From Streptomyces sp. NBC_01351 (lineage in GTDB: Bacteria; Actinomycetota; Actinomycetes; Streptomycetales; Streptomycetaceae), in NCBI RefSeq assembly GCF_036237315.1, contig NZ_CP108358.1, positions 1-64,000 on the forward strand: a stretch of 64,000 bases of DNA, in the 5' to 3' direction. A program made the translations under genes and the position numbers. Shown here piece by piece: positions 1-64,000 of this stretch. Every line of letters begins with the position of its first letter. Positions within the stretch are counted from its first letter, which is position 1. A model generated the notes under the pieces. That model saw only the letters and a program-made list of their open reading frames with translations. It was not told the origin of the DNA and made no database searches.

Positions 1-200
1 CACAGCGCTGCGCGCTGTGCCAACGAACCGCTTCGCTTCGCTCAGCGGGAGGGCGCTTCGCGCCCTCAGGGCTGGCCCTTCGGGCCCGGTGTCCTGCGCT
101 TCGCTCCGGACGGGTTCGGGATTCCGCTTCGCTTCATCCCGAACGGCCTGCTACGCAGGCCAGGGTGACCCCGTTTCACGGGGTCCGGGCCTTCGGCCCG
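1..200. other. Telomere-like run of nine short hairpins
   Basis: Consecutive inverted repeats fill this stretch: 1-19, 28-48, 49-67, 74-86, 91-111, 114-144, 145-161, 167-185 and 186-200. Examples are CACAGCGC/GCGCTGTG around TGC, GACCCCGT/ACGGGGTC around TTC, and CGGGCC/GGCCCG around TTC. Read on the complementary strand, most loops are GCA, GAA or GTA, i.e. the stable three-base GNA loop. Streptomyces telomeres are known to be runs of palindromes whose 3' overhang folds into such loops. At a left end that overhang is the complementary strand, which fits. The classical archetypal terminal sequence is not seen, so this would be a variant telomere or a slightly truncated end. Confidence 0.6.
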
Positions 201-298
201 TTGGGCAGGTCCGCTGCGCTCCCCCGCCCGGGTCCTTCCGGCTCCGGTGCAACGTAGGCTCGTCTACGCAACAGGTGGTCCCACTGGAGGGGACAGGG

Positions 299-742
299 AT
301 GGAGCGAGGAGTGCGTCGGGCTGCCGGCACACAGTCATTCACAGACCTTCTTCGGCACCCAAAACGTATCGTCGGACATTTCACAGCGGAGGCTCAGGGC
401 CGCGCAGAGGCGGACATCGCCGCGTTGAACGCGGGCGAGGCTCGCGCTGTCTCCGCCTTCACCCGAGACGGCAGCCGTTTCCGGCAGGGCATCCTGATTC
501 TCGATCCCGCCGCACCATCACCCGTGGTGTGGCTGCCGTTCCGGCTCTTCCGCCGATCCGGTGAAAGCATCGCCCTACTCGCCCCCTTCCACGTCCACGG
601 AGCAGGCCCCGTGACCGACCCAGGCAGTCACACAATCGACAAGAACCAGTTCCGCCTGCTGTCCATACAAGACGCCGACCAGTACTGGGAAATCGCCATC
701 CCCACCATCGATGTCCCTCTGGTCCGAGCCGCACTGCGCTGA
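299..742 (+). CDS. Hypothetical protein, 147 aa
   Basis: I do not recognise this protein. The ATG at 299 is preferred: the frame is open further upstream, but only through the hairpin run, where the translation is Arg/Pro/Ser-rich and implausible. From residue 25 the composition is normal and looks like a small soluble alpha/beta or beta-barrel protein (ending with QYWEIAIPTIDVPLV). No signal peptide or membrane segment is visible. It is the first gene after the presumed telomere and has no obvious operon partner. No function is proposed. Confidence 0.5.
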   Translation: MERGVRRAAGTQSFTDLLRHPKRIVGHFTAEAQGRAEADIAALNAGEARAVSAFTRDGSRFRQGILILDPAAPSPVVWLPFRLFRRSGESIALLAPFHVHGAGPVTDPGSHTIDKNQFRLLSIQDADQYWEIAIPTIDVPLVRAALR

Positions 743-1460
743 GCAGACACCTCGGGATCAGTGAATGCTTCAAACTGAGACCCAGATTTAAACTGGAAAC
801 GATCACGCCTAACCATCCCCAGCGACCGGCGCGAGTTGTCGGCGATCGGTGAAACTGCACCTTGCTCAACCAACCTGCGTAGTCGCACCTCAACCGACAA
901 CAACCGCAGGTCAGACGGCCCGGAAGTCCAGACACTGCGCAGATTCAATGAGCCAACCCATCACCAAGCCCACTCACCCAAACTGCACAACCCCAGGTCA
1001 GAAGCATGACGATTGCGCAGATTCACTGACCGCCGACAGATATGGGAAACATCGCGCCCACCCGTCCCCAGCCGGACACGGGCCGAGCTGTCGCGGACCA
1101 GCGAAACTGCGCAGTAGTCAACCAATCTGCGTAGCCAGGCCCCGAGGTAGGAACCCCACAGGTCAGACAGCTTGCGCACCCTGTACTCCGCGCAGGCTCA
1201 GTGAGCCAACGCAGCCACCAACCCGCACAACCCCAGGCCAGGAGCGTGACGAATCCGCAGTTTCACTGACCGCCGACAGAGACCGGGCCCACCCCGGACG
1301 CCGGCCGACCCACCCCATCGACACCGCACCCCGCTGTCCAGCAACAACGCACACGATGACACCGAACACACCACACCAGAATGTCACCACCAGGAGCAGA
1401 CACACCCCTGACCAGCAGCAACAACGACGCCCCGCGATGACAACAACCGCAGCACCCCAG
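743..1460. repeat. Gene-poor stretch with degenerate 240-252 bp direct repeats
   Basis: No convincing gene is seen. Related blocks recur. The segment around 867-882 (CAACCAACCTGCGTAG) returns near 1119, offset 252. The segment around 981-1040 (GCACAACCCCAGG ... TTCACTGACCGCCGACAG) returns near 1221-1280, offset 240. Within them, short elements resembling AACTGCGCA and GCGCAGATTCA occur many times on both strands. An open frame on the plus strand (849-1463) is mostly Thr/Pro/His and is treated as spurious. This could be decayed subtelomeric DNA or a partitioning or replication-associated repeat. Confidence 0.5.
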
Positions 1461-1542
1461 TGACAATCACCCGCAGCGTCGCACCGTGCTGACGCCCATC
1501 TGGTGCCACCACCGCACCCATTCACACGCACGGCGCCCACCG

Positions 1543-1580
1543 CGACGACCGGGCGGGCCCGTGGGCCCGCCCGGTCGTCG
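1543..1580. terminator. Strong hairpin terminator
   Basis: A perfect 18-bp stem (arms 1543-1560 and 1563-1580, two-base loop) lies just past the stop codon of the leftward small membrane protein gene at 1588. It has no T-run, as is usual for Streptomyces terminators. Confidence 0.8.
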
Positions 1581-1587
1581 TTTCGGT

Positions 1588-1863
1588 TCAGACCCGCTCG
1601 GGCAGACGACGGACGTCCTCGGCGGGGGGCACCTCGGCAGAGGCTTCGTCCTCCGTCCCGAGCCGGTCGCTGATCCGCCGGCATGTCTGGCCGAACTTCC
1701 GGCGCAGGCGGGCCACCTTGGGCGCCCAGTACTCCCGCACCAGCACACCCAGGTGCTTGACGACCGGCGGGACCACGACGACCAGGACGACGCCGACGAC
1801 CGCCCAGGCCACGATCTGGTACTCCGCAGCCGGCGACATGACCGCGTCCATGATGTTGTGCAC
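1588..1863 (-). CDS. Small single-pass membrane protein, 91 aa
   Basis: One hydrophobic segment at about residues 17-36 (IVAWAVVGVVLVVVVPPVV) is followed by a basic stretch (REYWAPKVARLRRKF) and an acidic tail, so it is probably a membrane-anchored protein with a cytoplasmic tail. The GTG start has a good GGAG ribosome site nine bases upstream. Transcription is leftward. The upstream neighbour in the same direction ends in a hairpin at 1876-1910, so this gene is probably separately or weakly co-transcribed. I do not recognise a family. Confidence 0.65.
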   Translation of the reverse strand: MHNIMDAVMSPAAEYQIVAWAVVGVVLVVVVPPVVKHLGVLVREYWAPKVARLRRKFGQTCRRISDRLGTEDEASAEVPPAEDVRRLPERV

Positions 1864-1875
1864 TTGATCTCCACT

Positions 1876-1910
1876 ATCGATGATCGGGCGCGCGGCGCCC
1901 GATCATCGAT
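1876..1910 (-). terminator. Hairpin overlapping the stop codon of the upstream gene
   Basis: Arms ATCGATGATCGGGCG (1876-1890) and its exact complement (1896-1910) surround a five-base loop. The right arm touches the TGA of the leftward gene 1910-2677, so it would terminate or trim that transcript before the small membrane protein gene. Confidence 0.75.
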
Positions 1911-2677
1911 CAGGCAGCCAGCGCCCAGAACGGGCTTGAGGCATCGAGCTGGAGACCGAGTTCCGGACCACGGGGCACCTCGGGAGAAGCCATCCGGATC
2001 ACACCGCACGGCGAGCAGGCGAGCGGCGGGCCATGGTCGACATACTGGTACGCCGCTGGGGACAACCACCGCTGAATGACCAGCAGCAGGTCAGCCCGCC
2101 AAACCGCGACCATGTCCGCAAGCGCGGCAAGGTCGGCGAACTCCGCCACGTAGGAGATGGCGAGGGGCCCCGCTTCGCGTTCGCGCCACCCGAAGCTGCT
2201 CGTCGGCGGGACATCGACAACGGTCGGCGGTAGCAGTCCGGCCGACAGCACGTACGCGCCGAGGATCTCCGGACCGCCGGCCCCCTTCGAGGGCTGCGTG
2301 TCGTACTCGGCCCACCGAAGTTCATCGACTCGCGCCTCCGGAACCTCCCCGAAGGCCTCGCTCAAGAGGGCGGCGAAGGCATCACGAACGCCCTCGGACA
2401 CCCAAGCACGCCGGATCGACTCAAAAAGTGCGGTTAGCCGCGACTGGCCGGCCCATGCCTCGCCCACGCGGGTGACGCGGCCCGGCCTCTGATTCACCTG
2501 CAGGCGCAGGGACTCCGTCCGCCCCCAGTACTCCGCAAGCGAGTCCTGACCTGCGAGCGCATCGAACATGTCGTCGCAGAGGCGGGACGTACTCTCGTCC
2601 AGTGCCAGACGCGGAGCAGGCGCAAGGATTGAGATCACGCGAGTCGCGTATCCCTCTCTCTGCTCCGCAGTCGTCAT
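1910..2677 (-). CDS. Hypothetical protein, 255 aa
   Basis: Soluble protein with no recognisable domain. The start at 2677 (MTTAEQREGYATRV) is chosen because a GGGGG ribosome site precedes it and the upstream in-frame extension (Arg/Pro-rich) looks non-coding. The N-terminal half is predicted to be helical, and the C-terminal half has short hydrophobic strands (GAYVLSAGLLPPTVVDV, MVAVWRADLLLVIQRWL). A Cys-Ser-Pro-Cys pair sits near the C-terminus (LACSPCGVI). It stands alone, and no role can be inferred from neighbours. Confidence 0.55.
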   Translation of the reverse strand: MTTAEQREGYATRVISILAPAPRLALDESTSRLCDDMFDALAGQDSLAEYWGRTESLRLQVNQRPGRVTRVGEAWAGQSRLTALFESIRRAWVSEGVRDAFAALLSEAFGEVPEARVDELRWAEYDTQPSKGAGGPEILGAYVLSAGLLPPTVVDVPPTSSFGWREREAGPLAISYVAEFADLAALADMVAVWRADLLLVIQRWLSPAAYQYVDHGPPLACSPCGVIRMASPEVPRGPELGLQLDASSPFWALAA

Positions 2678-3109
2678 GCCCCCATGGTAGCGACGCCGTG
2701 AGACGGTCCGCCGCCGATGTTTGCGGCCCGGTGGTACTGCCCCCGGAACTCCGGGCACCGGGCCTCACCCACAGTCCGACCCGCCCCTGGACCTGGCCGG
2801 CTATCGGCCGGCCCCTCTGCTGTGGCGCCCGACAGCAGGTCAGCTCGCGTGTAGCTGGGGAGATCCGGCGAGCAGGTCTGATGCCACGCCGAGTACCGGA
2901 GCGTATCCGCGGCGGCATGCGCCACATCGCCGGCTACGTACAGGAGCAGCGCATGAAGGGCCTGGCCCCCCGCCTGGGCCCGCCAGGGTGAGAACAGTGC
3001 AGTGCCCGGTTTGGATTTAGTGAGCGTTCGTCATGACACCTCATGACGAAGTCCGAACCGACGAGGAGGTCGACGAGACCTTCGACGTGACGTGTCTGTT
3101 CTGCGATGG
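2678..3109. other. Intergenic region with one hairpin
   Basis: About 430 bases lie between two leftward genes with no convincing gene. The only clear structure is a perfect hairpin: TTCGTCATGA (3027-3036), loop CACC, TCATGACGAA (3041-3050). It lies about 60 bases past the stop of the HTH/ricin gene and probably acts as its terminator. Confidence 0.55.
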
Positions 3110-4450
3110 TCAGCGGGCGGTCAGCCGCCACTGTCGTTCGGGCCGGCTCCCGCACGGGAGCTGAACTACGGCCGCGGTCTGCCTGGTGTCCGCTCCGGCG
3201 ATGGTCATGCAGAGGCCGCTGTTGTCGTTGACGATCCGGTACTGCGGTCGGCCGGCTTCGTCGGCGCCGTCGCGGTCGAGTCGCCATAGGTGGTCGGGGT
3301 AGTCGCCGCAAGGGAACTGGTTGACCACGACGCCCGATGCCTTGTTCGCGGCGGGTACGGCCGCGCAGAGGCCGCTGTTGTCGTTGACGACCCGGTACAG
3401 GGTCCCGGCGCCGCGGCCCCAGGGTTCGAGGCGCCAGAAGTGGTCGGGGAAGTTGCCGCACCCGAACTGGTTGAGGTCGATGACCTCGGTGCTCGCTCCG
3501 GGCACCGCCAGGCAGAGACCGCTGTTCCGGTTCACGATCCGTACCGGCACACCGGCGGGGATCCGCTCCGCTTGCGGGGCCTGGTCTTGGTTGTTGTTGG
3601 CCGTCGGCTGCGGGGTGGCGGTCGGCGGAGTCGACGGGGCGACGGGCGGGGCGGCTGGTGCCTGCGGTGGGTCCTGGGAGGCACCGGGCTGGGACGGGTC
3701 CGGGGTCGTCGGTTCGGTCGCGAGCGGCTCGGGAGCGATCGACGGGTCGCCGATCTGAACCTGACCGGGCCCGAGTTCGGACGAAGCGGCGGTGTCGGCG
3801 GCCTTGTCTTTCGACCGATCCGCCTGGTTGGCGACGACGAGGACCGTGACCAGGACCCCGAGGGCCGCCCACTGGGCCGGGGTCCGCCAGCGGCTGAACC
3901 GGTCCGTGCGTCGCCGGGGAGCGGCCGGCTGGGGAGCCTGTACGGCCGTTGTCGGCGCGGGATCCTGCGAGGTCGGAGGGTTGTCTGCGGACAACCCGGA
4001 GGTGTCGGCCTCTTGGCGAACATCGCGGGGTGGAGCGGCCTGTGCTTCGACGGGTGATGGGTTCGGGGACGAGAGCTCGTCGGGTGATGGGGCCGGAGCC
4101 GCGGCGGAGCCGGAAGTGGGGGTGGCGGGCGGTGATGCCGGGGCGGCCGGCGCCAGGGCTGCTAGCGACGCCATGGCCTCGGTGTGGAGGCGGCGGGCTT
4201 TGAGGAGTTGCTCCGCTGGTGTTCGGGCGTCGCGGGGGAAGCGGTCCTCGATGATCTGGGTGAGGCGGGACATCGGGATGATCTTCAGGCCGGAGCGGTA
4301 CTCGCTCCACACGCTCCTGCTGAGCCGGTACTGGTCCTCCAGCCGGCTCACGGTTAACTCCGCGGTCAGCTCCCGCAGGAACTGTGCGAGGGCGTTGGCC
4401 TCGGCCATGCGGCCCTTCAACGGCCCCGGAAGGCGACCTGCTCTGCCCAT
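3110..4450 (-). CDS. Membrane-spanning HTH protein with extracellular ricin-type lectin domain
   Basis: 446 aa. Residues about 17-75 form a helix-turn-helix region of the kind found in Streptomyces proteins that start AEANALAQFLRELTAEL. A Pro/Ala-rich linker leads to one membrane segment at about 191-208, then a second Pro/Thr-rich linker, then three beta-trefoil repeats at about 300-446. Each repeat has an NxNSGLC motif and ends in a WRL (HFWRL, HLWRL, RQWRL), the QxW signature of ricin-B-like carbohydrate-binding domains. The topology (DNA-binding or partner domain inside, sugar-binding domain outside) suggests a surface-glycan sensor. It is divergent from the secreted NlpC-like gene. Direct repeats just upstream may be its own operator. 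Confidence 0.75.
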   Translation of the reverse strand: MGRAGRLPGPLKGRMAEANALAQFLRELTAELTVSRLEDQYRLSRSVWSEYRSGLKIIPMSRLTQIIEDRFPRDARTPAEQLLKARRLHTEAMASLAALAPAAPASPPATPTSGSAAAPAPSPDELSSPNPSPVEAQAAPPRDVRQEADTSGLSADNPPTSQDPAPTTAVQAPQPAAPRRRTDRFSRWRTPAQWAALGVLVTVLVVANQADRSKDKAADTAASSELGPGQVQIGDPSIAPEPLATEPTTPDPSQPGASQDPPQAPAAPPVAPSTPPTATPQPTANNNQDQAPQAERIPAGVPVRIVNRNSGLCLAVPGASTEVIDLNQFGCGNFPDHFWRLEPWGRGAGTLYRVVNDNSGLCAAVPAANKASGVVVNQFPCGDYPDHLWRLDRDGADEAGRPQYRIVNDNSGLCMTIAGADTRQTAAVVQLPCGSRPERQWRLTAR

Positions 4451-4486
4451 CTCTCCCCCTTCGGTATGCGGCTCGGATGCCGGCGC

Positions 4487-4513
4487 GTTCGCACGAGTTC
4501 GCGCAAGTTCGCG
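4487..4513. promoter_or_regulatory. Three 10-bp spaced GTTCGC repeats upstream of the HTH/ricin gene
   Basis: GTTCGCA, GTTCGCG and GTTCGCG start at 4487, 4497 and 4507, exactly one helical turn apart, in the divergent promoter region between 4450 and 4653. The spacing suits a cooperative binding site, perhaps for the adjacent HTH protein itself (inference). Confidence 0.45.
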
Positions 4514-4652
4514 GTTGTCCGGTTTTCACATCGCCGCTGACCTGCGCTGATCCCGTTTCGCCCCTACGGATAATCAGATCAGGTTCCAGCGTGGTGTTCC
4601 ACCGCTTCCCGACAGCCCGGGCGGCGGAGATCACCACAGCGAAGGGACCACC

Positions 4653-5570
4653 GTGGACCGTGTGTTCATCCGCAGGCCCAAGCGCCTCGCGGCCGTATCG
4701 GGACTCGTCATAGCCGTGGGCCTGGCCGTCGTCCCGGCCCAGGCCGACAGCAAGCCCTCCTATGAGCGGCCCGCCACGACGGGGAGCATCGGGCAGAGCG
4801 CGGCCCCCGGTGGGCTGGTCACCCGCGACCAGGTCATCGCCCGCGCCAAGCACTGGGTGGACAAGGCCGTCCCCTACAGCCAGACGAGTTGGTGGAAGGA
4901 CGACGCGACCGGCGGCCGCTACCGGCAGGACTGCTCCGGCTTCGTCTCCATGGCCTGGCAGCTCAAGGACAGCCTCACCACCCAGTCGCTGCCCTCCGTC
5001 GCGGACAGGCTCTCCGGCTTCGACCAGCTGGAGGCCGGCGACGCCCTCGACTACCCGGCCACCCACACCGTGCTGTTCGGCGGCTGGTCCAACAAGGCCA
5101 AGGGCGACTTCGTTTACTACAGCGAAAGCCGCAGCGGCCGGCCCGCCCGCAAGGACACCGCCAACATCCACGACAGCCGTATCGCCGGCCACCCCCGCAC
5201 CGCCTACATCCCCCTCCGCTACAAGAAGATCACCACCACACCCCGGACGCCCGGCCCGGCACCAACCCAGCCCACCGCACCTGCGAAGCCCGCCCCGACA
5301 GCGACTGCCGTGCCCTCACCGCCGGCCACGGCCACCTCACCTCCGAAGCCCAAGGCGAAGCCGAAGCCGAGTAGCACCACAGCAGCGAGCCCGCAGCCGA
5401 GTACCACCGCCCCGGCCGCGTCCGTGCCGCCTTCCGCTTCGACGCCTCGGGCCGACACGGCAGGCGGCCCCACCACGGCTGCCCGGCCGGACGCCACCGT
5501 TCCCATGCCCAGCGGCGGCTGCGCACCCACCGTCCGGATCTCCTTCTGGCAGTGGATCTTCAGTTTCTGA
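4653..5570 (+). CDS. Secreted NlpC/P60-like cell-wall amidase or peptidase
   Basis: 305 aa. An N-terminal signal peptide (RRPKRLAAVSGLVIAVGLAV..PAQA, about residues 7-31) is followed by a papain-like NlpC/P60-type domain at about 55-190. The catalytic Cys is in RQDCSGFVSMAW (near residue 94) and the candidate catalytic His is in PATHTVLFGG (near 146). The last 115 residues are a Pro/Ala/Thr/Ser-rich tail, unusual because it lies C-terminal to the catalytic domain. The family cleaves peptidoglycan peptides or acts as amidase. The GTG start has a GAAGGG site. The phospholipase A2 gene follows 56 bases later and may be co-transcribed, making a pair of secreted envelope-active enzymes. Confidence 0.75.
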   Translation: MDRVFIRRPKRLAAVSGLVIAVGLAVVPAQADSKPSYERPATTGSIGQSAAPGGLVTRDQVIARAKHWVDKAVPYSQTSWWKDDATGGRYRQDCSGFVSMAWQLKDSLTTQSLPSVADRLSGFDQLEAGDALDYPATHTVLFGGWSNKAKGDFVYYSESRSGRPARKDTANIHDSRIAGHPRTAYIPLRYKKITTTPRTPGPAPTQPTAPAKPAPTATAVPSPPATATSPPKPKAKPKPSSTTAASPQPSTTAPAASVPPSASTPRADTAGGPTTAARPDATVPMPSGGCAPTVRISFWQWIFSF

Positions 5571-5626
5571 ATCGCTCCCCTCCGCGCCCGTTTCCCTCCC
5601 GCCAAACGTTCCCCGAAGGGATCTCG

Positions 5627-7072
5627 ATGAACGCCGTCATGCCCCAACACGACCGACGGGACCCCCAGCGAGCCACGAACTGGTGGCACCGCATCCACGG
5701 CGCCCTGCGCATGTTGTGCCTGCTGGTCGTCGGAGTCGTCGCCCTCGGTGTCGCGGCGAACGCCGCCCCCGCCAAGCGGCAGTTCCACCGGGCCTCCGCC
5801 CCGGCGCCGACGCTCGCGATGGAGCAGATCGTCACCACCGGCACGGCCGTCTACGCGCTCTCCGCCGACCACCAAGGCGTCTACGAGTGGTCCACCCACC
5901 AGGACAACTGGATCAAGGTGTTCGGGCCCGCCCGGAACATCTACGCCGGCGGCGGGAACCTCTACGCGACCGATCAGGCCCCGGGCGACATCCACAAGTA
6001 CGCCGGCAAGCCCGGCCAGTGGAACCGCATCGGCGGCCCCGGCCTGACGTTCGTCGCCACCGGCGAGAAGGTATACGGCGTCAGCCCCGACAGCAGCGGA
6101 GTCTGGGAATACAGCGGGAAGGGAGACGTCTGGGCCAGAATCGGTGGACCCGCCAAGAATCTCTACGCCGGCCCTGCCAAGGACGTCCGCCGCTCCGTCA
6201 AGGACCTCAACCGCCGCCCGCTCAACACCCTCTACAAGACCGACCTGGCGACCGGCGACCTCTACAAGTACGACGGAAAGCCCGACCAGTGGACCAACGT
6301 CGGCAGTCCCGGCGCCACGTTCGCCGTCACCGACGAGAACCTCTACGGACTGACCCCCGACCGCTCCGCCGTCGTCGAACGCGACACGAAGAGTGGCAAG
6401 TGGAAGGGCGTCGGCGGGCCCGCCGGTGACATCTTCAGCAGCAATACGCTCTATAAGACCGACAAGGTGACCGGCGACCTCTACAAGTACAACGGCAAGC
6501 CCGGCCGGTGGAACCGCATCGGCGGCCCCGCCGCCGCCTTCGCCACCAGCGGTGACTACCTCTACCGGCTCTCCTCCGACCGCCGCTCCGTCCAGAAGTA
6601 CAACGGCAACGGCGCCACCGACCAGTGGCTCGACCTGCGGGCTCCCGTCACCCCGGCCACCCGCGCGGAGAAGATCGCCCGCCTGACCGCCCTCACCCAG
6701 TTCGGGACCGACGCCACCAACGCCTGGTACCGGGAGTACGGCGCCCACCGCACGGGCAAGCCCGACCGCTACGAGTTCCGGTGGACCACCAACGTGTGCA
6801 ACTCTCCCGCCCCGAACTCCATCGGCAGCTACGACTTCACCCTCGCCTGCGTCCGCCACGACTTCGGTTACCGCAACTACCGCGACCTCTTCGGTGAGGC
6901 GGCCTTCCGCGACAACCCGACCGGCAAGCAGCGCATCGACCAGATCTTCCTCCAGGACCTGAACCAGGTCTGCGACCAGCGGGGCTGGCCCAAGGCCTAC
7001 ACCCCCTCCGATCGCGCAGCATGCAAGGCGGCCGCCAACACCTACTTCGGCGTTGTCGTCCGCTTCGGCTGA
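5627..7072 (+). CDS. Secreted prokaryotic phospholipase A2 with N-terminal propeller-like repeats
   Basis: 481 aa. The ATG at 5627 is preferred over upstream in-frame starts because GAAGGG lies at the right distance. A hydrophobic signal or anchor is at about residues 27-45. Residues about 60-345 hold repeats of the form GDxxKYxGKPxxWxxIGGP, likely a tachylectin-like beta-propeller that may bind surface glycans. The C-terminal about 130 residues match prokaryotic phospholipase A2: NVCNSP, then the catalytic His-Asp in ACVRHDFGYRNY, then RIDQIFLQDL and paired cysteines. The enzyme hydrolyses the sn-2 ester of phospholipids. The repeat-plus-PLA2 fusion is uncommon. It is followed by a strong bidirectional terminator. 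Confidence 0.8.
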   Translation: MNAVMPQHDRRDPQRATNWWHRIHGALRMLCLLVVGVVALGVAANAAPAKRQFHRASAPAPTLAMEQIVTTGTAVYALSADHQGVYEWSTHQDNWIKVFGPARNIYAGGGNLYATDQAPGDIHKYAGKPGQWNRIGGPGLTFVATGEKVYGVSPDSSGVWEYSGKGDVWARIGGPAKNLYAGPAKDVRRSVKDLNRRPLNTLYKTDLATGDLYKYDGKPDQWTNVGSPGATFAVTDENLYGLTPDRSAVVERDTKSGKWKGVGGPAGDIFSSNTLYKTDKVTGDLYKYNGKPGRWNRIGGPAAAFATSGDYLYRLSSDRRSVQKYNGNGATDQWLDLRAPVTPATRAEKIARLTALTQFGTDATNAWYREYGAHRTGKPDRYEFRWTTNVCNSPAPNSIGSYDFTLACVRHDFGYRNYRDLFGEAAFRDNPTGKQRIDQIFLQDLNQVCDQRGWPKAYTPSDRAACKAAANTYFGVVVRFG

Positions 7073-7105
7073 GCCGCACCGCCACGCCCGCGCCCGCGGT
7101 CGGCC

Positions 7106-7153
7106 ACATGCCCGTGGGGCCCCTCGTCTGGACGAGGGGCCCCACGGGCATGT
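7106..7153. terminator. Bidirectional hairpin terminator
   Basis: A perfect 23-bp stem (arms 7106-7128 and 7131-7153) lies between the convergent phospholipase (+) and DUF4240 (-) genes and should end both transcripts. Confidence 0.9.
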
Positions 7154-7162
7154 CGCCGTCAC

Positions 7163-7699
7163 TCAGTCGCGGAGCTCGGGCCAGTCGTCCTTGTTCGCGC
7201 AGGATTCGTAGTCGTAGCGGGTGAGGCGGTCCCACTCCGTTCCGGTCGCGTGCTCGAACGCCTCCTCGTGGACGTAGAGCAGTTGCTCGCAGCCTCGTGC
7301 GGTGAACCGCGCGAACCGTTCCGGATGGCCGAACACGCTCTCGTACGCCTGACGGCCGGCGGCTACGGCGGCGGCCCGCGCGTACAGGAAGCCGTCGTCC
7401 GACTGCGGAAGCGGCGAGCCGTCGGACAGCTGTATCCCGAGGACGGGCAGGGTGCCGAAGGCCGCCTGGTCCAGCCGGTAGAGGGCTTCCGCGAGGCGCT
7501 CGCCGAAGCCGATGATCTGTTCTATTGGTTCGCGCGAGAGCACCTCGGTCAGGCGCGTGCAGGCCTCCTCGAGGTCCTCGCAGGTCTCGGTGCCGGCCTC
7601 GCCGCCGAGAACCTCGACGAGCTGCCAGAACCGCTCCCAGGTCATCACCGGCAGGCCGGGGTCGACACCGTTGTTCGGAGGTGTCCTCACATCGCTCAC
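7163..7699 (-). CDS. DUF4240 domain protein
   Basis: 178 aa. The MTWERFWQLVE opening, helical middle and FLYARAAAVAAGRQAYESVFGHPERF section are typical of the DUF4240 family found across actinomycetes (recognised from memory). Family function is unknown. The GTG start at 7699 has GGAG eight bases upstream. The WxxFWxLI-type region resembles proteins linked to DNA-binding WGR partners in other genomes, but none is adjacent here. Soluble; single-gene unit. Confidence 0.7.
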   Translation of the reverse strand: MSDVRTPPNNGVDPGLPVMTWERFWQLVEVLGGEAGTETCEDLEEACTRLTEVLSREPIEQIIGFGERLAEALYRLDQAAFGTLPVLGIQLSDGSPLPQSDDGFLYARAAAVAAGRQAYESVFGHPERFARFTARGCEQLLYVHEEAFEHATGTEWDRLTRYDYESCANKDDWPELRD

Positions 7700-7782
7700 C
7701 CAACTCCTGCTGCCGGCCGCCGTCCTCGCTGCCCGGAAGCATCACATGCCCCTCTGACACGACGGGCGGCCGGTGGCTTGTG

Positions 7783-8379
7783 TCAGGGGGAGGTCGGCCG
7801 GGTCCAGTGCGGATCGCGACCGCTCAGGCCGACTGCGCGGTCCAGCAGTGGGGCGGCGTCCGGTACGGGCACGACGGGGCCGAAGATGCCGCCGGCCTCG
7901 TCGTCGACGGCCGACAGCAGGAACGCGTGCGAGGCGTGCAGTGCGGCCTGGTCCGGTGCGTAGTCCTGGCCTGTGGCCCGGGCCAGGTCCCAGCCGTGGA
8001 TCACCAGTTCGTCGACGGCCACCGCACCCATGACGTCGCCCGGCAGGTCCACTCCGCCCGCGCGGGTCGTGCCCGTCCAGGCGGCCGGGTCCCTCCAGGC
8101 TTCGGCCAGTTCGCCGAGGGCCCGGGGCAGTTCCTCCCGCCAGTCGGCGGGCAGCGAGAGCGCGGCTTTGTCGGGGGCCGTGTCCGTCGTGGGGCCCAGG
8201 TTCTTGCGGGCCGCGTCGCGGAAGGCGACGGCGAGGCCTGCGAGGTGCGCCAGCAGGTCGCCGACGGCGTACTCGGGGCAGGGCGTCGGGTCGGCCAGTC
8301 GGGCGTCGGTGACGCCCGCCGCGAGGCGGGCCACGATCCGGGCTTGTGGTCCGAGGTCGAGAGTCGTCGTATCGGTCAT
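7783..8379 (-). CDS. TIGR03086-family metal-binding protein (DinB/maleylpyruvate isomerase fold)
   Basis: 198 aa. The segment PTPCPEYAVGDLLAHLAG near residue 32 and VIHGWDLARATGQ near residue 130 are the hallmark histidine-containing helices of the mycothiol-dependent maleylpyruvate isomerase-like (MDMPI/DinB) four-helix bundle. Members bind a divalent metal, and some use mycothiol as cofactor; the substrate is usually unknown. The ATG has an excellent GGAGGAG site. Monocistronic by spacing. Confidence 0.8.
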   Translation of the reverse strand: MTDTTTLDLGPQARIVARLAAGVTDARLADPTPCPEYAVGDLLAHLAGLAVAFRDAARKNLGPTTDTAPDKAALSLPADWREELPRALGELAEAWRDPAAWTGTTRAGGVDLPGDVMGAVAVDELVIHGWDLARATGQDYAPDQAALHASHAFLLSAVDDEAGGIFGPVVPVPDAAPLLDRAVGLSGRDPHWTRPTSP

Positions 8380-8478
8380 CTGGCGCTCCTCCGGGACGAT
8401 GGGTCTGGGGAGGGTAGACCGATGTCGGGGGCCGTACTCATCGCGACGCGAGCGGGAGATTCGACCGGGCGGATCGGT

Positions 8479-9066
8479 TCAGCGGGCGAGCGGGCGTTTG
8501 TAGTAGCGCCAGGGGAACCAGCCCGCGCCGACGGGGGTCCAGCCGTCCGCCTCCATCCGCCGGTGCCTGCTGGTGGAGGCGAGGGTCACCCGGCAGTGTT
8601 CCCACGGGTGGTCGGACGCCTCCACCTCGTGGAACAGCGCACCGTATCCGACCAGGTGCCAGCCTTCGCGTCCGGCGTCCGCCAGGGCCGCCATCTCGTT
8701 GAAGGCGGACAACGGGCTGAGGATGCGGCGCTCGGCGGTGCCGGGTCCGCCCGCGGGCGGTTCGGAGGCCACGGCGTCGGCGGCCTTGGTCGCGAAGCGC
8801 TGCTGGGCGGCTTGGCGGCTCACTCCCAGGACGCGGCCGACGGTGTCCCAGCTGTGTCCCGCCGCCCTGGCTCCCTGGACGGCCTCGCGCAGCAGTCGGC
8901 TCGCCTCCTCGGCGCCGACGCGCGAGGCGTCCACCAGGCGCAGGTACTCGTCGGCGTCGTGCTCCAGCGATGCGGCCAGCCCTTCGCGGGCGCCGAGGAC
9001 TGCGGCCGCGACACCTTCCCGGACGAGGACCGCTTCCTGCGGACCCAGCCGCGGTTCGCCCTTCAT
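8479..9066 (-). CDS. Helix-turn-helix protein, 195 aa
   Basis: Residues about 55-85 (AVQGARAAGHSWDTVGRVLGVSRQAAQQRF) form the HTH that is common in small actinomycete proteins of this type, here followed by a C-terminal domain rich in Trp and His that I do not recognise (WHLVGYGALFHEVEASDHPWEHCRVTL). The start at 9066 is chosen because it overlaps the stop of the membrane-protein gene by ATGA, implying translational coupling. It is a candidate for the repressor that binds the paired palindromes at 9351-9399 and so controls its own operon (inference). Confidence 0.7.
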   Translation of the reverse strand: MKGEPRLGPQEAVLVREGVAAAVLGAREGLAASLEHDADEYLRLVDASRVGAEEASRLLREAVQGARAAGHSWDTVGRVLGVSRQAAQQRFATKAADAVASEPPAGGPGTAERRILSPLSAFNEMAALADAGREGWHLVGYGALFHEVEASDHPWEHCRVTLASTSRHRRMEADGWTPVGAGWFPWRYYKRPLAR

Positions 9067-9350
9067 TTCCGGGCGCCGTGGAGGGGCTCCAGCGCGTCGA
9101 GCACCGCCGCGTCGCGGCGCGCCCGGTCGGCGTCCGTACGGGCAGCGGCGCGGGCGGCCAGTGCGCTCGTGGTGGCGATGAGCGCGAGTTCGACCACGAT
9201 CAGCACGACCCAGCCGGCCGTGCTGAACCGGTCGGCGAAGAGCGTGGCCAGCGCGGGCAGGACCGCTGTCAGCGGGAGTAGCGCGATGAAGGAGTCGGTG
9301 GGAGGGACAGTGTCCTTGTGGGACACAGCCTTCGGGTTCAAGATCGGCAT
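9063..9350 (-). CDS. Small membrane protein, partner of the HTH protein
   Basis: 95 aa with two hydrophobic segments at about residues 20-40 and 45-66, then a charged Arg/Ala/Asp-rich cytoplasmic tail. It precedes and overlaps the HTH gene by four bases. No Shine-Dalgarno sequence precedes the ATG. Instead TTGACA lies exactly 35 bases upstream (9380-9385) and a weak -10 (TTTCCT, 9357-9362) 17 bases after it. The transcript would therefore begin at the A of the start codon, i.e. a leaderless mRNA. Confidence 0.65.
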   Translation of the reverse strand: MPILNPKAVSHKDTVPPTDSFIALLPLTAVLPALATLFADRFSTAGWVVLIVVELALIATTSALAARAAARTDADRARRDAAVLDALEPLHGARK

Positions 9351-9399
9351 GCGTCAAGGAAACCTTGACGCGATCGTGGTGTCAAGGATTTCTTGACAC
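9351..9399. promoter_or_regulatory. Two operator-like palindromes over a leaderless promoter
   Basis: Palindrome 1 is centred at 9361 (GCGTCAAGG-AAA-CCTTGACGC, 9351-9371). Palindrome 2 is centred at 9389 (GTGTCAAG-GATTT-CTTGACAC, 9379-9399). They share GTCAAGG..CTTGAC arms, cover the -35 TTGACA and the -10 region of the membrane/HTH operon, and fill the gap after the permease gene. A dimeric regulator bound here would block transcription. Confidence 0.75.
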
Positions 9400-9401
9400 G
9401 C

Positions 9402-10174
9402 TCAGGCGTCGTTGCGCTTGAGCATGTAGTAGCCGCCGGCCAGGGAGGCCGCCGCCCACAGCGCCATGATGGCGAGGCCCGTCCACGGGCCGTACGGCGG
9501 TCCGTTGACCTGCTGCACCACCTGCATGACGCTCGTGCCCGCCTGGTCGGGGAAGAAGTAGCCGACCTTCTTGGTGGCGGGCACGAAGTTGAAGATCGGC
9601 GCGATCATGAAGAAGTAGGCCATCAGGACGCTGAGGGAGAGCACTGCCTTGCGCAGCATCGTGGCGACGCCGACCGCGAACAGCAGCATGAGCGTCAGGT
9701 ACACCCCGGCGCCGGTGACCGCTCGCAGCACCCCCGGGTCGCCGAGGGAGGCGCCGTGGTCGCCGAGGAGCGCCTGGCCGACGAAGAACGTCGCGATGCT
9801 GGTGGCCATGCCCACGGCCAGGCCCGGTAGGGCGGCGGCCGCGGCCTTGGCGAAGTACATCAGGCCGCGCTGCGGCACGGCGGCGAGCGTGGTGCGGATC
9901 ATCCCCGTGCCGTACTCGCTGGTGACCACGAGGACGCCGAAGGTGATCATCGCGAGCTGACCGAGGCCCATGCCGATGAAGCTGGTCATCACCGGGTCGA
10001 AGGCGGCCTGTTCCGCGGCGTTGAGGGTGTCGAACTCGCCGCCCAGGATGACGCTCAGGAGCGCACCGAGGCCGATGGTCGAGAAGAACGCGGCCGTCAG
10101 CGTCCACATCGACGAGCTGATGGTCCGGATCTTCGTCCACTCCGCCCAGAGGACGGCAGTGGTTGCGGCCATGG

Positions 10175-10178
<4 letters not shown>
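9402..10178 (-). CDS. ABC-2 type exporter permease
   Basis: 258 aa with six hydrophobic segments. The opening AVLWAEWTKIRTISSSMWTL is typical of the two-gene actinomycete exporters whose permease belongs to the ABC-2 superfamily. The section VVTSEYGTGMIRTTLAAVPQR is a conserved cytoplasmic loop of that family. The start at 10178 has a GGAAGGAG site and overlaps the ATPase stop by ATGA, so the two are translated together. It acts in the cytoplasmic membrane. The substrate is unknown, possibly a peptide or other antimicrobial. Confidence 0.85.
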
Positions 10179-11134
<956 letters not shown>

Positions 11135-11277
11135 ACGATTCAGCGTAGGCCGCGCGTGTGGCGTTAATGAGGTGTGTGTGGGTGTTTGTCCGGTGATGGT
11201 TCCTGGAGGACAGGGGCGCGATGAGGGGGGTGCCCTGCGGGTGTCTTCCTCGGCAGGGGGCGCACGGGGGTGTGTGT

Positions 11278-12279
11278 TCACAGCCAGCCGCGGCGGGTGG
11301 CGTTGACGCCCGCTTGGAATCTGCTGGTCGCGTCCAGGCGTTCCATCAGGTTGGACATCATGCGGCGGACCGTGCGCAGGGATACGCCGAGGCGGCGGGC
11401 CGCCGCTTCGTCGGTGTCTCCGGAGGCGACGATGGCGAGGAGGGTGCGCTCCATGGGGGTGCAGCCGTTGTCGTCGGTCGGCGGCTGGTCGCCGAACGAG
11501 GTTCCCGTGGACCAGCATTGTTCGAACAGGGCGCACAGGGCGGCCATGATGCCGGGGCTCTGGATCTCCAGTGCGCCGGCGCGGGGGTCGGCCGGGTCCA
11601 GGGGGAGGATCGCGATGCGGCGGTCCACGATGATCATCTGGATGGGGACGGTGGGCACGGTGCGCATCTGGCCGCCGTGTTCGGTGAGCCAGTGGGCGTA
11701 GGCGAGGGTGTCCGAGTCGTTGCGGAAGCTTTCGCGGCAGACAGCCCGTATGACGACGCCGCGTTCCAGGGCCTGTTCGTTGAGGGGCGTGGCCGCGCTG
11801 CGGGCGTCGGGGCGGTGCGCGCCTCCGGGGTTGAGCGAGAGGCATTCGAACTCCGTGGCGCGCTGGAGTTCCTCGAGCCGGGTCCTGACCGCGTCGAGCC
11901 CCTGGAGCCGGACGGTGTTGTCGAACATCCGGGTGTTGCGGTGCTCGGCGGCGATGGCGGCTATCTCCGCGCGGGCGGTTTCCACTTGGGCCTGCCGCGT
12001 GGCGAGGTCGGCCTCCGCCGACGCGAGGAGGGTGGACAGGCCCACTTCGGGGCTGACCGGCCGGAGTCTTCCGCCGTACTGGTACGAGGGGCGGAGCAGG
12101 GCGAGGGCGGCCAGTTCGTCGAAGGCGGTTCTCACGTCGGTCTCGGTGAGGCCGGTGTCCTGCGACAGCGCGCCGACTCCGTGGTCTGGGTACTGGAGCG
12201 AGGCCCGGTAGACCGTTTCCGCGTGCGCCGACAGGCCCAGCAGCTGCAGCACGAGGTTCTCCTCCCGGATCACGATCAT
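11278..12279 (-). CDS. LuxR-type regulator with TrmB-like N-terminus
   Basis: 333 aa. The N-terminal section (LQLLGLSAHAETVYRASL ... LSQDTGLTETDVRTAFDELAALAL) is a TrmB-like winged helix. A coiled helical part runs at about 85-125, then a PLD-like sensory domain. The C-terminus is a LuxR/GerE HTH (MERTLLAIVASGDTDEAAARRLGVSLRTVRRMMSNLMERL). This architecture is common next to lanthipeptide and other secondary-metabolite genes in Streptomyces. It lies between the exporter genes and the rightward cupin operon, so it may control either one. The ATG at 12279 is tentative; a GTG six bases downstream is possible. Confidence 0.8.
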   Translation of the reverse strand: MIVIREENLVLQLLGLSAHAETVYRASLQYPDHGVGALSQDTGLTETDVRTAFDELAALALLRPSYQYGGRLRPVSPEVGLSTLLASAEADLATRQAQVETARAEIAAIAAEHRNTRMFDNTVRLQGLDAVRTRLEELQRATEFECLSLNPGGAHRPDARSAATPLNEQALERGVVIRAVCRESFRNDSDTLAYAHWLTEHGGQMRTVPTVPIQMIIVDRRIAILPLDPADPRAGALEIQSPGIMAALCALFEQCWSTGTSFGDQPPTDDNGCTPMERTLLAIVASGDTDEAAARRLGVSLRTVRRMMSNLMERLDATSRFQAGVNATRRGWL

Positions 12280-12505
12280 GTTGGAACGAAGCCTTCCGGA
12301 CGCCGCATGTCCGGACAAGCGCCTTGGGAGACATCCTGCGCCGAGGTGGCGCCAAGGTGCCAGGCATGTTGGGGCCCGCCTTCTCCTAGTGACACGGGTG
12401 CCGCGGTTGGACAGGATTGACCCATCGAACGCAACACCCCGCAAACAAGGGTGAAAGCGAAGAAACGAAGAAACACACCATGTCTTTCGAAGGGTGGAAT
12501 CCGTC

Positions 12506-12673
12506 ATGGCCCGGACCGTCGCACTTCTGCTTTCGGCCGCCGCTCTGATCGCCGGCCTCGCGACCGCGGGCTCCGTCGTTCACGGTGAGGCGCAGACCCT
12601 TCGTGTGACGGCCGGTGACGGGTACGGGTGGGTGAACCCGCAGGTTGTCACCACCCCTCCCCCAGGGCTCTAG
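12506..12673 (+). CDS. Small secreted protein, 55 aa
   Basis: A short ORF encodes MARTVALLLSAAALIAGL, a clear signal peptide with cleavage likely near residue 25 (TAGSVVHG), and a mature part of about 30 residues ending VVTTPPPGL. An AGGGTGGA site lies upstream. Such tiny secreted proteins are common in Streptomyces, and no function is known. It lies between the LuxR-type regulator and the cupin operon. A possible overlapping 22-codon frame begins at 12480. Confidence 0.55.
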   Translation: MARTVALLLSAAALIAGLATAGSVVHGEAQTLRVTAGDGYGWVNPQVVTTPPPGL

Positions 12674-12719
12674 TACCGGCAGGCGAAGGACTCCACCGGA
12701 CTCCCGCCCCCATACCGCC

Positions 12720-13004
12720 ATGCACATGATCACGATGCAGTTGGTCGGTTCCCGCGGGACGGCAGGTGCCCCGGAGAACCTCAGAGAACTCCTCGCGGCC
12801 CACTTCGATCCGGCGGACCGGATCGAGCACCTGTGGGTGGGCGCCCGCCCGGACCGGATCGACCTGGTCTTCTTCGTCATCGCCGACTGCGAGGCCGAGG
12901 CCCTCCTCGCGGCGCACGCCGCCTGCCGGCGGGCACTGGACCGCACACCGCGGCTGACGGCCTGGCACATGCCGGACACAGGCGGAGGCCGCCTCCCCCT
13001 GTGA
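12720..13004 (+). CDS. Unknown 94-aa protein at the head of the cupin operon
   Basis: Not recognised. It has an alternating hydrophobic pattern (IEHLWVGARPDRIDLVFFVIAD) followed by a helix rich in Ala, suggesting a small ferredoxin-like alpha/beta fold. The ATG at 12720 is uncertain because no strong ribosome site is visible; an internal ATG two codons later is equally plausible. It lies 75 bases before the first cupin-like gene in the same direction, so co-transcription is likely. Confidence 0.5.
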   Translation: MHMITMQLVGSRGTAGAPENLRELLAAHFDPADRIEHLWVGARPDRIDLVFFVIADCEAEALLAAHAACRRALDRTPRLTAWHMPDTGGGRLPL

Positions 13005-13078
13005 CAGCCGCGCCACCCACCCCATCCACGGCCCGCGCGTCGGCCACCGCCGCGAAAGGCAACGGAGAGGAATCAACC

Positions 13079-14320
13079 ATGCCCAAAACCGCTGACGCAG
13101 GGCCCGCGGCACTCGACCGCACCACCGTCCGGCGCCACACCGGCAGTTACCACGTACCGTACGACGTCACGGCGATGGACTTCTCCATCCCCGGTGCGCG
13201 GCTGGAGACGGCCAACGTGACCGAGGGCGACGGCTCCCGCGGCGTCGTGCGCGTCACCCGGATCTCCAGGGGCCCGGGCATCACCGACTACGTGACCCAC
13301 GAGAAGGAGTTCACCTACTCCACCTTCGGCATCCACGTCGGCCAGGACGACCGCCTCACGTTCTTCGGCGAGGGACAGCGCATCACGGTGCACCTGATCG
13401 ACTGCCGGGAGGACTCGGCGCGGCTCGGTGACGAGATCACGATCCACATGGCGGTCTCGCCCCACCGCGTCCTGATCATCCCCAAGGGGGTCGCGCACAC
13501 CCTGGACGGCCTCGGCGGCGTCGTCACCCGCGACGAGCCCGTCTGGTACGCCGACCGGAACCCCGACTGGGAACCGGACAACGACCTGGTGTCCTTCCTG
13601 CGCACGGCCGACGTGGCGCCGGTGGTCCGGACGAACCGTCACGAGCTGCCCGTCGCCGCCCACCTGCTGGTGTCCAGGATGTCCCAGGCGACGAACGCCC
13701 AGGTCCGCGGCGCCTACGGGGCCCGGTTCCGGGTCTCCATCGGCGGACGGACCACCTATGCGACGCTCCGGCCGGCCTGGCGGGCGGCCGAGACCGAGGC
13801 CGAGGCGGAGGCCGACGCGCGCAGGATGATCGTCCGCAACAACTTCGTCCTGACCGGGCCCGAGTCCTTCACGGTCGTGCCCTCCACCGACAGCTGCACC
13901 TCCGACGTGCTCGAAGTGCGACTCGACGGTCAGGACGGCCGGTTCGTCCGGCACGAGTACTCCCGCCGCCACCTCACGTGGCTGGCGGGCAGCACGGACG
14001 CGAGCATCGAAGTGATCACCGAGGACGGGGAACACTCCGTCATCCCGCTCGGGGACCCCACCATCGGCGTGCGCATCCCTCCCGGTACCTGGTACCGGCT
14101 CACCGGCAGCGGCCGCATCTGGCTCCGCTCCGAGATGGAGCTCCTGGACCTCACCCCCTGGCAGCTCGACCATCCCCTCGGCCGCGACGTCACGACCGCG
14201 GATCCCGCACAGGCCGGCCCCAGCAGGCCCGAGCAGGAGGACGACCGTTACCTGCCCGGCCCGGCTCTCCACGCGCTGGCGCGCATGGAAGCCAAGGCAA
14301 TCGCACTCACCACCCACTGA
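13079..14320 (+). CDS. Cupin-like protein A, 413 aa, unknown pathway
   Basis: The section from about residue 65 to 160 (HEKEFTYSTFGIHVGQDDRLTFF ... VHLIDCREDS ... VLIIPKGVAHTLDGLGGVVTRDE) has the spacing of a cupin/RmlC-like beta-barrel. His residues that could bind metal or act in catalysis are at HVGQ, VHLID and GVAHTL. A second, weaker barrel fills the C-terminal half (TSDVLEVRLDGQDGRFVRHEYSRRHLTWL ... IPPGTWYRLTG). Length is about twice that of single-domain sugar epimerases. The same scaffold recurs in the gene at 14689, which looks like a paralogue. Start at 13079 has GGAGAGG. The function is unknown; sugar-nucleotide epimerase-like or lyase-like chemistry are possibilities only. Confidence 0.6.
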   Translation: MPKTADAGPAALDRTTVRRHTGSYHVPYDVTAMDFSIPGARLETANVTEGDGSRGVVRVTRISRGPGITDYVTHEKEFTYSTFGIHVGQDDRLTFFGEGQRITVHLIDCREDSARLGDEITIHMAVSPHRVLIIPKGVAHTLDGLGGVVTRDEPVWYADRNPDWEPDNDLVSFLRTADVAPVVRTNRHELPVAAHLLVSRMSQATNAQVRGAYGARFRVSIGGRTTYATLRPAWRAAETEAEAEADARRMIVRNNFVLTGPESFTVVPSTDSCTSDVLEVRLDGQDGRFVRHEYSRRHLTWLAGSTDASIEVITEDGEHSVIPLGDPTIGVRIPPGTWYRLTGSGRIWLRSEMELLDLTPWQLDHPLGRDVTTADPAQAGPSRPEQEDDRYLPGPALHALARMEAKAIALTTH

Positions 14321-14334
14321 GAGGAACACACACC

Positions 14335-14613
14335 ATGTCCATCACCACGACCGAGACCACCGCGTGGAAGAACGAGCTCGCCGCCATGGCCGGTGACGTC
14401 TCCGACCCCGCCGCCCGCGCCGCCCTGGAGAGCCTGAGCTCCGCGCTGGAGCCGTACTTCGAGACCCCGGAGTACTTCCGCAGCATCCTCGGCAAGATCG
14501 CCATGGCGATGATCGACGCGGACACCGAGGAGCAGATCACCTCCCGCGCCTTCGGTGACATCGAGGAGTTCAAGGCCGCGCTCCCGGACGGCGTCGTCGT
14601 CACCACGATCTGA
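14335..14613 (+). CDS. 92-aa protein between the two cupin genes
   Basis: Not recognised. It has a Thr-rich start (MSITTTETTAW), a long helical section (residues about 10-75, with PAARAALESLSSALEPYF and ILGKIAMAMIDADTEEQI) and a short hydrophobic, Thr-containing end (ALPDGVVVTTI). It begins 14 bases after cupin A with a GAGGAAC ribosome site. Position and size make it a candidate precursor peptide or a small protein partner of the two cupins, but no protease site or known leader motif is visible. Confidence 0.6.
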   Translation: MSITTTETTAWKNELAAMAGDVSDPAARAALESLSSALEPYFETPEYFRSILGKIAMAMIDADTEEQITSRAFGDIEEFKAALPDGVVVTTI

Positions 14614-14688
14614 GCAAGCCCGCAGTCCTGAGGGGCGGGTGCACCCGGCGGTGTACCCGCCCCCATGCGTCGAGAAGAAAGGCCGGAC

Positions 14689-15831
14689 GTGTCCGCTCTC
14701 CCCAAGCCGCATCTGATCATGACCAAGACCCGCACCACGGGTACCGGCTCAGGCCTCCCGGGAGCGCGGCGCATCAGGTCGTCCCGCAACGACCGGCCCC
14801 ACCACTACATGGTCCACAGCCCGCACTTCGCCTACGAGGAGTACGCCGTCCACCGCGGGCAGTACGACCGCCTCAGCTTCTACGGCCCCGCGGGCTCCGA
14901 ACCGGTCACCGTGCACATGTACGACTGCCGCTCGGACTCGCCGGAGTACGACCGCAAGCTGCAGGTCGACGTGCCGGCGGACGGGTCGTGCGTGCTGGCC
15001 GTCCCGCCCGGGTACGCCCACTGGTTCGAGCGGCTCGGCAGCGTGACCACCCGCAACGACTACTCGCTGCACGCACCGGCGGACCCGTCCACGCGGTGGA
15101 CCCCGTTCGACGACAACGCCACGTACGCCGTCGCGGCGATGGACCGGGCGCGCCCGCAGGTCACCGCGAACACCGTGGAACTGCCCACCCCCGCCCAGTT
15201 CCTGATCTCCAAGGCCGTCTCGCGCAGCTGGCTCGGCGGGGCGACGGAGCAGGGCGTCGTCGCCGCCGCGGAGATCGGGGGCGAGCTGCACCGCTACTTC
15301 ATCGACCGGGATCTGGCCGGTCAGCAGCCCGAGGTGGTGCGGTCGGAGCTCGCGACGGTCACCGCGGGCGTCGGTTCCTACCAGTCCATCCGCGACGACT
15401 CGTACGGCACCGGCTCGAACGTCGACAACGGGCTGGCCGACACGATGGTCCTTGACGTTCCGGCCGCCTGGCCGCGGTATTTCAGCGCGCATCCCAATCT
15501 CACGCTCAAGCTGTCGCCGCTGCTGTACGACAATCCCGAGATGGAACTCCAACTCATCGACCGGCGTGCGGACTCCCCGACGTTCGGAGCCGTGGAGGTG
15601 CTTCCCTTCCCTCGGGATCCGCGGGTGGTGCTGACGATCGAGCCGGGTGTGCTCCTGCGGGCCCGGGGCAGCGGCACCCTGCACTACCGGGTCGAGTACG
15701 AGGTCCACGGCGCGAGCGCCCGGATGCCGGAGCTCTTCGTCCCCGTACCCGACGGCGGTTCCCTCCCGACCTTCGACGCCCCCGGTGCCGCGCTCGCGGA
15801 CGAGGTCGTACGGGAGCTGGCGTACCAGTGA
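14689..15831 (+). CDS. Cupin-like protein B, paralogue of protein A, 380 aa
   Basis: Shares with protein A the pattern VHxGQxDRLxFxG, then VTVHxxDCRxDS, then VLxxPxGxAH and LGxVxTR, and later an ELPxxxxxLxSxxxS block, over residues about 50-200. The C-terminal half again looks like a beta-barrel ([24 protein letters not shown]). The GTG at 14689 is preferred to the ATG at 14665 because AGAAAGG lies 6-7 bases before it and nothing suitable precedes the ATG. The stop overlaps the MFS gene start (GTGA), giving tight coupling. Two divergent copies side by side suggest a heteromeric enzyme or two successive steps. Confidence 0.6.
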
Positions 15832-17183
15832 CCACTGCGCAGCAGAAGACGGAAACGGAAGCCGGACCCACCGCGCCGCCCGCGGCGTCGCGCCGGCTGA
15901 CCCTGCTCATCGCGGTCTTCGGTGTCCTCGTCCTGGTCCGCTCGATGAGCGAGGGCATCTACGACATCGCCTTCGCCAACCTGGCGCTGGACCTGTCCGG
16001 GCTGGTCAGCACGGTGGGTCTGGTCTACTGCGTGGGCTACGGCGTCGAGGTGGTGGCCTCCGTCGCGGCCGGTCCCCTGCTGGACCGGGGGAACCCGAAG
16101 ACCGTCCTGGTCGTGTCGTACCTGATCAAGATCGGTGTCTTCGCGCTCATCGGGGTCGGCTCGTCGTTCCTGTCCTCGCACCTGTGGGCCATCGTCGTCG
16201 CGGCCGCGACCGTCGACCTCGTGCACCACGTCGGGGAGATGGCGCTGTTCGTGCTGCTGCCGAGGGTGCTCGACGCCAAGAGCCTGGTTCGTGTGCAGGG
16301 CATCGCCGGGAGCATCCGGTCGAGCTGCGAACTGCTCTCGCCCGTCGTCGCGGGCCTCGTCATCACGCTCATGCCGGGCTCGCGGGCGCTGCTGGTCGCG
16401 GCGGCCCTGCAGGTGCTCGCCCTCGCCGTGTTCGCCGTGTTCGCCGCGGTCGCGGCGCGACGGCCCGCCGCGGTCGACGGCGCTGCCGCCGCCGGGGGTG
16501 CCGGGGAGGCCGACGCGACGGATGAACAGGACGGGGGCTCCGCCGTCCTGCCGTCCCGTCGCACCGTGGCCAGGACCATCACGAACAGCCGGTCCTGGCG
16601 CCGGTTCGCCCTCTTCCACGCGCTGACCGTGCTCTGCCTCTCCACGGTCGTCCTCTCGTTGCTCTCCCTGATGCGCGAGACCCACCACATGTCGGCGGCC
16701 CGCGCCGGTGTCTTCCTGGTCTTCTCGACCGTCGGCGCCGTCGTCGGAGGTCTCGTCGTCGCGAAGGCGGGGCCCGACGGCATCCGGGGCAGCCTGCGCT
16801 GGGCCCCGGCCCTCGCCGGCGCCGGAACCCTCGTGGCGGCGCTGCTCGGCCACGACCAGTGGGTCCTCGCGGCCGGGCTGGTCCTGTTCGGGCTCGGCTT
16901 CACCGTGTACCTGCGGTCGGCCGGGCTCCTCATTCAGCTGCGCGCGCCGTCGAAGCTGCTGGGTACCTGGTTCGGGCTGCTCGACGCCGTCATCCGGATC
17001 GTCAGCGCGGCCGCCATCCTGGCCACCGGTTTCCTCTTCGACCGGTTCGGCGGGGCTGTCGTGTACCTCGCCTTCGGCGGCCTGCTCGTGCTCAGCGCCG
17101 CACTGTGGTCCACCTTCGGCACGCAGGACCACACGGGCCTCACTCGCACACCGCTGCACCCGGAGCACCCCTCGACGGACTGA
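15828..17183 (+). CDS. MFS transporter
   Basis: 451 aa with about 12 hydrophobic segments in two halves, separated by a cytoplasmic loop at about 205-245 rich in Ala, Gly and Asp. The motif [20 protein letters not shown] after the second segment is the MFS motif A position. It is translationally coupled to cupin B by a GTGA overlap, so it is probably the exporter (or importer) for the product of this operon. It lacks recognisable antibiotic-family features. Confidence 0.8.
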
Positions 17184-17296
17184 GCGCCCGCCCTGCGTCA
17201 GTCGACGCCGGGGCTGTTCGAGGCGCGATCCCCTTGTCCCGCCCGGGAGTGGGATTCCCGGATCGCGCTCACCCCAAGCGCAACCGTGCGTGGGGG

Positions 17297-18748
17297 TCAG
17301 GATCCGGTGCGCGAGAGGTAGGGGTGCAGGTGGGTGGGTGAGTCGCCGGCCCAGCCGATGTAGCCGTCGGGGCGGATGAGGAAGAGGCCGTCCCCGTAGG
17401 TCTTGTGGGAGGGGATGCGCACCGTGTGGACGGCGGGGAGTGGCGGGAGGGCCGCCGATGCGGGTGCGCCGACGGCGAGGAGGGTCCAGTGGGGGCCGCG
17501 GAACTCGTCAAAGAGGCGGACTCCGTGGAGGCCGTCCGGGGCGCGGTCGCCCGCGCGGAGGGCGTCGTCGGGGAGGTTCGTACGGGTGTCGAGGGAGAGG
17601 GAAGAGGTGCGGTAGCCGAGGTTGAGCTGTTGGGTGGCTTCGCCCCGGCGGGTCTCGCCGCGGTGGACGCGGGTGGAGAGGCCGAGCATGTCGGCGGCGA
17701 TGGGGCGGCGTTCTTCCTCGTAGGTGTCGAGGAGGGACGCGGGGGCGAGGCCTTGCAGGACCGCGCCCAGTTTCCAGCCCAGGTTGTACGCGTCCTGGAC
17801 GCTGGTGTTGAGGCCTTGGCCGCCGGCGGGCGAGTGGACGTGCGCGGCGTCTCCGGCGAGGAAGACGCGTCCGGCGCGGAAGCGGTCGGCCAGGGCGGCC
17901 CTGGGGCGGAAGTCCGAGGCCCAGCTCACGGAGGTCACGTCGTCGGGGCCGAGGTGCGAGCGGGCGGCGATGAGCTCGCGGACGGTGTCGAGGGAGGGGT
18001 CCACGTCCTCGGTGGTTCGTGGGAGTTGGGCCGTCAGCTGGAAGTCTTCCGTCCCTGCGAGAGGGCAGATCGCGAGGAAGCCCGTGGTGTCGGAGGGAGG
18101 GAAGATGTGCCAGTTGTCGCGGTCGAGGTTGTCGATGCGGACGTCGGCCACCAGCATCGGGGCCGGGTCGATGAGCTCGCCGGTCATGGTGATGCCGAGT
18201 GCGCGCCGGACGGTGGAGCGGCCTCCGTCGGCGGCGACGGCGTAGCGGGCCCGGACGGGCGGGCCCGAGGTGAAGGTGGCCGTGACACCGTCCGGGTCCT
18301 GGTCGAGGCCGGTCAGTTCGCGGGCGAAGGCGATGTCGCCGCCGAGTTCCGTGAGGCGGGCGGCGAGGATCTCCTGGGTTCGCCACTGGGGGACCATCCA
18401 GGGCTCGCGGTACGGGGAGTCCTCGCTGCCCTCGTCGCTCGCGTCGAACATCCGGTGTTCGCCCCGGCGGCGGCCGTCCTGCCAGATCATGCCGACCGGG
18501 TACGGGCCGCCGGCCGCCCGGATCGCCTCGCCCACGCCGAGGTCGTCGAAGACCTCTCGGGTGCGGGGCTGGATGCCCTTGCCGCGCGAGCCGGGGAAGA
18601 GGCCGTCCGCGCGCTCCACCACGAGCGCGCTCACTCCGCGGCGGGCCAGGTCCACGGCGAGGGTGAGGCCCGTGGGGCCTGCTCCGACGATCAGTACGTC
18701 CCGTTCGTCGAGTGCGTCGCGTGCGTCGAGTGCATGCGTGTGCTGCAT
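17297..18748 (-). CDS. FAD-dependent aromatic hydroxylase (PHBH/rifampicin-monooxygenase type)
   Basis: 483 aa. The N-terminal FAD fold is DVLIVGAGPTGLTLAVDL (residues about 17-34), the DG motif is in AVAADGGRSTVRRALG, and the GD motif is in VFLAGDAAHVHSPAGGQGLN near residue 290. The C-terminal thioredoxin-like domain is typical of the longer members. The enzyme inserts oxygen into aromatic rings using NADPH and FAD; rifampicin, tetracycline or phenol-like compounds are typical substrates. AAGGAGATG precedes the start. It is divergent from the TetR gene, with two shared operators, so it is probably an inducible detoxification enzyme. Confidence 0.85.
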   Translation of the reverse strand: MQHTHALDARDALDERDVLIVGAGPTGLTLAVDLARRGVSALVVERADGLFPGSRGKGIQPRTREVFDDLGVGEAIRAAGGPYPVGMIWQDGRRRGEHRMFDASDEGSEDSPYREPWMVPQWRTQEILAARLTELGGDIAFARELTGLDQDPDGVTATFTSGPPVRARYAVAADGGRSTVRRALGITMTGELIDPAPMLVADVRIDNLDRDNWHIFPPSDTTGFLAICPLAGTEDFQLTAQLPRTTEDVDPSLDTVRELIAARSHLGPDDVTSVSWASDFRPRAALADRFRAGRVFLAGDAAHVHSPAGGQGLNTSVQDAYNLGWKLGAVLQGLAPASLLDTYEEERRPIAADMLGLSTRVHRGETRRGEATQQLNLGYRTSSLSLDTRTNLPDDALRAGDRAPDGLHGVRLFDEFRGPHWTLLAVGAPASAALPPLPAVHTVRIPSHKTYGDGLFLIRPDGYIGWAGDSPTHLHPYLSRTGS

Positions 18749-18758
18749 GAAACATCTC

Positions 18759-18808
18759 CTTAACGTTGTTAAGTTGCCCTCCGGAAGGATCTCCTTAACG
18801 GTGTTAAA
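18759..18808. promoter_or_regulatory. Two TetR operators between hydroxylase and regulator
   Basis: CTTAAC-GTT-GTTAAG (18759-18773) and CTTAAC-GGT-GTTAAA (18794-18808) are near-identical palindromes, 35 bp apart centre to centre. The first covers the hydroxylase ribosome site. The second overlaps the likely -10 (TAAACT, 18805-18810) of the TetR gene, giving mutual repression. Confidence 0.85.
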
Positions 18809-18817
18809 CTGTCAAGC

Positions 18818-19468
18818 GTGATGGCCCGGAGAGCTCCCAAGCTGGACAAGAAGCAGGTCGTGGACGCGGCGCTGCGGCTGCTGAACGAGGTCGGGCTGGA
18901 GGGGCTGACGTTGCGGGCCATCGCCAGGGACCTGGAGGTCCAGGCACCGGCCCTGTACTGGCATTTCGAGGGCAAGCAGGAGCTGCTCGACGAGATGGCC
19001 ACCGAGATGTACCGCCGGATGACCGCGGGACCGGACCTCGCGTCGGGCGCCGGCTGGCAGGAACGGCTCGCGGCCGGCAACCGCGCTCTGCGCGCGGCGC
19101 TGCTCGGCTACCGCGACGGGGCGAAGGTCTTCAGCGGCTCCCGCTTCACGGGCACCGAGCACGCGATCCAGTTGGAAGCGAGCCTCGGGATGCTCGTCGA
19201 GGCGGGCTTCACGCTGCCGCAGGCGGTCCGGGCCACGTCCACCGCGTACTTCTTCACCCTCGGGTTCGTCACCGAGGAGCAGGGTGTCGAGCCGCTCCCG
19301 GGTGACCGCAGGGAGGGCTACGACGTCGACGAACGCGCCGCGCGGATGGCCGCCTTCCCGCTCGCCGCGGCTGCCGGCCCCGACCTCTTCCAGAACTACG
19401 ACGAGGGCTTCGAGGAGGGTCTGGCCCTGGTGATCGCGGGGATCGAGGCGCGCTACCGGGTCGGGTGA
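18818..19468 (+). CDS. TetR-family repressor
   Basis: 216 aa. The N-terminal HTH (VVDAALRLLNEVGLEGLTLRAIARDLEVQAPALYWHFEGKQELLDEMA) and the TetR-class C-terminal domain (FFTLGFVTEEQG) place it near true TetR proteins, which bind polyketide-like ligands. There is no Shine-Dalgarno sequence. TAAACT starts 13 bases before the GTG at 18818, so the mRNA is probably leaderless with an ATG directly following as alternative start. It should repress both itself and the divergent hydroxylase. Confidence 0.9.
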   Translation: MMARRAPKLDKKQVVDAALRLLNEVGLEGLTLRAIARDLEVQAPALYWHFEGKQELLDEMATEMYRRMTAGPDLASGAGWQERLAAGNRALRAALLGYRDGAKVFSGSRFTGTEHAIQLEASLGMLVEAGFTLPQAVRATSTAYFFTLGFVTEEQGVEPLPGDRREGYDVDERAARMAAFPLAAAAGPDLFQNYDEGFEEGLALVIAGIEARYRVG

Positions 19469-19499
19469 TCTGGCGCCCGGAGCCGGCTGGGGCGGGGTG

Positions 19500-19510
19500 T
19501 GAAGTTCTCA
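19500..19510 (+). promoter_or_regulatory. RiPP-locus motif copy 1, upstream of the SARP gene
   Basis: TGAAGTTCTCA, inside GTGAAGTTCTCATG, about 104 bases before the SARP start. It matches the copies at 20420-20430 and 25896-25906. The near-palindrome TGAA-N3-TTCA suggests a dimeric regulator such as the local response regulator. Confidence 0.5.
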
Positions 19511-19613
19511 TGGGGCGGGGGTCTCCAGGTCACGGCCGACTGGTGTCGGCGTAACTGTCCTGCCGTGGGGTGCGGGTGCGAGCCTGAGGGAGGGTCATCG
19601 AAGGGAGTGGGCA

Positions 19614-20411
19614 ATGGAGCGGCTGGAAATCGGGCTGTTGGGGCCTCTCGTCATCACGGTCGACGGCAGGTCCGTCGTACCCAGTGCCGCGAAGCAGCGC
19701 GGGCTGCTCGCGCTGCTGTCCGTGAACCTGGGACGCGAGGTGGGGATGGGCGCGATCGTCGAGGAGCTGTGGGGCGGGTGCCCGCCCAGTGGGCCGGCGG
19801 CCGCGGTGCAGACGTACGTGAAGCACCTGCGGCACCGCATCGCCGAGGTCAGTGGCGCTGATCCGAAGGAGATCGTGGCCCGCGGGTACGGGGGCTACCG
19901 GCTCGGGTCCGCGGTGGCCCAGGTCGACGCGCAGGACTTCGAGGCGACCGTGACCGAGGCGAACCGGGCGCTGGCGACCGGGGACGACGAGCGGGGTGCC
20001 GAGCTGCTGAGGTCCGGGCTCGCCAAGTGGCGGGGCCCGGCGCTGGGCGACGTACAGCAGGGCGGGGTGCTGCGGGCCGAGGCGCTGCGGCTGGACGAGG
20101 TGCGGCTGGCCGCGCTGGAGTCCAGGATCGCGGCGGAGCTGCGGCTCGGGGCGCACACGCGACTGGTGAGCGAGCTGACGGGGCTGACCTCGCTGTACCC
20201 GCTGCAGGAGAACCTGCACGCCCACTTGATCGTCGCGCTGTACCGCAGCGGGCGGGCGTCGCGGGCGCTGGAGGTCTTCCGGCGGCTGCGCTCGACCTAC
20301 GTCAAGGAGTTGGGGATCGAGCCGTCGCGGCGGCTGCAGGAGCTGCACCGGTCGGTGCTGGGCTGCGATCCGATGCTGGAGCCGCCGGTTCCGAGCCTGG
20401 CGTCGCTCTAG
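19614..20411 (+). CDS. SARP-family activator of the RiPP-like locus
   Basis: 265 aa, the standard length of a minimal SARP. The N-terminal OmpR-like winged helix (LEIGLLGPLVITVDGRSVV ... AVQTYVKHLRHRI) is followed by the bacterial transcriptional activation domain (LQENLHAHLIVALYRSGRASRALEVFRRLRSTYVKELGIEPSRRLQELH). SARPs recruit RNA polymerase to cluster promoters. Its closest neighbour downstream is the SagB-like gene, and both share an upstream GTGAA...TCAT motif. The start has GAAGGGAG. Confidence 0.85.
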   Translation: MERLEIGLLGPLVITVDGRSVVPSAAKQRGLLALLSVNLGREVGMGAIVEELWGGCPPSGPAAAVQTYVKHLRHRIAEVSGADPKEIVARGYGGYRLGSAVAQVDAQDFEATVTEANRALATGDDERGAELLRSGLAKWRGPALGDVQQGGVLRAEALRLDEVRLAALESRIAAELRLGAHTRLVSELTGLTSLYPLQENLHAHLIVALYRSGRASRALEVFRRLRSTYVKELGIEPSRRLQELHRSVLGCDPMLEPPVPSLASL

Positions 20412-20419
20412 GGGCGACG

Positions 20420-20430
20420 TGAAAAGTTCA
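20420..20430 (+). promoter_or_regulatory. RiPP-locus motif copy 2, upstream of the SagB-like gene
   Basis: TGAAAAGTTCA within GTGAAAAGTTCATG, just after the SARP stop and about 90 bases before the next gene. A possible -10 TATGAC lies at 20440-20445. Confidence 0.55.
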
Positions 20431-20518
20431 TGGTCACTGTATGACTCAGTGGCTGTCGTGGGACTCCGGCCCGGCCTCATACTCGACGAGTCCCGCCGCC
20501 CGGCAAGAGAGGTGCGAT

Positions 20519-21139
20519 ATGCGGCGCACGACTGGGGATGCCCCAACCGTTCATCTCTGGTCGCTGTCCGAGGACGTGGTGGTCGACGAGGGTTCGGGCG
20601 GCGACGCACTGTTGCTCACCAGCCGCTGGGGTCAGGAACGGCTCGACCGGCCCACTCCGGCGGTGCGCGAGGTACTGCGGCGGATGGAGCTCGGGCCGGT
20701 GCTGCTGGCCAACGCCCTGAGCGGTCCCGACGACATGTACCTCTTCACGTTGCCGACGCTCAGGAAGCTGTCGCACCTCGTGGTGCGCACGCTCGGCGTG
20801 GACGACCTGAAGGGGCCGCTGCTGTCGGTCTTCCCGCTGTCGCCGGCGGCGCCGTCCCTGCTGGTCCGCCGGCCCGGCGCGCGCCGCGTGCGGATGCCCC
20901 GGCACGTGGCCTTCAGCGTGCCGGAGTCGGGGGACGGGTGTGTGCTGGAGTCGGTGGACTCGCCGCACCGGGTGGTCCTGCACCGGCCGGAGGCGGCGTG
21001 GGTGGCGATGACGCTGGCCTGGCCGACCACGCTCGACGCGGCTTCGGCGGCGTTGCCGCTGCCGCCGAAGGTGACCGAGGACATCATCGAGTACCTGTTC
21101 GCGGCCGGGATGGTCGCGGCCGCCGACGAGTGCGCGTAG
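20519..21139 (+). CDS. SagB-like dehydrogenase N-terminal domain protein, catalytic domain absent
   Basis: 206 aa. The pattern HLWSLSEDVVVDEG ... LLLTSRWGQERLDRPTPAVREVLRRMELGPVLLAN is that of the N-terminal accessory domain seen before the flavin nitroreductase domain in SagB/ThcOx azoline dehydrogenases. The protein stops after a second winged-helix-like part (PPKVTEDIIEYLFAAGMV), and no FMN-binding nitroreductase domain follows. It may help peptide binding only, so azolines in the product might stay unoxidised. The start at 20519 is chosen for its AGAGAGG site. The reading of the family is from memory, so moderate confidence. Confidence 0.6.
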   Translation: MRRTTGDAPTVHLWSLSEDVVVDEGSGGDALLLTSRWGQERLDRPTPAVREVLRRMELGPVLLANALSGPDDMYLFTLPTLRKLSHLVVRTLGVDDLKGPLLSVFPLSPAAPSLLVRRPGARRVRMPRHVAFSVPESGDGCVLESVDSPHRVVLHRPEAAWVAMTLAWPTTLDAASAALPLPPKVTEDIIEYLFAAGMVAAADECA

Positions 21140-21156
21140 TCCGCCTGGTCGGCTCA

Positions 21157-21179
21157 CGCGCCCCCACGGTGTCCGGGGG
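21157..21179. terminator. Convergent terminator hairpin
   Basis: CGCCCCC (21157-21163) pairs with GGGGGCG (21173-21179) across a nine-base loop, between the SagB-like gene (+) and the response regulator (-). Confidence 0.55.
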
Positions 21180-21230
21180 CGGTGGCCGGTGTCGTCGCGA
21201 CCGAGCCGGGCAACCCTCCCGGTCACGGTG

Positions 21231-21839
21231 CTAGACGAGCCAGCCCGCGTCCCGGGCGATGCGGATGGCGTCCACGCGGTTACGCGCGTTGAGTTTCGCC
21301 ACGACGGTCGTCAGGTAGTTGCGGACGGTGCCGGTCGAGAGGTGGAGTTCTCCCGCGATCTCGGTGGCCTCGGCCCCTTGGGCCGCCATCCGCAGCACCT
21401 CGGTCTCACGGTCCGTCAGCGGGCTTTCGAGACCGCTCCACGCGGCGAGGGCCAGGTTCGAGTCGATGACCCGGTGGCCGGCCACCACCCGGCGGATGGC
21501 GCTGGCCAGTTCCTTCGGGGAGTCGTCCTTGAGGAGGTAGCCCGAGACCTGGGCCGCCAGGGCGCGGCGCAGGGTTCCGGGGCGGCCGAGGCTGGTGAGC
21601 ATCAGCGTGCGGCACTCGGGGAGCTGCTCGTGGATCTGTACGGCGGCGCTCAGTCCGTCGAGTCCGGGAAGGTCGATGTCGATGACCGCGATGTCCGGCT
21701 TGACTTCGAGGGCGGCGGCAAGGATCTCGTCGCCGCGCTCCAGCTCGCAGACGACCTCCAGGTCGTCCTCCAGGTTGAGCAGGGCCACGAGGGCTCCGCG
21801 CACCATGTTCATGTCTTCGGCCAACAGGATTCTGATCAC
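21231..21839 (-). CDS. LuxR/NarL-type response regulator
   Basis: 202 aa. The receiver domain has the acidic pair in LLAEDMNM, the phospho-acceptor Asp in AVIDIDLPGLDG (near residue 54) and Lys in GYLLKDDSP. The C-terminal LuxR HTH (SPLTDRETEVLRMAAQGAEATEIAGELHLSTGTVRNYLTTVVAKL) follows. The GTG at 21839 has GGGGAGG. It follows the kinase gene on the same strand and resembles DesR-like regulators. It is the best candidate for binding the TGAANNNTTCA-type sites of this locus (inference). Confidence 0.9.
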   Translation of the reverse strand: MIRILLAEDMNMVRGALVALLNLEDDLEVVCELERGDEILAAALEVKPDIAVIDIDLPGLDGLSAAVQIHEQLPECRTLMLTSLGRPGTLRRALAAQVSGYLLKDDSPKELASAIRRVVAGHRVIDSNLALAAWSGLESPLTDRETEVLRMAAQGAEATEIAGELHLSTGTVRNYLTTVVAKLNARNRVDAIRIARDAGWLV

Positions 21840-21936
21840 CGTGTGAGCCTCCCCCCGTCGGCGCGGTCGATCTTGTCGCCGGAGCATAGCAAGTTGGCCT
21901 GTTTCGGCTAGGACGCAGAAGGAAATTGGCTTCGGA

Positions 21937-23172
21937 TCAGAAGGCCACGCCGACCCGTTCGTCGTCCGTCGACTCGTCGGTCTCGCGGTCCTCGTCGCCG
22001 TCCGCCGGGACGCGCGCGACCAGCCGGAAGAGGTTGCCCGTGCCTTCGTCGACCACGAGTTCGCCGCCCACCGCGCGCACCCTGAGATCCAGGTTCCCGA
22101 GGCCGCTCCCGCTGTGCGGGGAGCTGTCCTGGTAACCCTCGGTAATTCCGTCGTTGGTGACTGAAAGCGTTACGAGGCCGTCCTTCTCGACCGCGCTGAT
22201 CTCGCAGTGGCCCGCCCGGCTGTGGCGCAGGATGTTGGTGACGGCCTCCCGCAGCACGGTGGCCAGGACCGTGTCCACCGGTGAACTGACCGGACCCAGC
22301 CGGATGTCGGTGACCGCGTTGACCTCCGCGGCGCTCAGGACCGAGCGGGCCGAGGCGATCTCCTCCTCCAGGGACATGTCCCGGTACCCGCTGGCGACCC
22401 TGCGCACGTCGGCGAGCGACTGGCGGGAGATGACGAGCACTTCTTCGATCTCCTGCTCCGCCTTGGCCGGGTGGGCGGAGATCAGGCGGGCGATGAGCTC
22501 GCCCTTGAGCTGGATCGCGGACAGGCTGTAGCCGAGGAGGTCGTGCAGGTCCCGGGCGAACCGCAGGCGTTCGCGGGTGACGGCGGCCCGGGTCAGCTCA
22601 CCGCGGCTCTCGTGCAGGACACGGACCAGCTCCGACAGCCGGCTCAGGCCGAAGGTGACGAGCCCGGTCAGCAGGGTGGTCTGCACGGCGTAGACGATGA
22701 AGACCACCTCCCAGTCCTCCAGCAGCGCGGGTATCAGCATGCTGACGCCCACGAGGCCGTACAGGGTCCAGGCCAGCCGCGGGGGCAGGAGCAGCAGCAG
22801 GGAACCGGCCAGGAAGCCGGCCATCGACCCCCACTGCGAACTGAGCAGGAAGAGCGGGAGGTACGTGAGTACGGCCTGCGCACAGAGCGTGAGGGTCTTG
22901 CGGGACGTCGGCGCGTACCGCGCGCCCGGCCGGGAGTGCAGGAGCTGGAGTGCGAAGACCGCGACCAGACAGGCCAGGGCGAACACGAGGCCGCGGCCTT
23001 CGACTCCGGCCCTGATGATGTTGAGCGTGGTGATGCCCACGTAGCAGGAGATGGCGACGATGAGAATGACCTGGGCCATGCGCGGTGCGGGCAGGTCGCG
23101 ACTTCGCCGGAGAATGCCTTCGGCCCTCACCGCCTCCGCCAGTTCACCGGAGCTCTTAACGCGGCGAGTCAT
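21937..23172 (-). CDS. Sensor histidine kinase (HisKA_3 type)
   Basis: 411 aa. About five or six membrane segments lie at roughly 35-185. The dimerisation and phosphorylation box FARDLHDLLGYSLSAIQLKGE follows (His near residue 220). The ATPase domain has N-box LREAVTNILRHSRA and G-box SGLGNLDLRVRAVGGEL. No extracellular sensor domain is present, so it probably senses a membrane-embedded or membrane-perturbing signal. The ATG at 23172 has AAGGGGG; the longer open frame upstream is rejected. It forms the partner of the response regulator. Confidence 0.9.
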   Translation of the reverse strand: MTRRVKSSGELAEAVRAEGILRRSRDLPAPRMAQVILIVAISCYVGITTLNIIRAGVEGRGLVFALACLVAVFALQLLHSRPGARYAPTSRKTLTLCAQAVLTYLPLFLLSSQWGSMAGFLAGSLLLLLPPRLAWTLYGLVGVSMLIPALLEDWEVVFIVYAVQTTLLTGLVTFGLSRLSELVRVLHESRGELTRAAVTRERLRFARDLHDLLGYSLSAIQLKGELIARLISAHPAKAEQEIEEVLVISRQSLADVRRVASGYRDMSLEEEIASARSVLSAAEVNAVTDIRLGPVSSPVDTVLATVLREAVTNILRHSRAGHCEISAVEKDGLVTLSVTNDGITEGYQDSSPHSGSGLGNLDLRVRAVGGELVVDEGTGNLFRLVARVPADGDEDRETDESTDDERVGVAF

Positions 23173-23255
23173 GCCAATCCCCCTTCGGCCCATCCCTGAT
23201 TGAACGTCAGCGTGAGCATAGGCGAGGCAGGCTTCAAGGGGTAAAGATCGAGCCT

Positions 23256-25610
23256 TCACACGAACAGCGGGATGGGGTTGAGCTGGGCATATGCCGTGGC
23301 CTCGGGCAATCGGCCGAGCGTTACCGGTACGTCGAAAAGTCGGCCGGGGGCGAATCGCGCCCAAAAGTGGCGCAGCCCCGGAACGATTACTTTCACAACT
23401 GGAAGTCTCAAATCCGGGCGGCTTTGATCCAAGATCAGCAGGTCCATCCCTTTTCCCCGGACCAGTTCCGTAATCATGTGCACGTCATCCAGCAGATCGC
23501 CGTTGCGCACCGTCTGCCAGTCCGCCGGGGTCCGGGGCCGCACCGCGGGATCGGGTGCGAGATAGGGCTGGTTGGCCGTGGTCGCCAGATGCCACCAGGA
23601 AAGCGGCTCCGGATCGGTGATCCGGTAGCCCGAGCCGTCCGGTCCTACGTCGGACACGGCGGGCAGCAGCTGTCCCATCTCCCCCAGCGCGCGGCGCAGC
23701 GCGACCCGGGGGTCGAAGTGCGCTCCGAAGCCGAACACCACGTCCTGGTCCGGCTTGTCGGTGCGCCGCGAGAGCGCGGCCATCACCGGGATGCCCAGGT
23801 CCGAGGTGAGGTCCAGGACCCACACCTCCCGGTTGATCCGGAGGTATCCGTCGAGCACCCGCTCGATCCACTCCTCGGCGAAGGCCGTCAGATCGACCTC
23901 CGGCTGGCGCGTGCGGTTGTACCACCACAGGGCCACCGCGTCCCGCTCCACCAGTTCCAGGAACCCCTGCACCAGGGCGTCCTCGGGGCTGCTGCCCGCC
24001 GCGTTGCCGTTGGAGTCGGCCAGCAGGCCGTCCCCGGCAAGGCCCGTTCCCTGCGCGGCGCCCCGGCCGAAGTACAGCATCGAGGTGGGCAGCAGCCGCT
24101 GGACGCCCTCGGTGAGCGACCACACCGGGGTCCACTCGGTGGGCCGGTCCTCGTCGAAGGGGGTGGAGACGTAGTGGAAGCGGGAGTGCTGCGCGTTCCA
24201 GTAGTCCCGCTGCGCGTACTGGCGGCTGTCGTACAGCTGGCAGGTGTTGGGGTGCACGGCGGCCGCGCCCAGGCCGCGCAGGGAGTCCCGTACGACGGGC
24301 TCGTCTCCGTGCCGGGTGCCGCTGTAGCGCTCGACCGCCTCGCACAGCGCGCTGGTGCGCGCTTCCTCGTCGGTGAGGCCCTTGCCGCCGTTGAGTGCGC
24401 GCATACCGGTGCTCAGGCCGGCGAAGGAAGCCGCCTCCATCGCCAGGTTGGGTCCGGAGATGTAGGAAGTGGCGAAGTCCGGGGCGCCGGGGGCCCTCCG
24501 TAACTCCTTGACCACTCCGGCCACCGGGTCCACGAGATGTCCGTACGTCCGCAGCATCTGCGCGGCGGTCAGGGCACGGTCCCCGCCTCCGGTCGCCGCG
24601 GTCTTGGGGCGCGAGACGGGGGCGAAGGGGGCCATGACCCGGCGGGCCACGAGGCCGGGGTCCCCGCAGCCGGCGCATTGCGGGCGCCGGCTCACGGCGT
24701 GCGTGGCGGTCCTCAGCCGGAGCGTGTCCAGCGTCTGTATGTGTCCCTGCTCGGGATGGCGCAGCCCGGCCAGCCACTTCGCGCTCTCCAGGACGGCCAG
24801 GTTCGCCGCCAGGGCCGTCCCCGCGGCCAGCCCGGCGGCCGGACGCGGGACCGGGCCGGCCAGGCCGAGTGCCTGCCGGACCGGGATCTCGGAGTGGCGG
24901 TGACCGCGCAGCCTGACGGCGAGGCAGTGCCAGCAAGGGCCGTCGTCGGGGAGGAAGAACGGACCGATCCAGGGGTCCGTCCCGCACAGTTTGACCGGGA
25001 GCCACGATCGGCCTTCGGCGCGGTGCGCGGCGTCCACGGCGGCCAGTTCCGGCGAGAGGTAGTCGTCGCAGAGGACGAGGGCGAGGCCGGCGGCGCACGG
25101 GTCCGCGGTGACCGTGATACCGGATTCGCCGCAGGCGGCAGCCACCGGCGCCGGGTCCACACCGGGGAGCGCCTCGATCATGACGGCCGACCGCGCCAGG
25201 TCGGCCGAGGCCCGGCTGCCGTCCAGCCCGGCCAGGTCCCAGTAGGCCTCGGCCTCCGCCCGGCGGGGCGCCGGCACCCGGCCGCTCCCGCCCGCCGCCC
25301 CCGCGGCGGTGGGCGGAGCGGTGAAGCGGATCAGCCCGGCGTCGGCCAGGGCCGAGAGCGCCGCCTGGACGTCCTCGGGGCTCAGGGTCCGGGAGGCCTC
25401 GCGATGGACGGCTCCCACGGTGCGGGTCCCGTCGAGCAGCGGTACGAGGACCTCCGCCTCGCTGCCGTGCAGGGCGGTCACTCCGCGCCGGGAGAACAGG
25501 TAGGCGGCGTCGTCCGGTACGACCGTCGGCCGCAGGTGGGACTTGAAGCCCACCAGTGCGTCCTCGCACGCCAGCGGCTCGGTCGGCCGCTCGTTCCCGG
25601 CAGGGGTCAT
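23256..25610 (-). CDS. Fused ThiF-like/YcaO azoline-forming cyclodehydratase
   Basis: 784 aa. Residues about 15-90 (ALVGFKSHLRPTVVPDDAAYLFSRRG.. LLDGTRTVGAV ... ADAGLIRF) look like a peptide-recognition winged helix (RRE). Residues about 90-345 are the ThiF/ocin-like part, with the paired cysteines CWHC and CAGC expected to hold zinc. Residues about 370-784 are YcaO: the ATP-site glutamates lie in LTDEEARTSALCEAVERYSG and FLELVERDAVALWWYNR, and the protein ends in the catalytic proline-rich tail NPIPLFV. Such fused enzymes convert Cys, Ser and Thr in a precursor peptide to azolines with ATP. It overlaps the 61-aa ORF by ATGA, strongly linking the two. Confidence 0.85.
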   Translation of the reverse strand: MTPAGNERPTEPLACEDALVGFKSHLRPTVVPDDAAYLFSRRGVTALHGSEAEVLVPLLDGTRTVGAVHREASRTLSPEDVQAALSALADAGLIRFTAPPTAAGAAGGSGRVPAPRRAEAEAYWDLAGLDGSRASADLARSAVMIEALPGVDPAPVAAACGESGITVTADPCAAGLALVLCDDYLSPELAAVDAAHRAEGRSWLPVKLCGTDPWIGPFFLPDDGPCWHCLAVRLRGHRHSEIPVRQALGLAGPVPRPAAGLAAGTALAANLAVLESAKWLAGLRHPEQGHIQTLDTLRLRTATHAVSRRPQCAGCGDPGLVARRVMAPFAPVSRPKTAATGGGDRALTAAQMLRTYGHLVDPVAGVVKELRRAPGAPDFATSYISGPNLAMEAASFAGLSTGMRALNGGKGLTDEEARTSALCEAVERYSGTRHGDEPVVRDSLRGLGAAAVHPNTCQLYDSRQYAQRDYWNAQHSRFHYVSTPFDEDRPTEWTPVWSLTEGVQRLLPTSMLYFGRGAAQGTGLAGDGLLADSNGNAAGSSPEDALVQGFLELVERDAVALWWYNRTRQPEVDLTAFAEEWIERVLDGYLRINREVWVLDLTSDLGIPVMAALSRRTDKPDQDVVFGFGAHFDPRVALRRALGEMGQLLPAVSDVGPDGSGYRITDPEPLSWWHLATTANQPYLAPDPAVRPRTPADWQTVRNGDLLDDVHMITELVRGKGMDLLILDQSRPDLRLPVVKVIVPGLRHFWARFAPGRLFDVPVTLGRLPEATAYAQLNPIPLFV

Positions 25611-25792
25611 GCTCCCAGCCGTCCGGCGCTCGGAGCCGCCGTGTCCGCCGAGGGCGCGATGATGCACCAGTCCGCCACGAGCGCGTTGTCGGGCAGGACA
25701 TCAAGATTCTGGATCACCAGGCCCCGTCTCGCCGAGCGGCCGGGGGCGGTCAGGTGGGTGGTGATACGGGCGCCGGCCGAAATGCTGGTCAT
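25607..25792 (-). CDS. Candidate RiPP precursor peptide, 61 aa
   Basis: MTSISAGARITTHLTAPG opens a basic N-terminal section, then LVIQNLDVLPDNALVADW (a hydrophobic/acidic stretch resembling leader helices that bind an RRE), then CIIAPSADTAAPSAGRLGA. The last section holds one Cys, two Ser and one Thr as possible azoline sites. The gene directly precedes the YcaO cyclodehydratase, with a four-base overlap. It has a GAGGGA site ten bases before the ATG. The share of modifiable residues is low for an azole peptide, so it could instead be a small partner protein. Confidence 0.55.
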   Translation of the reverse strand: MTSISAGARITTHLTAPGRSARRGLVIQNLDVLPDNALVADWCIIAPSADTAAPSAGRLGA

Positions 25793-25895
25793 GGCGTGAG
25801 ATCCCTCTGCGTCGTCGAGCGGGTTCCTGTCCGTTCACCGACGATTCTGCGAGGAACTACTGAGGCCTGACAGTGCCGGGCTCACCACCGCGAGA

Positions 25896-25906
25896 TGAAG
25901 TTTTCA
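25896..25906 (-). promoter_or_regulatory. RiPP-locus motif copy 3, upstream of the candidate precursor
   Basis: Read along the gene it is GTGAAAACTTCATC (TGAAAACTTCA core), about 104 bases before the precursor start. It is the best match to the copy at 20420-20430. Confidence 0.55.
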
Positions 25907-25915
25907 CATAGCCCC

Positions 25916-25936
25916 GGCGGCGCGCTCCGCGCCGCC
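25916..25936. other. Hairpin in the divergent region 25793-26157
   Basis: GGCGGCGCG (25916-25924) and CGCGCCGCC (25928-25936) form a nine-bp stem with loop CTC. It lies in the 365-base gap between the leftward candidate precursor and the rightward dioxygenase. The rest of the gap holds the motif at 25896 and, at 26009-26020, GGCCTTTAAGTG, which is repeated exactly at 39898-39909. Confidence 0.5.
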
Positions 25937-26157
25937 CTTACAAGGCCCTTACAGCGCCCCTCCGCCGCCCCTGCAGCGGGCCTCCGGGGGCCCTCGTCGG
26001 CCTCGGCGGGCCTTTAAGTGAGTGCTTGATGACGATGTTGCCCGCGTACCCGGTCAATACGCTCGCAATTCCAATTCGGATGCTCCCCTTCCCATGCCCA
26101 CTCCCCTCCCCCTTGGTATTCGCAGTGGCGCCCCGCCCTGCGAGGAAGTAGGTCCAC

Positions 26158-26847
26158 GTGAACGACACCGACGCTCCTCCGTACGGCCGGATCCTGCGGC
26201 TGGAGGAACTCCTGGAGGCCGCGCGCGTACGCGAGGACGACGTGGAACGGGTGCTGTTCCTGGCCACGCACCAGTCCTGCGAGATCTTCTTCGCCGTGGT
26301 GCTGCGACACCTGGAGGACGTGCGGGCGGCCCTGGACGCGGGCGACGGCTTCCTGGCGGCCCGCCGGGCGGCCCCGCTGCCGATCATCTTCCGTACGCTC
26401 GTGGGGCAGTTCGACGGACTGGCCACGCTCACCCCGACGGGCTTCGAGGCGATACGGACCGCGCTCGGCGAGGCCAGTGGATTCCAGTCCGCGCAGTTCC
26501 GGGAGATCGAGTTCCTGTGCGGGCTGCGCGACACCCGCTTCCTGAACACCGCCGGTTTCAGCCCGGTCGAGCGCGACCGGCTGCGCGGCCGGCTGGAGGA
26601 GCGGTCCGTGCAGGAGGCCTGGCACGACTACGTGGCCGGCGGCCCGGAGCGGGAGAGCGCGGACGCGGCGCGGCGGGTGCTGCTCGACTTCGACGAGGCG
26701 ATGGCGATGTGGCGGGCCCGGCACGCCGTGCTCGCCGAGCGGTTCCTGGGCGGCAGCACCGGTACGGCGGGCTCCGACGGGGCCTCGTACCTGTGGATGG
26801 CAGCTCGCCGGCGGGTGCTGCCCGAGGTGTGGGCGGAGCTGGCGTGA
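26158..26847 (+). CDS. Tryptophan 2,3-dioxygenase
   Basis: 229 aa. The haem-pocket helices are recognisable: VLFLATHQSCEIFFAVVLRHLED near residue 38 and the family signature SGFQSAQFREIEFLCG near 100. The enzyme opens the indole ring of tryptophan to N-formylkynurenine. Together with the coupled hydrolase downstream and the halogenase at 38271 it should turn chlorotryptophan into chlorokynurenine, as in taromycin biosynthesis (established precedent). GTG start with an AGGAAG-type site. It heads a three-gene coupled operon (26158-28486). Confidence 0.9.
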   Translation: MNDTDAPPYGRILRLEELLEAARVREDDVERVLFLATHQSCEIFFAVVLRHLEDVRAALDAGDGFLAARRAAPLPIIFRTLVGQFDGLATLTPTGFEAIRTALGEASGFQSAQFREIEFLCGLRDTRFLNTAGFSPVERDRLRGRLEERSVQEAWHDYVAGGPERESADAARRVLLDFDEAMAMWRARHAVLAERFLGGSTGTAGSDGASYLWMAARRRVLPEVWAELA

Positions 26848-27719
26848 GCAAGGCCGGGGCGACTGGCGGGCCCGACGTCGACTATTCGCCGAGTTCGCTC
26901 GTACCCGACCTCGACGCCCATCTGGCGCGGTACGCGGCCGACAGCGCGCGGGCCCGGGAGACCCTGCGGGTGCACCGGGACCTTCCGTGCGGGCCGCTGC
27001 CGGAGCAGCGGATCGACCTGTTCCCGGCGGCCGAACCGGGGGCACCGCTGATGGTCTTCGTGCACGGCGGCTACTGGCAGGAGCTCAGCAGGTCCGAAGC
27101 GGCCTTCGCGGCGGCGGACTTCGTGGCGGCGGGCGTGTCGTTCGCGGCGCTCGGCTACGGGCTGGCGCCGCGGCACCGGATGCGCGCGATCACCGCGATG
27201 GCGGCCGACTCCGTACGGAGGATCTGCGCCGGGCGCGCCGAACTGCCGGGCGCGCCCTCGGCGGTGCACCTGAGCGGGCACTCCGCCGGGGCGCACCTGG
27301 TGGCCTCGGCGCTGCTGGACGCGGAGGGCTGGCGGGCGGCGGGGCTGGACCCGGCGGCCGAGGTCGCGTCCGCGACGCTGATCAGTGGCGTGTACGACCT
27401 GGAGCCGCTGACGCACACGTACGTCAACGACGCGCTCGGCATGGACGCGGTGGAGGCCCGTGAGGTCAGCCCGCTGCGGCGGCTGCCCGGCGGGGCCGAG
27501 GGCTTGCCGCCGCTGGTGATCGCGCGGGGGGTCCGGGAGACCGGGGCGTTCGGGCGGCAGCAGGAGGTGTTCGCCGGGGCGGCGCGGACCGGTGGGGCGG
27601 ACGTGACGGAGCTGGTGGTGCCCGGTCGGCACCACTTCGACCTGCCGTTCGACCTCGGGGTGCCGGGCACCGTGCTCGGCGCGGCGGTCGCCCGCCGGAT
27701 CCGGGGGATCCCGGAGTGA
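26844..27719 (+). CDS. N-formylkynurenine hydrolase (arylformamidase, alpha/beta fold)
   Basis: 291 aa. The oxyanion motif HGGYWQELS is near residue 74 and the nucleophile elbow SGHSAGAHLV near 148. A late Asp and a His in PGRHHFDLP complete the triad. This is the esterase/lipase-like arylformamidase type. It releases formate from formylkynurenine to give kynurenine. The GTG start overlaps the dioxygenase stop by GTGA, and the next gene overlaps likewise. Confidence 0.85.
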   Translation: MSKAGATGGPDVDYSPSSLVPDLDAHLARYAADSARARETLRVHRDLPCGPLPEQRIDLFPAAEPGAPLMVFVHGGYWQELSRSEAAFAAADFVAAGVSFAALGYGLAPRHRMRAITAMAADSVRRICAGRAELPGAPSAVHLSGHSAGAHLVASALLDAEGWRAAGLDPAAEVASATLISGVYDLEPLTHTYVNDALGMDAVEAREVSPLRRLPGGAEGLPPLVIARGVRETGAFGRQQEVFAGAARTGGADVTELVVPGRHHFDLPFDLGVPGTVLGAAVARRIRGIPE

Positions 27720-28486
27720 TCCGGGCGCTGTTGTCCGGCCCGGTCGTCGGCCCGGTCGTCGGCCCGGTCGTCGGCGTGGTCGTCGGCGTGGATTTCTTCG
27801 GGGACGCCCCGGACGGCGTGCTGTTGCCGGCCGAGGAGGCGGTGGTGGCGGGGGTCGCGGCGGGCCGGCGGCGGGAGTTCGCCACCGTACGGCACTGCGC
27901 GCGCCGGGCCTTGCGCGAGCTCGACGGCGGCCGTGGTGGTAGCGGCGGCGGCAGTGGGCCGGGGATGGATGCGTCGCGCGGGGTGGCGCTGCTGCCGGAC
28001 GGGGACGGGGTGCCGGGGTGGCCCGACGGGGTGGTGGGGAGCATGACCCACACCCGGGGGTACCGGGCCGCCGCCGTCGCCCGGGCGGCGGACGTGGCAC
28101 GGCTCGGGATCGACGCGGAGCCGGACCGGCCGTTGCGGGACGGGGTCCTGGAGACGATCGCCTCGCCGGCGGAGCGCGGAGCGCTGCCGGGGCCCTGGCC
28201 GGGCGGTGGGGGTGGGGGCGGCGGGGGCGGCGGGGTGTGCTGGGACCGGCTGTTGTTCTGCGCCAAGGAGGCGGCGTACAAGGCGTGGTTCCCGCATGCC
28301 CGGGTACCGCTCGGCTTCCGCGACGTGGAGGTGTCGTTCGACGGCCCCGCGGCCGCGGGCGGGCGGTTCGAGGCGTGGGTGCGGCACGGGGACGGCGAGT
28401 TGCTGCGCGGGCGGTGGGCGGCGGGGGGCGGGCTGCTGGTGGCGGTGGCCGTCGGCGGTGGCCTCGGGGCGGGGCGCGGCCGGTAG
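27716..28486 (+). CDS. 4'-phosphopantetheinyl transferase (Sfp/EntD type)
   Basis: 256 aa. RHCARRALREL near residue 60 lines the CoA site. The magnesium motif is in LGIDAEPDRPL, and LLFCAKEAAYKAWFP holds the family FxxKEaxYK motif. It activates the ACP and the NRPS T domains by attaching the CoA arm. Two low-complexity oddities: the N-terminus encodes a GPVV repeat (27736-27790) and a loop just before the active site is a run of eleven glycines (28203-28237). Whether the GTG at 27716 or a later start is used is not certain. Confidence 0.85.
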   Translation: MIRALLSGPVVGPVVGPVVGVVVGVDFFGDAPDGVLLPAEEAVVAGVAAGRRREFATVRHCARRALRELDGGRGGSGGGSGPGMDASRGVALLPDGDGVPGWPDGVVGSMTHTRGYRAAAVARAADVARLGIDAEPDRPLRDGVLETIASPAERGALPGPWPGGGGGGGGGGGVCWDRLLFCAKEAAYKAWFPHARVPLGFRDVEVSFDGPAAAGGRFEAWVRHGDGELLRGRWAAGGGLLVAVAVGGGLGAGRGR

Positions 28487-28490
28487 TCCC

Positions 28491-28740
28491 CTGGGGCTCC
28501 GCCCCGGACCCCGCGCCTCAAACGCCGGCGAGGCTGGATTTTTGGCTGATGCCGCCTGTCCCGTGCGGCTCAAGGATCCGGGGCTCCGCCCCGGACCCCG
28601 CTCCTCAAACGCCGGAGAGGCTGGATCGACGCCCGGCGCGAAGCTGGATGTGGCCGACGCCGCCTGCCTGTGCGGCTCAAAGATCCGGGGCTCCGCCCCG
28701 TACCCCGCTCCTCAAACGCCCGAGGGGCTGGATCGACGCC
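28491..28740. repeat. Three tandem copies of the Streptomyces GGGGCTCCGCCCC intergenic repeat
   Basis: Copies begin at about 28493, 28580 and 28687. Each has the hairpin GGGGCTCCGCCCC followed by CCTCAAACGCC and an AGGCTGGAT or GGGCTGGAT box. Copies two and three belong to a 107-base unit that includes TGCGGCTCAA. This repeat is widespread after Streptomyces genes and probably ends transcription of the PPTase operon. Confidence 0.85.
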
Positions 28741-28764
28741 CGGTGGGGGGACATTTGGTGGGTG

Positions 28765-28804
28765 CTTAAGGGGGTGGTCCGGGGCGGGTGGGGGCTCCTA
28801 GCCT
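28765..28804 (+). promoter_or_regulatory. Shared-type promoter of the free-standing A domain
   Basis: CTTAAG (28765-28770) lies 34 bases before the -10 hexamer TAGCCT (28799-28804), which in turn is about 70 bases upstream of the start codon. The halogenase and trpC promoters have the same arrangement. Confidence 0.6.
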
Positions 28805-28872
28805 GCTGAGTGGCCTGCGGAGCGCCGCGTCTGACGGCGGAGAGCCGCCCGGGGCGAACCACAGGAGGAGCG

Positions 28873-30435
28873 ATGGTCTCAGCAGCCCACCCCAGCTCGA
28901 TCGCCGGCGAGGTCCGGCCGGTCGCGGCGGAATCGGTCGTGCACCTCGTGCGCGGCCACGCACGGACCAGGCCCGACGCCGTGGCCGTCCGTTCGGGTCC
29001 GGAGCAGGTCACCTACCGGCAGTTGTGGCAGCGCGCGCTCGCCGTCGCCGCCGCGCTCGCCGAGGCGGGGGCCGGGCCCGGGGACCGGGTCGCGCTGTGG
29101 GCCGACCGTACCGCCGGCGCCGTCGCCGGGGCGCTGGGGGTGATGGCCCTCGGGGCCGCGTACGTGCCGATCGACCCGAGCCACCCCGGGGAGCGGACGG
29201 CCTCCGTGCTCGCGGGGGCGGCTCCGGTCGCGCTGCTCCACGACGGGGCCGCGGGGGGCGGGACGCTGCCCTCACTGACCGTGCCGGTGATCGACGTACG
29301 GGAACTGCCGGCGCCGCCCGGGCTGCCCGAGCCGGCGCTGCCGGGGGCGGACGACATCGCGTACGTCGTGTTCACCTCGGGCTCCACCGGCACCCCGAAG
29401 GGGGTCATGGTCGAGCACGGCTCGCTCGTCAACTACGTGTCCTGGTGCGGCGACCTGGTGGGCGGCGCCGGCGACGGCAGCCCGCTCTTCGGCAGTCTCG
29501 GCTTCGACCTGGCGATGACCACGCTGTGGGTGCCGCTCGCCCAGGGCCGCACGGTCACCACGGTCGCCGGGATCTGGGACCAGGAGACGCTGTTCGGGGA
29601 GCGCGGGGAGGCTCCTTACAGCTTCGTGAAGATGACGCCCTCGCACGCCCGGTTCTTCGAGGTGCTGGCACAGCCGCCCCGGTACGACCGGGTGACGAAG
29701 CTCCTGATGTTCGGCGGGGAGGGGCTGGACCCCGCGCTGATCTCCTCGCTCGGCTCCCGGCTCGACGGGGTCCGGCTGGTCAACCACTACGGTCCGACCG
29801 AGACGACCATCGGCTGCTGCGCGTACCGCTTCGACCGCGACAGCGTGCCGTCGACCCCGACCGTGCCGATCGGCCGGCCCGCCTGGAACACCCGGGCGTA
29901 CGTGGTGGACGAGCAGCTGCGTCCGGTGGCGCCGGGCGCTCCCGGTGAGCTGGTGATCGCCGGGCGGGCGGTCGCCGCCGGGTACCTCGGCGGTGCGGGG
30001 GCCGGGAAGTTCCTCGACGAGGGCGAGCTGGGCGGCCCGGCCGGCGGGCGGGCGTACCGGACCGGGGACACCGTGGAACTGCTGGCGGAGGGCGCGCTGC
30101 TCTACCTCGGGCGCGGCGACGACCAGTTGAAGGTCAACGGGTACCGGGTGGAGCTGGGCGAGCTGCGCCATCACGTGCTGTCCGTGCCGGGGGTGGCGGA
30201 CGCCGCCTTCGACATCGTGCGGGGACCGGTGGACGCGCTGGAACTGTTCGTGCGGCTCGGCGGGCAGGGGCCGCGGCCCGACGCGCAGGAGTTCGCGGCG
30301 CTGGTCCGCAAGACCCTCGCCGCGGCGCTCCCCTCGGCGCTGGTGCCGAACGCGGTGCACCTGGTGGACGAGATCGTGGTGAACGCCAACGGGAAGACCG
30401 ACATCGGCGCGACCCGGGCGCGGACCGGGAGGTAG
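28873..30435 (+). CDS. Free-standing adenylation domain, aspartate-type code
   Basis: 520 aa, a lone A domain with no condensation or carrier domain. Core motifs: VFTSGSTGTPKG, NHYGPTE, YRTGDT and NANGKTD. Reading the ten specificity positions by eye gives D-L-T-K-M-G-H-I-G-K. From memory the classic aspartate code is DLTKVGHIGK, so nine of ten agree. It should make aspartyl-AMP and load a carrier in trans. The obvious acceptor is the third T domain of the big NRPS, whose own A domain is truncated. The MbtH gene lies 245 bases downstream. The start has an AGGAGGAG site. Confidence 0.85.
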   Translation: MVSAAHPSSIAGEVRPVAAESVVHLVRGHARTRPDAVAVRSGPEQVTYRQLWQRALAVAAALAEAGAGPGDRVALWADRTAGAVAGALGVMALGAAYVPIDPSHPGERTASVLAGAAPVALLHDGAAGGGTLPSLTVPVIDVRELPAPPGLPEPALPGADDIAYVVFTSGSTGTPKGVMVEHGSLVNYVSWCGDLVGGAGDGSPLFGSLGFDLAMTTLWVPLAQGRTVTTVAGIWDQETLFGERGEAPYSFVKMTPSHARFFEVLAQPPRYDRVTKLLMFGGEGLDPALISSLGSRLDGVRLVNHYGPTETTIGCCAYRFDRDSVPSTPTVPIGRPAWNTRAYVVDEQLRPVAPGAPGELVIAGRAVAAGYLGGAGAGKFLDEGELGGPAGGRAYRTGDTVELLAEGALLYLGRGDDQLKVNGYRVELGELRHHVLSVPGVADAAFDIVRGPVDALELFVRLGGQGPRPDAQEFAALVRKTLAAALPSALVPNAVHLVDEIVVNANGKTDIGATRARTGR

Positions 30436-30502
30436 GAGGGCGAGGGAGGGCGTAAACGGGAAAAATTCACGTTCTGGGGGGTTACGCGGTCATCCGCGCA
30501 CG

Positions 30503-30544
30503 TCAGACGTAGCTCAGTGGTCCGTCAGCGCGGTCCGGGATTCT
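30503..30544 (+). promoter_or_regulatory. SARP-type promoter of mbtH
   Basis: TCAG at 30503, 30514 and 30525 (GTCAGAC, CTCAGTG, GTCAGCG) recurs at exact 11-bp steps. A -10-like GATTCT begins 14 bases after the last one (30539-30544). It matches the layout before the ACP, NRPS and SARP genes. Confidence 0.7.
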
Positions 30545-30679
30545 CACAGGGCGGGCCGGCCCCCGCCGTGGAGCGGCGCGGGGCACCGGGGGTGTCTTGT
30601 CGCTCAGGCCGCAGTGCGGCCTGGGCGACAGGGCACCCCCGAGCTCGTCCATGACGACTCGGATGACGGAGTGAGCGAC

Positions 30680-30901
30680 GTGTCGAACCCCTTTGACAAC
30701 CAGGACGGAACCTTCCTCGTGCTGGTGAACGACGAAGGCCAGCACTCCCTCTGGCCCGCTTTCGCCCAGCGCCCCGAGGGCTGGACGGTGGCCCTGGGCG
30801 AGGGACCGCGGGACGCGGCCCTCGCCTACGTCGAGGAGCACTGGACGGACATGCGTCCGGCCGGGCTCCGCGAGGACGCCGCCGCCGAGTCCGCCGCCTG
30901 A
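30680..30901 (+). CDS. MbtH-like protein
   Basis: 73 aa. The family signature is complete: SNPFDNQDGTFLVLVNDEGQ, SLWPAF, PEGW, and WTDMRPAGL at the end. MbtH-like proteins bind A domains and are needed for their folding or activity. The GTG at 30680 is chosen because the protein then begins (V/M)SNPF, as usual, and GGAG lies eight bases upstream. It starts an operon with the exporter ATPase and the regulator at 31919. Confidence 0.95.
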   Translation: MSNPFDNQDGTFLVLVNDEGQHSLWPAFAQRPEGWTVALGEGPRDAALAYVEEHWTDMRPAGLREDAAAESAA

Positions 30902-30930
30902 TCGGGCACGGGGCCGGGCGGAGGAGGACT

Positions 30931-31875
30931 GTGGACGTGGACATGGCGATTCGCGCGGAGGGACTGCGCAAGAGCTACGAGGACCAAGAGGCGCTGGGCG
31001 GCGTGGACCTGGAGGTTCCGGCCGGCACGGTGCTGGGCCTGCTCGGCCCGAACGGCGCGGGGAAGACGACCACCGTGCGGATGCTGGCGACGCTGCTCGA
31101 ACCGGACGGCGGCCATGCGACCGTCGCCGGGTACGACATCGTGCGCGAGGCGTCCGAGGTGCGCCGCCGGATCGGTCTGGCGGGCCAGTACGCGGCGGTG
31201 GACGAGATGCTCACCGGCCGCGAGAACCTCGAACTCATCGGCACGTTGGTGCACTTGGGCAAGGTCGCCACGCGCGTGCGGGCCCAGGAGCTGCTGGAGC
31301 GGTTCGACCTGACCGACGCCGGTGACCGCCAGGCCCGTACCTACTCGGGCGGCATGCGGCGGCGCCTCGACCTGGCGGCCTCGCTGGTCGCGACGCCGTC
31401 GGTGCTGTTCCTCGACGAGCCGACCACCGGGCTGGACCCGGTGAGCCGGATGGGTCTGTGGACCGTCGTACGGGACCTGGTCGAGGACGGCGTGACCGTG
31501 CTGCTGACCACCCAGTACCTGGAGGAGGCCGACTTCCTCGCCGACCGGATCGCGGTCATCGACTCCGGCCGCGTGATAGCGGAGGGCACCCCGGACGAGC
31601 TGAAGCGCAAGGTCGGCGAGGAGCGGCTGGAGGTCACCGTGGCCGTGCCCGGCCGGCTGCCGGACGCGGTCCGGGCGCTGCGCCGGATCACGGCGGCGGA
31701 GCCGTCCGTGGACGAGGCGCGGAGCGTGGTCTCCATCCCGGTCGGCGACGGCCTGGCGACGATCGCGTCGGCTGCCGGGGAACTGCGGCAGGAGGGCGTG
31801 GACGTCCGCGACTTCGCGCTCCGCAGGCCCACGCTCGACGACGTCTTCGTCACTCTCACCGGCACTCCGGCCTGA
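30931..31875 (+). CDS. DrrA-type drug exporter ATPase
   Basis: 314 aa. Walker A LLGPNGAGKTTT near residue 37, signature YSGGMRRRLDLAASL near 138, Walker B VLFLDEPTTGLDPVSR near 155, and the DrrA C-terminal domain (RRPTLDDVFVTLTGTPA). Its likely membrane partner is the ABC-2 permease at 58146, 26 kb away at the end of the NRPS operon. GTG start with GGAGGAGG. Together they should export the peptide and give self-resistance. Confidence 0.9.
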   Translation: MDVDMAIRAEGLRKSYEDQEALGGVDLEVPAGTVLGLLGPNGAGKTTTVRMLATLLEPDGGHATVAGYDIVREASEVRRRIGLAGQYAAVDEMLTGRENLELIGTLVHLGKVATRVRAQELLERFDLTDAGDRQARTYSGGMRRRLDLAASLVATPSVLFLDEPTTGLDPVSRMGLWTVVRDLVEDGVTVLLTTQYLEEADFLADRIAVIDSGRVIAEGTPDELKRKVGEERLEVTVAVPGRLPDAVRALRRITAAEPSVDEARSVVSIPVGDGLATIASAAGELRQEGVDVRDFALRRPTLDDVFVTLTGTPA

Positions 31876-31918
31876 CCGGGCCGGCCGGAAGCTCGTTTCG
31901 GACTACGGGGGCTGCACT

Positions 31919-32833
31919 GTGCAAAGGATCCATTTCACCGCTGCCGACGTCGCCCGGACCCGCCTGAAGATCACTGCGGGACCGCTGGTCGAGTCGGCCT
32001 TCGCCTACGGACTGCTCGGGCGGGGTGTGAGCACCCCGTTCGCCCGGTGGCGCAGCCAGGTCGGGGACCGGCTGCGGCCGGCGCCCGGACGACTGCCGGG
32101 CGGGCCCGGCACGGACGGCGAGGCCGGCCTCGGCGCCCTCCTGCGGATCATCGAGCAGGGTGCCGCGGGCAGTGAGCTCACCCGGGTCTGGCAGGCCGCG
32201 GTGGCTCCGTACTGGGAGCACCTGCTGGCCTTCCTGGAGGTCGAGTGCGAGGCGCGGGGCCGGGTGTTGATGGGCGGCGGAGCCGAGCTGCTGCTGACGA
32301 CCCTGCACTCGCGGATCACCTGGCGTGCGCCGGTGCTGGAGATCCACGACGCGCCCGACGAGGACATCCACCTGGACGGGCGCGGGCTGGTGCTCGCACC
32401 GTCGGTGTTCCTGGCGCACCGGGCGGGGCGGGTCACGCGGCGCTTCGACCGGTCCGCGCCCGTGGTGCTGGCGTTCGGCGCGCCGCCGGACAGCTACCAG
32501 GCGACCGCCCTGTGGGACAAGCCGGACGGCAGCGGGCAGTCGCTGGGGGCCCTGGTGGGGCAGACCCGGGCGGCCGCGCTGCACGTGCTGCGGGCCAGTT
32601 GCACGACCACGCAGCTCGCGGACCGGCTCGGAATCTCGGCGGCGGGCGCCAGCCAGCACACCGCCGTACTGCGCCGGACCGGCCTGATCACCACCCGGCG
32701 GGTCCGCAACACGGTGCTGCACACCCTGACCCCGCTCGGTGCGGCGCTGCTCAAGGGCATGAGCGGGCAGCCGGTCCCGGCCTCCCCGCCACGGCCGGCG
32801 GCCGCGGCCGCTTCCCTCCAGCCCGCGTCCTGA
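31919..32833 (+). CDS. ArsR-like winged-helix regulator
   Basis: 304 aa. A long N-terminal domain of unknown ligand (LKITAGPLVESAFAYGLLGRG..) is followed by an ArsR-type winged helix at about 220-280 (RAAALHVLRASCTTTQLADRLGISAAGASQHTAVLRRTGLITTRRVRNTVLHTLT). This two-part design is common in Streptomyces. It lies 43 bases after the exporter ATPase, so it may tune export. The start is a GTG with no strong ribosome site. Confidence 0.8.
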   Translation: MQRIHFTAADVARTRLKITAGPLVESAFAYGLLGRGVSTPFARWRSQVGDRLRPAPGRLPGGPGTDGEAGLGALLRIIEQGAAGSELTRVWQAAVAPYWEHLLAFLEVECEARGRVLMGGGAELLLTTLHSRITWRAPVLEIHDAPDEDIHLDGRGLVLAPSVFLAHRAGRVTRRFDRSAPVVLAFGAPPDSYQATALWDKPDGSGQSLGALVGQTRAAALHVLRASCTTTQLADRLGISAAGASQHTAVLRRTGLITTRRVRNTVLHTLTPLGAALLKGMSGQPVPASPPRPAAAAASLQPAS

Positions 32834-32860
32834 CGTACTGCTCCATCACACGCGGGAACG

Positions 32861-32908
32861 CGAAAGGCCGCCCCCGGCACGGATCTCCGTGCCGGGGGCG
32901 GCCTTTCG
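32861..32908. terminator. Bidirectional terminator
   Basis: A perfect 23-bp stem (32861-32883 with 32886-32908, two-base loop) separates the rightward winged-helix gene from the leftward exporter operon. Its arms end in CGAAAGG/CCTTTCG. Confidence 0.9.
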
Positions 32909-32947
32909 TACGGGCGGGTCAGGGCGGTCAGGTCCGGGCGGGCGGCC

Positions 32948-35518
32948 CTACTCCTTGATGCCCGCCAGGTCCCCGGGCCGGCCGCGCAGGACGGCGCCGG
33001 CCGACAGCAGGGTGGTGGCCAGGGTCAGGCCCAGGGCCCCGCCGACCACGGTGACGAAGATCCACGGGGAGCCGGTCGGGAGGGTCGTGCCCAGCACGCT
33101 CATGCTGAACGGGACGAGGGTCAGCAGGGCCACCAGCAGGCCGAGGACGATGCCCGCCACGGAGACCAGGACCGCCTCCATCGCCATCATCTGCATGACC
33201 TGCCGGCGGGTGGCGCCGATGAGCCGCTGGAGCATGAACTCGCGCCGCCGCTCGGTGGTGGCCAGCACCTGGGTGTTGACCAGGGCGATCATCGCGTAGC
33301 CGACGACCACCGCGAGGACCAGGTACGCCATCCAGGACTGGGTGTCGCTGTTGTCCGCCGCGACCGCCGTCAGGGCCTGCCGGTCGGTGACGCGCAGTCC
33401 GGGCTGCTTGTCGGAGAGGGTGCGCAGCGATGCGTCCAGGGCGGCCCGGTCGGTGCCCGGGGCGGCGCTCACCATGATCTGCGGGACCAGGCCCGCGTCG
33501 GTGTGCCCGACCAGGACGGACGCCGGGACCAGGGCGGTCTCGTAGCCGCGCTTGCCGTCGACGGTGGCGACCAGCTTCAGGTCGACGCGGGTGCCGTCGC
33601 CCAGGCGCATCGGGACGGTGTCGCCGATCTTCCGGTCGCCGGCGTACCGGGCCGGCAGGGCGACGGTGTCGCCGCGCAGGCCGTCCAGGGTGCCGGAGGC
33701 GGCCTTGAAGGAGGTGGTCGCGGCCACGCCCTCGGGGGTGACGCCCTGCAGCGACACTTCGGTGGGCTGCGGCGCGCTCGACTCCCCGTCGCCGCCGTTC
33801 GCGGTCGGGTCGATGGGTACGTCGGGCTCGATGAAGCCGAGGCTGGGGACCTGGGCGGAGGCTGCCGCGACGCCGGGAAGGTTCCGGATCGCGTCCACCG
33901 TCTCCAGCGGCATGCCGCCGGCGACGGAGGTGACGACGGCGTCGGCCCGCAGGCTCTCGTCGAACGCCTGGTCGGCGCCGTCGGCCTGGGTGGTCTGCAT
34001 GTAGATCAGGCCAACGGCCAGACCGGTGGCGAGCATCACCGGCATCACGGCCGCCGCGAGGCGGGCCGTGCGGGCCTTGGCGTTGCGGGTGGCGAGGTGC
34101 CCGGAGAGGCCGGACACCGCGCGCACCGGGCGGCGCAGGGCCGCGGTGATGGCGCGGGCCAGGACCGGGCCGAGGAGGCCGAAGCCGGTCGTCCACACCA
34201 TCGCCGCCGGGGTGGCGACGCTGCCGGCGTCCGGGCCGTCCATGCCGGCGGTGCCGACGGCCAGGGCGACCCCGCCGATCAGGCAGAGCAGGCCCAGGAC
34301 CGAGCGGAAGCCGCTGAACCACTTGCGCTGCAGGCCGGCTTCGGCGAGCGCCTCGGTGGGCCGGGTGCGGGCAGCGCTGTTGGCCGCGATGAACGCGGCG
34401 CCGACCGCGGTGACGAAGGCGGTGCCCACGCCGACGATCAGCGGGACGGACCCGGCGCGGAACACGATCGAGTCCGGCACCACGCCGGCGTCGGCGAAGG
34501 CGCCCAGCAGCCAACGGCCCACGCGGGGGCCGGGGATGCAGGCGAGTGCCGTCGCGATGGCCGCCAGCAGCACGGTCTCGCCGAGGATCAGCCGGCGCAG
34601 CTGGCCGGGTGTGGTGCCGATGGCGCGCAGCAGCGCCATCTCGCGCTGCCGCTGCTGGATGGACAGGCCGAGGGTGGAGGAGGCGACGAAGACGGTGACC
34701 ATGGCGGAGAGCCCGCCGAACGCGGCGGCGAGCGGGATCAGGTCGCTGCCGTCGTCGATGACGCCCGGGTTCTCGGCGCGGCCGCGCTCGTCACCGGTCA
34801 GGACGGACACCGGCTGTCCGCCGACCGCCTTGCGGATGCCGTCGGCGATCGCGCCGACGTCAGCGCCGGGGGCCGGGAAGACGCCGATGTTGTCGACCTT
34901 GCCGGACAGCCCGGCGGCCACCTGGGCTTCCAGGGCCGCCGCGTCGGAGAGGAAGACGCCGTTGGCCTCGCCGTCGCCGGCCGCCAGGCCGGAGACCTCG
35001 TAGCTCTTCGACGTACCGCCGGAGCGGATGTCGACCTTGGCGCCGGGCCGCAGGCCCGCCTGCTGCGCGAGCCGGGTGTCCAGGACGACCTGGCCGGCGG
35101 TCGCGGGCGGGGCGCCCTCGGTGATCTTGTAGGGGGTGAGGGCGGCGGAGGACCAGCCGTGGCCGGCGATCTGCGCGGCCCGGCCGGCGTTGCCGGCCGG
35201 GGCGAGGGCGCCGGGGAACGTCACGTCGGCCGCGGTGCTCTCCACCCCGGGCACCGCCGCGATCTTCGCGGTCAGCGCCGCGTCGAAGCGGACCCGCTCG
35301 GGGTAGATCAGTTCGCTGGAGGTGCCGAGGTAGCGCTGCTCCCCGGTGACGACGACGGGGGCCGCGGCGAGCCGCTGGGGCGGGGCCGCGTTGTGGATGC
35401 CCGTCTCCAGCAGACCGCCGCAGGCCACGACGATGGTCGCGCCGAAGAACAGCGCGATGAACGAGGCGATGAATCCGCCCTTGTGGTAGCGCAGCGTGCG
35501 CAGCGCGATCCTGATCAC
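32948..35518 (-). CDS. FtsX/MacB-type ABC permease
   Basis: 856 aa. One N-terminal membrane segment (KGGFIASFIALFFGATIVVA) is followed by a large extracellular domain, then two FtsX cores. The first is near residues 250-385 (VFVASSTLGLSIQQRQREMALLRAIGTTPGQLRRLI) and the second at the C-terminus (TTERRREFMLQRLIGATRRQVMQMM). This ten-helix, duplicated layout is typical of Gram-positive peptide-detoxifying exporters. It overlaps the ATPase gene by ATGA. It is the last gene of a leftward operon starting at the halogenase. Role: export or membrane-level resistance to the peptide. Confidence 0.85.
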   Translation of the reverse strand: MIRIALRTLRYHKGGFIASFIALFFGATIVVACGGLLETGIHNAAPPQRLAAAPVVVTGEQRYLGTSSELIYPERVRFDAALTAKIAAVPGVESTAADVTFPGALAPAGNAGRAAQIAGHGWSSAALTPYKITEGAPPATAGQVVLDTRLAQQAGLRPGAKVDIRSGGTSKSYEVSGLAAGDGEANGVFLSDAAALEAQVAAGLSGKVDNIGVFPAPGADVGAIADGIRKAVGGQPVSVLTGDERGRAENPGVIDDGSDLIPLAAAFGGLSAMVTVFVASSTLGLSIQQRQREMALLRAIGTTPGQLRRLILGETVLLAAIATALACIPGPRVGRWLLGAFADAGVVPDSIVFRAGSVPLIVGVGTAFVTAVGAAFIAANSAARTRPTEALAEAGLQRKWFSGFRSVLGLLCLIGGVALAVGTAGMDGPDAGSVATPAAMVWTTGFGLLGPVLARAITAALRRPVRAVSGLSGHLATRNAKARTARLAAAVMPVMLATGLAVGLIYMQTTQADGADQAFDESLRADAVVTSVAGGMPLETVDAIRNLPGVAAASAQVPSLGFIEPDVPIDPTANGGDGESSAPQPTEVSLQGVTPEGVAATTSFKAASGTLDGLRGDTVALPARYAGDRKIGDTVPMRLGDGTRVDLKLVATVDGKRGYETALVPASVLVGHTDAGLVPQIMVSAAPGTDRAALDASLRTLSDKQPGLRVTDRQALTAVAADNSDTQSWMAYLVLAVVVGYAMIALVNTQVLATTERRREFMLQRLIGATRRQVMQMMAMEAVLVSVAGIVLGLLVALLTLVPFSMSVLGTTLPTGSPWIFVTVVGGALGLTLATTLLSAGAVLRGRPGDLAGIKE

Positions 35519-36318
35519 AGCAGCGTCCCGTGTGCCGCGGCCACGGGCGTGGCCGCCGGGCGGGTGCCCCAGGCGCCGAGGTGGGTCATGCGCTCGGCGA
35601 CCTGGTCGGCGGTGGGCCGGTCCAGGTGGTCCACGATCCGGCCGTCCGCGAGGAACAGCACCCGGTCGGCGTGCGAGGCCGCGACCGGGTCGTGGGTGAC
35701 CATCACGATGGTCTGGCCGGCCTGTTCGACGGATTCGCGGAGCAGGGTCAGCACCTCGCGCGCCGTGTAGGTGTCGAGGGCTCCGGTCGGCTCGTCACCG
35801 AAGATGACCGCCGGCCGGGTGATCAGTGCCCGGGCGATGGCGACGCGCTGCTGCTGGCCGCCGGAGAGCTCGCCGGGGCGCCGGTTCTCCCGGCCGCCGA
35901 GCCCGACCCGCTCCAGTACCTCGGCCACGGCGCCCTTCTGGGGCCGCTTGCCGGCAAGTCGCAGGGGCAGGGTGACGTTGTCGAGGACGGACAGGGCGGG
36001 CAGCAGGTTGAAGGCCTGGAAGATGAAGCCGATCCGCTCGCGCCGGAACTTGGTCAGTTCGCGCTCCTTGAGACGTGCGAGGTCCACACCGTCCAGCAGG
36101 ACCGAGCCCGAGGTCGGACGGTCCAGACCCGCCGCGCAGTGCAGGAAGGTGCTCTTGCCGGAGCCGGAGGGTCCCATCACCGCGGTGAAGGTGCCCCTGT
36201 CCAGGCCGATGCTCACGTTGTCGAGAGCGGTGACCTCGTTCTTGGCACCGCCGTAGACCTTCCGTACGGATTCCAGGCGGACGACGTGCCGACCCTGCGG
36301 GTCCGGTGTCCCTGTCAT
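35515..36318 (-). CDS. LolD/MacB-type ABC ATPase
   Basis: 267 aa. Walker [10 protein letters not shown] near residue 49, signature [15 protein letters not shown] near 150, Walker [13 protein letters not shown] near 170, and the H-loop VTHDP. The [20 protein letters not shown] section is typical of ATPases pairing with FtsX-like permeases. It is translationally coupled to the permease downstream and lies 71 bases after the flavin reductase. Confidence 0.9.
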
Positions 36319-36389
36319 GGGTTTTCCTTCTGCTGGGAGCCGGCCCTGGGCAGGGCCGGCTCGGGGTGAGGGGTCAGGTCTGGGACGGG

Positions 36390-36908
36390 TCAGGTCTGCG
36401 ACCAGGAGCGGAACTGCCGCTGCCCGTACAGGAGCGGCGGACGGGCGTGCTGCCGGGTTATCCGGCGGGCCTCGCCGAAGACGGTGACGTGGTCGCCCAT
36501 GCGCTGGGTCAGGACCACCTCGCAGTCCGCGACGGTGTGGGCGTCGCGGACGAGGTGCGGCCCGCCCGCGCCGGGCGGCTGGTCCCAGGGGACCAGCGCG
36601 AACCGGTCCGGGTTCCCCGAGGCGAACAGTTCGGCGCTCTCCTGACCCTGCGCGTGCAGGAAGTTGACGGAGAACGAGCGGGAGTCGAGGAGGGCCTGGA
36701 GGGTGGGGCTCCCGGCCCGGAGGCAGACCAGCAGGGTCGGCGGGTCGAGCGAGACGCTGGTCACCGAGGAGCAGGTCATCCCCCGTGGTTCGCCGTCGAG
36801 GTCTCGGGTGGTGACGGCGCAGACCCCGGTGGGGAACTCGCTCATCAGCGAGCGGAAGGAGTCGGGTGACGCCAAGGTGGACGTCGTCGCGGTGGGTTGG
36901 GTGGTCAT
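36390..36908 (-). CDS. Flavin reductase partner of the halogenase
   Basis: 172 aa, single flavin_reduct/HpaC-like domain (MSEFPTGVCAVTT.. GMTCSSVTSVSLDPPTLLVCL, and FSVNFLHAQGQE). It supplies reduced FAD to the tryptophan halogenase, with which it shares an operon. The start at 36908 overlaps the antiporter stop by ATGA. Flavin reductases of this type accompany most flavin-dependent halogenase genes. Confidence 0.9.
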   Translation of the reverse strand: MTTQPTATTSTLASPDSFRSLMSEFPTGVCAVTTRDLDGEPRGMTCSSVTSVSLDPPTLLVCLRAGSPTLQALLDSRSFSVNFLHAQGQESAELFASGNPDRFALVPWDQPPGAGGPHLVRDAHTVADCEVVLTQRMGDHVTVFGEARRITRQHARPPLLYGQRQFRSWSQT

Positions 36909-38236
36909 CGGGTACTGCCTTCCGTCGCCAGGACGAGCTGAGGTTCGGCGGAGTCGGTCTGACCGGCCTGACCGGCCTGCCCGGCCAGGGCGGGCGTCGC
37001 GCCGCGGTCCCGGCGGTCGAGGAGACCGAGGAGCGGCCCGGTCAGGGCCGTGGTGGCCAGGGCCATCACGACCAGGGCCAGGACCAGGGGCGGGGTCAGG
37101 ATTCCTGCGCTGAACCCGGCCTGGAGCACGATCAGTTCGGTCAGTCCGCGGGTGTTCATCAGGACGGCGACCCGGCGGGCGTCGGCCGGCGGGCGGCCGC
37201 CGATCCGGGCTCCCAGGTATCCGCCGAAGCCCTTGCCCGCGCAGGCGAGCAGGACGGTGGCGAGGATCAGCACCCAGGACGCCTGCGAGAAGCTGCCGTT
37301 CAGGACGGTGACTCCGGTGACCACGAAGAACGCGGGCACCAGCAGGCGGCCCGCACAGGCGATGCCGTCCACGGCGGGCGCCCAGGGGGCGTTCGCGCCC
37401 TTGGGGATCGCGAAGCCCACCATCGCGGCGCCGACGATGGCGGTCATGCCCATCTTCTCCATGGTGATCGCCACCGCGAGGGTGGCCACCGCCAGCACGA
37501 CGGCGACCGTGCGCGGGGTCTTCCCGTACGCCCGACGGGCGAGGGGGGTGCGCAGCGCGAACCGGATGGCCAGCGCGCAGACGGCGCCGACCGTGAGCGC
37601 GAGCGTCGAGCGGAGGAAGCCCCCGAGGCTCCCCTCGCCCAGGCTGATGGCGAGCATGCACAGCAGCCAGCCCACGGCGTCCACGGTGATGGCGGCGGCG
37701 AGCGCGAGCCGGCCCGCCGCGGACTCGCTCATGCCCCGGTCGGTGAGGATCCGGGCCATGACCGGTACGGCGGTGATGGACATGGCCACGGCGACCATGA
37801 GGACGAAGGCGGGCAGCGGGGCGTCACCGCGGGCGGCGGTGTCGTCGGTGACGAGGACCAGGCCCGCCAGCAGCACGCCGCTGAGGAGCGGCGGGACCAG
37901 GGAACCGATCGCCACCCATGCGGTGGTGCGGCGGGTCTGCGCCCCGGGCCCCGCGTGGAGCTTGTGGGCGAGGCCGACGAGGAAGAGCGCGAGAGCGGCC
38001 TTGGAGATGAGTTTCAGGGTGTCGAGTACCGGACCGGGGAGCACGCTCTCGAAGGCCCCCGGGCCCATCATGTACAGCGCCGCCGGGCCGGCCAGCAGGC
38101 CCGCCGTGATCTCGCCGATCACCTCGGGCTGGCGTACGAGACGGGCCGCGACGCGGCCCGCCCAGGCCAGCAGCAGGATCACGACGAGGACCGCCAGGAC
38201 GTGCGCGGTGCGGGTCAGGAGATCGATGACTTCCAT
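36905..38236 (-). CDS. CPA2-type cation/proton antiporter
   Basis: 443 aa with about 12 membrane segments. ARLVRQPEVIGEITAGLLAGP near residue 32 is the CPA2 family signature. Conserved LMNTRGLTELIVLQAGF lies near residue 365. It exchanges a monovalent cation for protons and is often embedded in actinomycete peptide clusters, where its exact role is unclear; it may balance ion leakage caused by the product. It lies 34 bases downstream of the halogenase stop. Confidence 0.85.
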   Translation of the reverse strand: MEVIDLLTRTAHVLAVLVVILLLAWAGRVAARLVRQPEVIGEITAGLLAGPAALYMMGPGAFESVLPGPVLDTLKLISKAALALFLVGLAHKLHAGPGAQTRRTTAWVAIGSLVPPLLSGVLLAGLVLVTDDTAARGDAPLPAFVLMVAVAMSITAVPVMARILTDRGMSESAAGRLALAAAITVDAVGWLLCMLAISLGEGSLGGFLRSTLALTVGAVCALAIRFALRTPLARRAYGKTPRTVAVVLAVATLAVAITMEKMGMTAIVGAAMVGFAIPKGANAPWAPAVDGIACAGRLLVPAFFVVTGVTVLNGSFSQASWVLILATVLLACAGKGFGGYLGARIGGRPPADARRVAVLMNTRGLTELIVLQAGFSAGILTPPLVLALVVMALATTALTGPLLGLLDRRDRGATPALAGQAGQAGQTDSAEPQLVLATEGSTR

Positions 38237-38270
38237 TGATTCAGGGCCCTTTCCGGCCGGCGGACCACGG

Positions 38271-39827
38271 TCACGCGACGCGCATCCGGGCGAAGTAGTC
38301 GTAGGCCTTCGGCAGGACCTCGGTGAGACGGCGGGTCTTCTCCCGGATCTCTTCGAACTCGCGCTCCGCGACGCTCGGGTCGGCGAGGGCGAGGGCCGGG
38401 GAGGGCTTCAGGTCGATGCCGCCCATGCCGAGGAGGATGCACATGTAGGAGTACGGCGGCAGGCCGTGGTAGTAGGGGTAGACGGTCTCGGAGTCCGGGA
38501 GCTGCGTCTTCCACTTCTCGATGCGCGCGGCGAGGGACTCGGGGATGGCACGGGTCTTCGCGTCGCGCCAGTACTGGGTGTCGTTGCGCTTCGCGGCGAC
38601 GTAGTGCAGGACGAGGAACTCGCGGACCCCGTCCATGACGTGGGCGATGGAGTCGTTGTAGAGCTCGCGCTGGACCGGGTTCCAGTCGTCGCCGGGGAAG
38701 TTCTTCGCGAGCTGCTCGATCGCGTGGTGGATGAAGAAGATGCCGGTGGACTCGAGGGGCTCGACGAAGCCGCTGGACAGGCCGATGCCGACGCAGTTCT
38801 TGACCCAGGAGTTCTCGCTGCGGCCGATGCGCATGTTGATGTGGTTGGCCGGGACGTCCGCGGCGGCCGGGCCGACGAACTCGCGCAGCGTGCGCTCGGC
38901 CTCCTCCGGGGATATGTAGTCCTTGGCGTAGACGTAGCCGGTGCCGACGCGGCCCATCAGCGGGATCGTCCAGATCCAGCCGGCGTCCTGGGCGGTGGCG
39001 GTGGTGCAGGGCAGGATGCCGCGGCGCTCCATGTCCATGGGGACCTGGAGGGCGACGGCGCTGTCGTTGGGCAGCGTGTCCTTGTACGAGATGAAGGGGG
39101 TTTCGAGGGCCTGGTTGAGGAGCAGTCCGCGGAAGCCGGTGCAGTCGATGTAGAGGTCGCCGGTGATGTCGCCGTGGTCGGTGGTGGCGACGCCGGAGAT
39201 CCAGCCGCGTTCGTCGAGCTTGACCTGCTCGACGTGGTCGACGATGTGCTTGACGCCGCGCTCGACCGAGTACTTCGTGAGGTACTTGGCCAGCAGGGAG
39301 GCCTCGAACTGGTAGGCGTACGGGAACTGGGTCTTGCCCTGGTGCTCGGACATGGTCAGTCCGGCCATCTCGTCCGCGCCCTCGACGAACGGCGAGTCGA
39401 TGAGCGTGCCGTCGGCCTGGCGCGGGCTGAGGCCGGCGTCGATGACCGAGGCCATCACGAAGCAGTCCTTGTCGAAGCGGTCCGTCGGACCGTTCTGCAG
39501 CCACCAGTCGGTGAGCGGGAAGCCGTTGACCGACCGCATCTGCTCGAACGGGTGGTAGAAGTAGTGGCCCTTCTCCCGCCAGTTCTCGAACTTGACGGCG
39601 AGTTTGTACGTGGCGTTGCAGGCCGGCATCCAGTCCTTCTCCTTGAGTCCGAGGAACTCGAAGAAGTGCCGGATGTCGCTGAAGGTCGCTTCGCCCACAC
39701 CGACCGCTCCGACGTGGCCGGACTCGACCAGCGTGACGTCGATGCGGTCCCCGAACGCGGCCTTGAAGTACGAGGCCGTCATCCAACCCGCGGTGCCGCC
39801 GCCCACAATCACGATCTTGTTGAGCAT
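38271..39827 (-). CDS. FAD-dependent tryptophan halogenase
   Basis: 518 aa. The FAD motif IVGGGTAGWMTA is at residues 7-18. The catalytic lysine is K75 in CNATYKLAVKF, aligned by eye with K79 of RebH/PrnA. The WxWxIP motif appears as GWIWTIPLMG, and the catalytic glutamate lies in SGFVEPLESTG. The ATG at 39827 (MLNKIVIV) has GGGAG upstream; longer in-frame starts are rejected. It chlorinates free tryptophan at C5, C6 or C7, and I cannot read which. With the downstream dioxygenase, C6 chlorination would give 4-chlorokynurenine. It is first in the leftward operon to 32948. Confidence 0.9.
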   Translation of the reverse strand: MLNKIVIVGGGTAGWMTASYFKAAFGDRIDVTLVESGHVGAVGVGEATFSDIRHFFEFLGLKEKDWMPACNATYKLAVKFENWREKGHYFYHPFEQMRSVNGFPLTDWWLQNGPTDRFDKDCFVMASVIDAGLSPRQADGTLIDSPFVEGADEMAGLTMSEHQGKTQFPYAYQFEASLLAKYLTKYSVERGVKHIVDHVEQVKLDERGWISGVATTDHGDITGDLYIDCTGFRGLLLNQALETPFISYKDTLPNDSAVALQVPMDMERRGILPCTTATAQDAGWIWTIPLMGRVGTGYVYAKDYISPEEAERTLREFVGPAAADVPANHINMRIGRSENSWVKNCVGIGLSSGFVEPLESTGIFFIHHAIEQLAKNFPGDDWNPVQRELYNDSIAHVMDGVREFLVLHYVAAKRNDTQYWRDAKTRAIPESLAARIEKWKTQLPDSETVYPYYHGLPPYSYMCILLGMGGIDLKPSPALALADPSVAEREFEEIREKTRRLTEVLPKAYDYFARMRVA

Positions 39828-39867
39828 CCCAATGACTCCCATTCGCTGACTGATCGCGGATGACCGG

Positions 39868-39907
39868 AGCCTAGGAAGGGGGCGCGGGCCGGGCACAGGC
39901 CTTTAAG
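39868..39907 (-). promoter_or_regulatory. Shared-type promoter of the halogenase operon
   Basis: On the minus strand CTTAAA (39907-39902) is followed 34 bases later by the -10 TAGGCT (39873-39868), 41 bases before the start codon. The 12-mer GGCCTTTAAGTG here (39898-39909, plus strand) also occurs upstream of the tryptophan dioxygenase at 26009-26020. Confidence 0.6.
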
Positions 39908-39960
39908 TGCTCGGCTAATGTCACAGTCGGGGCACGAATTTCGGACACTTTTTTCGTCCG

Positions 39961-39991
39961 TCAGTGTCGCGTCAGGGAAGGTCGGCAGTCT
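39961..39991 (+). promoter_or_regulatory. SARP-type promoter of the SARP gene
   Basis: GTCAGTG and GTCAGGG have TCAG at 39961 and 39972, 11 bp apart. CAGTCT begins 14 bases after the second (39986-39991). This suggests autoactivation of the regulator at 40132, with a leader of about 135 bases. Confidence 0.55.
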
Positions 39992-40131
39992 GCCGCCACG
40001 ACGCCGCCACGGCAAGAGCGAAGACCCGGCCATACCATGTGGCCGGTTTTCTGTTGCCCGGATGGTATTTCCCCCGATCGGTTGACCCGGGACAGCATGA
40101 GGGCCTGCCGACATCAACGGGGGTTACACAA

Positions 40132-40929
40132 ATGGAAATCAACGTACTCGGTTCCGTATCCCTTTCCTGGGGCGACCGCACTTATGCCATGGCATCGAAG
40201 CGGGTTACCTCGCTCCTGACGTTCCTGGCCCTCTCTCCGCGCACCACGGTGACGTCCGACCAGATCGAGGACGAGCTCTGGGCCGACCAGCGGATGACCA
40301 ACGCCCGCAACGCCCTGCAGGCCAACGTGCTGCGGCTGCGCAAGTACCTGGAGTCCCTGACCGGGGTGAAGGGGACCGAGCTGATCCGCACCGTCGGCAG
40401 CGGCTACCTGCTGGACCTGGATCCCGAACGCGTCGACGCGCACCGCTTCCTGCGGCTGGCGGAGACCGGCGCGGCGCTGGTGCACGTGGACCCGGAGCGG
40501 GCCATCACCGCGCTGGAGCGGGCGCTCGCGCTGTGGCGGGGGCCCGCCCTGATGGACTCGGTGGACGGGGTACGGATCCGGCTGGCCGCCTCCCACCTGG
40601 AGGAACGCCGGATCACCGCCTACGAGGACCTCATCACGGCCATGCTGACCGTCGCGGCGCACCGCATCTCGGTGCCGGAGCTGCGCCAGCTGGCCGTCGA
40701 GCACCCCGAACGGGAGCGGCTCAGCGAGCTGCTGATGCTGGCCCTGTACCGGGAGGGCCGACAGGCCGAGGCGTTGGACGTGTTCCACGGCGCGCGCCGC
40801 CGGCTCGCCGGAGACCTGGGGCTGGAGCCCGGCCGCGCCCTGAACCGGGCGTACCAGGCGATCCTCGAACAGGACGACGTGCTCGGGGAGCCCCGTCAGG
40901 CCCTCGTCTACGCCGGGCGGCGGGGCTGA
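40132..40929 (+). CDS. SARP-family pathway activator of the peptide cluster
   Basis: 265 aa. The OmpR-like DNA-binding domain (MEINVLGSVSLSWGDRTYAMASKRVTSLLTFLALS ... NARNALQANVLRLRKYLE ... TVGSGYLLDL) is followed by the activation domain (RLSELLMLALYREGRQAEALDVFHGARRRLAGDLGLEPGRALNRAYQAIL). It is divergent from the halogenase. TCAG heptamers with SARP-type 11-bp spacing precede it and three biosynthetic operons, so it is the natural candidate to bind them. The ATG at 40132 is chosen by homology (MEINVLG); upstream in-frame codons are non-coding in character. Confidence 0.9.
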   Translation: MEINVLGSVSLSWGDRTYAMASKRVTSLLTFLALSPRTTVTSDQIEDELWADQRMTNARNALQANVLRLRKYLESLTGVKGTELIRTVGSGYLLDLDPERVDAHRFLRLAETGAALVHVDPERAITALERALALWRGPALMDSVDGVRIRLAASHLEERRITAYEDLITAMLTVAAHRISVPELRQLAVEHPERERLSELLMLALYREGRQAEALDVFHGARRRLAGDLGLEPGRALNRAYQAILEQDDVLGEPRQALVYAGRRG

Positions 40930-41017
40930 GACCGTCCCCCGTCTTTCCCTTCCCCTTTCCGTTCTGTCCTTCCGCTGTTCTGCCACTGTCGTCCTGCTGA
41001 CGTTTCGCAGGTGCCCC

Positions 41018-41045
41018 TTGCCCACAAGCGGAATGCGGCTACGGT
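41018..41045 (+). promoter_or_regulatory. Possible promoter of the LysR gene
   Basis: TTGCCC (41018-41023), a 16-base gap, and TACGGT (41040-41045) lie in the 252-base gap before the LysR gene. This is a plausible housekeeping-sigma promoter; nothing else stands out in that gap. Confidence 0.35.
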
Positions 41046-41181
41046 GAATGGACCGGTTCAGTCCTCGGGTTCGTTTCCGCCTGGATATCCGGACCCGATA
41101 ATCCGGGGACGGCCCACCCCGGCGGCAGTGGACCTGTGGACTGAATTCCCATTTCCGGGAACCGCCGACGGGGGGCAGGAC

Positions 41182-42189
41182 ATGGAACTCGAATTGCGTC
41201 ACGCTCGCATTGTCGTCACGATCAACACCGCCGGGAGCATTTCCGCCGGAGCCCAGGAACTCGGCCTTCCGCAGCCGAGTCTCACCGCACAACTGCGCCG
41301 TATCGAAAGGGCGGTCGGCGGCGACCTCTTCGTACGTTCCCGATCCGGGGTGACCCCGACCGAGCTGGGTGCGCGGCTCGTCCCGCGCCTGGCCGACCTG
41401 GTCCGCCGGGCTGACGAGGTGATGGCCGAGGCCCTGGCCTCCTCCGGCGGCCCGCTGCGGCTGGGCTGCGCCGAGTGGACGCCTCCGACGTTGCGCGACG
41501 CCCTCCAGGCGGCACTGCCGGGCAACACCGTGCAGACGCAGACGCTGGCCCCGGAGGCCGCCGCGGAAGCGGTACAGCGCGGGGCGCTGGCCGCCGCGCT
41601 GGTGCCCCGGGTCCCCGAGCCGGCCGACGGCGACGGCGGTGGTGACGGCGACGGCGGCGAGCCCGCCCTGGGCCACGCCCTGATCGTGCGGGAACCGGTG
41701 TGGCTGGCGGTCCCGCTCGGCCATCCGCTCACCGCCCGCGAATCCGTCGGGTCGGACGAGCTCGCCGAACTCACCGACCGGGCCGGGCTGGCCTGGGTGC
41801 GCTCCTCGCAAGACCACTGGTTCCGCACCGTGGAGCGGCGCGTGCTGGGCGGCGGCGCCGCGCCCGGGCGGGTGCTGCACCACGTCAACAGCCACCAGGA
41901 GGCCATGAACTGGGTGCGGGGCATGGACGTGGCCGCGCTCACCACGCCCTCCGGGGCGGTGCCGGGCGTGGCCCTGGTGCCGGTGACCGACACCGAGCGG
42001 GTCGAGCTGGTGCTGCTGTGGCGCGGCAACGCCGTCTCCCGCGAGACCCTGCACACCCTGGTCGACACCGTACGCGCGTACTACTGCGGCTACGCCCGCT
42101 CGCTGCCGGCGTACTGGTCCTGGATCCAGGAGCACCGCGACGAGTACAGAGAGCTCGGGCGCCACCTGCCGCAGCCCGTCGTCGCCTGA
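41182..42189 (+). CDS. LysR-family regulator
   Basis: 335 aa. The N-terminal winged HTH (MELELRHARIVVTINTAGSISAGAQELGLPQPSLTAQLRRIERAVGGDLFVRS) is followed by a substrate-binding-like effector domain (GPLRLGCAEWTPPTLRDAL ... EPVWLAVPLGHPLTARESVGSDELAELTDRAGLAWV). The linker carries a DGDGGGDGDGGE low-complexity insert. It has AGGA before the ATG. It lies between the SARP and the ACP and is a second pathway regulator, possibly acting on the CTTAAG-type promoters (inference). Confidence 0.9.
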   Translation: MELELRHARIVVTINTAGSISAGAQELGLPQPSLTAQLRRIERAVGGDLFVRSRSGVTPTELGARLVPRLADLVRRADEVMAEALASSGGPLRLGCAEWTPPTLRDALQAALPGNTVQTQTLAPEAAAEAVQRGALAAALVPRVPEPADGDGGGDGDGGEPALGHALIVREPVWLAVPLGHPLTARESVGSDELAELTDRAGLAWVRSSQDHWFRTVERRVLGGGAAPGRVLHHVNSHQEAMNWVRGMDVAALTTPSGAVPGVALVPVTDTERVELVLLWRGNAVSRETLHTLVDTVRAYYCGYARSLPAYWSWIQEHRDEYRELGRHLPQPVVA

Positions 42190-42201
42190 GCCGGCCGGAC
42201 C

Positions 42202-42309
42202 TCAGCGGGAGTTCAGCACGCGGTCAGCCGAGACTCGGCAGCGGCTCAGCGGGAGTCCGACAGCGGGTCAGAACGGCGTCAGAGGGCCGTCAGAGCGGTC
42301 GGCCAGCAT
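42202..42309 (+). promoter_or_regulatory. Nine-step 11-bp heptamer array before the ACP gene
   Basis: TCAG starts at 42202, 42213, 42224, 42246, 42268, 42279 and 42290. The two missing steps hold TCGG (42235) and CCGA (42257). Every step is exactly 11 bp. A -10-like CAGCAT begins 14 bases after the last one (42304-42309), and the ATG follows at 42317, so the mRNA may be leaderless. This is far longer than the usual two or three repeats of a SARP operator. Confidence 0.8.
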
Positions 42310-42316
42310 CTGCGGC

Positions 42317-42598
42317 ATGACAACTGCAGCGAACCGCCTCGACGCCGAATCCCGCGATCGCATCAAGGAGATCATCTGCGACATCCTCGAGATCGAGCCC
42401 TCGGAGATGAGCGACACCAGCCGCTTCAAGGAGGACCACGAAGCGGACTCCATGGGCGCCATCGAGATCCTCTCCCAGCTGGAGCGGATCTTCGGCACCG
42501 ACATCGACCAGGCCGAGCTCTCCCGGATGGTCAACCTCTCCACCGTCATCACGGTCGTCGAGGAAGCCATAGCCGCCAAGTCCGAACCGGCCAACTAG
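42317..42598 (+). CDS. Acyl carrier protein of the type II-like PKS
   Basis: 93 aa. The phosphopantetheine serine lies in DHEADSMGAIEIL (near residue 45) in a standard four-helix ACP. It has no ribosome site. The ATG sits 13 bases after the start of the -10-like hexamer, consistent with a leaderless transcript. It carries the growing acyl chain for the KS pair downstream and opens the operon 42317-46530. Confidence 0.9.
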   Translation: MTTAANRLDAESRDRIKEIICDILEIEPSEMSDTSRFKEDHEADSMGAIEILSQLERIFGTDIDQAELSRMVNLSTVITVVEEAIAAKSEPAN

Positions 42599-42632
42599 GC
42601 CACGGCGCGTACGACTACGACGGGAGCGCAGG

Positions 42633-43865
42633 GTGTACGACGATGAGCGGGCGCCGCGCCGGGTGGTGATCACCGGCCTCGGCACGGTCACCAGCATCGG
42701 CCTCGGAGTCACGGCCTTCCTGGACGGACTGCGGTCCGGTCGCAGCGGGGTCAAGCCGATCACGGCATTCGACACGACGGGCTTCGCCCACGCCAACGGG
42801 TGCGAGGTCGACGACTTCGAGCCCGCGGACTGGATCCACCGGACCGAGCCGGCGGACCTGGGCCGGGCCACGCAGTTCTCGATCGCCGCCGCCCGGATGG
42901 CCGTCGCGGACGCCGGCCTGACCCCGGAAGACCTCCGGGAGCGGAAGGTCCTGGTCTCGGTCGGCACCACCGACGCCGAGTCCCGGGACCTGGACCTGCT
43001 CGTCGGTCAGCAGCTGGAGCACGGACCGGAGCACCTGGACCAGGGCGTCGTGCGCCGGGCCCAGGCCGGCCGGCTCTCCAGCGGCATCGTCCGCGAACTC
43101 GGCCTCGTGGACGTGGAGGCCCTGACCATCCCGACCGCCTGCGCGGCCGGCAACTACGCCATCGGCAGCGGCTTCGACGCCATCCGCGACGGCGACGTCG
43201 AGACCGCGCTGTGCGGTGGCGCCGACGCCGTCTGCCGCAAGACCTTCACCGGTTTCTACCGGCTCGGCACCATCGCCCCGGAGGTCTGCCAGCCCTTCGA
43301 CAAGGACCGCAAGGGCATCCTCACCGGCGAGGGCGCCGGGATCCTGCTGATGGAGAGCCTGGATTCGGCTCTGGCACGCGGCGCCCGGATCTACGCCGAG
43401 GTCCTCGGCTACGGGCTCAGCTGCGACGCCCACCACCCCGTCGCCCCCGACCAGGACGGCCTGGCCCGGTGCATCGAGGTGGCGCACCGCAACGCCGGGG
43501 TCAAGGCGGAGGACATCGACTTCATCTCCGCGCACGGCACCGGCACCCACGCCAACGACGTGACGGAGGCGGGCGCGATCCGCCAGGTCTTCGACACCCC
43601 GCCGCCCACCATCTCCATCAAGTCCATGATCGGCCACTCCATGGGCGCGGCGAGCGCGCTCGCCTCCGCCGCCTGTGCGCTGGCGATCACCGAGGGGTTC
43701 ATCCCTCCCACCATCAACCACCGCGAGACCGACCCCGAGTGCGGCCTGGACTGCGTGCCCAACGAGGCCCGCCCGGCCCGGCTCGACGTCGTGCAGAACA
43801 ACGCCCTGGCCTTCGCGGGCAACAACGCCGTGCTGATCCTCGGCCGCTACGAGGAGGCCGCCTGA
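42633..43865 (+). CDS. Ketosynthase alpha (KAS II/FabF-like, type II PKS)
   Basis: 410 aa. The catalytic Cys is in PTACAAGNYAIG (near residue 170), with the two catalytic His in AHGTGTHAND and SMIGHSMGAAS. It extends an acyl-ACP by decarboxylative condensation with malonyl-ACP. It shares a one-base stop/start overlap with the partner at 43865, as in KS/CLF pairs. With the ketoreductase downstream and no cyclase or aromatase in sight, a reducing (polyene or unsaturated acyl) type II system is more likely than an aromatic one. Confidence 0.9.
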   Translation: MYDDERAPRRVVITGLGTVTSIGLGVTAFLDGLRSGRSGVKPITAFDTTGFAHANGCEVDDFEPADWIHRTEPADLGRATQFSIAAARMAVADAGLTPEDLRERKVLVSVGTTDAESRDLDLLVGQQLEHGPEHLDQGVVRRAQAGRLSSGIVRELGLVDVEALTIPTACAAGNYAIGSGFDAIRDGDVETALCGGADAVCRKTFTGFYRLGTIAPEVCQPFDKDRKGILTGEGAGILLMESLDSALARGARIYAEVLGYGLSCDAHHPVAPDQDGLARCIEVAHRNAGVKAEDIDFISAHGTGTHANDVTEAGAIRQVFDTPPPTISIKSMIGHSMGAASALASAACALAITEGFIPPTINHRETDPECGLDCVPNEARPARLDVVQNNALAFAGNNAVLILGRYEEAA

Positions 43866-44959
43866 TGTCCCCCACCCCCCTGGTCATCTCCGGCTGGTCG
43901 GCGGTCTCGCCGTTCGGCGTCGGCCGTGACTCCTTCAGCAGCGGAATGTCCGCCGGCCGCACCACCATCGGTGCCGTCGACCGCGAGGTCTTCCCCGGCC
44001 CGTTCGCCGAGGGCGCGGTGGTCCCCGATTTCACCGCCGCCAAGTACGTCGGGAAGAAGGGGACCCGGACCATGGACCGGGTCACCGCCATCGCGGTCAC
44101 CGCCGTCGGCGGACTCATCGACGGCTTCCGCGAGGAGCTGGCCGCCCGCCCCGAGCAGACCGCCCTGGTCCTCGGCACCGGCTCCGGCAGCGTGCAGAGC
44201 ATCATGGACTTCACCCGGGACGCACTGGCCGGCGAGCGCCCGTACCACGTGGACCCGGCCCGCTTCCCGAACACCGTGATGAACCGGGCCGCCGGGCAGA
44301 GTGCCATCTGGCACGGCATCAAGGGCCCCAACACCACCGTCGCCGGCGGCTCGCTGACCGGCCTGCTCGCCCTCGGGTACGCGCTGCGGCTGCACCGCGG
44401 GGGCCACTGCTCCCGCGTACTGGTGGGCGCGGCCGAGGAGTACTCGACCCAGCGCTCCTGGCTGGAGTGGCACGGCCGCGACGAGGTGGAGCGCGACACC
44501 CCGCTCGGCGAGGGCAGCGCGGTCTTCCTCCTGGAGACCGCCGAGGACGCGGCGGCGGCCGGACGGGGCCCGCTGGCCCGGATCGGCGCCACCGGCTTCC
44601 GTGCCTTCCACGAGCCGGACGGGGCCCGGGAGGCCCTGGCCGTCTGTGTGCGCGGCGCACTGGAGAAGGCCGGCGTGGCCCCTTCCGACGTACGACTGGT
44701 GGCGCCCCTGGGCTCCGGCGGCCCGCTCGTCCGGCAGGAGGAGGACGCCGTCGCCGACGTGCTCGGCGAGGACGCCGACCCGCGGTGGGTACGGATCCGG
44801 CCGCTGGTCGGAGACACCTCCGCGGCGTCCGCCGCACTGCAGTTGGCCGGGGTGCTCGCCGCGGCCGGCGAGCGGGGCCTGGCGCCCGGCGAGGCCGCGC
44901 TGGTCACCGGTATCGAGCGGGACGGCCTGGTCGGCTGCGCGGTCCTCACCGGCGGCTGA
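43865..44959 (+). CDS. Ketosynthase beta / chain-length-factor-like partner
   Basis: 364 aa, ketosynthase fold without the active-site cysteine: where the alpha subunit has TACAAG this protein reads VAGGSLTGL. The catalytic histidines are also replaced (APLGSGGPLV, RPLVGDTSAA). It should form a heterodimer with the alpha subunit and set chain length. Its start codon overlaps the alpha stop (TGATG). Confidence 0.85.
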   Translation: MSPTPLVISGWSAVSPFGVGRDSFSSGMSAGRTTIGAVDREVFPGPFAEGAVVPDFTAAKYVGKKGTRTMDRVTAIAVTAVGGLIDGFREELAARPEQTALVLGTGSGSVQSIMDFTRDALAGERPYHVDPARFPNTVMNRAAGQSAIWHGIKGPNTTVAGGSLTGLLALGYALRLHRGGHCSRVLVGAAEEYSTQRSWLEWHGRDEVERDTPLGEGSAVFLLETAEDAAAAGRGPLARIGATGFRAFHEPDGAREALAVCVRGALEKAGVAPSDVRLVAPLGSGGPLVRQEEDAVADVLGEDADPRWVRIRPLVGDTSAASAALQLAGVLAAAGERGLAPGEAALVTGIERDGLVGCAVLTGG

Positions 44960-44970
44960 CCTCCCCATAC

Positions 44971-45016
44971 TCCGACGGCCGGCCGGGAGACACCCCCGCC
45001 CCGGCCGGTCGTCGGA
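44971..45016 (+). other. Intercistronic hairpin between KS-beta and ketoreductase
   Basis: Arms 44971-44987 and 45000-45016 pair over 17 positions with one G-T wobble and a 12-base loop. It may partly terminate or stabilise the mRNA, lowering ketoreductase output relative to the KS pair. Confidence 0.5.
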
Positions 45017-45048
45017 TCCGCACTCCATCACCGAGGAGAACCACGCAC

Positions 45049-45795
45049 ATGTCCGCAACCGAACGCCGCGTCGCACTGGTGACCGGGGGCTCCCGGGGCA
45101 TCGGCCGCCACGTCGTCGCCCGCCTCGCGCAGGACGGCTACGACGTCGCCTTCTGCTACCAGTCCGACAAGGAGGCCGCCGACACGGTGGCCGCCGAGGC
45201 CACCGCCGCCGGGGCCCGCGTCCACACCGCGCGCACCGACGTCCGCGACCACGACGCCGTACGGGACTTCGTCCGCGCGAGCGAGAAGGAGCTCGGGCCG
45301 CTGCACACGGTGGTGTCCTGCGCGGGGATCGTCCGCGACAACCCGCTCGTGATGCTGGCGCCCGACGACTGGGACGCGGTCCTGCGGGTCAACCTGGACG
45401 GCACCTACAACCTCTGCAAGGCCGCGGTCTTCGCCATGATGAAGCGCCGCGCCGGTTCCGTCATCACCCTGTCCTCGGTGGCCGGCGTGTACGGCAACGC
45501 CACCCAGACCAACTACTCCGCGACCAAGGCCGGGATCATCGGTTTCACCAAGGCCCTCGCCAAGGAGAGCGGCCGCTACGGCATCCGCGCCAACGCCGTC
45601 GCCCCCGGATTCATCGAGACCGACATGCTCTCGGGGCTCTCCGAGGAGCACGTCAAGAAGATGACGGAGCGGATCCCGCTCGGCCGGTTCGGCCGCCCCG
45701 AGGAAGTCGCGGACCTGGTCTCCTTCCTCGCCTCCGACCGCGCCTCGTACATCACCGGGCAGGTCTTCGGGATCGACGGCGGCCTCGTCGTCTGA
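45049..45795 (+). CDS. FabG-type 3-oxoacyl-ACP ketoreductase
   Basis: 248 aa. NADPH motif VTGGSRGIGRHV, NNAG-equivalent SCAGIV, catalytic S..Y..K in SSVAGVYGNATQTNYSATKAG, and the FabG C-terminus SYITGQVFGIDGGLVV. It reduces beta-keto groups of the ACP-bound chain. The start has GAGGAGAA. No dehydratase gene is visible in the window, so the dehydration step must be supplied from elsewhere or be unusual. Confidence 0.9.
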   Translation: MSATERRVALVTGGSRGIGRHVVARLAQDGYDVAFCYQSDKEAADTVAAEATAAGARVHTARTDVRDHDAVRDFVRASEKELGPLHTVVSCAGIVRDNPLVMLAPDDWDAVLRVNLDGTYNLCKAAVFAMMKRRAGSVITLSSVAGVYGNATQTNYSATKAGIIGFTKALAKESGRYGIRANAVAPGFIETDMLSGLSEEHVKKMTERIPLGRFGRPEEVADLVSFLASDRASYITGQVFGIDGGLVV

Positions 45796-45822
45796 ACCGA
45801 CACACACCCCGAAGGGTTCACC

Positions 45823-46530
45823 ATGCCCAAGAACAAGACGCCCCGCTTCTACTTCTCGCTGCGCAGCCCGTACTCCTGGCTGGCCTACCGCGAGATCACC
45901 ACCTTCCACCCGGACCTCGCCGAACAGCTGGAGTGGGTGCCCTTCTTCGAGCCGGACGAGACCAGTTCCCGGCTGCTGACGGAGCAGGGCGGCCGGTTCC
46001 CGTACTCGGCGATGTCCCGGGAGAAGAACCGTTACGTCCTCCAGGACGTCGGCCGGCTCACCAAGGCCCGGGGCCTGACGGTGACCTGGCCCGTGGACCG
46101 GGAGCCGGTGTGGGAGGTCCCGCACCTGGCCTACCTGGTCGCCGCCCGGCAGGGCCGCGGCCACGCCTTCATCGACGCCGTGTACCGGGCCCGGTTCGGC
46201 CGCGGACAGAACATCTGCGACCCGGCGACCATCGAGGACATCGCCTTCGAGATCGGGCTCGACCCGCGCGAGCTGGCAGGGGCGAGCGAGGACCCGGAGG
46301 TGCGTGCGGAGGGCATCCGTGCCCTGCTCGACGTGTGCCGGGACGGGGTGTTCGGAGTGCCCTTCTTCGTCCACGGCTTCAGCCGGTTCTGGGGCATCGA
46401 CCGGCTCGACGAGTTCATCGCCCACCTGCGCGACCAGCAGGTGCCGGCCGCCTCCGTCCCGGAGCCGCTGGCCGCGATCGGCCTGGGCGACCGCGCCACG
46501 GAAGACGCTCACGCGGGCGGCTGCGGCTAG
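45823..46530 (+). CDS. DsbA-fold (2-hydroxychromene-2-carboxylate isomerase-like) protein
   Basis: 235 aa. It begins RFYFSLRSPYSWLAYREI, the kappa-GST/HCCA-isomerase opening in which Ser replaces the Cys of DsbA. It ends FGVPFFVHGFSRFWGIDRLDEFIAHL, the cis-Pro thioredoxin-fold region. Relatives accompany type II PKS genes for cinnamoyl or polyenoyl starters (from memory), where they may isomerise double bonds. It closes the PKS operon and is followed by a low-complexity gap. Confidence 0.75.
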   Translation: MPKNKTPRFYFSLRSPYSWLAYREITTFHPDLAEQLEWVPFFEPDETSSRLLTEQGGRFPYSAMSREKNRYVLQDVGRLTKARGLTVTWPVDREPVWEVPHLAYLVAARQGRGHAFIDAVYRARFGRGQNICDPATIEDIAFEIGLDPRELAGASEDPEVRAEGIRALLDVCRDGVFGVPFFVHGFSRFWGIDRLDEFIAHLRDQQVPAASVPEPLAAIGLGDRATEDAHAGGCG

Positions 46531-46539
46531 TCCGGCCCG

Positions 46540-46935
46540 TACGCGGGCACCCCCACAGGCCCGAACCAGGCCAGGCACGCGCCGGGCACCCCCACAGGCC
46601 CGAACCAGGCCAGGCATGCACCGGGGCATCCCCCCAGGCCTGGACGGGGCCGGGTGTGTGCCGGGGCGTCCCCGCAGGGCGTCGAACACAACCACCCTCG
46701 GCCCACCGACCCCCCGACACGTTCGACGCCCGAGGAGACGCCCCGGCGCGCGCCCGGACCCGGCCGGGCCGACCCCGGCGGGGCCGACCCCGGCGGAGCC
46801 GACCCTTGCCGGCTGGCCCCGGCGGGCCGCCCCCCACACCGCCCCCACACCGGCCCCGCCCCGGCCTGGCCGCCCCCACACCGGCCCGGCCCCCGGCGGG
46901 CCCGCCCCCCACACCGGCCCGAGCCGAAGCAAACG
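46540..46935. repeat. GC-rich tandem repeats before the NRPS promoter
   Basis: A unit of about 38 bases (GGGCACCCCCACAGGCCCGA, then ACCAGGCCAGGCA) is repeated from 46545 and 46583, then in two decayed copies to about 46690. A 15-base unit (CCCCGGCGGGGCCGA) runs three times at about 46770-46805, and CCCCACACCGGCC-like units follow to 46920. No gene is supported here. Confidence 0.7.
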
Positions 46936-46954
46936 GCCAGGCCCGCACCCGACT

Positions 46955-47007
46955 TCAGCGCGCCATCAGTTCGCTTTCAGAACGCCGTCAGCGCGCGCGG
47001 CGACGAT
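46955..47007 (+). promoter_or_regulatory. SARP-type promoter of the NRPS operon
   Basis: TCAG starts at 46955, 46966, 46977 and 46988, in exact 11-bp steps (TTCAGCG, ATCAGTT, TTCAGAA, GTCAGCG). GACGAT begins 14 bases after the last (47002-47007), the same offset as in the ACP, mbtH and SARP promoters. Confidence 0.8.
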
Positions 47008-47014
47008 CTGGCCC

Positions 47015-47053
47015 GTGACAGGGCTGACATCGGAAACCTTCGCTAGGGGATAG
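47015..47053 (+). other. Possible leaderless 12-codon upstream ORF before the NRPS
   Basis: GTG at 47015 lies 13 bases after the start of the -10-like GACGAT, the same offset as the ACP start codon from its own -10. It reads 12 codons to TAG at 47051, two bases before the NRPS ATG. The NRPS ribosome site AGGGGA lies inside it. Translation of it could feed ribosomes to the NRPS start. Confidence 0.4.
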
Positions 47054-47055
47054 CC

Positions 47056-50000
47056 ATGACGCATGTTCAGACGGTCGGCGGCCTTCCGCTCACCGCCGGC
47101 CAGAAGGACATCTGGTTCGACGCGAAACTCTCTGGCGGGGGAGCCACGTACAACACCGCCATCTACTGGGACATCAGGGGCCCGCTCGACCACGAGCTGT
47201 TCCGCACGGCGCTGGAGCGCCTCGTCGCGGAGTCGGAGTGCCTCCGGACCAGATTCACCGAAGTGGACGGCGAGCCCCGCCAGTTCGTCGAGCCGCTGGA
47301 GGTGCTGCCGCTGACGGTCACCGACGTCAGCGGCGCCGCCGACCCCGCCGCAGCCGCGCACGAGGCGATCCGCGCCGATCTGCGGGTCCCGTTCACGCTG
47401 CCCGCCGAGGGCAACGCGGGCAACGACAACGGCGGGGGCGACGAGAACGGCGGGGGCGACGGCAGCGCACCCGGCCCCCTGTTCCGCCTGAGCGTCTTCA
47501 CGCTCAACCCCGACCGCACCTTCTTCTGCCTCCTCAACCACCACCTGGTCTCCGACGGCTTCAGCTACGTCATCTACTGGCAGCGGCTCTCCGCGATCTA
47601 CGAGGCCCTGCTGGCCGGAACCGACCTCGACGAGGGCCGTTTCCCGGCGCTGACCACCCTGCTCGACGCCGAGGCCGGATACGTCGGTTCGGCCCGTGCC
47701 CAGCGCGACGCCGCCTACTGGGAGGAACGTTTCTCCGACCGCCCCGAGCTGATCAGCCTCTCCACCGGCGACGCCGAGCCCGCCCAGACCTTCCTCCAGG
47801 AGCAGGGCGTCCTGCCCGGGGCCGTCGCCGAGCGGCTGCGCGCCGTGGCCTGGGAGTCCCGCGTCACCTGGCAGACCGTGCTGGTCGCGGCCCTGGGGGC
47901 CTACACCGGCCGGATGGCCGGCACCGAGGACGTCCTGCTGTCCGTGCCCGTCACCGCCCGCGTCGGCGGCGACACCCAGAAGGTCCCCGGCATGGTGGTC
48001 AACTACCTGCCGCTGCGGCTCGCCGTGGACTCCGCCACCACCCGCACGGGACTGCTCGCCGACGCCTACCGCGCCTTCTCGCAGGCCCTCAAGCACCAGC
48101 GGCACCGGGTCAGCAAGATCCGCCGCGCCATGGGCCTGCCCAGTGACGACCGGCGTCCCTTCGGCCCGTTCCTCAACATGATGCCGCAGGTGGAGAAGCT
48201 GGCCATCGGCCCGTGCGAGGCCACCATCCACAGCCCGTCGACCGGGCTGGTGGACGACCTGGAGTTCACCGTCGCCGACAAGGGCGACGACGGCATAGGC
48301 ATCGACCTGAACGGCAACGAGGCCCGCTACACGCGTCCCGAGGTCCGCGCGCACCTCGACCGCTTCGTCTCCTACCTCGACCGGTTCCTGACGGCCGACG
48401 CGGAGCGGCCGCTGGCCGGCCTGGAGCTCCTCTCCCCCGGCGAGGCCGGGGAACTCGCCGCCGCGCTCACCGGCCCGGTCCGCCCGACCCCGTACCTGGG
48501 CGTCGTGGAGCGGATCCGGGCGCACGCCGTGAGCACCCCGGACGCGCCGGCCGTCACCGACGACACCGGCACCCTCGGCTACGCCCGGCTCGTCGGCCGC
48601 GCCGGCGCGCTCTCCCGCCACCTGACCGGCACCGGCCCGGTCGCCCTCCTCACCGAGCCCGGCCGGGACTTCGTCACCGCCGAGCTGGCCGTCCTCGGCG
48701 CCGGGCGGGCCTTCGTACCGCTCGACCCGGGTGCGCCGCTGCCCCGTCTGACCTCCCTGCTGCGCGACAGCGGCGCCGGCTTCGTGCTCACCGACGCCGC
48801 GCACCGGGACCTCGCCGAGCAGGCCGCCGCGGCCGCCGGCGACGGCGTCCCGCTGCCCGTGCGCGAGATCGGCACCGAGGAGGACGCCCCGGACGCGCTG
48901 CCGCCCGTACTCGGCGGCCCGCAGGACCTGGCGTACGTCATCTACACCTCGGGTTCCACCGGCAAGCCCAAGGGCGCCATGGTGCAGCGCGGCGGCATGG
49001 TCAACCACCTGCTCGCCAAGGTCGAGGAGCTGTCCCTGGACAGCTCCGACGCGCTCGTCCACAACGCCCCGGTCACCTTCGACGTCACCGTGTGGCAGAC
49101 CCTGACCACGCTGCTCGTCGGCGGCCGGGTCCGCGCCTTCAGCCGGGCCGAGGCCTCCGACCCCGACGCGCTGTTCACCACGATCGGCGCCGAGGGCCTG
49201 ACCGTGCTGGAGGTCGTGCCCTCCCTGCTGCGCGCCACCCTCGACGTGTGGGACGCGGCCGGCTCCGCCCCGGAGCTGCCCGCGCTGCGCTGGATGATCT
49301 CCAACGGGGAGGCGCTGCCGGCCGAGCTGTGCACCCGCTGGTTCGCCCGCTACCCGGACATCGCGCTGGCCAACCTGTACGGCCCGACCGAGTGCTCCGA
49401 CGACGTCACGCACGCCTACGCCCCCACGCGGGGCGCCCTCGACGCGATGGCCGCCGCGATCGTCCCCATCGGCCGCCCCCTGCGCAACACCCGACTGCAC
49501 ATCCTGGGCGACGACCTGTCGCCCGTGCCGCGCGGAGTGCGCGGCGAGCTGTACATCGCGGGCGCCGGCGTGGGCCGCGGCTACCTCGGCGACCCCCGCC
49601 GTACGGCCGTCACCTTCCTGCCCGATCCCTTCGCCGGGGACGGCTCCCGCATGTACCGCACGGGCGACCTGGTGGAGCTGCGCCCCGACGGGCAGCTCGC
49701 CTTCGTCGGCCGCCGCGACCACCAGGTCAAGATCCGCGGCCAGCGCATCGAGCTCGGCGAGGTCGAGTCGGCGCTGCGCGCGCTCCCCGGTGTCGCCGAC
49801 GCGGTCGCGGCCGCCGTCACCGACCCGGCCGGTCACAAGCGTCTGGTCGGCTACCTGGAGCCGGAGTCCGGCGTCCTCCTCGACACCCCGGCGCTGCGCG
49901 CACTGCTCGCCGGCCGGCTGCCGGAGGCGCTCGTGCCGACCGTGCTGCTCACCCTGGACGCGCTGCCGCTCACGGCGCACGGCAAGGTGGACCGCAAGGC

Positions 50001-53000
50001 GCTGCCCGCCCCGGACCCGGCCGGCCCCAAGGCCGCCGTCCGGGCTGCCCGTACCCCGGAGGAGGGCATCCTCGTCGCAGTGCTGGCCGAGGTGCTGGGC
50101 CTGACCGAAGTCGGCGTCGACGACAGCTTCTTCGCCCTCGGCGGCGACAGCATCAGCTCCATCCAGGTCGTCAGCCGGGCCCGCCGGGCCGGGCTGATCG
50201 TCACCGCCCGCGACGTCTTCAAGCACCGCACCCCGGCCGCCATCGCCGCCGTGGCCCGGCGCGTGGAGAGCGCCGCCGCGGTCGTCGCCGACGACGGAAC
50301 CGGCGAGATCGACCCGACGCCGATCTCCGACCGGCTGCGCGAGCAGCTGTCCGAACTCCCGGAAGCGACGCGCGAGTTCGCCCAGTACATCGCCGTCACC
50401 GCACCCGCCGGACTCACCCCGGACGTCCTGGAGCCCGCCCTGCAGGCGGTCCTGGACCGGCACGACGTGCTGCGCCTGAAGCTCGGCACCCCGGTGCCGG
50501 GCCTGTGGACGCAGGAGGTCCTGGCACCCGGCGCCGTCACCGCAGCCGACGTGGTCACCCGGGTCACCGTGCCCGCCGGCGCGGACCGCGCGGCCGTGCT
50601 CGCCGAGCAGACCGCCGCTGCCCGGGCCCGGCTGCGCCCCGAGACGGGCCTGGTCGTGCAGGCGGTCCTGCTGGAGGAGGCCCCCGGCGCGGGCGGCCGC
50701 CTGCTGCTGGTCGTCCACCACCTGGCCGTGGACGGGGTGTCCTGGCGGATCCTGCTGCCGGACCTCAAGGCCGCCTGGCAGGCCGTCACCGAGGGCCGCA
50801 CCCCTGCTCTGGAACCCGTCCCGACCTCCTTCCGGACCTGGGCGAAGGCCCTGTCCGCGGATGCCCGCACCTCCCGTCGGGTGGGTGAACTCCCGCTGTG
50901 GAGCGCCCAGTCGGCCGGGGACGCGGAGATCCTGGCCGACCGGCCGCTGGACCCGGCCACCGACACCTGGGCGCACGCGGGCCGGCTCCGGCTGGAACTG
51001 CCCGCATCGCTCACCGCCGACGTGCTCACCCGGGTGCCCGGCGCCCTGCACGCCGAGATCAACGAGGTGCTGCTGACCGGTCTCGCGCTGGCCGTCACCG
51101 GCCGTTCGGGAGCCCGTGGGACCCGTACCGTCGTCGAGCTGGAGGGCCACGGCCGCGAACAGATCGGGGACGGCCTCGACGTCTCCCGTACGGTCGGCTG
51201 GTTCACCAGTGCCTTCCCCGTCGGGCTGGACGTCGGCGAGCTGGACCGGGCCGAGGCAGCGGCCGGCGGCCCGGCCGTCGGCGCCGCCCTCAAGCGGGTC
51301 AAGGGCGCGCTGCGCGCCCTGCCCGACCACGGCATCGGCTACGGCCTGCTGCGCCACGTGAACCCGCAGACCGCGGTGGTGCTCGCGCGGACCGCCGTGC
51401 CCCAGATCTCCTTCAACTACCTGGGCCGGTTCGCGGCGGGTGACGGCGCCTGGGCGATCGAGGCCGGCGGCGCCGGCCTGACCGCCTCCCCCGACACCCC
51501 GCTGCGCCAGCCCCTGGACCTGGTCGCGCTGACCGAGGACCGCCCCGAGGGCCCGGTCCTGGTGGCCGAGTGGACCTGGCCGTCGGGCGCGCTGGACGAG
51601 AGCGCCGTACGGGAGGTCGCCGAGGGCTGGTTCGCCGCGCTGGGCGCGCTCGCCGCGTACTCCTCGCGCCCCGGATCGGGCGGCCGGATCCCCGCCGACT
51701 TCCCGCTGGTCGACGTGGAGCAGCGGGAGATCGACGCCTGGGAGCAGGAGCCGGCCGGGCTCACCGACGTGCTGCCGCTGTCCCCGCTCCAGCGCGGCCT
51801 GCTGTTCCAGGCGGAGTTCGACCGCCAGGGCATGGACGCGTACACCCTCCAGGTCGTCATGGACATCGGCGGCTCGCTGGACGTGGCCGCGCTGCGTGCC
51901 GCGGCCACCGCGCTGCTGGACCGCAATCCGGAGCTGCGCGCACGGTTCCGCGAGCGGGAGCAGGGCGATCCGGTGCAGCTGATCCCGGCCTCCGTCGAGC
52001 TGCCGTGGACCGAGATCGACCTCACGGCCGGCGCCGATCCCGGCGCGGAGGCGAGCCGGCTGACCGAGGAGGAGTGGCTGGACCGCTTCGACGTGACGCA
52101 GGGTCCGCTGACCCGGTTCACCGTCTACAAGCTGGGCGCCGAACGCCACCGCGTCGTGTGGACCACCCACCACATGCTGGTGGACGGCTGGTCGCTGTCC
52201 GCCGTCCTCGCCGAGGAGCTCGTCACCCTGTGGGGCAACGGCGCCGATGTCAGCGCCCTGCGCCCGGTGGCGCCGGGCCGCGCCTACCTGGAGTGGTCCG
52301 CCGCCCAGGACAAGCCGGCCGCCCGTGCGGCGTGGGAGCGGGAGCTCGACGGGATCGACGAGGCCACCCGGCTCGGCCCCGCCGACCGGGCGCGGGTCTC
52401 CGTCCTTCCCGAGACCTACACCGTGGAGCTGCCCGCCGAGCTGACCGGCTCCCTCACCGAATGGGCGACCCGGCGCGGCCTGACCATGAACACGGTCGTG
52501 CAGGGCGCCTGGGCGGCCGTGCTGGGCAGCCTCACCGGCCGCCGCGACGTGACCTTCGGCGCGGTCGTCTCCGGACGCCCCGCGGACCTGCCCGAGGTCG
52601 AGCGGATGGTCGGCGCGTTCCTGCACACCCTGCCGGTACGGGCGGACCTGGATCCGGCGCTGCCGTTCGAGGAGCTGCTGGCCGGTCTCCAGGACCGCCA
52701 GCTCGCGCTGGAGGAGCACCAGCACCTGGGCCTGGCCGATGTGCAGCAGGTCATCGGGATCGGCGAGCTCTTCGACACCGTGGTCAGTTTCCACAACTAC
52801 CCGGCGGGCGCGCTGGACGCGATCGGCTCGTACGTCCCCGGTCTGACCATGCACGACTGGAAGGCGCGGGTCATCGCCGAGTACCCGCTCGCCGTCGGGG
52901 TGTTCCCCACCGAGGGGCAGCGGCTGCGGGTGGAGGCCCAGTACCGGCCGGACGTCTTCGACGCCGCGCGGGCCGAGGTCTTCGTCGACCGGTTCGCCCG

Positions 53001-56000
53001 GGTGCTGAGGCAGCTCGCCGACGCCCCGAACACCCCGCTGGGCCGGATCGACGCGCTGACCGGCGAGGAGCGCGAGCAGGTGCTCGGCGCCTGGTCGGGG
53101 GCGGGCGCGGCCCGCCCGGCCATCGCCGCCCTGGCCACCACGACGTTCGAGCGGTGGGCCGGGTTCTCGCCCGCCAAGCCGGCCGTCTCCCTCGGCGACG
53201 AGGAGCTCGACTACGCCGAGCTGAACGGCCGGGCCAACCGGCTGGCCCGGCTGCTGGCCGAGCGCGGAGTCGGTCCGGAGCAGCCGGTCGCCGTGATGCT
53301 CCCCCGCTCCCCCGGGCTGGTCGTCGCCGCGCTGGCCGCCCTCAAGGCGGGCGCGGTGTTCCTGCCCGTCGACGCCGACTACCCGGTCGACCGGATCGGT
53401 TACATGCTGGAGGACGCCCGCCCGCCGGTCCTGCTGACCGACGCGGCGACCTGGTCCCGCCCGGCGGGCCTGCCCGACCTGGCCGCGTTCGGGGTCGCTC
53501 CGCTGCTGCTGGACGCGCCCGAGACGGCCGCCCGGCTCGCGGAGCTCGCCGGGACCGACCTCACCGACGCGGAGCGGGTGGCGCCGCTGCACCCGGAGAA
53601 CACGGCGTACATCATCTACACCTCCGGCTCCACGGGCCGCCCCAAGGGCGTCGCCGTGGCGCACACCGGGCTGATGTCGATGATCTCCAGCCTCTCCGAC
53701 CGGTTCTGGCTCGACCACGACGTACGGGTCCTGCAGTTCGCCTCGTTCAGCTTCGACGCCTCGGTCTTCGGCATCATGCTGGCGCTGCTCAACGGCGGCA
53801 CCCTGGTCATCGCCGACGAGGAGGCCCGCAACCCGGGCCGGCCGCTGGTGGACCTGATCAACGACGCCCGGATCAACCTGGTCGCGCTGCCGCCCGTCGT
53901 GGTCGGCGGGCTGCCCGCCGACGCCACGCTCCCCGCGGACCTGCGGCTGGTGGTCACCGGGGAGGCGGTGCCGGCCGGGGTGGTGGAGCGCTGGGGCGGC
54001 TCGGTCAAACTGTTCAACGGCTACGGGCCCACAGAGGCCGTCGTCGGCTGCACCGTCGCCGGCCCGCTGGCCCCGCGGGCCGGGCGGCCGCCGATCGGAA
54101 AGCCCACGAACGCCCACCGCGTGTACGTGCTCGACCGGAACCTGCGGCCCGTCGCCCCGGGCGTCACGGGTGAGCTGTACGTAGCGGGCGGCCTGGCGCG
54201 CGGCTACCTGGCCCGCCCGGGGCTGACCGCGTCCCGGTTCGTCGCCGACCCGTTCGGCCCGGCGGGCTCCCGGATGTACCGCACGGGCGACCTCGTGACC
54301 TGGCTGCCCGACGGCGACCTCGACTACCTGGACCGGGTCGACGACCAGGTTCAGCTGCGCGGGATCCGCATCGAGCTCGGCGAGATCTCCTCGGCCCTGC
54401 TCGCCCAGCCCGGCGTCGAGCAGGCCGTCGTGGTGATGCGCGAGGACGAGGCGGGCGAGCGCCGGCTGGTGGCGTACGTCGTCGCCGCTTCCGCCGCCGG
54501 CCCCGAGGCCACCGCGGTGCTGCGCGAACGGCTCGCCGCGGAACTGCCCGACTACATGGTCCCCTCGGCGGTGGTCGCCCTCGAGGAGCTGCCGCTGACC
54601 GCCCAGGGCAAGCTGGACCGCAAGGCCCTGCCCGACCCGGACCTGGGCGCGGCCTCCCGCGGCCGGTCCCCGCGGACGCCCGTCGAGGGCATCCTGTGCG
54701 GGCTGTTCGCGGATGTCCTCGGCCTGGAGCAGGTCTCCATCGACGACGACTTCTTCGAGATCGGCGGGCACTCGCTGCTCGCCACCCGCCTCGTCAGCCG
54801 GGTGCGCAGCACCCTCGGCGTCGAACTCCCCATCCGTGCCCTGTTCGAGGCCCGGTCCGTGGTGGGTCTGGCCGCACAGGTCGGCCACGCGGCGCAGGCC
54901 CGGCCCGCGCTGGCGCCGGCCGCGCCGGGAGGGGAGCGCCCGCTCTCCTCCAGCCAGCAGCGCCAGTGGTTCCTCAACCGGCGCCAGGGCCGCGAGGACG
55001 GCTCGTACAACAGCGCCATGGCCTTCCGGCTGCAGGGGAAGCTCGACACGGACGCCCTGCAGGCGGCCCTGCTCGATCTGACGGCCCGGCACGAGGTGCT
55101 GCGGACGGTGATCCCCGAGCAGGACGGGGTGCCCTCGCTGCGGGTCCTGGACCCGGCCGCGGGCGCGCCGGTCCTGAGGACCGTGTCCGTCTTCACCGAC
55201 CAGCTCGACACCGCGCTGGCCACCGAGGCCGACCGGGGCTTCGACCTCACCGAGGAGACCCCGCTGCGGGTGCGGCTCTTCCCGACCGGCGCGGACGCGT
55301 ACGTCCTGCTGATCGTGCTGCACCACATCGCCTTCGACGGCTGGTCGATGGAGCCGCTGCTCGACGACCTCGCCACCGCCTACCGGGCCCGGACCGGCGG
55401 GCGGGCCCCGAAGTGGGAGCCGCTGCCGGTGCAGTACTCGGACTTCGCGGTCTGGCAGCGCGAGCTGCTCGGCGAGCCGGAGGACCCGGACGGCCTCGGC
55501 GCGCGGCAGCTCGACTTCTGGCGCGACGCCCTGGCCGGTCTGCCGGAGGAACTGCCGCTGGCGACCGACTTCCCCCGCCCGGAGGGCGGCGGGACCGCCG
55601 GTGACACGGTCCTGTTCGACCTGGACCCGGAACTGCACGGCGCGATCGCGGAGATCGCCCGGACCACGGGCACCACCGAGTTCATCGTCTTCCAGGCGGC
55701 GCTGTCGGCCCTGCTGACCCGGTGGGGCGCGGGGACCGACATCCCGCTCGGGGTGTCCGTCGCCGGGCGCTCCGACGACGCGCTCGCCGATGTGGTCGGG
55801 ATGTTCCTCAACACCCTGGTGCTGCGCGGCGACACCAGCGGCGACCCCACCTTCCGGGAGCTGCTGGAGCGGCTGCGGGAGACCGACCTGGCCGCCTACT
55901 CGCACCAGGACGTGCCCTTCGACCAGGTCGTGGACGCGGTCAGGCCGGCCCGCGCGCTGGGCAGGCACCCGCTGTTCCAGGTCTCGCTCACCGTGCAGCA

Positions 56001-58149
56001 CGACGGGGTGCGGGTGCCCGAGCTGGTGGGGCTGAGCGCGGAGCCGGAGTACGTCGGATCCGACCAGGCCAAGCTGGACCTGGTGCTGGAACTGTTCAAC
56101 TGGCCCGGCCGGGACGGCATGCGCGGTCTGCTGACCTTCAGCACCGCGCTGTACACCCGGGACACCGCGGAGCGGCTCGTCGGGCAGTTCCGGGAGGTGC
56201 TGCGGGCCGCCGTCGCCGACCCCGAGGTGCGCGTCAGCGGCCTCGACGCGGACCGCGGGGCCACCGGCCCGGCGGCCGCGGCGGTGACCTCGTCCGTGAC
56301 CACTCCGGTGGCCGAGCCGGTGGCCGACACCCTGACGGAGCTGATCGCCGGCCGGATCGCCGCCTCCCCGCAGGAGACCGCGGTCGGCGCCGGGTCGCGG
56401 GCCCTGTCGTACGCGGCCCTGGACGAGCGCGCCGGACGGCTGGCGCAGCTCCTCGTGGAGCGGGGGGCCGGCCCCGGCCGGGTCGTCGCCCTCGCGGTGC
56501 CGCGCGCCGCCGACCAGGCGGTGGGCGCCCTCGCGGTGCTCAAGTCCGGTGCGGCCTACGTGCCGGTGGGCGCGGAGGAGCCGAGCGACCTGGTCCGTGA
56601 GCTGGTGGAGGCGACCGCCGCGGTGGCCGTCCTCACCACCGAGGGCCTGGCCGGCAGGCTGCGGAGCACCGGGGTGCCGGTCGTGGTCCTGGACCCGGCC
56701 GCCGGTGGTCCGGCGGCCGGACCGGCCCCGGCGCGGCTGCCGGAGCCGGGCCTGCCCGCCTACCTGGTGCGCGGCCCGGAGGGGGCGGCCCCGGTCACCC
56801 CCGTCAGCCACGCCGAGGCGGCCGCGCTGGCCTCCGTACCGGGCGCGGCGGCGGACGCCGGGCTCTGGCCGGCCCTGCTCTCGGGCACGGCCGCGGGCGC
56901 CGCGGACCGACCGGGCCGCGACTGGTCCACCCCCGACCCGTCGTCCCCGGTGGACAGCCCTGGGGAAGCGGCTGCCGCAGCCGCCGTGGCGACCACCGCC
57001 ACGGACGCCGATCCGGTCGAGGAGACCCTGCTGGGGATCGTCCGCGACGTACTCACCAAGGACGCGCTCACGGCCGGGGAGAACTTCTTCGACGCCGGCA
57101 TGGACAGCATGAAGTCGCTGCGCGTGGTCAGCCTGGCCCGCAAGGCCGATCTGGGGCTGAGCATCGCGGACGTCTTCGTCCACCAGAGCGTCGCGGCGCT
57201 GGCCGCGAGCCTGCGCCCGGCCCCCGAACCGGAGCCCGAACCGGCCCCGGAAGCCGCCGTCCGGGCGCCCGCTCCGGAGGCCATGCGCAGCAGTGCCCGG
57301 GGCATGGCCGAGGCGATCGCCGAGGCCGACGGGATCGACCACGTCGAGCACTTCACCCCGATGCTGACCATCCAGCCCGACGGCGACCGCACCCCGCTGT
57401 TCTGCGTGCACAGCGGTGTGGGGCTGTCCCTCTCCTACCTGACCCTGGTGCCGTACCTGCACCCCGACCAGCCCGTCTACGCCCTCCAGTCGCCCACCGT
57501 GGTGGACGGCGCGGCCCTTCCGGAGACCATCGAGGAGAACGCCGCCGAGTACATCCGGCTGATCAAGGAGGTCCGGCCCGAGGGCCCGTACCACCTGCTG
57601 GGGTGGTCGTTCGGCGGGCTGCTCGCCTACGAGATGGCCGTCCAGCTCCGGGCGGCCGGCGACGAGGTGGGCCTGCTGACCGTCATGGACTCCTTCCCCC
57701 GCACCGACGCGGTCGACGAGCGCGACGAACAGGTACGGCTGGGCTGGCTGATGGAGGGCATCGGCCACCAGCGGGACGAGTTCGGCGGCCGCCGGCTCGT
57801 GCCGGACGACCTCTACGAAACGCTGCGCCGGGACAACAGTCCGCTGGCCCGGATGGGCCGCGAACGGCTCGGCCGGGTGGTGGACCTGATGGGCCGCCAC
57901 CAGCTCCTCAACACCCGCTACAAGCCGGGTGAGTACGCGGGGGACGTCGAACTCTTCCTCGCCGAACACTCGCCCTGGGGCGAGGTGACCGACAAGGACG
58001 TCCTGTGGAAGGAGTTCATGACCGGCTCCGTACGGGTGCACCGCATCGACTGCGCCCACGACGACATGCTGAACCCGGAGCCGCTGACCGCCATCGGCCC
58101 GGCCCTGCGGACCGCCCTCGACGCCTGGAAGGCCGGTAACCGGTCATGA
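47056..58149 (+). CDS. Three-module NRPS, C-A-T-E / C-A-T / C-(truncated A)-T-TE
   Basis: 3697 aa. Module 1: C (HHLVSDG near 161, EntF-like start suited to an acyl starter), A ([11 protein letters not shown] near 629; code read by eye DVWEINLDD, acidic pocket, perhaps a basic residue), T (LGGDSISS, Ser near 1032), E (HHLAVDG near 1221). Module 2: C (HHMLVDG near 1705), A ([11 protein letters not shown] near 2187; code DAFAVTGVG, close to the daptomycin kynurenine code DAWTTTGVG as remembered), T (Ser near 2573). Module 3: C (HHIAFDG near 2756), an A remnant of about 190 residues (3093-3281) lacking TSGSTG, YGPTE and later motifs, T (GMDSMKS, Ser near 3351), TE (GWSFGG, Ser near 3518). The product should be an acyl tripeptide with a D-residue first. 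Confidence 0.93.
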
Positions 58150-59039
58150 CGACGACCCTTCCGCGCCCCGAGGCGGACCCCGACAAGACCGACAAGACCG
58201 CCGTGGCCGCCGCCACCGGCACGCCGCGGATCGCGGCGGCCGGGCCGGCGGGGTGGCGGACCCTGCTCACCGAGACCGGCGCCGTCCTCGGCCGGCGGCT
58301 GCGCCGGATGCGGCGCGCCCCCGGCCGCTCGATCGGCATCGTGCTCAACCCGATGCTCTCGCTGATCATGCTCGGCTACCTCTTCCGCTACTCGATCCAC
58401 CTGCCGCAGGGCGGTGACTACGTCGAGTACGTCTTCGCCGGTGGCGCCGTCCAGGTCGGCCTGGCCTGTGTCGGCCCCACCGCGGTCTCGCTCGCCCTGG
58501 ACATGCAGGGCGGGCTGGTGGACCGGTTCCGTTCGCTGCCCATCAACCGGGCCTCGATACCGCTCGGGCACACCGCCGCGGACTGGATCGTGGGCATGGG
58601 CGGGCTGGGCACCACCATCCTCATCGGCCTCGTGCTGGGCTGGCGTTCGCACACGGGGATCCTGCCCACGCTGGCGGGCTTCGCCCTGATCGCGGTCTTC
58701 ATCTACGCGATGCTGTGGCTCGGGGTGCTGCTCGCGCTGACCCTGCGCAGCGTCGAGACGATCAGCGTGGTGGCCCCGTTCATCGTGGTCGTGCTGCCCT
58801 TCCTGTCGAGCGCCTTCCTCTCCCCGCAGACCATGCCGTCCGCGCTCCGCCCGCTCGCCGAGTGGAACCCGGTGACCGCCGTCATCGCGTCCTGCCGCGA
58901 TCTGTGGGGGAACCCGGACACGCCCAGCAGCGGGTTCGCGGGCACCCATCCGCTCGTGGTGGTCTCGGTCACCCTGACCGTGATCTTCGTGACCTGCACC
59001 GTCGTGAGCCTGCGGCGTTTCCGTACGGCGACCAACTGA
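58146..59039 (+). CDS. DrrB-type ABC-2 exporter permease
   Basis: 297 aa with six membrane segments after a cytoplasmic N-terminus. [25 protein letters not shown] is the conserved DrrB loop. The ATG overlaps the NRPS stop by ATGA, so it is made with the synthetase. Partner ATPase: 30931-31875. The pair should export the peptide. Confidence 0.9.
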
Positions 59040-59068
59040 CACCCCCCGTCGAAGACCCGAGGAACACC

Positions 59069-60403
59069 ATGACCGTGACCCAGGAGGTGGCCCCGGCCGC
59101 CGCCCTCGAACCCGTCCTCGAAGCCACCCCCGAACCCGCCGCTCCCGAACCCGCCGTCCCCGAGCCCGCCGCCCTCGACCTCACCGATCCGCAGACCTTC
59201 CTGGACGTCGACCCGCACGCCATGTGGCGCCGGTTCCGCGCCGAGAGCCCGGTGCACTGGCATCCGGCCGGGGCGCGCACCCCCGGCTTCTGGGTGATCT
59301 CCACGTACGCCGACGCCGTCGCCGTCTACCGGGACAACAAGCGGTTCACCTCCGAGAAGGGCAACGTCCTCACCACCCTGCTGCAGGGCGAGGACTCCGC
59401 CGCCCGCAAGATGCTGGCCGTCACCGACGGCGTCCGGCACCGCGAGATCCGCAACGTGATGCTCAAGTCGTTCTCGCCGCGCGTCCTGGCGCCGGTCGTC
59501 ACCGGGGTGCACGAGCACACCCGCGAGCTGCTGGGCGGGGCGATCGCGGCGGACCGGGTGGACTTCGTCTCCGACGTCGTCGACCACATCCCGATCCAGA
59601 CCATGGGCGACCTGCTCGACATTCCGCACGCGGACCGCCCGAAGCTGGTGGAGTGGAACACCCGGACCCTGGCCCGGGAGGGCTCCGGGGACGACGAGTT
59701 CGAGTCCCTGATGGCCCGCAACGAGATCATCATGTACATGGGCGAGCTGGCCGCCGAGCGGCGCCGCAACCCGGGCGAGGACGTCCTGAGCACCCTCGCC
59801 GCCGCGACCGTCGACGGCAAGCCGCTCAGCGAGGACGAGATCGTCCTCAACGCCTACAGCCTGATCCTGGGCGGTGACGAGTCCACCCGGACCTCGATCA
59901 TCGGCGGGCTGATCGCCCTCGCCGAGAACCCCGAGCAGTGGCGCCGGCTCAAGTCCGGCGAGGTGTCCGCGGACACCGCGACCGAGGAGATCCTGCGCTG
60001 GACCACCCCGGCCATGCACTTCGGGCGCCGCGCCCTGGTCGACGTACCGCTGGGCGACAAGGTCATCAAGGCCGGCGACATCGTCACCCTCTGGAACACC
60101 TCGGCCAACTTCGACGAGCAGGCCTTCACGGACCCGGAGCGCTTCGACGTCGGCCGCACTCCCAACAAGCACGTGGTGTTCGGCCACGGGCCGCACTTCT
60201 GCCTCGGCGCCTTCCTGGGCCGGGTGCACGTGAAGGCCATGGTGGAGGCGCTGGCCTCGATGGTCGACGACATCACGCTGCTCGGCCCGCCGCAGCGCCT
60301 CTACTCCAACTTCGTCCGCGCCTACAGCGCCCTGCCCGTCGCCTTCACGCCGGCGGCGCACGCCTCACCGGACGAGCGACAGACCAGCGAGGAGAACCAC
60401 TGA
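59069..60403 (+). CDS. Cytochrome P450
   Basis: 444 aa. I-helix LILGGDESTRTS near residue 275, ExxR in EEILRWTTP, and the haem loop VFGHGPHFCLGAFLGR near residue 377. The first 45 residues are an Ala/Pro/Glu-rich extension, which is unusual. It is inside the NRPS operon, so it probably oxidises an amino acid on a carrier or the released peptide. The substrate is unknown. GAGGAAC precedes the ATG. Confidence 0.9.
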   Translation: MTVTQEVAPAAALEPVLEATPEPAAPEPAVPEPAALDLTDPQTFLDVDPHAMWRRFRAESPVHWHPAGARTPGFWVISTYADAVAVYRDNKRFTSEKGNVLTTLLQGEDSAARKMLAVTDGVRHREIRNVMLKSFSPRVLAPVVTGVHEHTRELLGGAIAADRVDFVSDVVDHIPIQTMGDLLDIPHADRPKLVEWNTRTLAREGSGDDEFESLMARNEIIMYMGELAAERRRNPGEDVLSTLAAATVDGKPLSEDEIVLNAYSLILGGDESTRTSIIGGLIALAENPEQWRRLKSGEVSADTATEEILRWTTPAMHFGRRALVDVPLGDKVIKAGDIVTLWNTSANFDEQAFTDPERFDVGRTPNKHVVFGHGPHFCLGAFLGRVHVKAMVEALASMVDDITLLGPPQRLYSNFVRAYSALPVAFTPAAHASPDERQTSEENH

Positions 60404-60404
60404 G

Positions 60405-61331
60405 ATGCGACACGAGACACGCACGGCGGGCGGCACGACCCTGGCCGTCCTCTACGCCGAAACCCAGTCCGCCGAGGTCCGCGTGCGGGCCGAGGAGCTC
60501 CTCGCCGAGCACGGCGCGGTCCTCGTCCGGGGCCTCGGGCTCACCGACGCGGACGCCTTCCACGCCGCGGTGAGCCTCTTCGGGGACTCCCTCATCGACA
60601 GCTACCGGGGCGGCAACACCCCCCGGGCGGCGGTCTCCGACGGGGTGTTCACCTCCACCGAGTACCCCGCCCGCTTCGACATCTCGCTCCACAACGAGAT
60701 GTCGTACGCGAAGGCGTGGCCGACCCGGCTGTTCTTCGGCTGCCTGATCGCGCCCGAGACCGGGGGCGCCACCCCGGTCTGCGACGGCGGCGCGCTGCTG
60801 GCCTCGCTGCCGCCGGAGGTACGGGAGCGGTTCGCCTCGGGCGTGGTCTACCGCCAGCACCTGCACGGCGGGTTCGGGCTCGGCAAGTCCTGGCAGGCCA
60901 CCTTCGAGACGGAGGACAAGGCGGTGGTCGAGCAGTTCCTGGAGGACTCGGCGGCCGAGTACGCCTGGACGGCCGACGGCGGCCTGCGGGTCAGCCAGCA
61001 CCGCCCGGGCGTCCGGCACAACCCGCGTACCGGCGCCGACACCTGGTTCAACCAGGCCGACCAGTGGCACCCCTCGAACCTGCCCGACGACGAGGCCGAG
61101 ACCCTGCTGTCGCTGATCGACGACGTCGACGAGCTGCCGCACTGGGTCACCTACGGCGACGGCAGCCCGCTGTCGGACGACGACCTGGCCCATGTCCGCA
61201 AGGCGCAGCGGGAGAACAAGCTGGCGGAGCCGTGGCAGGTCGGCGACATCATGATCGTGGACAACATGTCGGTGCTGCACGGGCGCGAGGCGTACACGGG
61301 CGACCGGAAGATCGTCGTCTCGATGACCTGA
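60405..61331 (+). CDS. SyrP/TauD-like Fe(II)/2-oxoglutarate dioxygenase
   Basis: 308 aa. The iron ligands fit HxE...H: LHNEMSYAKAWPTRLFFGCL near residue 93 and SVLHGREAY near residue 289, with a following Arg (DRKIVVSM) for 2-oxoglutarate. The AWPTRLFFGCL pattern is that of SyrP-type enzymes, which beta-hydroxylate carrier-bound aspartate. Since an aspartate-type A domain is in the cluster, beta-hydroxyaspartate is the likely product (inference). It starts one base after the P450 stop and ends the operon. Confidence 0.85.
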   Translation: MRHETRTAGGTTLAVLYAETQSAEVRVRAEELLAEHGAVLVRGLGLTDADAFHAAVSLFGDSLIDSYRGGNTPRAAVSDGVFTSTEYPARFDISLHNEMSYAKAWPTRLFFGCLIAPETGGATPVCDGGALLASLPPEVRERFASGVVYRQHLHGGFGLGKSWQATFETEDKAVVEQFLEDSAAEYAWTADGGLRVSQHRPGVRHNPRTGADTWFNQADQWHPSNLPDDEAETLLSLIDDVDELPHWVTYGDGSPLSDDDLAHVRKAQRENKLAEPWQVGDIMIVDNMSVLHGREAYTGDRKIVVSMT

Positions 61332-61409
61332 CCGCGCGGGCGGTCCGGCGGGAAGGGGCTCGGCACGCGGTACGCCGGGCCCCTTCCGCTTCTCCTCATT
61401 CACCGCCCC

Positions 61410-61448
61410 CTTAAGGACGTGGCCGTCGAACGGCCGGGTCCCTAGCGT
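61410..61448 (+). promoter_or_regulatory. Shared-type promoter of trpC
   Basis: CTTAAG (61410-61415) lies 33 bases before TAGCGT (61443-61448). The flank CCGCCCCCTTAAGGACG resembles, in inverse orientation, the flank of the A-domain promoter at 28765. It ties tryptophan supply to the peptide cluster. Confidence 0.55.
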
Positions 61449-61505
61449 CTGATCCGATGGCGCCCGTGGTGTCCCGCGGTGCCCGGGCGAGAAATGGACT
61501 CAAGC

Positions 61506-62393
61506 ATGAATGCACTCGACGACATCCTCGGAGGCGTGCGGGCCGGTCTGACGGAGCGGCGGCGCCGGATCCCGGAGTGCGAGCTGCGCGACCTGGCCTC
61601 GGAGGTCCAGCCCGTCGCGGACTGCGCGGAGCTGCTGCGCGGCACGGACGGGCTGAAGGTGATCGCGGAGGTGAAGAGGGCCAGTCCGGCACACGGCCGG
61701 CTCTCGGAGATCGAGGACCCGGGGGCGCTGGCGGCGGCCTACGAGGCGGGCGGCGCGGCGGCCATCAGCGTGCTGACGGAGGAGCTGCGGTTCGACGGGT
61801 CGCTGGCGGACCTGGACGCCGTACGGGCCCGGGTCGGCGTGCCGCTGCTGCGCAAGGACTTCGTGGTCGACCCGTACCAGGTGTGGGAGGCGCGGGCGCA
61901 CGGCGCGAGCCTGCTGCTGCTGATCGTCGCGGCGCTGGAACAGCCGCTGCTGGTCGACCTGGTGGCGCAGGCCGCGGAGATCGGGCTGACCCCGCTGGTG
62001 GAGGTGCACGACGCCGGCGAGGCCCGCCGGGCGCTGGACGCGGGGGCCTGGGTGATCGGGGTCAACGCGCGCAATCTGAAGACCCTGGAGATGGACAAGG
62101 GGGCCTTCACGCGGATCGCGCCGGACATCCCGGAGAACATCGTGCGGATCGCCGCGTCCGGGGTGCGCGGGCCGCGCTGTGCGGTCGAGTACGCGGAGCT
62201 GGGCGCCGACGCGATCCTGGTGGGCGAGGCCCTCGTCACCAGTGGCCACCACCGGGAGGCGGTGGCCGCGCTGGTGGCGGCGGGCCGGCGGCCTATCGGA
62301 CCGCGGCCGGGCGGGCAGCAGCTGGACGGTGGGCGGCTGGGCGGTGGGCGGTTTCCCCGGCTGCCCGGTTCTCCCGGTCCTTCTTTTCCGTGA
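61506..62393 (+). CDS. trpC: Indole-3-glycerol-phosphate synthase
   Basis: 295 aa TIM barrel: [12 protein letters not shown] near residue 55, [23 protein letters not shown] near 112, [13 protein letters not shown] near 180, and [31 protein letters not shown] near 215. It makes the indole ring of tryptophan. Compared with usual TrpC it has about 30 extra Gly/Pro/Arg-rich residues at the end, and those lie where the gene overlaps the convergent trpD. This is probably a second, cluster-dedicated copy. The ATG at 61506 (MNALDDIL) is chosen by homology; one at 61494 is possible. Confidence 0.9.
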
Positions 62394-63405
62394 CCGCCGC
62401 CCAGCGCTCCAGTACGGCGGCGGCCGCACCGGAGTCGACCGCCTCGGCGGCCTTCGCCACCCCGTCGGCCAGCCGCTCGGCGATCGGCCGCGCGTCGGGG
62501 GACAGGGCCGCGAGCCCGGCCGCCGCCGACAGCAGGACGGCGTCCCGGACCGGTCCACGGGCCCCCGCGAGGACCTCGCGGGCCACCCGGGCGTTGTGGA
62601 CCCGGTCGCCGCCGCGCAGGGCGTCGGCCGGCGCGAAGGGGATCCCGATGTCCCGCGGGTCGAAGGTTTCCGCCCGCACTCCGGAGCCGGTGGCCGACCA
62701 CACGGTGGAGGTGGTGGTGACCGTCAGCTCGTCCATCCCGTCGTCGCCGCGGAAGACCAGCGCGGACACTCCGCGCCGGGCCAGCACCTCGGCGATCAGC
62801 GGAGCGAGCCGGGCGTCGGCGACACCGACCGCCTGCGCCGCGGGGTCGGCCGGATTGGTCAGCGGGCCCAGGGCGTTGAAGACCGTACGGACGCCGAGTT
62901 CGCGGCGGGGCCCGGCGGCGTACCGCATGGCCGGGTGGAACAGCGGGGCGAAGCAGAAGGTGATGCCGGTCTCCTCCGCGACGGCGGCGACGTCCTCGGC
63001 GGGCAGACCCAGCGCGATGCCCAGCTCCTCCAGCACGTCGGCCGAACCGCAGGCGGACGAGGCGGAGCGGTTGCCGTGCTTGACCACGCGGGCGCCGGCC
63101 CCGGCGGCCACCACCGCGGACATCGTGGAGACGTTCACGCTGTGCGAGCCGTCACCGCCGGTGCCGACGATGTCGAGCGCGGGGCCGGGCACCGACAGCG
63201 GGACCGCGTGCCGGCGCATCCCGCGCACCAGGCCCTCCACCTCCTCGGCGGTCTCCCCCTTGGCCCGCAGGGCCGTCATCAGCCCGGCGAGCCGGACCGG
63301 TCCGGCCTCGCCGGACATGACCTGGTCCATCGCCCACTCGGTTTCCCTCGCGGAAAGGTTCCTTCGGTCCAGCAATGAGTTCAGCAATTCAGGCCAGGCA
63401 GTCAC
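62293..63405 (-). CDS. trpD: Anthranilate phosphoribosyltransferase
   Basis: 370 aa. The glycine-rich PRPP site is [18 protein letters not shown] near residue 78, with [18 protein letters not shown] near 109 and [12 protein letters not shown] near 170. It joins anthranilate to phosphoribosyl pyrophosphate. Its last about 35 residues (repeating RPAA) are extra and overlap the 3' end of trpC by 101 bases on the other strand. With trpC it would raise tryptophan flux for halogenation and kynurenine formation. Confidence 0.9.
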
Positions 63406-63532
63406 GAAGGTCTCCTAGGCAACGACGGGCAACACGTCCGGCACCCAGTCTGGGAAAAGAGCGACCCGGTTTCCAGACCAATGTCCCGCACCTCGCACGG
63501 TCCAATTCGGAAGATACCGAAGGAGAAAACCA

Positions 63533-64000
63533 GTGGCCTTGCACGCCGCGGTCACGCTCGTCAGGGAATCCGAAATTCCGCTGACGTCGCAGATCCAGCG
63601 ATTCATCAAGAAGGAGGTGACCGAGGGAATTCTGCACCCCGGCACCCGGCTGCCCTCCAGCCGCCGTCTCGCCGACGACCTCGGCGTCTCGCGCAGCGTC
63701 GTGGTGGAGGCGTACGGACAACTCGTCGCGGAGGGCTACCTGGAGGCCGTCCAGGGCGCGGGAACGCAGGTCGTGCGCCATCTCGACCGCACCGCGCCCG
63801 CGGCTCCCGTGCCCTCGCTGCTGGCCGACGGGCACACCGCCCGCCGGGACCCGCCGGTCCGCTGGGACCTGCGCCCCGGCGGGGGCAACGTTCCCGACTT
63901 CCCGCGCCGCGAATGGCTCGCCTGCTACCAGCGGGCCCTGCACGCGGCCGACCCGGCCGGCCTCGACTACCCGCCGCTCGCGGGAGACTCCCGGCTGCGC
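63533..64000 (+). CDS. MocR/PdxR-type regulator, 3' end outside the window
   Basis: First 156 codons only. The GntR winged helix (LTSQIQRFIKKEVTEGILHPGTRLPSSRRLADDLGVSRSVVVEAYGQLVAEGYLEAVQGAGTQV) is followed by a linker and the beginning of an aminotransferase-like domain (VRWDLRPGGGNVPDFPRREWLACYQRAL). MocR proteins bind PLP and often control PLP, GABA or amino-acid genes. GTG start with AGGAG. It begins 127 bases from the divergent trpD start. Confidence 0.85.
   Translation, partial: MALHAAVTLVRESEIPLTSQIQRFIKKEVTEGILHPGTRLPSSRRLADDLGVSRSVVVEAYGQLVAEGYLEAVQGAGTQVVRHLDRTAPAAPVPSLLADGHTARRDPPVRWDLRPGGGNVPDFPRREWLACYQRALHAADPAGLDYPPLAGDSRLR

Follow-up and report, generated by a model that had tools for sequence, protein, structure and literature searches.

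A nine-unit array of 11-bp TCAG repeats before an acyl carrier protein gene of Streptomyces: a putative SARP operator

The stretch of DNA analysed here, called the window, comprises bases 1-64000 of a 214,901-base contig (C3) in a Streptomyces genome of 8.9 Mb. It carries a gene cluster that presumably resembles the cinnamoyl-peptide clusters. In the window, genes for a small SARP and a LysR-type regulator are followed by genes for an acyl carrier protein (ACP), a beta-ketoacyl synthase (KS) and a second ketoacyl-synthase-like protein, with an MbtH gene and an NRPS gene on either side (Table 1). A plasmid search returned nine partly matching records (5-18% of the query, 74-78% identity) and none that matched over most of the query.

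The SARP encoded at 40132 matches the AfsR of the solved structure. R92 of AfsR, which contacts a T, aligns with R68 of this SARP; the base-contacting T88 is replaced by A64, a point against the operator reading given below. Since another SARP is encoded in the window at 19614-20411 and the contig has six BTAD matches, of which two (19923-20360 and 40432-40866) fall in the window, the SARP at 40132 is assigned as the binder of the array described below by comparison only.

Table 1. Genes, repeat arrays and the -10-like element at the locus (positions in the window)
Feature	Position	Strand	Remark
Three TCAG units before MbtH gene	30503..30535	+	hexamer GATTCT 30539-30544
MbtH gene	30680-30901		preceded by three-unit array
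Two TCAG units upstream of SARP gene	39961..39982	+	hexamer CAGTCT 39986-39991
Small SARP, putative array binder	40132..40929	+	265 aa; Trans_reg_C and BTAD
Reversed array, SARP stop to LysR gene	40964..41000	-	one TCAG and three ACAG, 11-bp steps
LysR-type regulator	41182..42189	+	frame open from 41011; likely start 41182
Nine-unit 11-bp array, putative SARP operator of ACP-KS operon	42202..42300	+	7 TCAG, 1 TCGG, 1 CCGA
-10-like hexamer CAGCAT	42304..42309	+	14 bp from T of last ACP-array core
Acyl carrier protein gene	42317..42598	+	ATG 27 bp from last core; predicted leaderless
Beta-ketoacyl synthase gene	42633..43865	+	
Second ketoacyl-synthase-like gene	43862..44959	+	chain-length-factor-like by position
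Four TCAG units before NRPS gene	46955..46998	+	hexamer GACGAT 47002-47007
NRPS gene	47056-58149		preceded by four-unit array

The array before the ACP gene and its sister arrays

Nearly the whole gap between the end of the LysR-type gene (42189) and the start of the ACP gene (42317) is occupied by a direct-repeat array. Exact TCAG cores start at 42202, 42213, 42224, 42246, 42268, 42279 and 42290, and the two degenerate cores, TCGG at 42235 and CCGA at 42257, keep the strict 11-bp register. The direct reading bears out the first-pass annotation, which had reported seven exact and two degenerate cores at 11-bp spacing over 92 bp (first to last core base, 42202 to 42293). Its wording of a ‘nine-step’ array was loose, the array having nine units and eight steps, and the end it gave, 42309, takes in the -10-like hexamer. 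The term ‘face-of-helix’ holds approximately: with about 10.5 bp per turn of the DNA helix, eight 11-bp steps drift by about 137 degrees. Automatic slot calling halted at a degenerate unit (4 exact cores in 5 slots for the window), and the count of nine units comes from direct reading.

The array is not a product of chance. Over 2000 dinucleotide-preserving shuffles of the intergenic region 42190-42316 (127 nt), the best count of one and the same 4-mer in nine 11-bp slots was 1 in 29 shuffles, 2 in 1701, 3 in 264 and 4 in 6, and it never reached 5, against 7 in the real sequence. Seven slots were reached nowhere else by any 4-mer on the + strand in 204 kb of the same contig, and an information score for nine 11-bp units was 6.55 for the array and 4.53 for the next-best place. 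Likewise, the pattern TCAG-N7-TCAG-N7-TCAG has 8 matches in the whole 8.9-Mb genome, 5 of which fall inside three arrays of the window, and the same three-copy pattern read backwards has none in the whole genome. Another 11-bp periodicity, with the same 4-mer in at least five of nine slots, lies at C3:84984-84995 (near 984 of locus L010) and is the sole other place reaching 5 on the + strand of those 204 kb.

Both strands of the window were scanned for TCAG at 11-bp steps, with a gap of one slot allowed. Of the five places found, four are promoter-like (30503, 39961, 42202 and 46955); the fifth is a two-copy match at 3110. A reversed array also lies between the SARP and LysR genes. Such reversed arrays are confined to six of the examined loci, which form one clade. 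For example, that of locus L054 (10828-10919) has 9 exact TCAG, that of genome G199 (locus L164, 13335 onward) has 3 TCAG and 2 ACAG, those of L068 and L069 (near 10808) have 3 TCAG each, and that of L059 has 2 TCAG and 1 ACAG.

Promoter geometry and known operators

A hexamer of the form nAnnnT begins 14 bp past the T of the last core in all four forward arrays of the window. This geometry was surveyed in 46 arrays of at least three exact TCAG from 29 loci (27 loci with a SARP of at least 50% identity plus two stretches of G199). The hexamer starts at +14 in 39 of the 46 and at +15 in 5, with none of the 46 at +12, +13 or +16, and the two arrays with no nAnnnT at +14 or +15 are long reversed arrays. 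No nAnnnT was found at +14 of the reversed arrays of the window, L054, G199 and L059; that of L068 has one there, and the reversed arrays of L068 and L069 both count among the hexamer matches. The gap from repeat to -10 is 8 bp if the heptamer is taken to start one base before the core T, and 7 bp if it starts at the T. No sigma-70-type promoter was found in 40900-42400.

The distance to the ACP gene is also kept. CA[G/C]CAT, followed after 6-7 nt by the in-frame ACP ATG, is found in 19 of 28 ACP-gene loci (the window and G199 included), with the ATG 26-28 bp from the last core; the layout is missing in the remaining nine, which are more distant (L061, L062, L065, L073 and L075-L079). From the conserved layout of hexamer and ATG, the ACP transcript is predicted to be leaderless, with a start near 42316, and the array repeats would overlap the -35 region, provided that transcription starts at this predicted position.

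Operators of this kind are known for the small SARPs (DnrI, ActII-ORF4, OtcR and others, and the afs box of AfsR), in which 11-bp direct repeats likewise lie in promoters of the SARP-bearing cluster and the last repeat keeps a constant distance to a weak -10. The available parts of the sources give two or three repeats for them (PMC10972967, PMC4393881, PMC10936776), whereas the array has nine and two close relatives have seven and eleven. The first-pass annotation had also put typical SARP operators at two or three repeats, in agreement with the review among these sources (PMC10972967). No SARP operator with more than three native repeats was found in open-licence full texts, themselves seen in part, and subscription papers lay mostly outside the search. 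The kind of operator is known, and the length of the array is the new part.

As far as the excerpts of the structural paper go, AfsR is monomeric in solution, forms a side-by-side dimer on two 11-bp repeats, touches both sigma region 4 and the core of the polymerase, and bends the DNA by 20 degrees; the AfsR box reaches from -40 to -19 and has TTCAGC at -38 to -33, and the -35 region of afsS reads TTCAGC (PMC10936776). The register of the window would agree with this, as a last-core T at -26 puts the hexamer at -12, where the -10 of the AfsR promoter would fall as well.

Other regulators of Streptomyces also use direct repeats. The pimM operator of PimR (SARP-LAL), in the available part of the report, consists of heptamers with 4-nt spacers and is bound cooperatively; in contrast to the nine units of the array, it has three repeats and a two-repeat secondary site. 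It does not overlap the -35, and adding a fourth repeat brought no substantial gain (PMC5930380). PhoP operators are built of successive 11-nt direct repeat units that vary in number and quality, but their core is GTTCACC, and the excerpts name four or five units for pitH2, glpQ1 and glpQ2 (PMC7866108, PMC4415409). Similarly, BldC binds direct repeats of varying number head to tail as a growing filament; it is, however, a MerR-like protein with 9-bp AT-rich units, two at whiI and four at smeA-sffA in the part of the paper available (PMC5859096).

SARP operators are recognised by direct repeats in 11-bp (or 22-bp) steps, by a fixed distance from the last repeat to the -10 (stated as 8 bp), and by a SARP gene in the cluster with relatives that carry the same core, all of which are found at the array. 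Two or three repeats are usual without being defining, and the array has nine. It has the testable sequence features of a SARP operator and is regarded here as a putative one.

SARP subfamily, unit number and constraint

Related loci were fetched with the SARP at 40132 in the form of a 30-sequence alignment, the best 80 of 105 (1.53 Mb) were kept, and arrays were called at three or more exact TCAG with up to two missing slots. These best 80 loci contain 42 such arrays and none of the reversed motif GACT. Of the 27 loci whose SARP shares 50% identity or more, 21 contain arrays; the 53 loci with 43% or less, some of them short, contain none. In L061, L062 and L065 the array stays before the ACP gene though the LysR gene lies more than 3 kb upstream. 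Because the TCAG core tracks the SARP subfamily and the distance from last core to hexamer is fixed, the array very probably serves the SARP at 40132 as its operator, a putative assignment drawn from sequence comparison.

The number of units before the ACP gene varies among 26 relatives: seven units occur once (L054, Streptomyces sp. ISL-87), four once, three in thirteen and two in nine, and 2 of the 26 have no TCAG run there. The survey of repeat number in related clusters that the first-pass annotation had called for thus gives two to four copies in 23 of 26 relatives, and long arrays of seven, nine and eleven. The eleven units, all exact, are those of G199, whose SARP and KS are 94% and 95% identical to those of the window. 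In a combined SARP and KS tree of 25 rows, the loci with 7, 9 and 11 units group as one clade (100/99), next to a sister group with 3-4 units. In the window, L054 and G199, respectively, the NRPS promoter carries 4, 4 and 3 units and the MbtH-type array 3, 3 and 3; with these counts staying low, it is only at the ACP promoter that the array has grown. Ten SARP substitutions are peculiar to the clade and show no clear relation to the length of the array.

The first two and last three units of the window (1-2 and 7-9) correspond to the first two and last three of L054 (1-2 and 5-7), and the middles differ; hence, whole units have been gained or lost. When the three long arrays are taken together (27 units), identity in the four core columns is 96, 100, 93 and 96%, against 44-63% in the seven spacer columns. 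The pair of window and L054 by itself shows no selection on cores, since over five paired units the spacers (31/35 alike) are nearly as alike as the cores (20/20). With two degenerate cores among nine, the middle of the window array may be decaying.

Long TCAG runs elsewhere in the genus are mostly of another nature. In a partial sample of 392 Streptomyces genomes, even over the genus, a four-copy TCAG pattern matches in 153, and some genomes also match the backwards pattern; a run of at least six exact TCAG occurs in 19, and its backwards pattern in 4 by a reading of the table. The six- and four-copy exact patterns miss the ACP array of the window, whose longest exact run is three, so these figures undercount arrays with degenerate units. 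In 18 of the 19 long exact runs (one array per genome) the spacers are alike (identity 0.57-1.00) and the 3-kb locus has no match to the SARP at 40132; only the ACP array of G199 combines unlike spacers (0.41) with this SARP. A tandem-repeat explanation therefore fits most of these other long runs, and a pure tandem-repeat artefact was rejected for the window and G199, as their spacers are unlike. TCGA is another common SARP core. The six-copy TCGA pattern was found in 1 of 199 genomes, as a near-identical tandem repeat.

Activation threshold and rival explanations

The array is probably an expanded operator for the cluster's own SARP, in which the extra units would lower the threshold for activation of the ACP-KS operon. 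One SARP monomer would occupy each unit, all in the same orientation, and the last two units (42279 and 42290) would place a SARP dimer across the -35 region, so that RNA polymerase could use the poor -10 and start near 42316. Neighbouring monomers would occupy the seven units upstream by way of the same side-by-side contact and stabilise the promoter-proximal pair; a dimer on direct repeats may have a free contact surface on either side, and further monomers could add upstream, as BldC does on its repeats. The ACP-KS operon would need less SARP to fire than the promoters with two (SARP), three (MbtH) and four (NRPS) units. The clade would have gained and lost units in whole 11-bp steps while selection kept the core.

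The effect of unit number was modelled with a nearest-neighbour transfer matrix, in which the two promoter-proximal (last) sites give the transcription output. From 3 to 9 sites, the concentration for half activation falls 1.3-, 2.3- and 4.3-fold at cooperativity 10, 100 and 1000, and is unchanged at cooperativity 1; the steepness drops slightly, for example, from 2.24 to 2.01. In this model a sensitised, earlier-firing ACP promoter is likelier than a sharper switch, because the threshold falls and the steepness is slightly lower, which renders doubtful the ‘graded or cooperative switch’ of the first-pass annotation. Beyond 7 units the curve of the gain is almost level, and the threshold alone hardly explains why there should be 9 or 11 units; the model leaves aside any contact between distal monomers and polymerase, which might raise the output.

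The flat gain also speaks for a rival view, in which only the last two or three units work and the upstream units are neutral by-products of the duplication of an 11-bp unit. Unit 1 is identical in sequence to unit 5 and unit 4 resembles unit 6, a pattern expected from duplication (TRF period 22); two units are degenerate, most relatives manage with 2-4 copies, and the fourth repeat gave PimR no substantial gain, in the part of that report available (PMC5930380). Neutral copies, however, would lose their cores as fast as their spacers, so the core conservation over the 27 units counts against neutrality, as does G199, which keeps 11/11 cores with unlike spacers (0.41); this explanation is considered unlikely. 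The array might instead, or in addition, act as a sink or delay element that titrates SARP monomers. The model array of nine sites holds about 7 monomers at half activation, and the reversed arrays adjoining the SARP gene in the window, L054 and G199, which have no hexamer, are TCAG runs that are not ordinary promoters; but the forward array keeps exact promoter geometry and the capacity of one locus, some nine monomers, would be small beside the usual copy number of a protein, making a sink very improbable.

Ownership by another regulator, namely the adjacent LysR, PhoP, BldC or another SARP of the contig, is equally improbable. The LysR gene lies directly upstream, PhoP and BldC, too, have operators with variable numbers of direct repeats (PMC7866108, PMC5859096, both available in part), and there are the six BTAD matches; against this, the arrays track the relatives of the SARP at 40132, and the array persists where the LysR gene is more than 3 kb away or has no match. 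A LysR-type site is a T-N11-A dyad. On its core, a PhoP site was rejected, with no GTTCACC seen by eye on the + strand of the array and one GTTCAGC at 42211-42217, and a BldC site likewise, the units being 11-bp and GC-rich and not the 9-bp AT-rich AATTXXXX(C). Lying between the same-strand LysR and ACP genes, the array could also be thought to act as RNA, e.g. as an attenuator or terminator. The 11-bp spacing, however, suits DNA and not codons or a stem; an RNA structure or terminator was rejected, with folding no better than that of shuffles (z 0.26) and no terminator-like site in 40900-42400, and a role of this sort is scarcely credible.

The expanded SARP operator thus stays the preferred reading. 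A more far-reaching version can be offered tentatively: SARPs might be open-ended, head-to-tail activators that form a filament over about 115 bp upstream of the start, the unit number, changed in 11-bp steps, being an evolved dial of firing order within the cluster, and the reversed array a second, divergent use controlling LysR or SARP feedback.

How many SARP monomers an operator can load, and whether a promoter is tuned by its repeat number, have rarely been tested, and one study, in the part available, stopped at four repeats (PMC5930380). The present loci form a natural series of one promoter with 2, 3, 4, 7, 9 and 11 units, the SARPs being close relatives and the layout otherwise conserved. 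Should added units lower the threshold, their number would offer a convenient dial for waking silent clusters and for setting the order of their genes; should they have no effect, the puzzle would be why the cores are so strongly conserved.

TCAG arrays are also found in five other Streptomyces genomes (L208-L212), each of which has two divergent arrays near 6100-6330 (near 5500 in L212) with four or five exact copies apiece. They lie within 13 kb of a ketoacyl synthase, have CAGACT or CACACT-type hexamers at the same spacing, and may belong to a different SARP-like regulon that shares the TCAG core.
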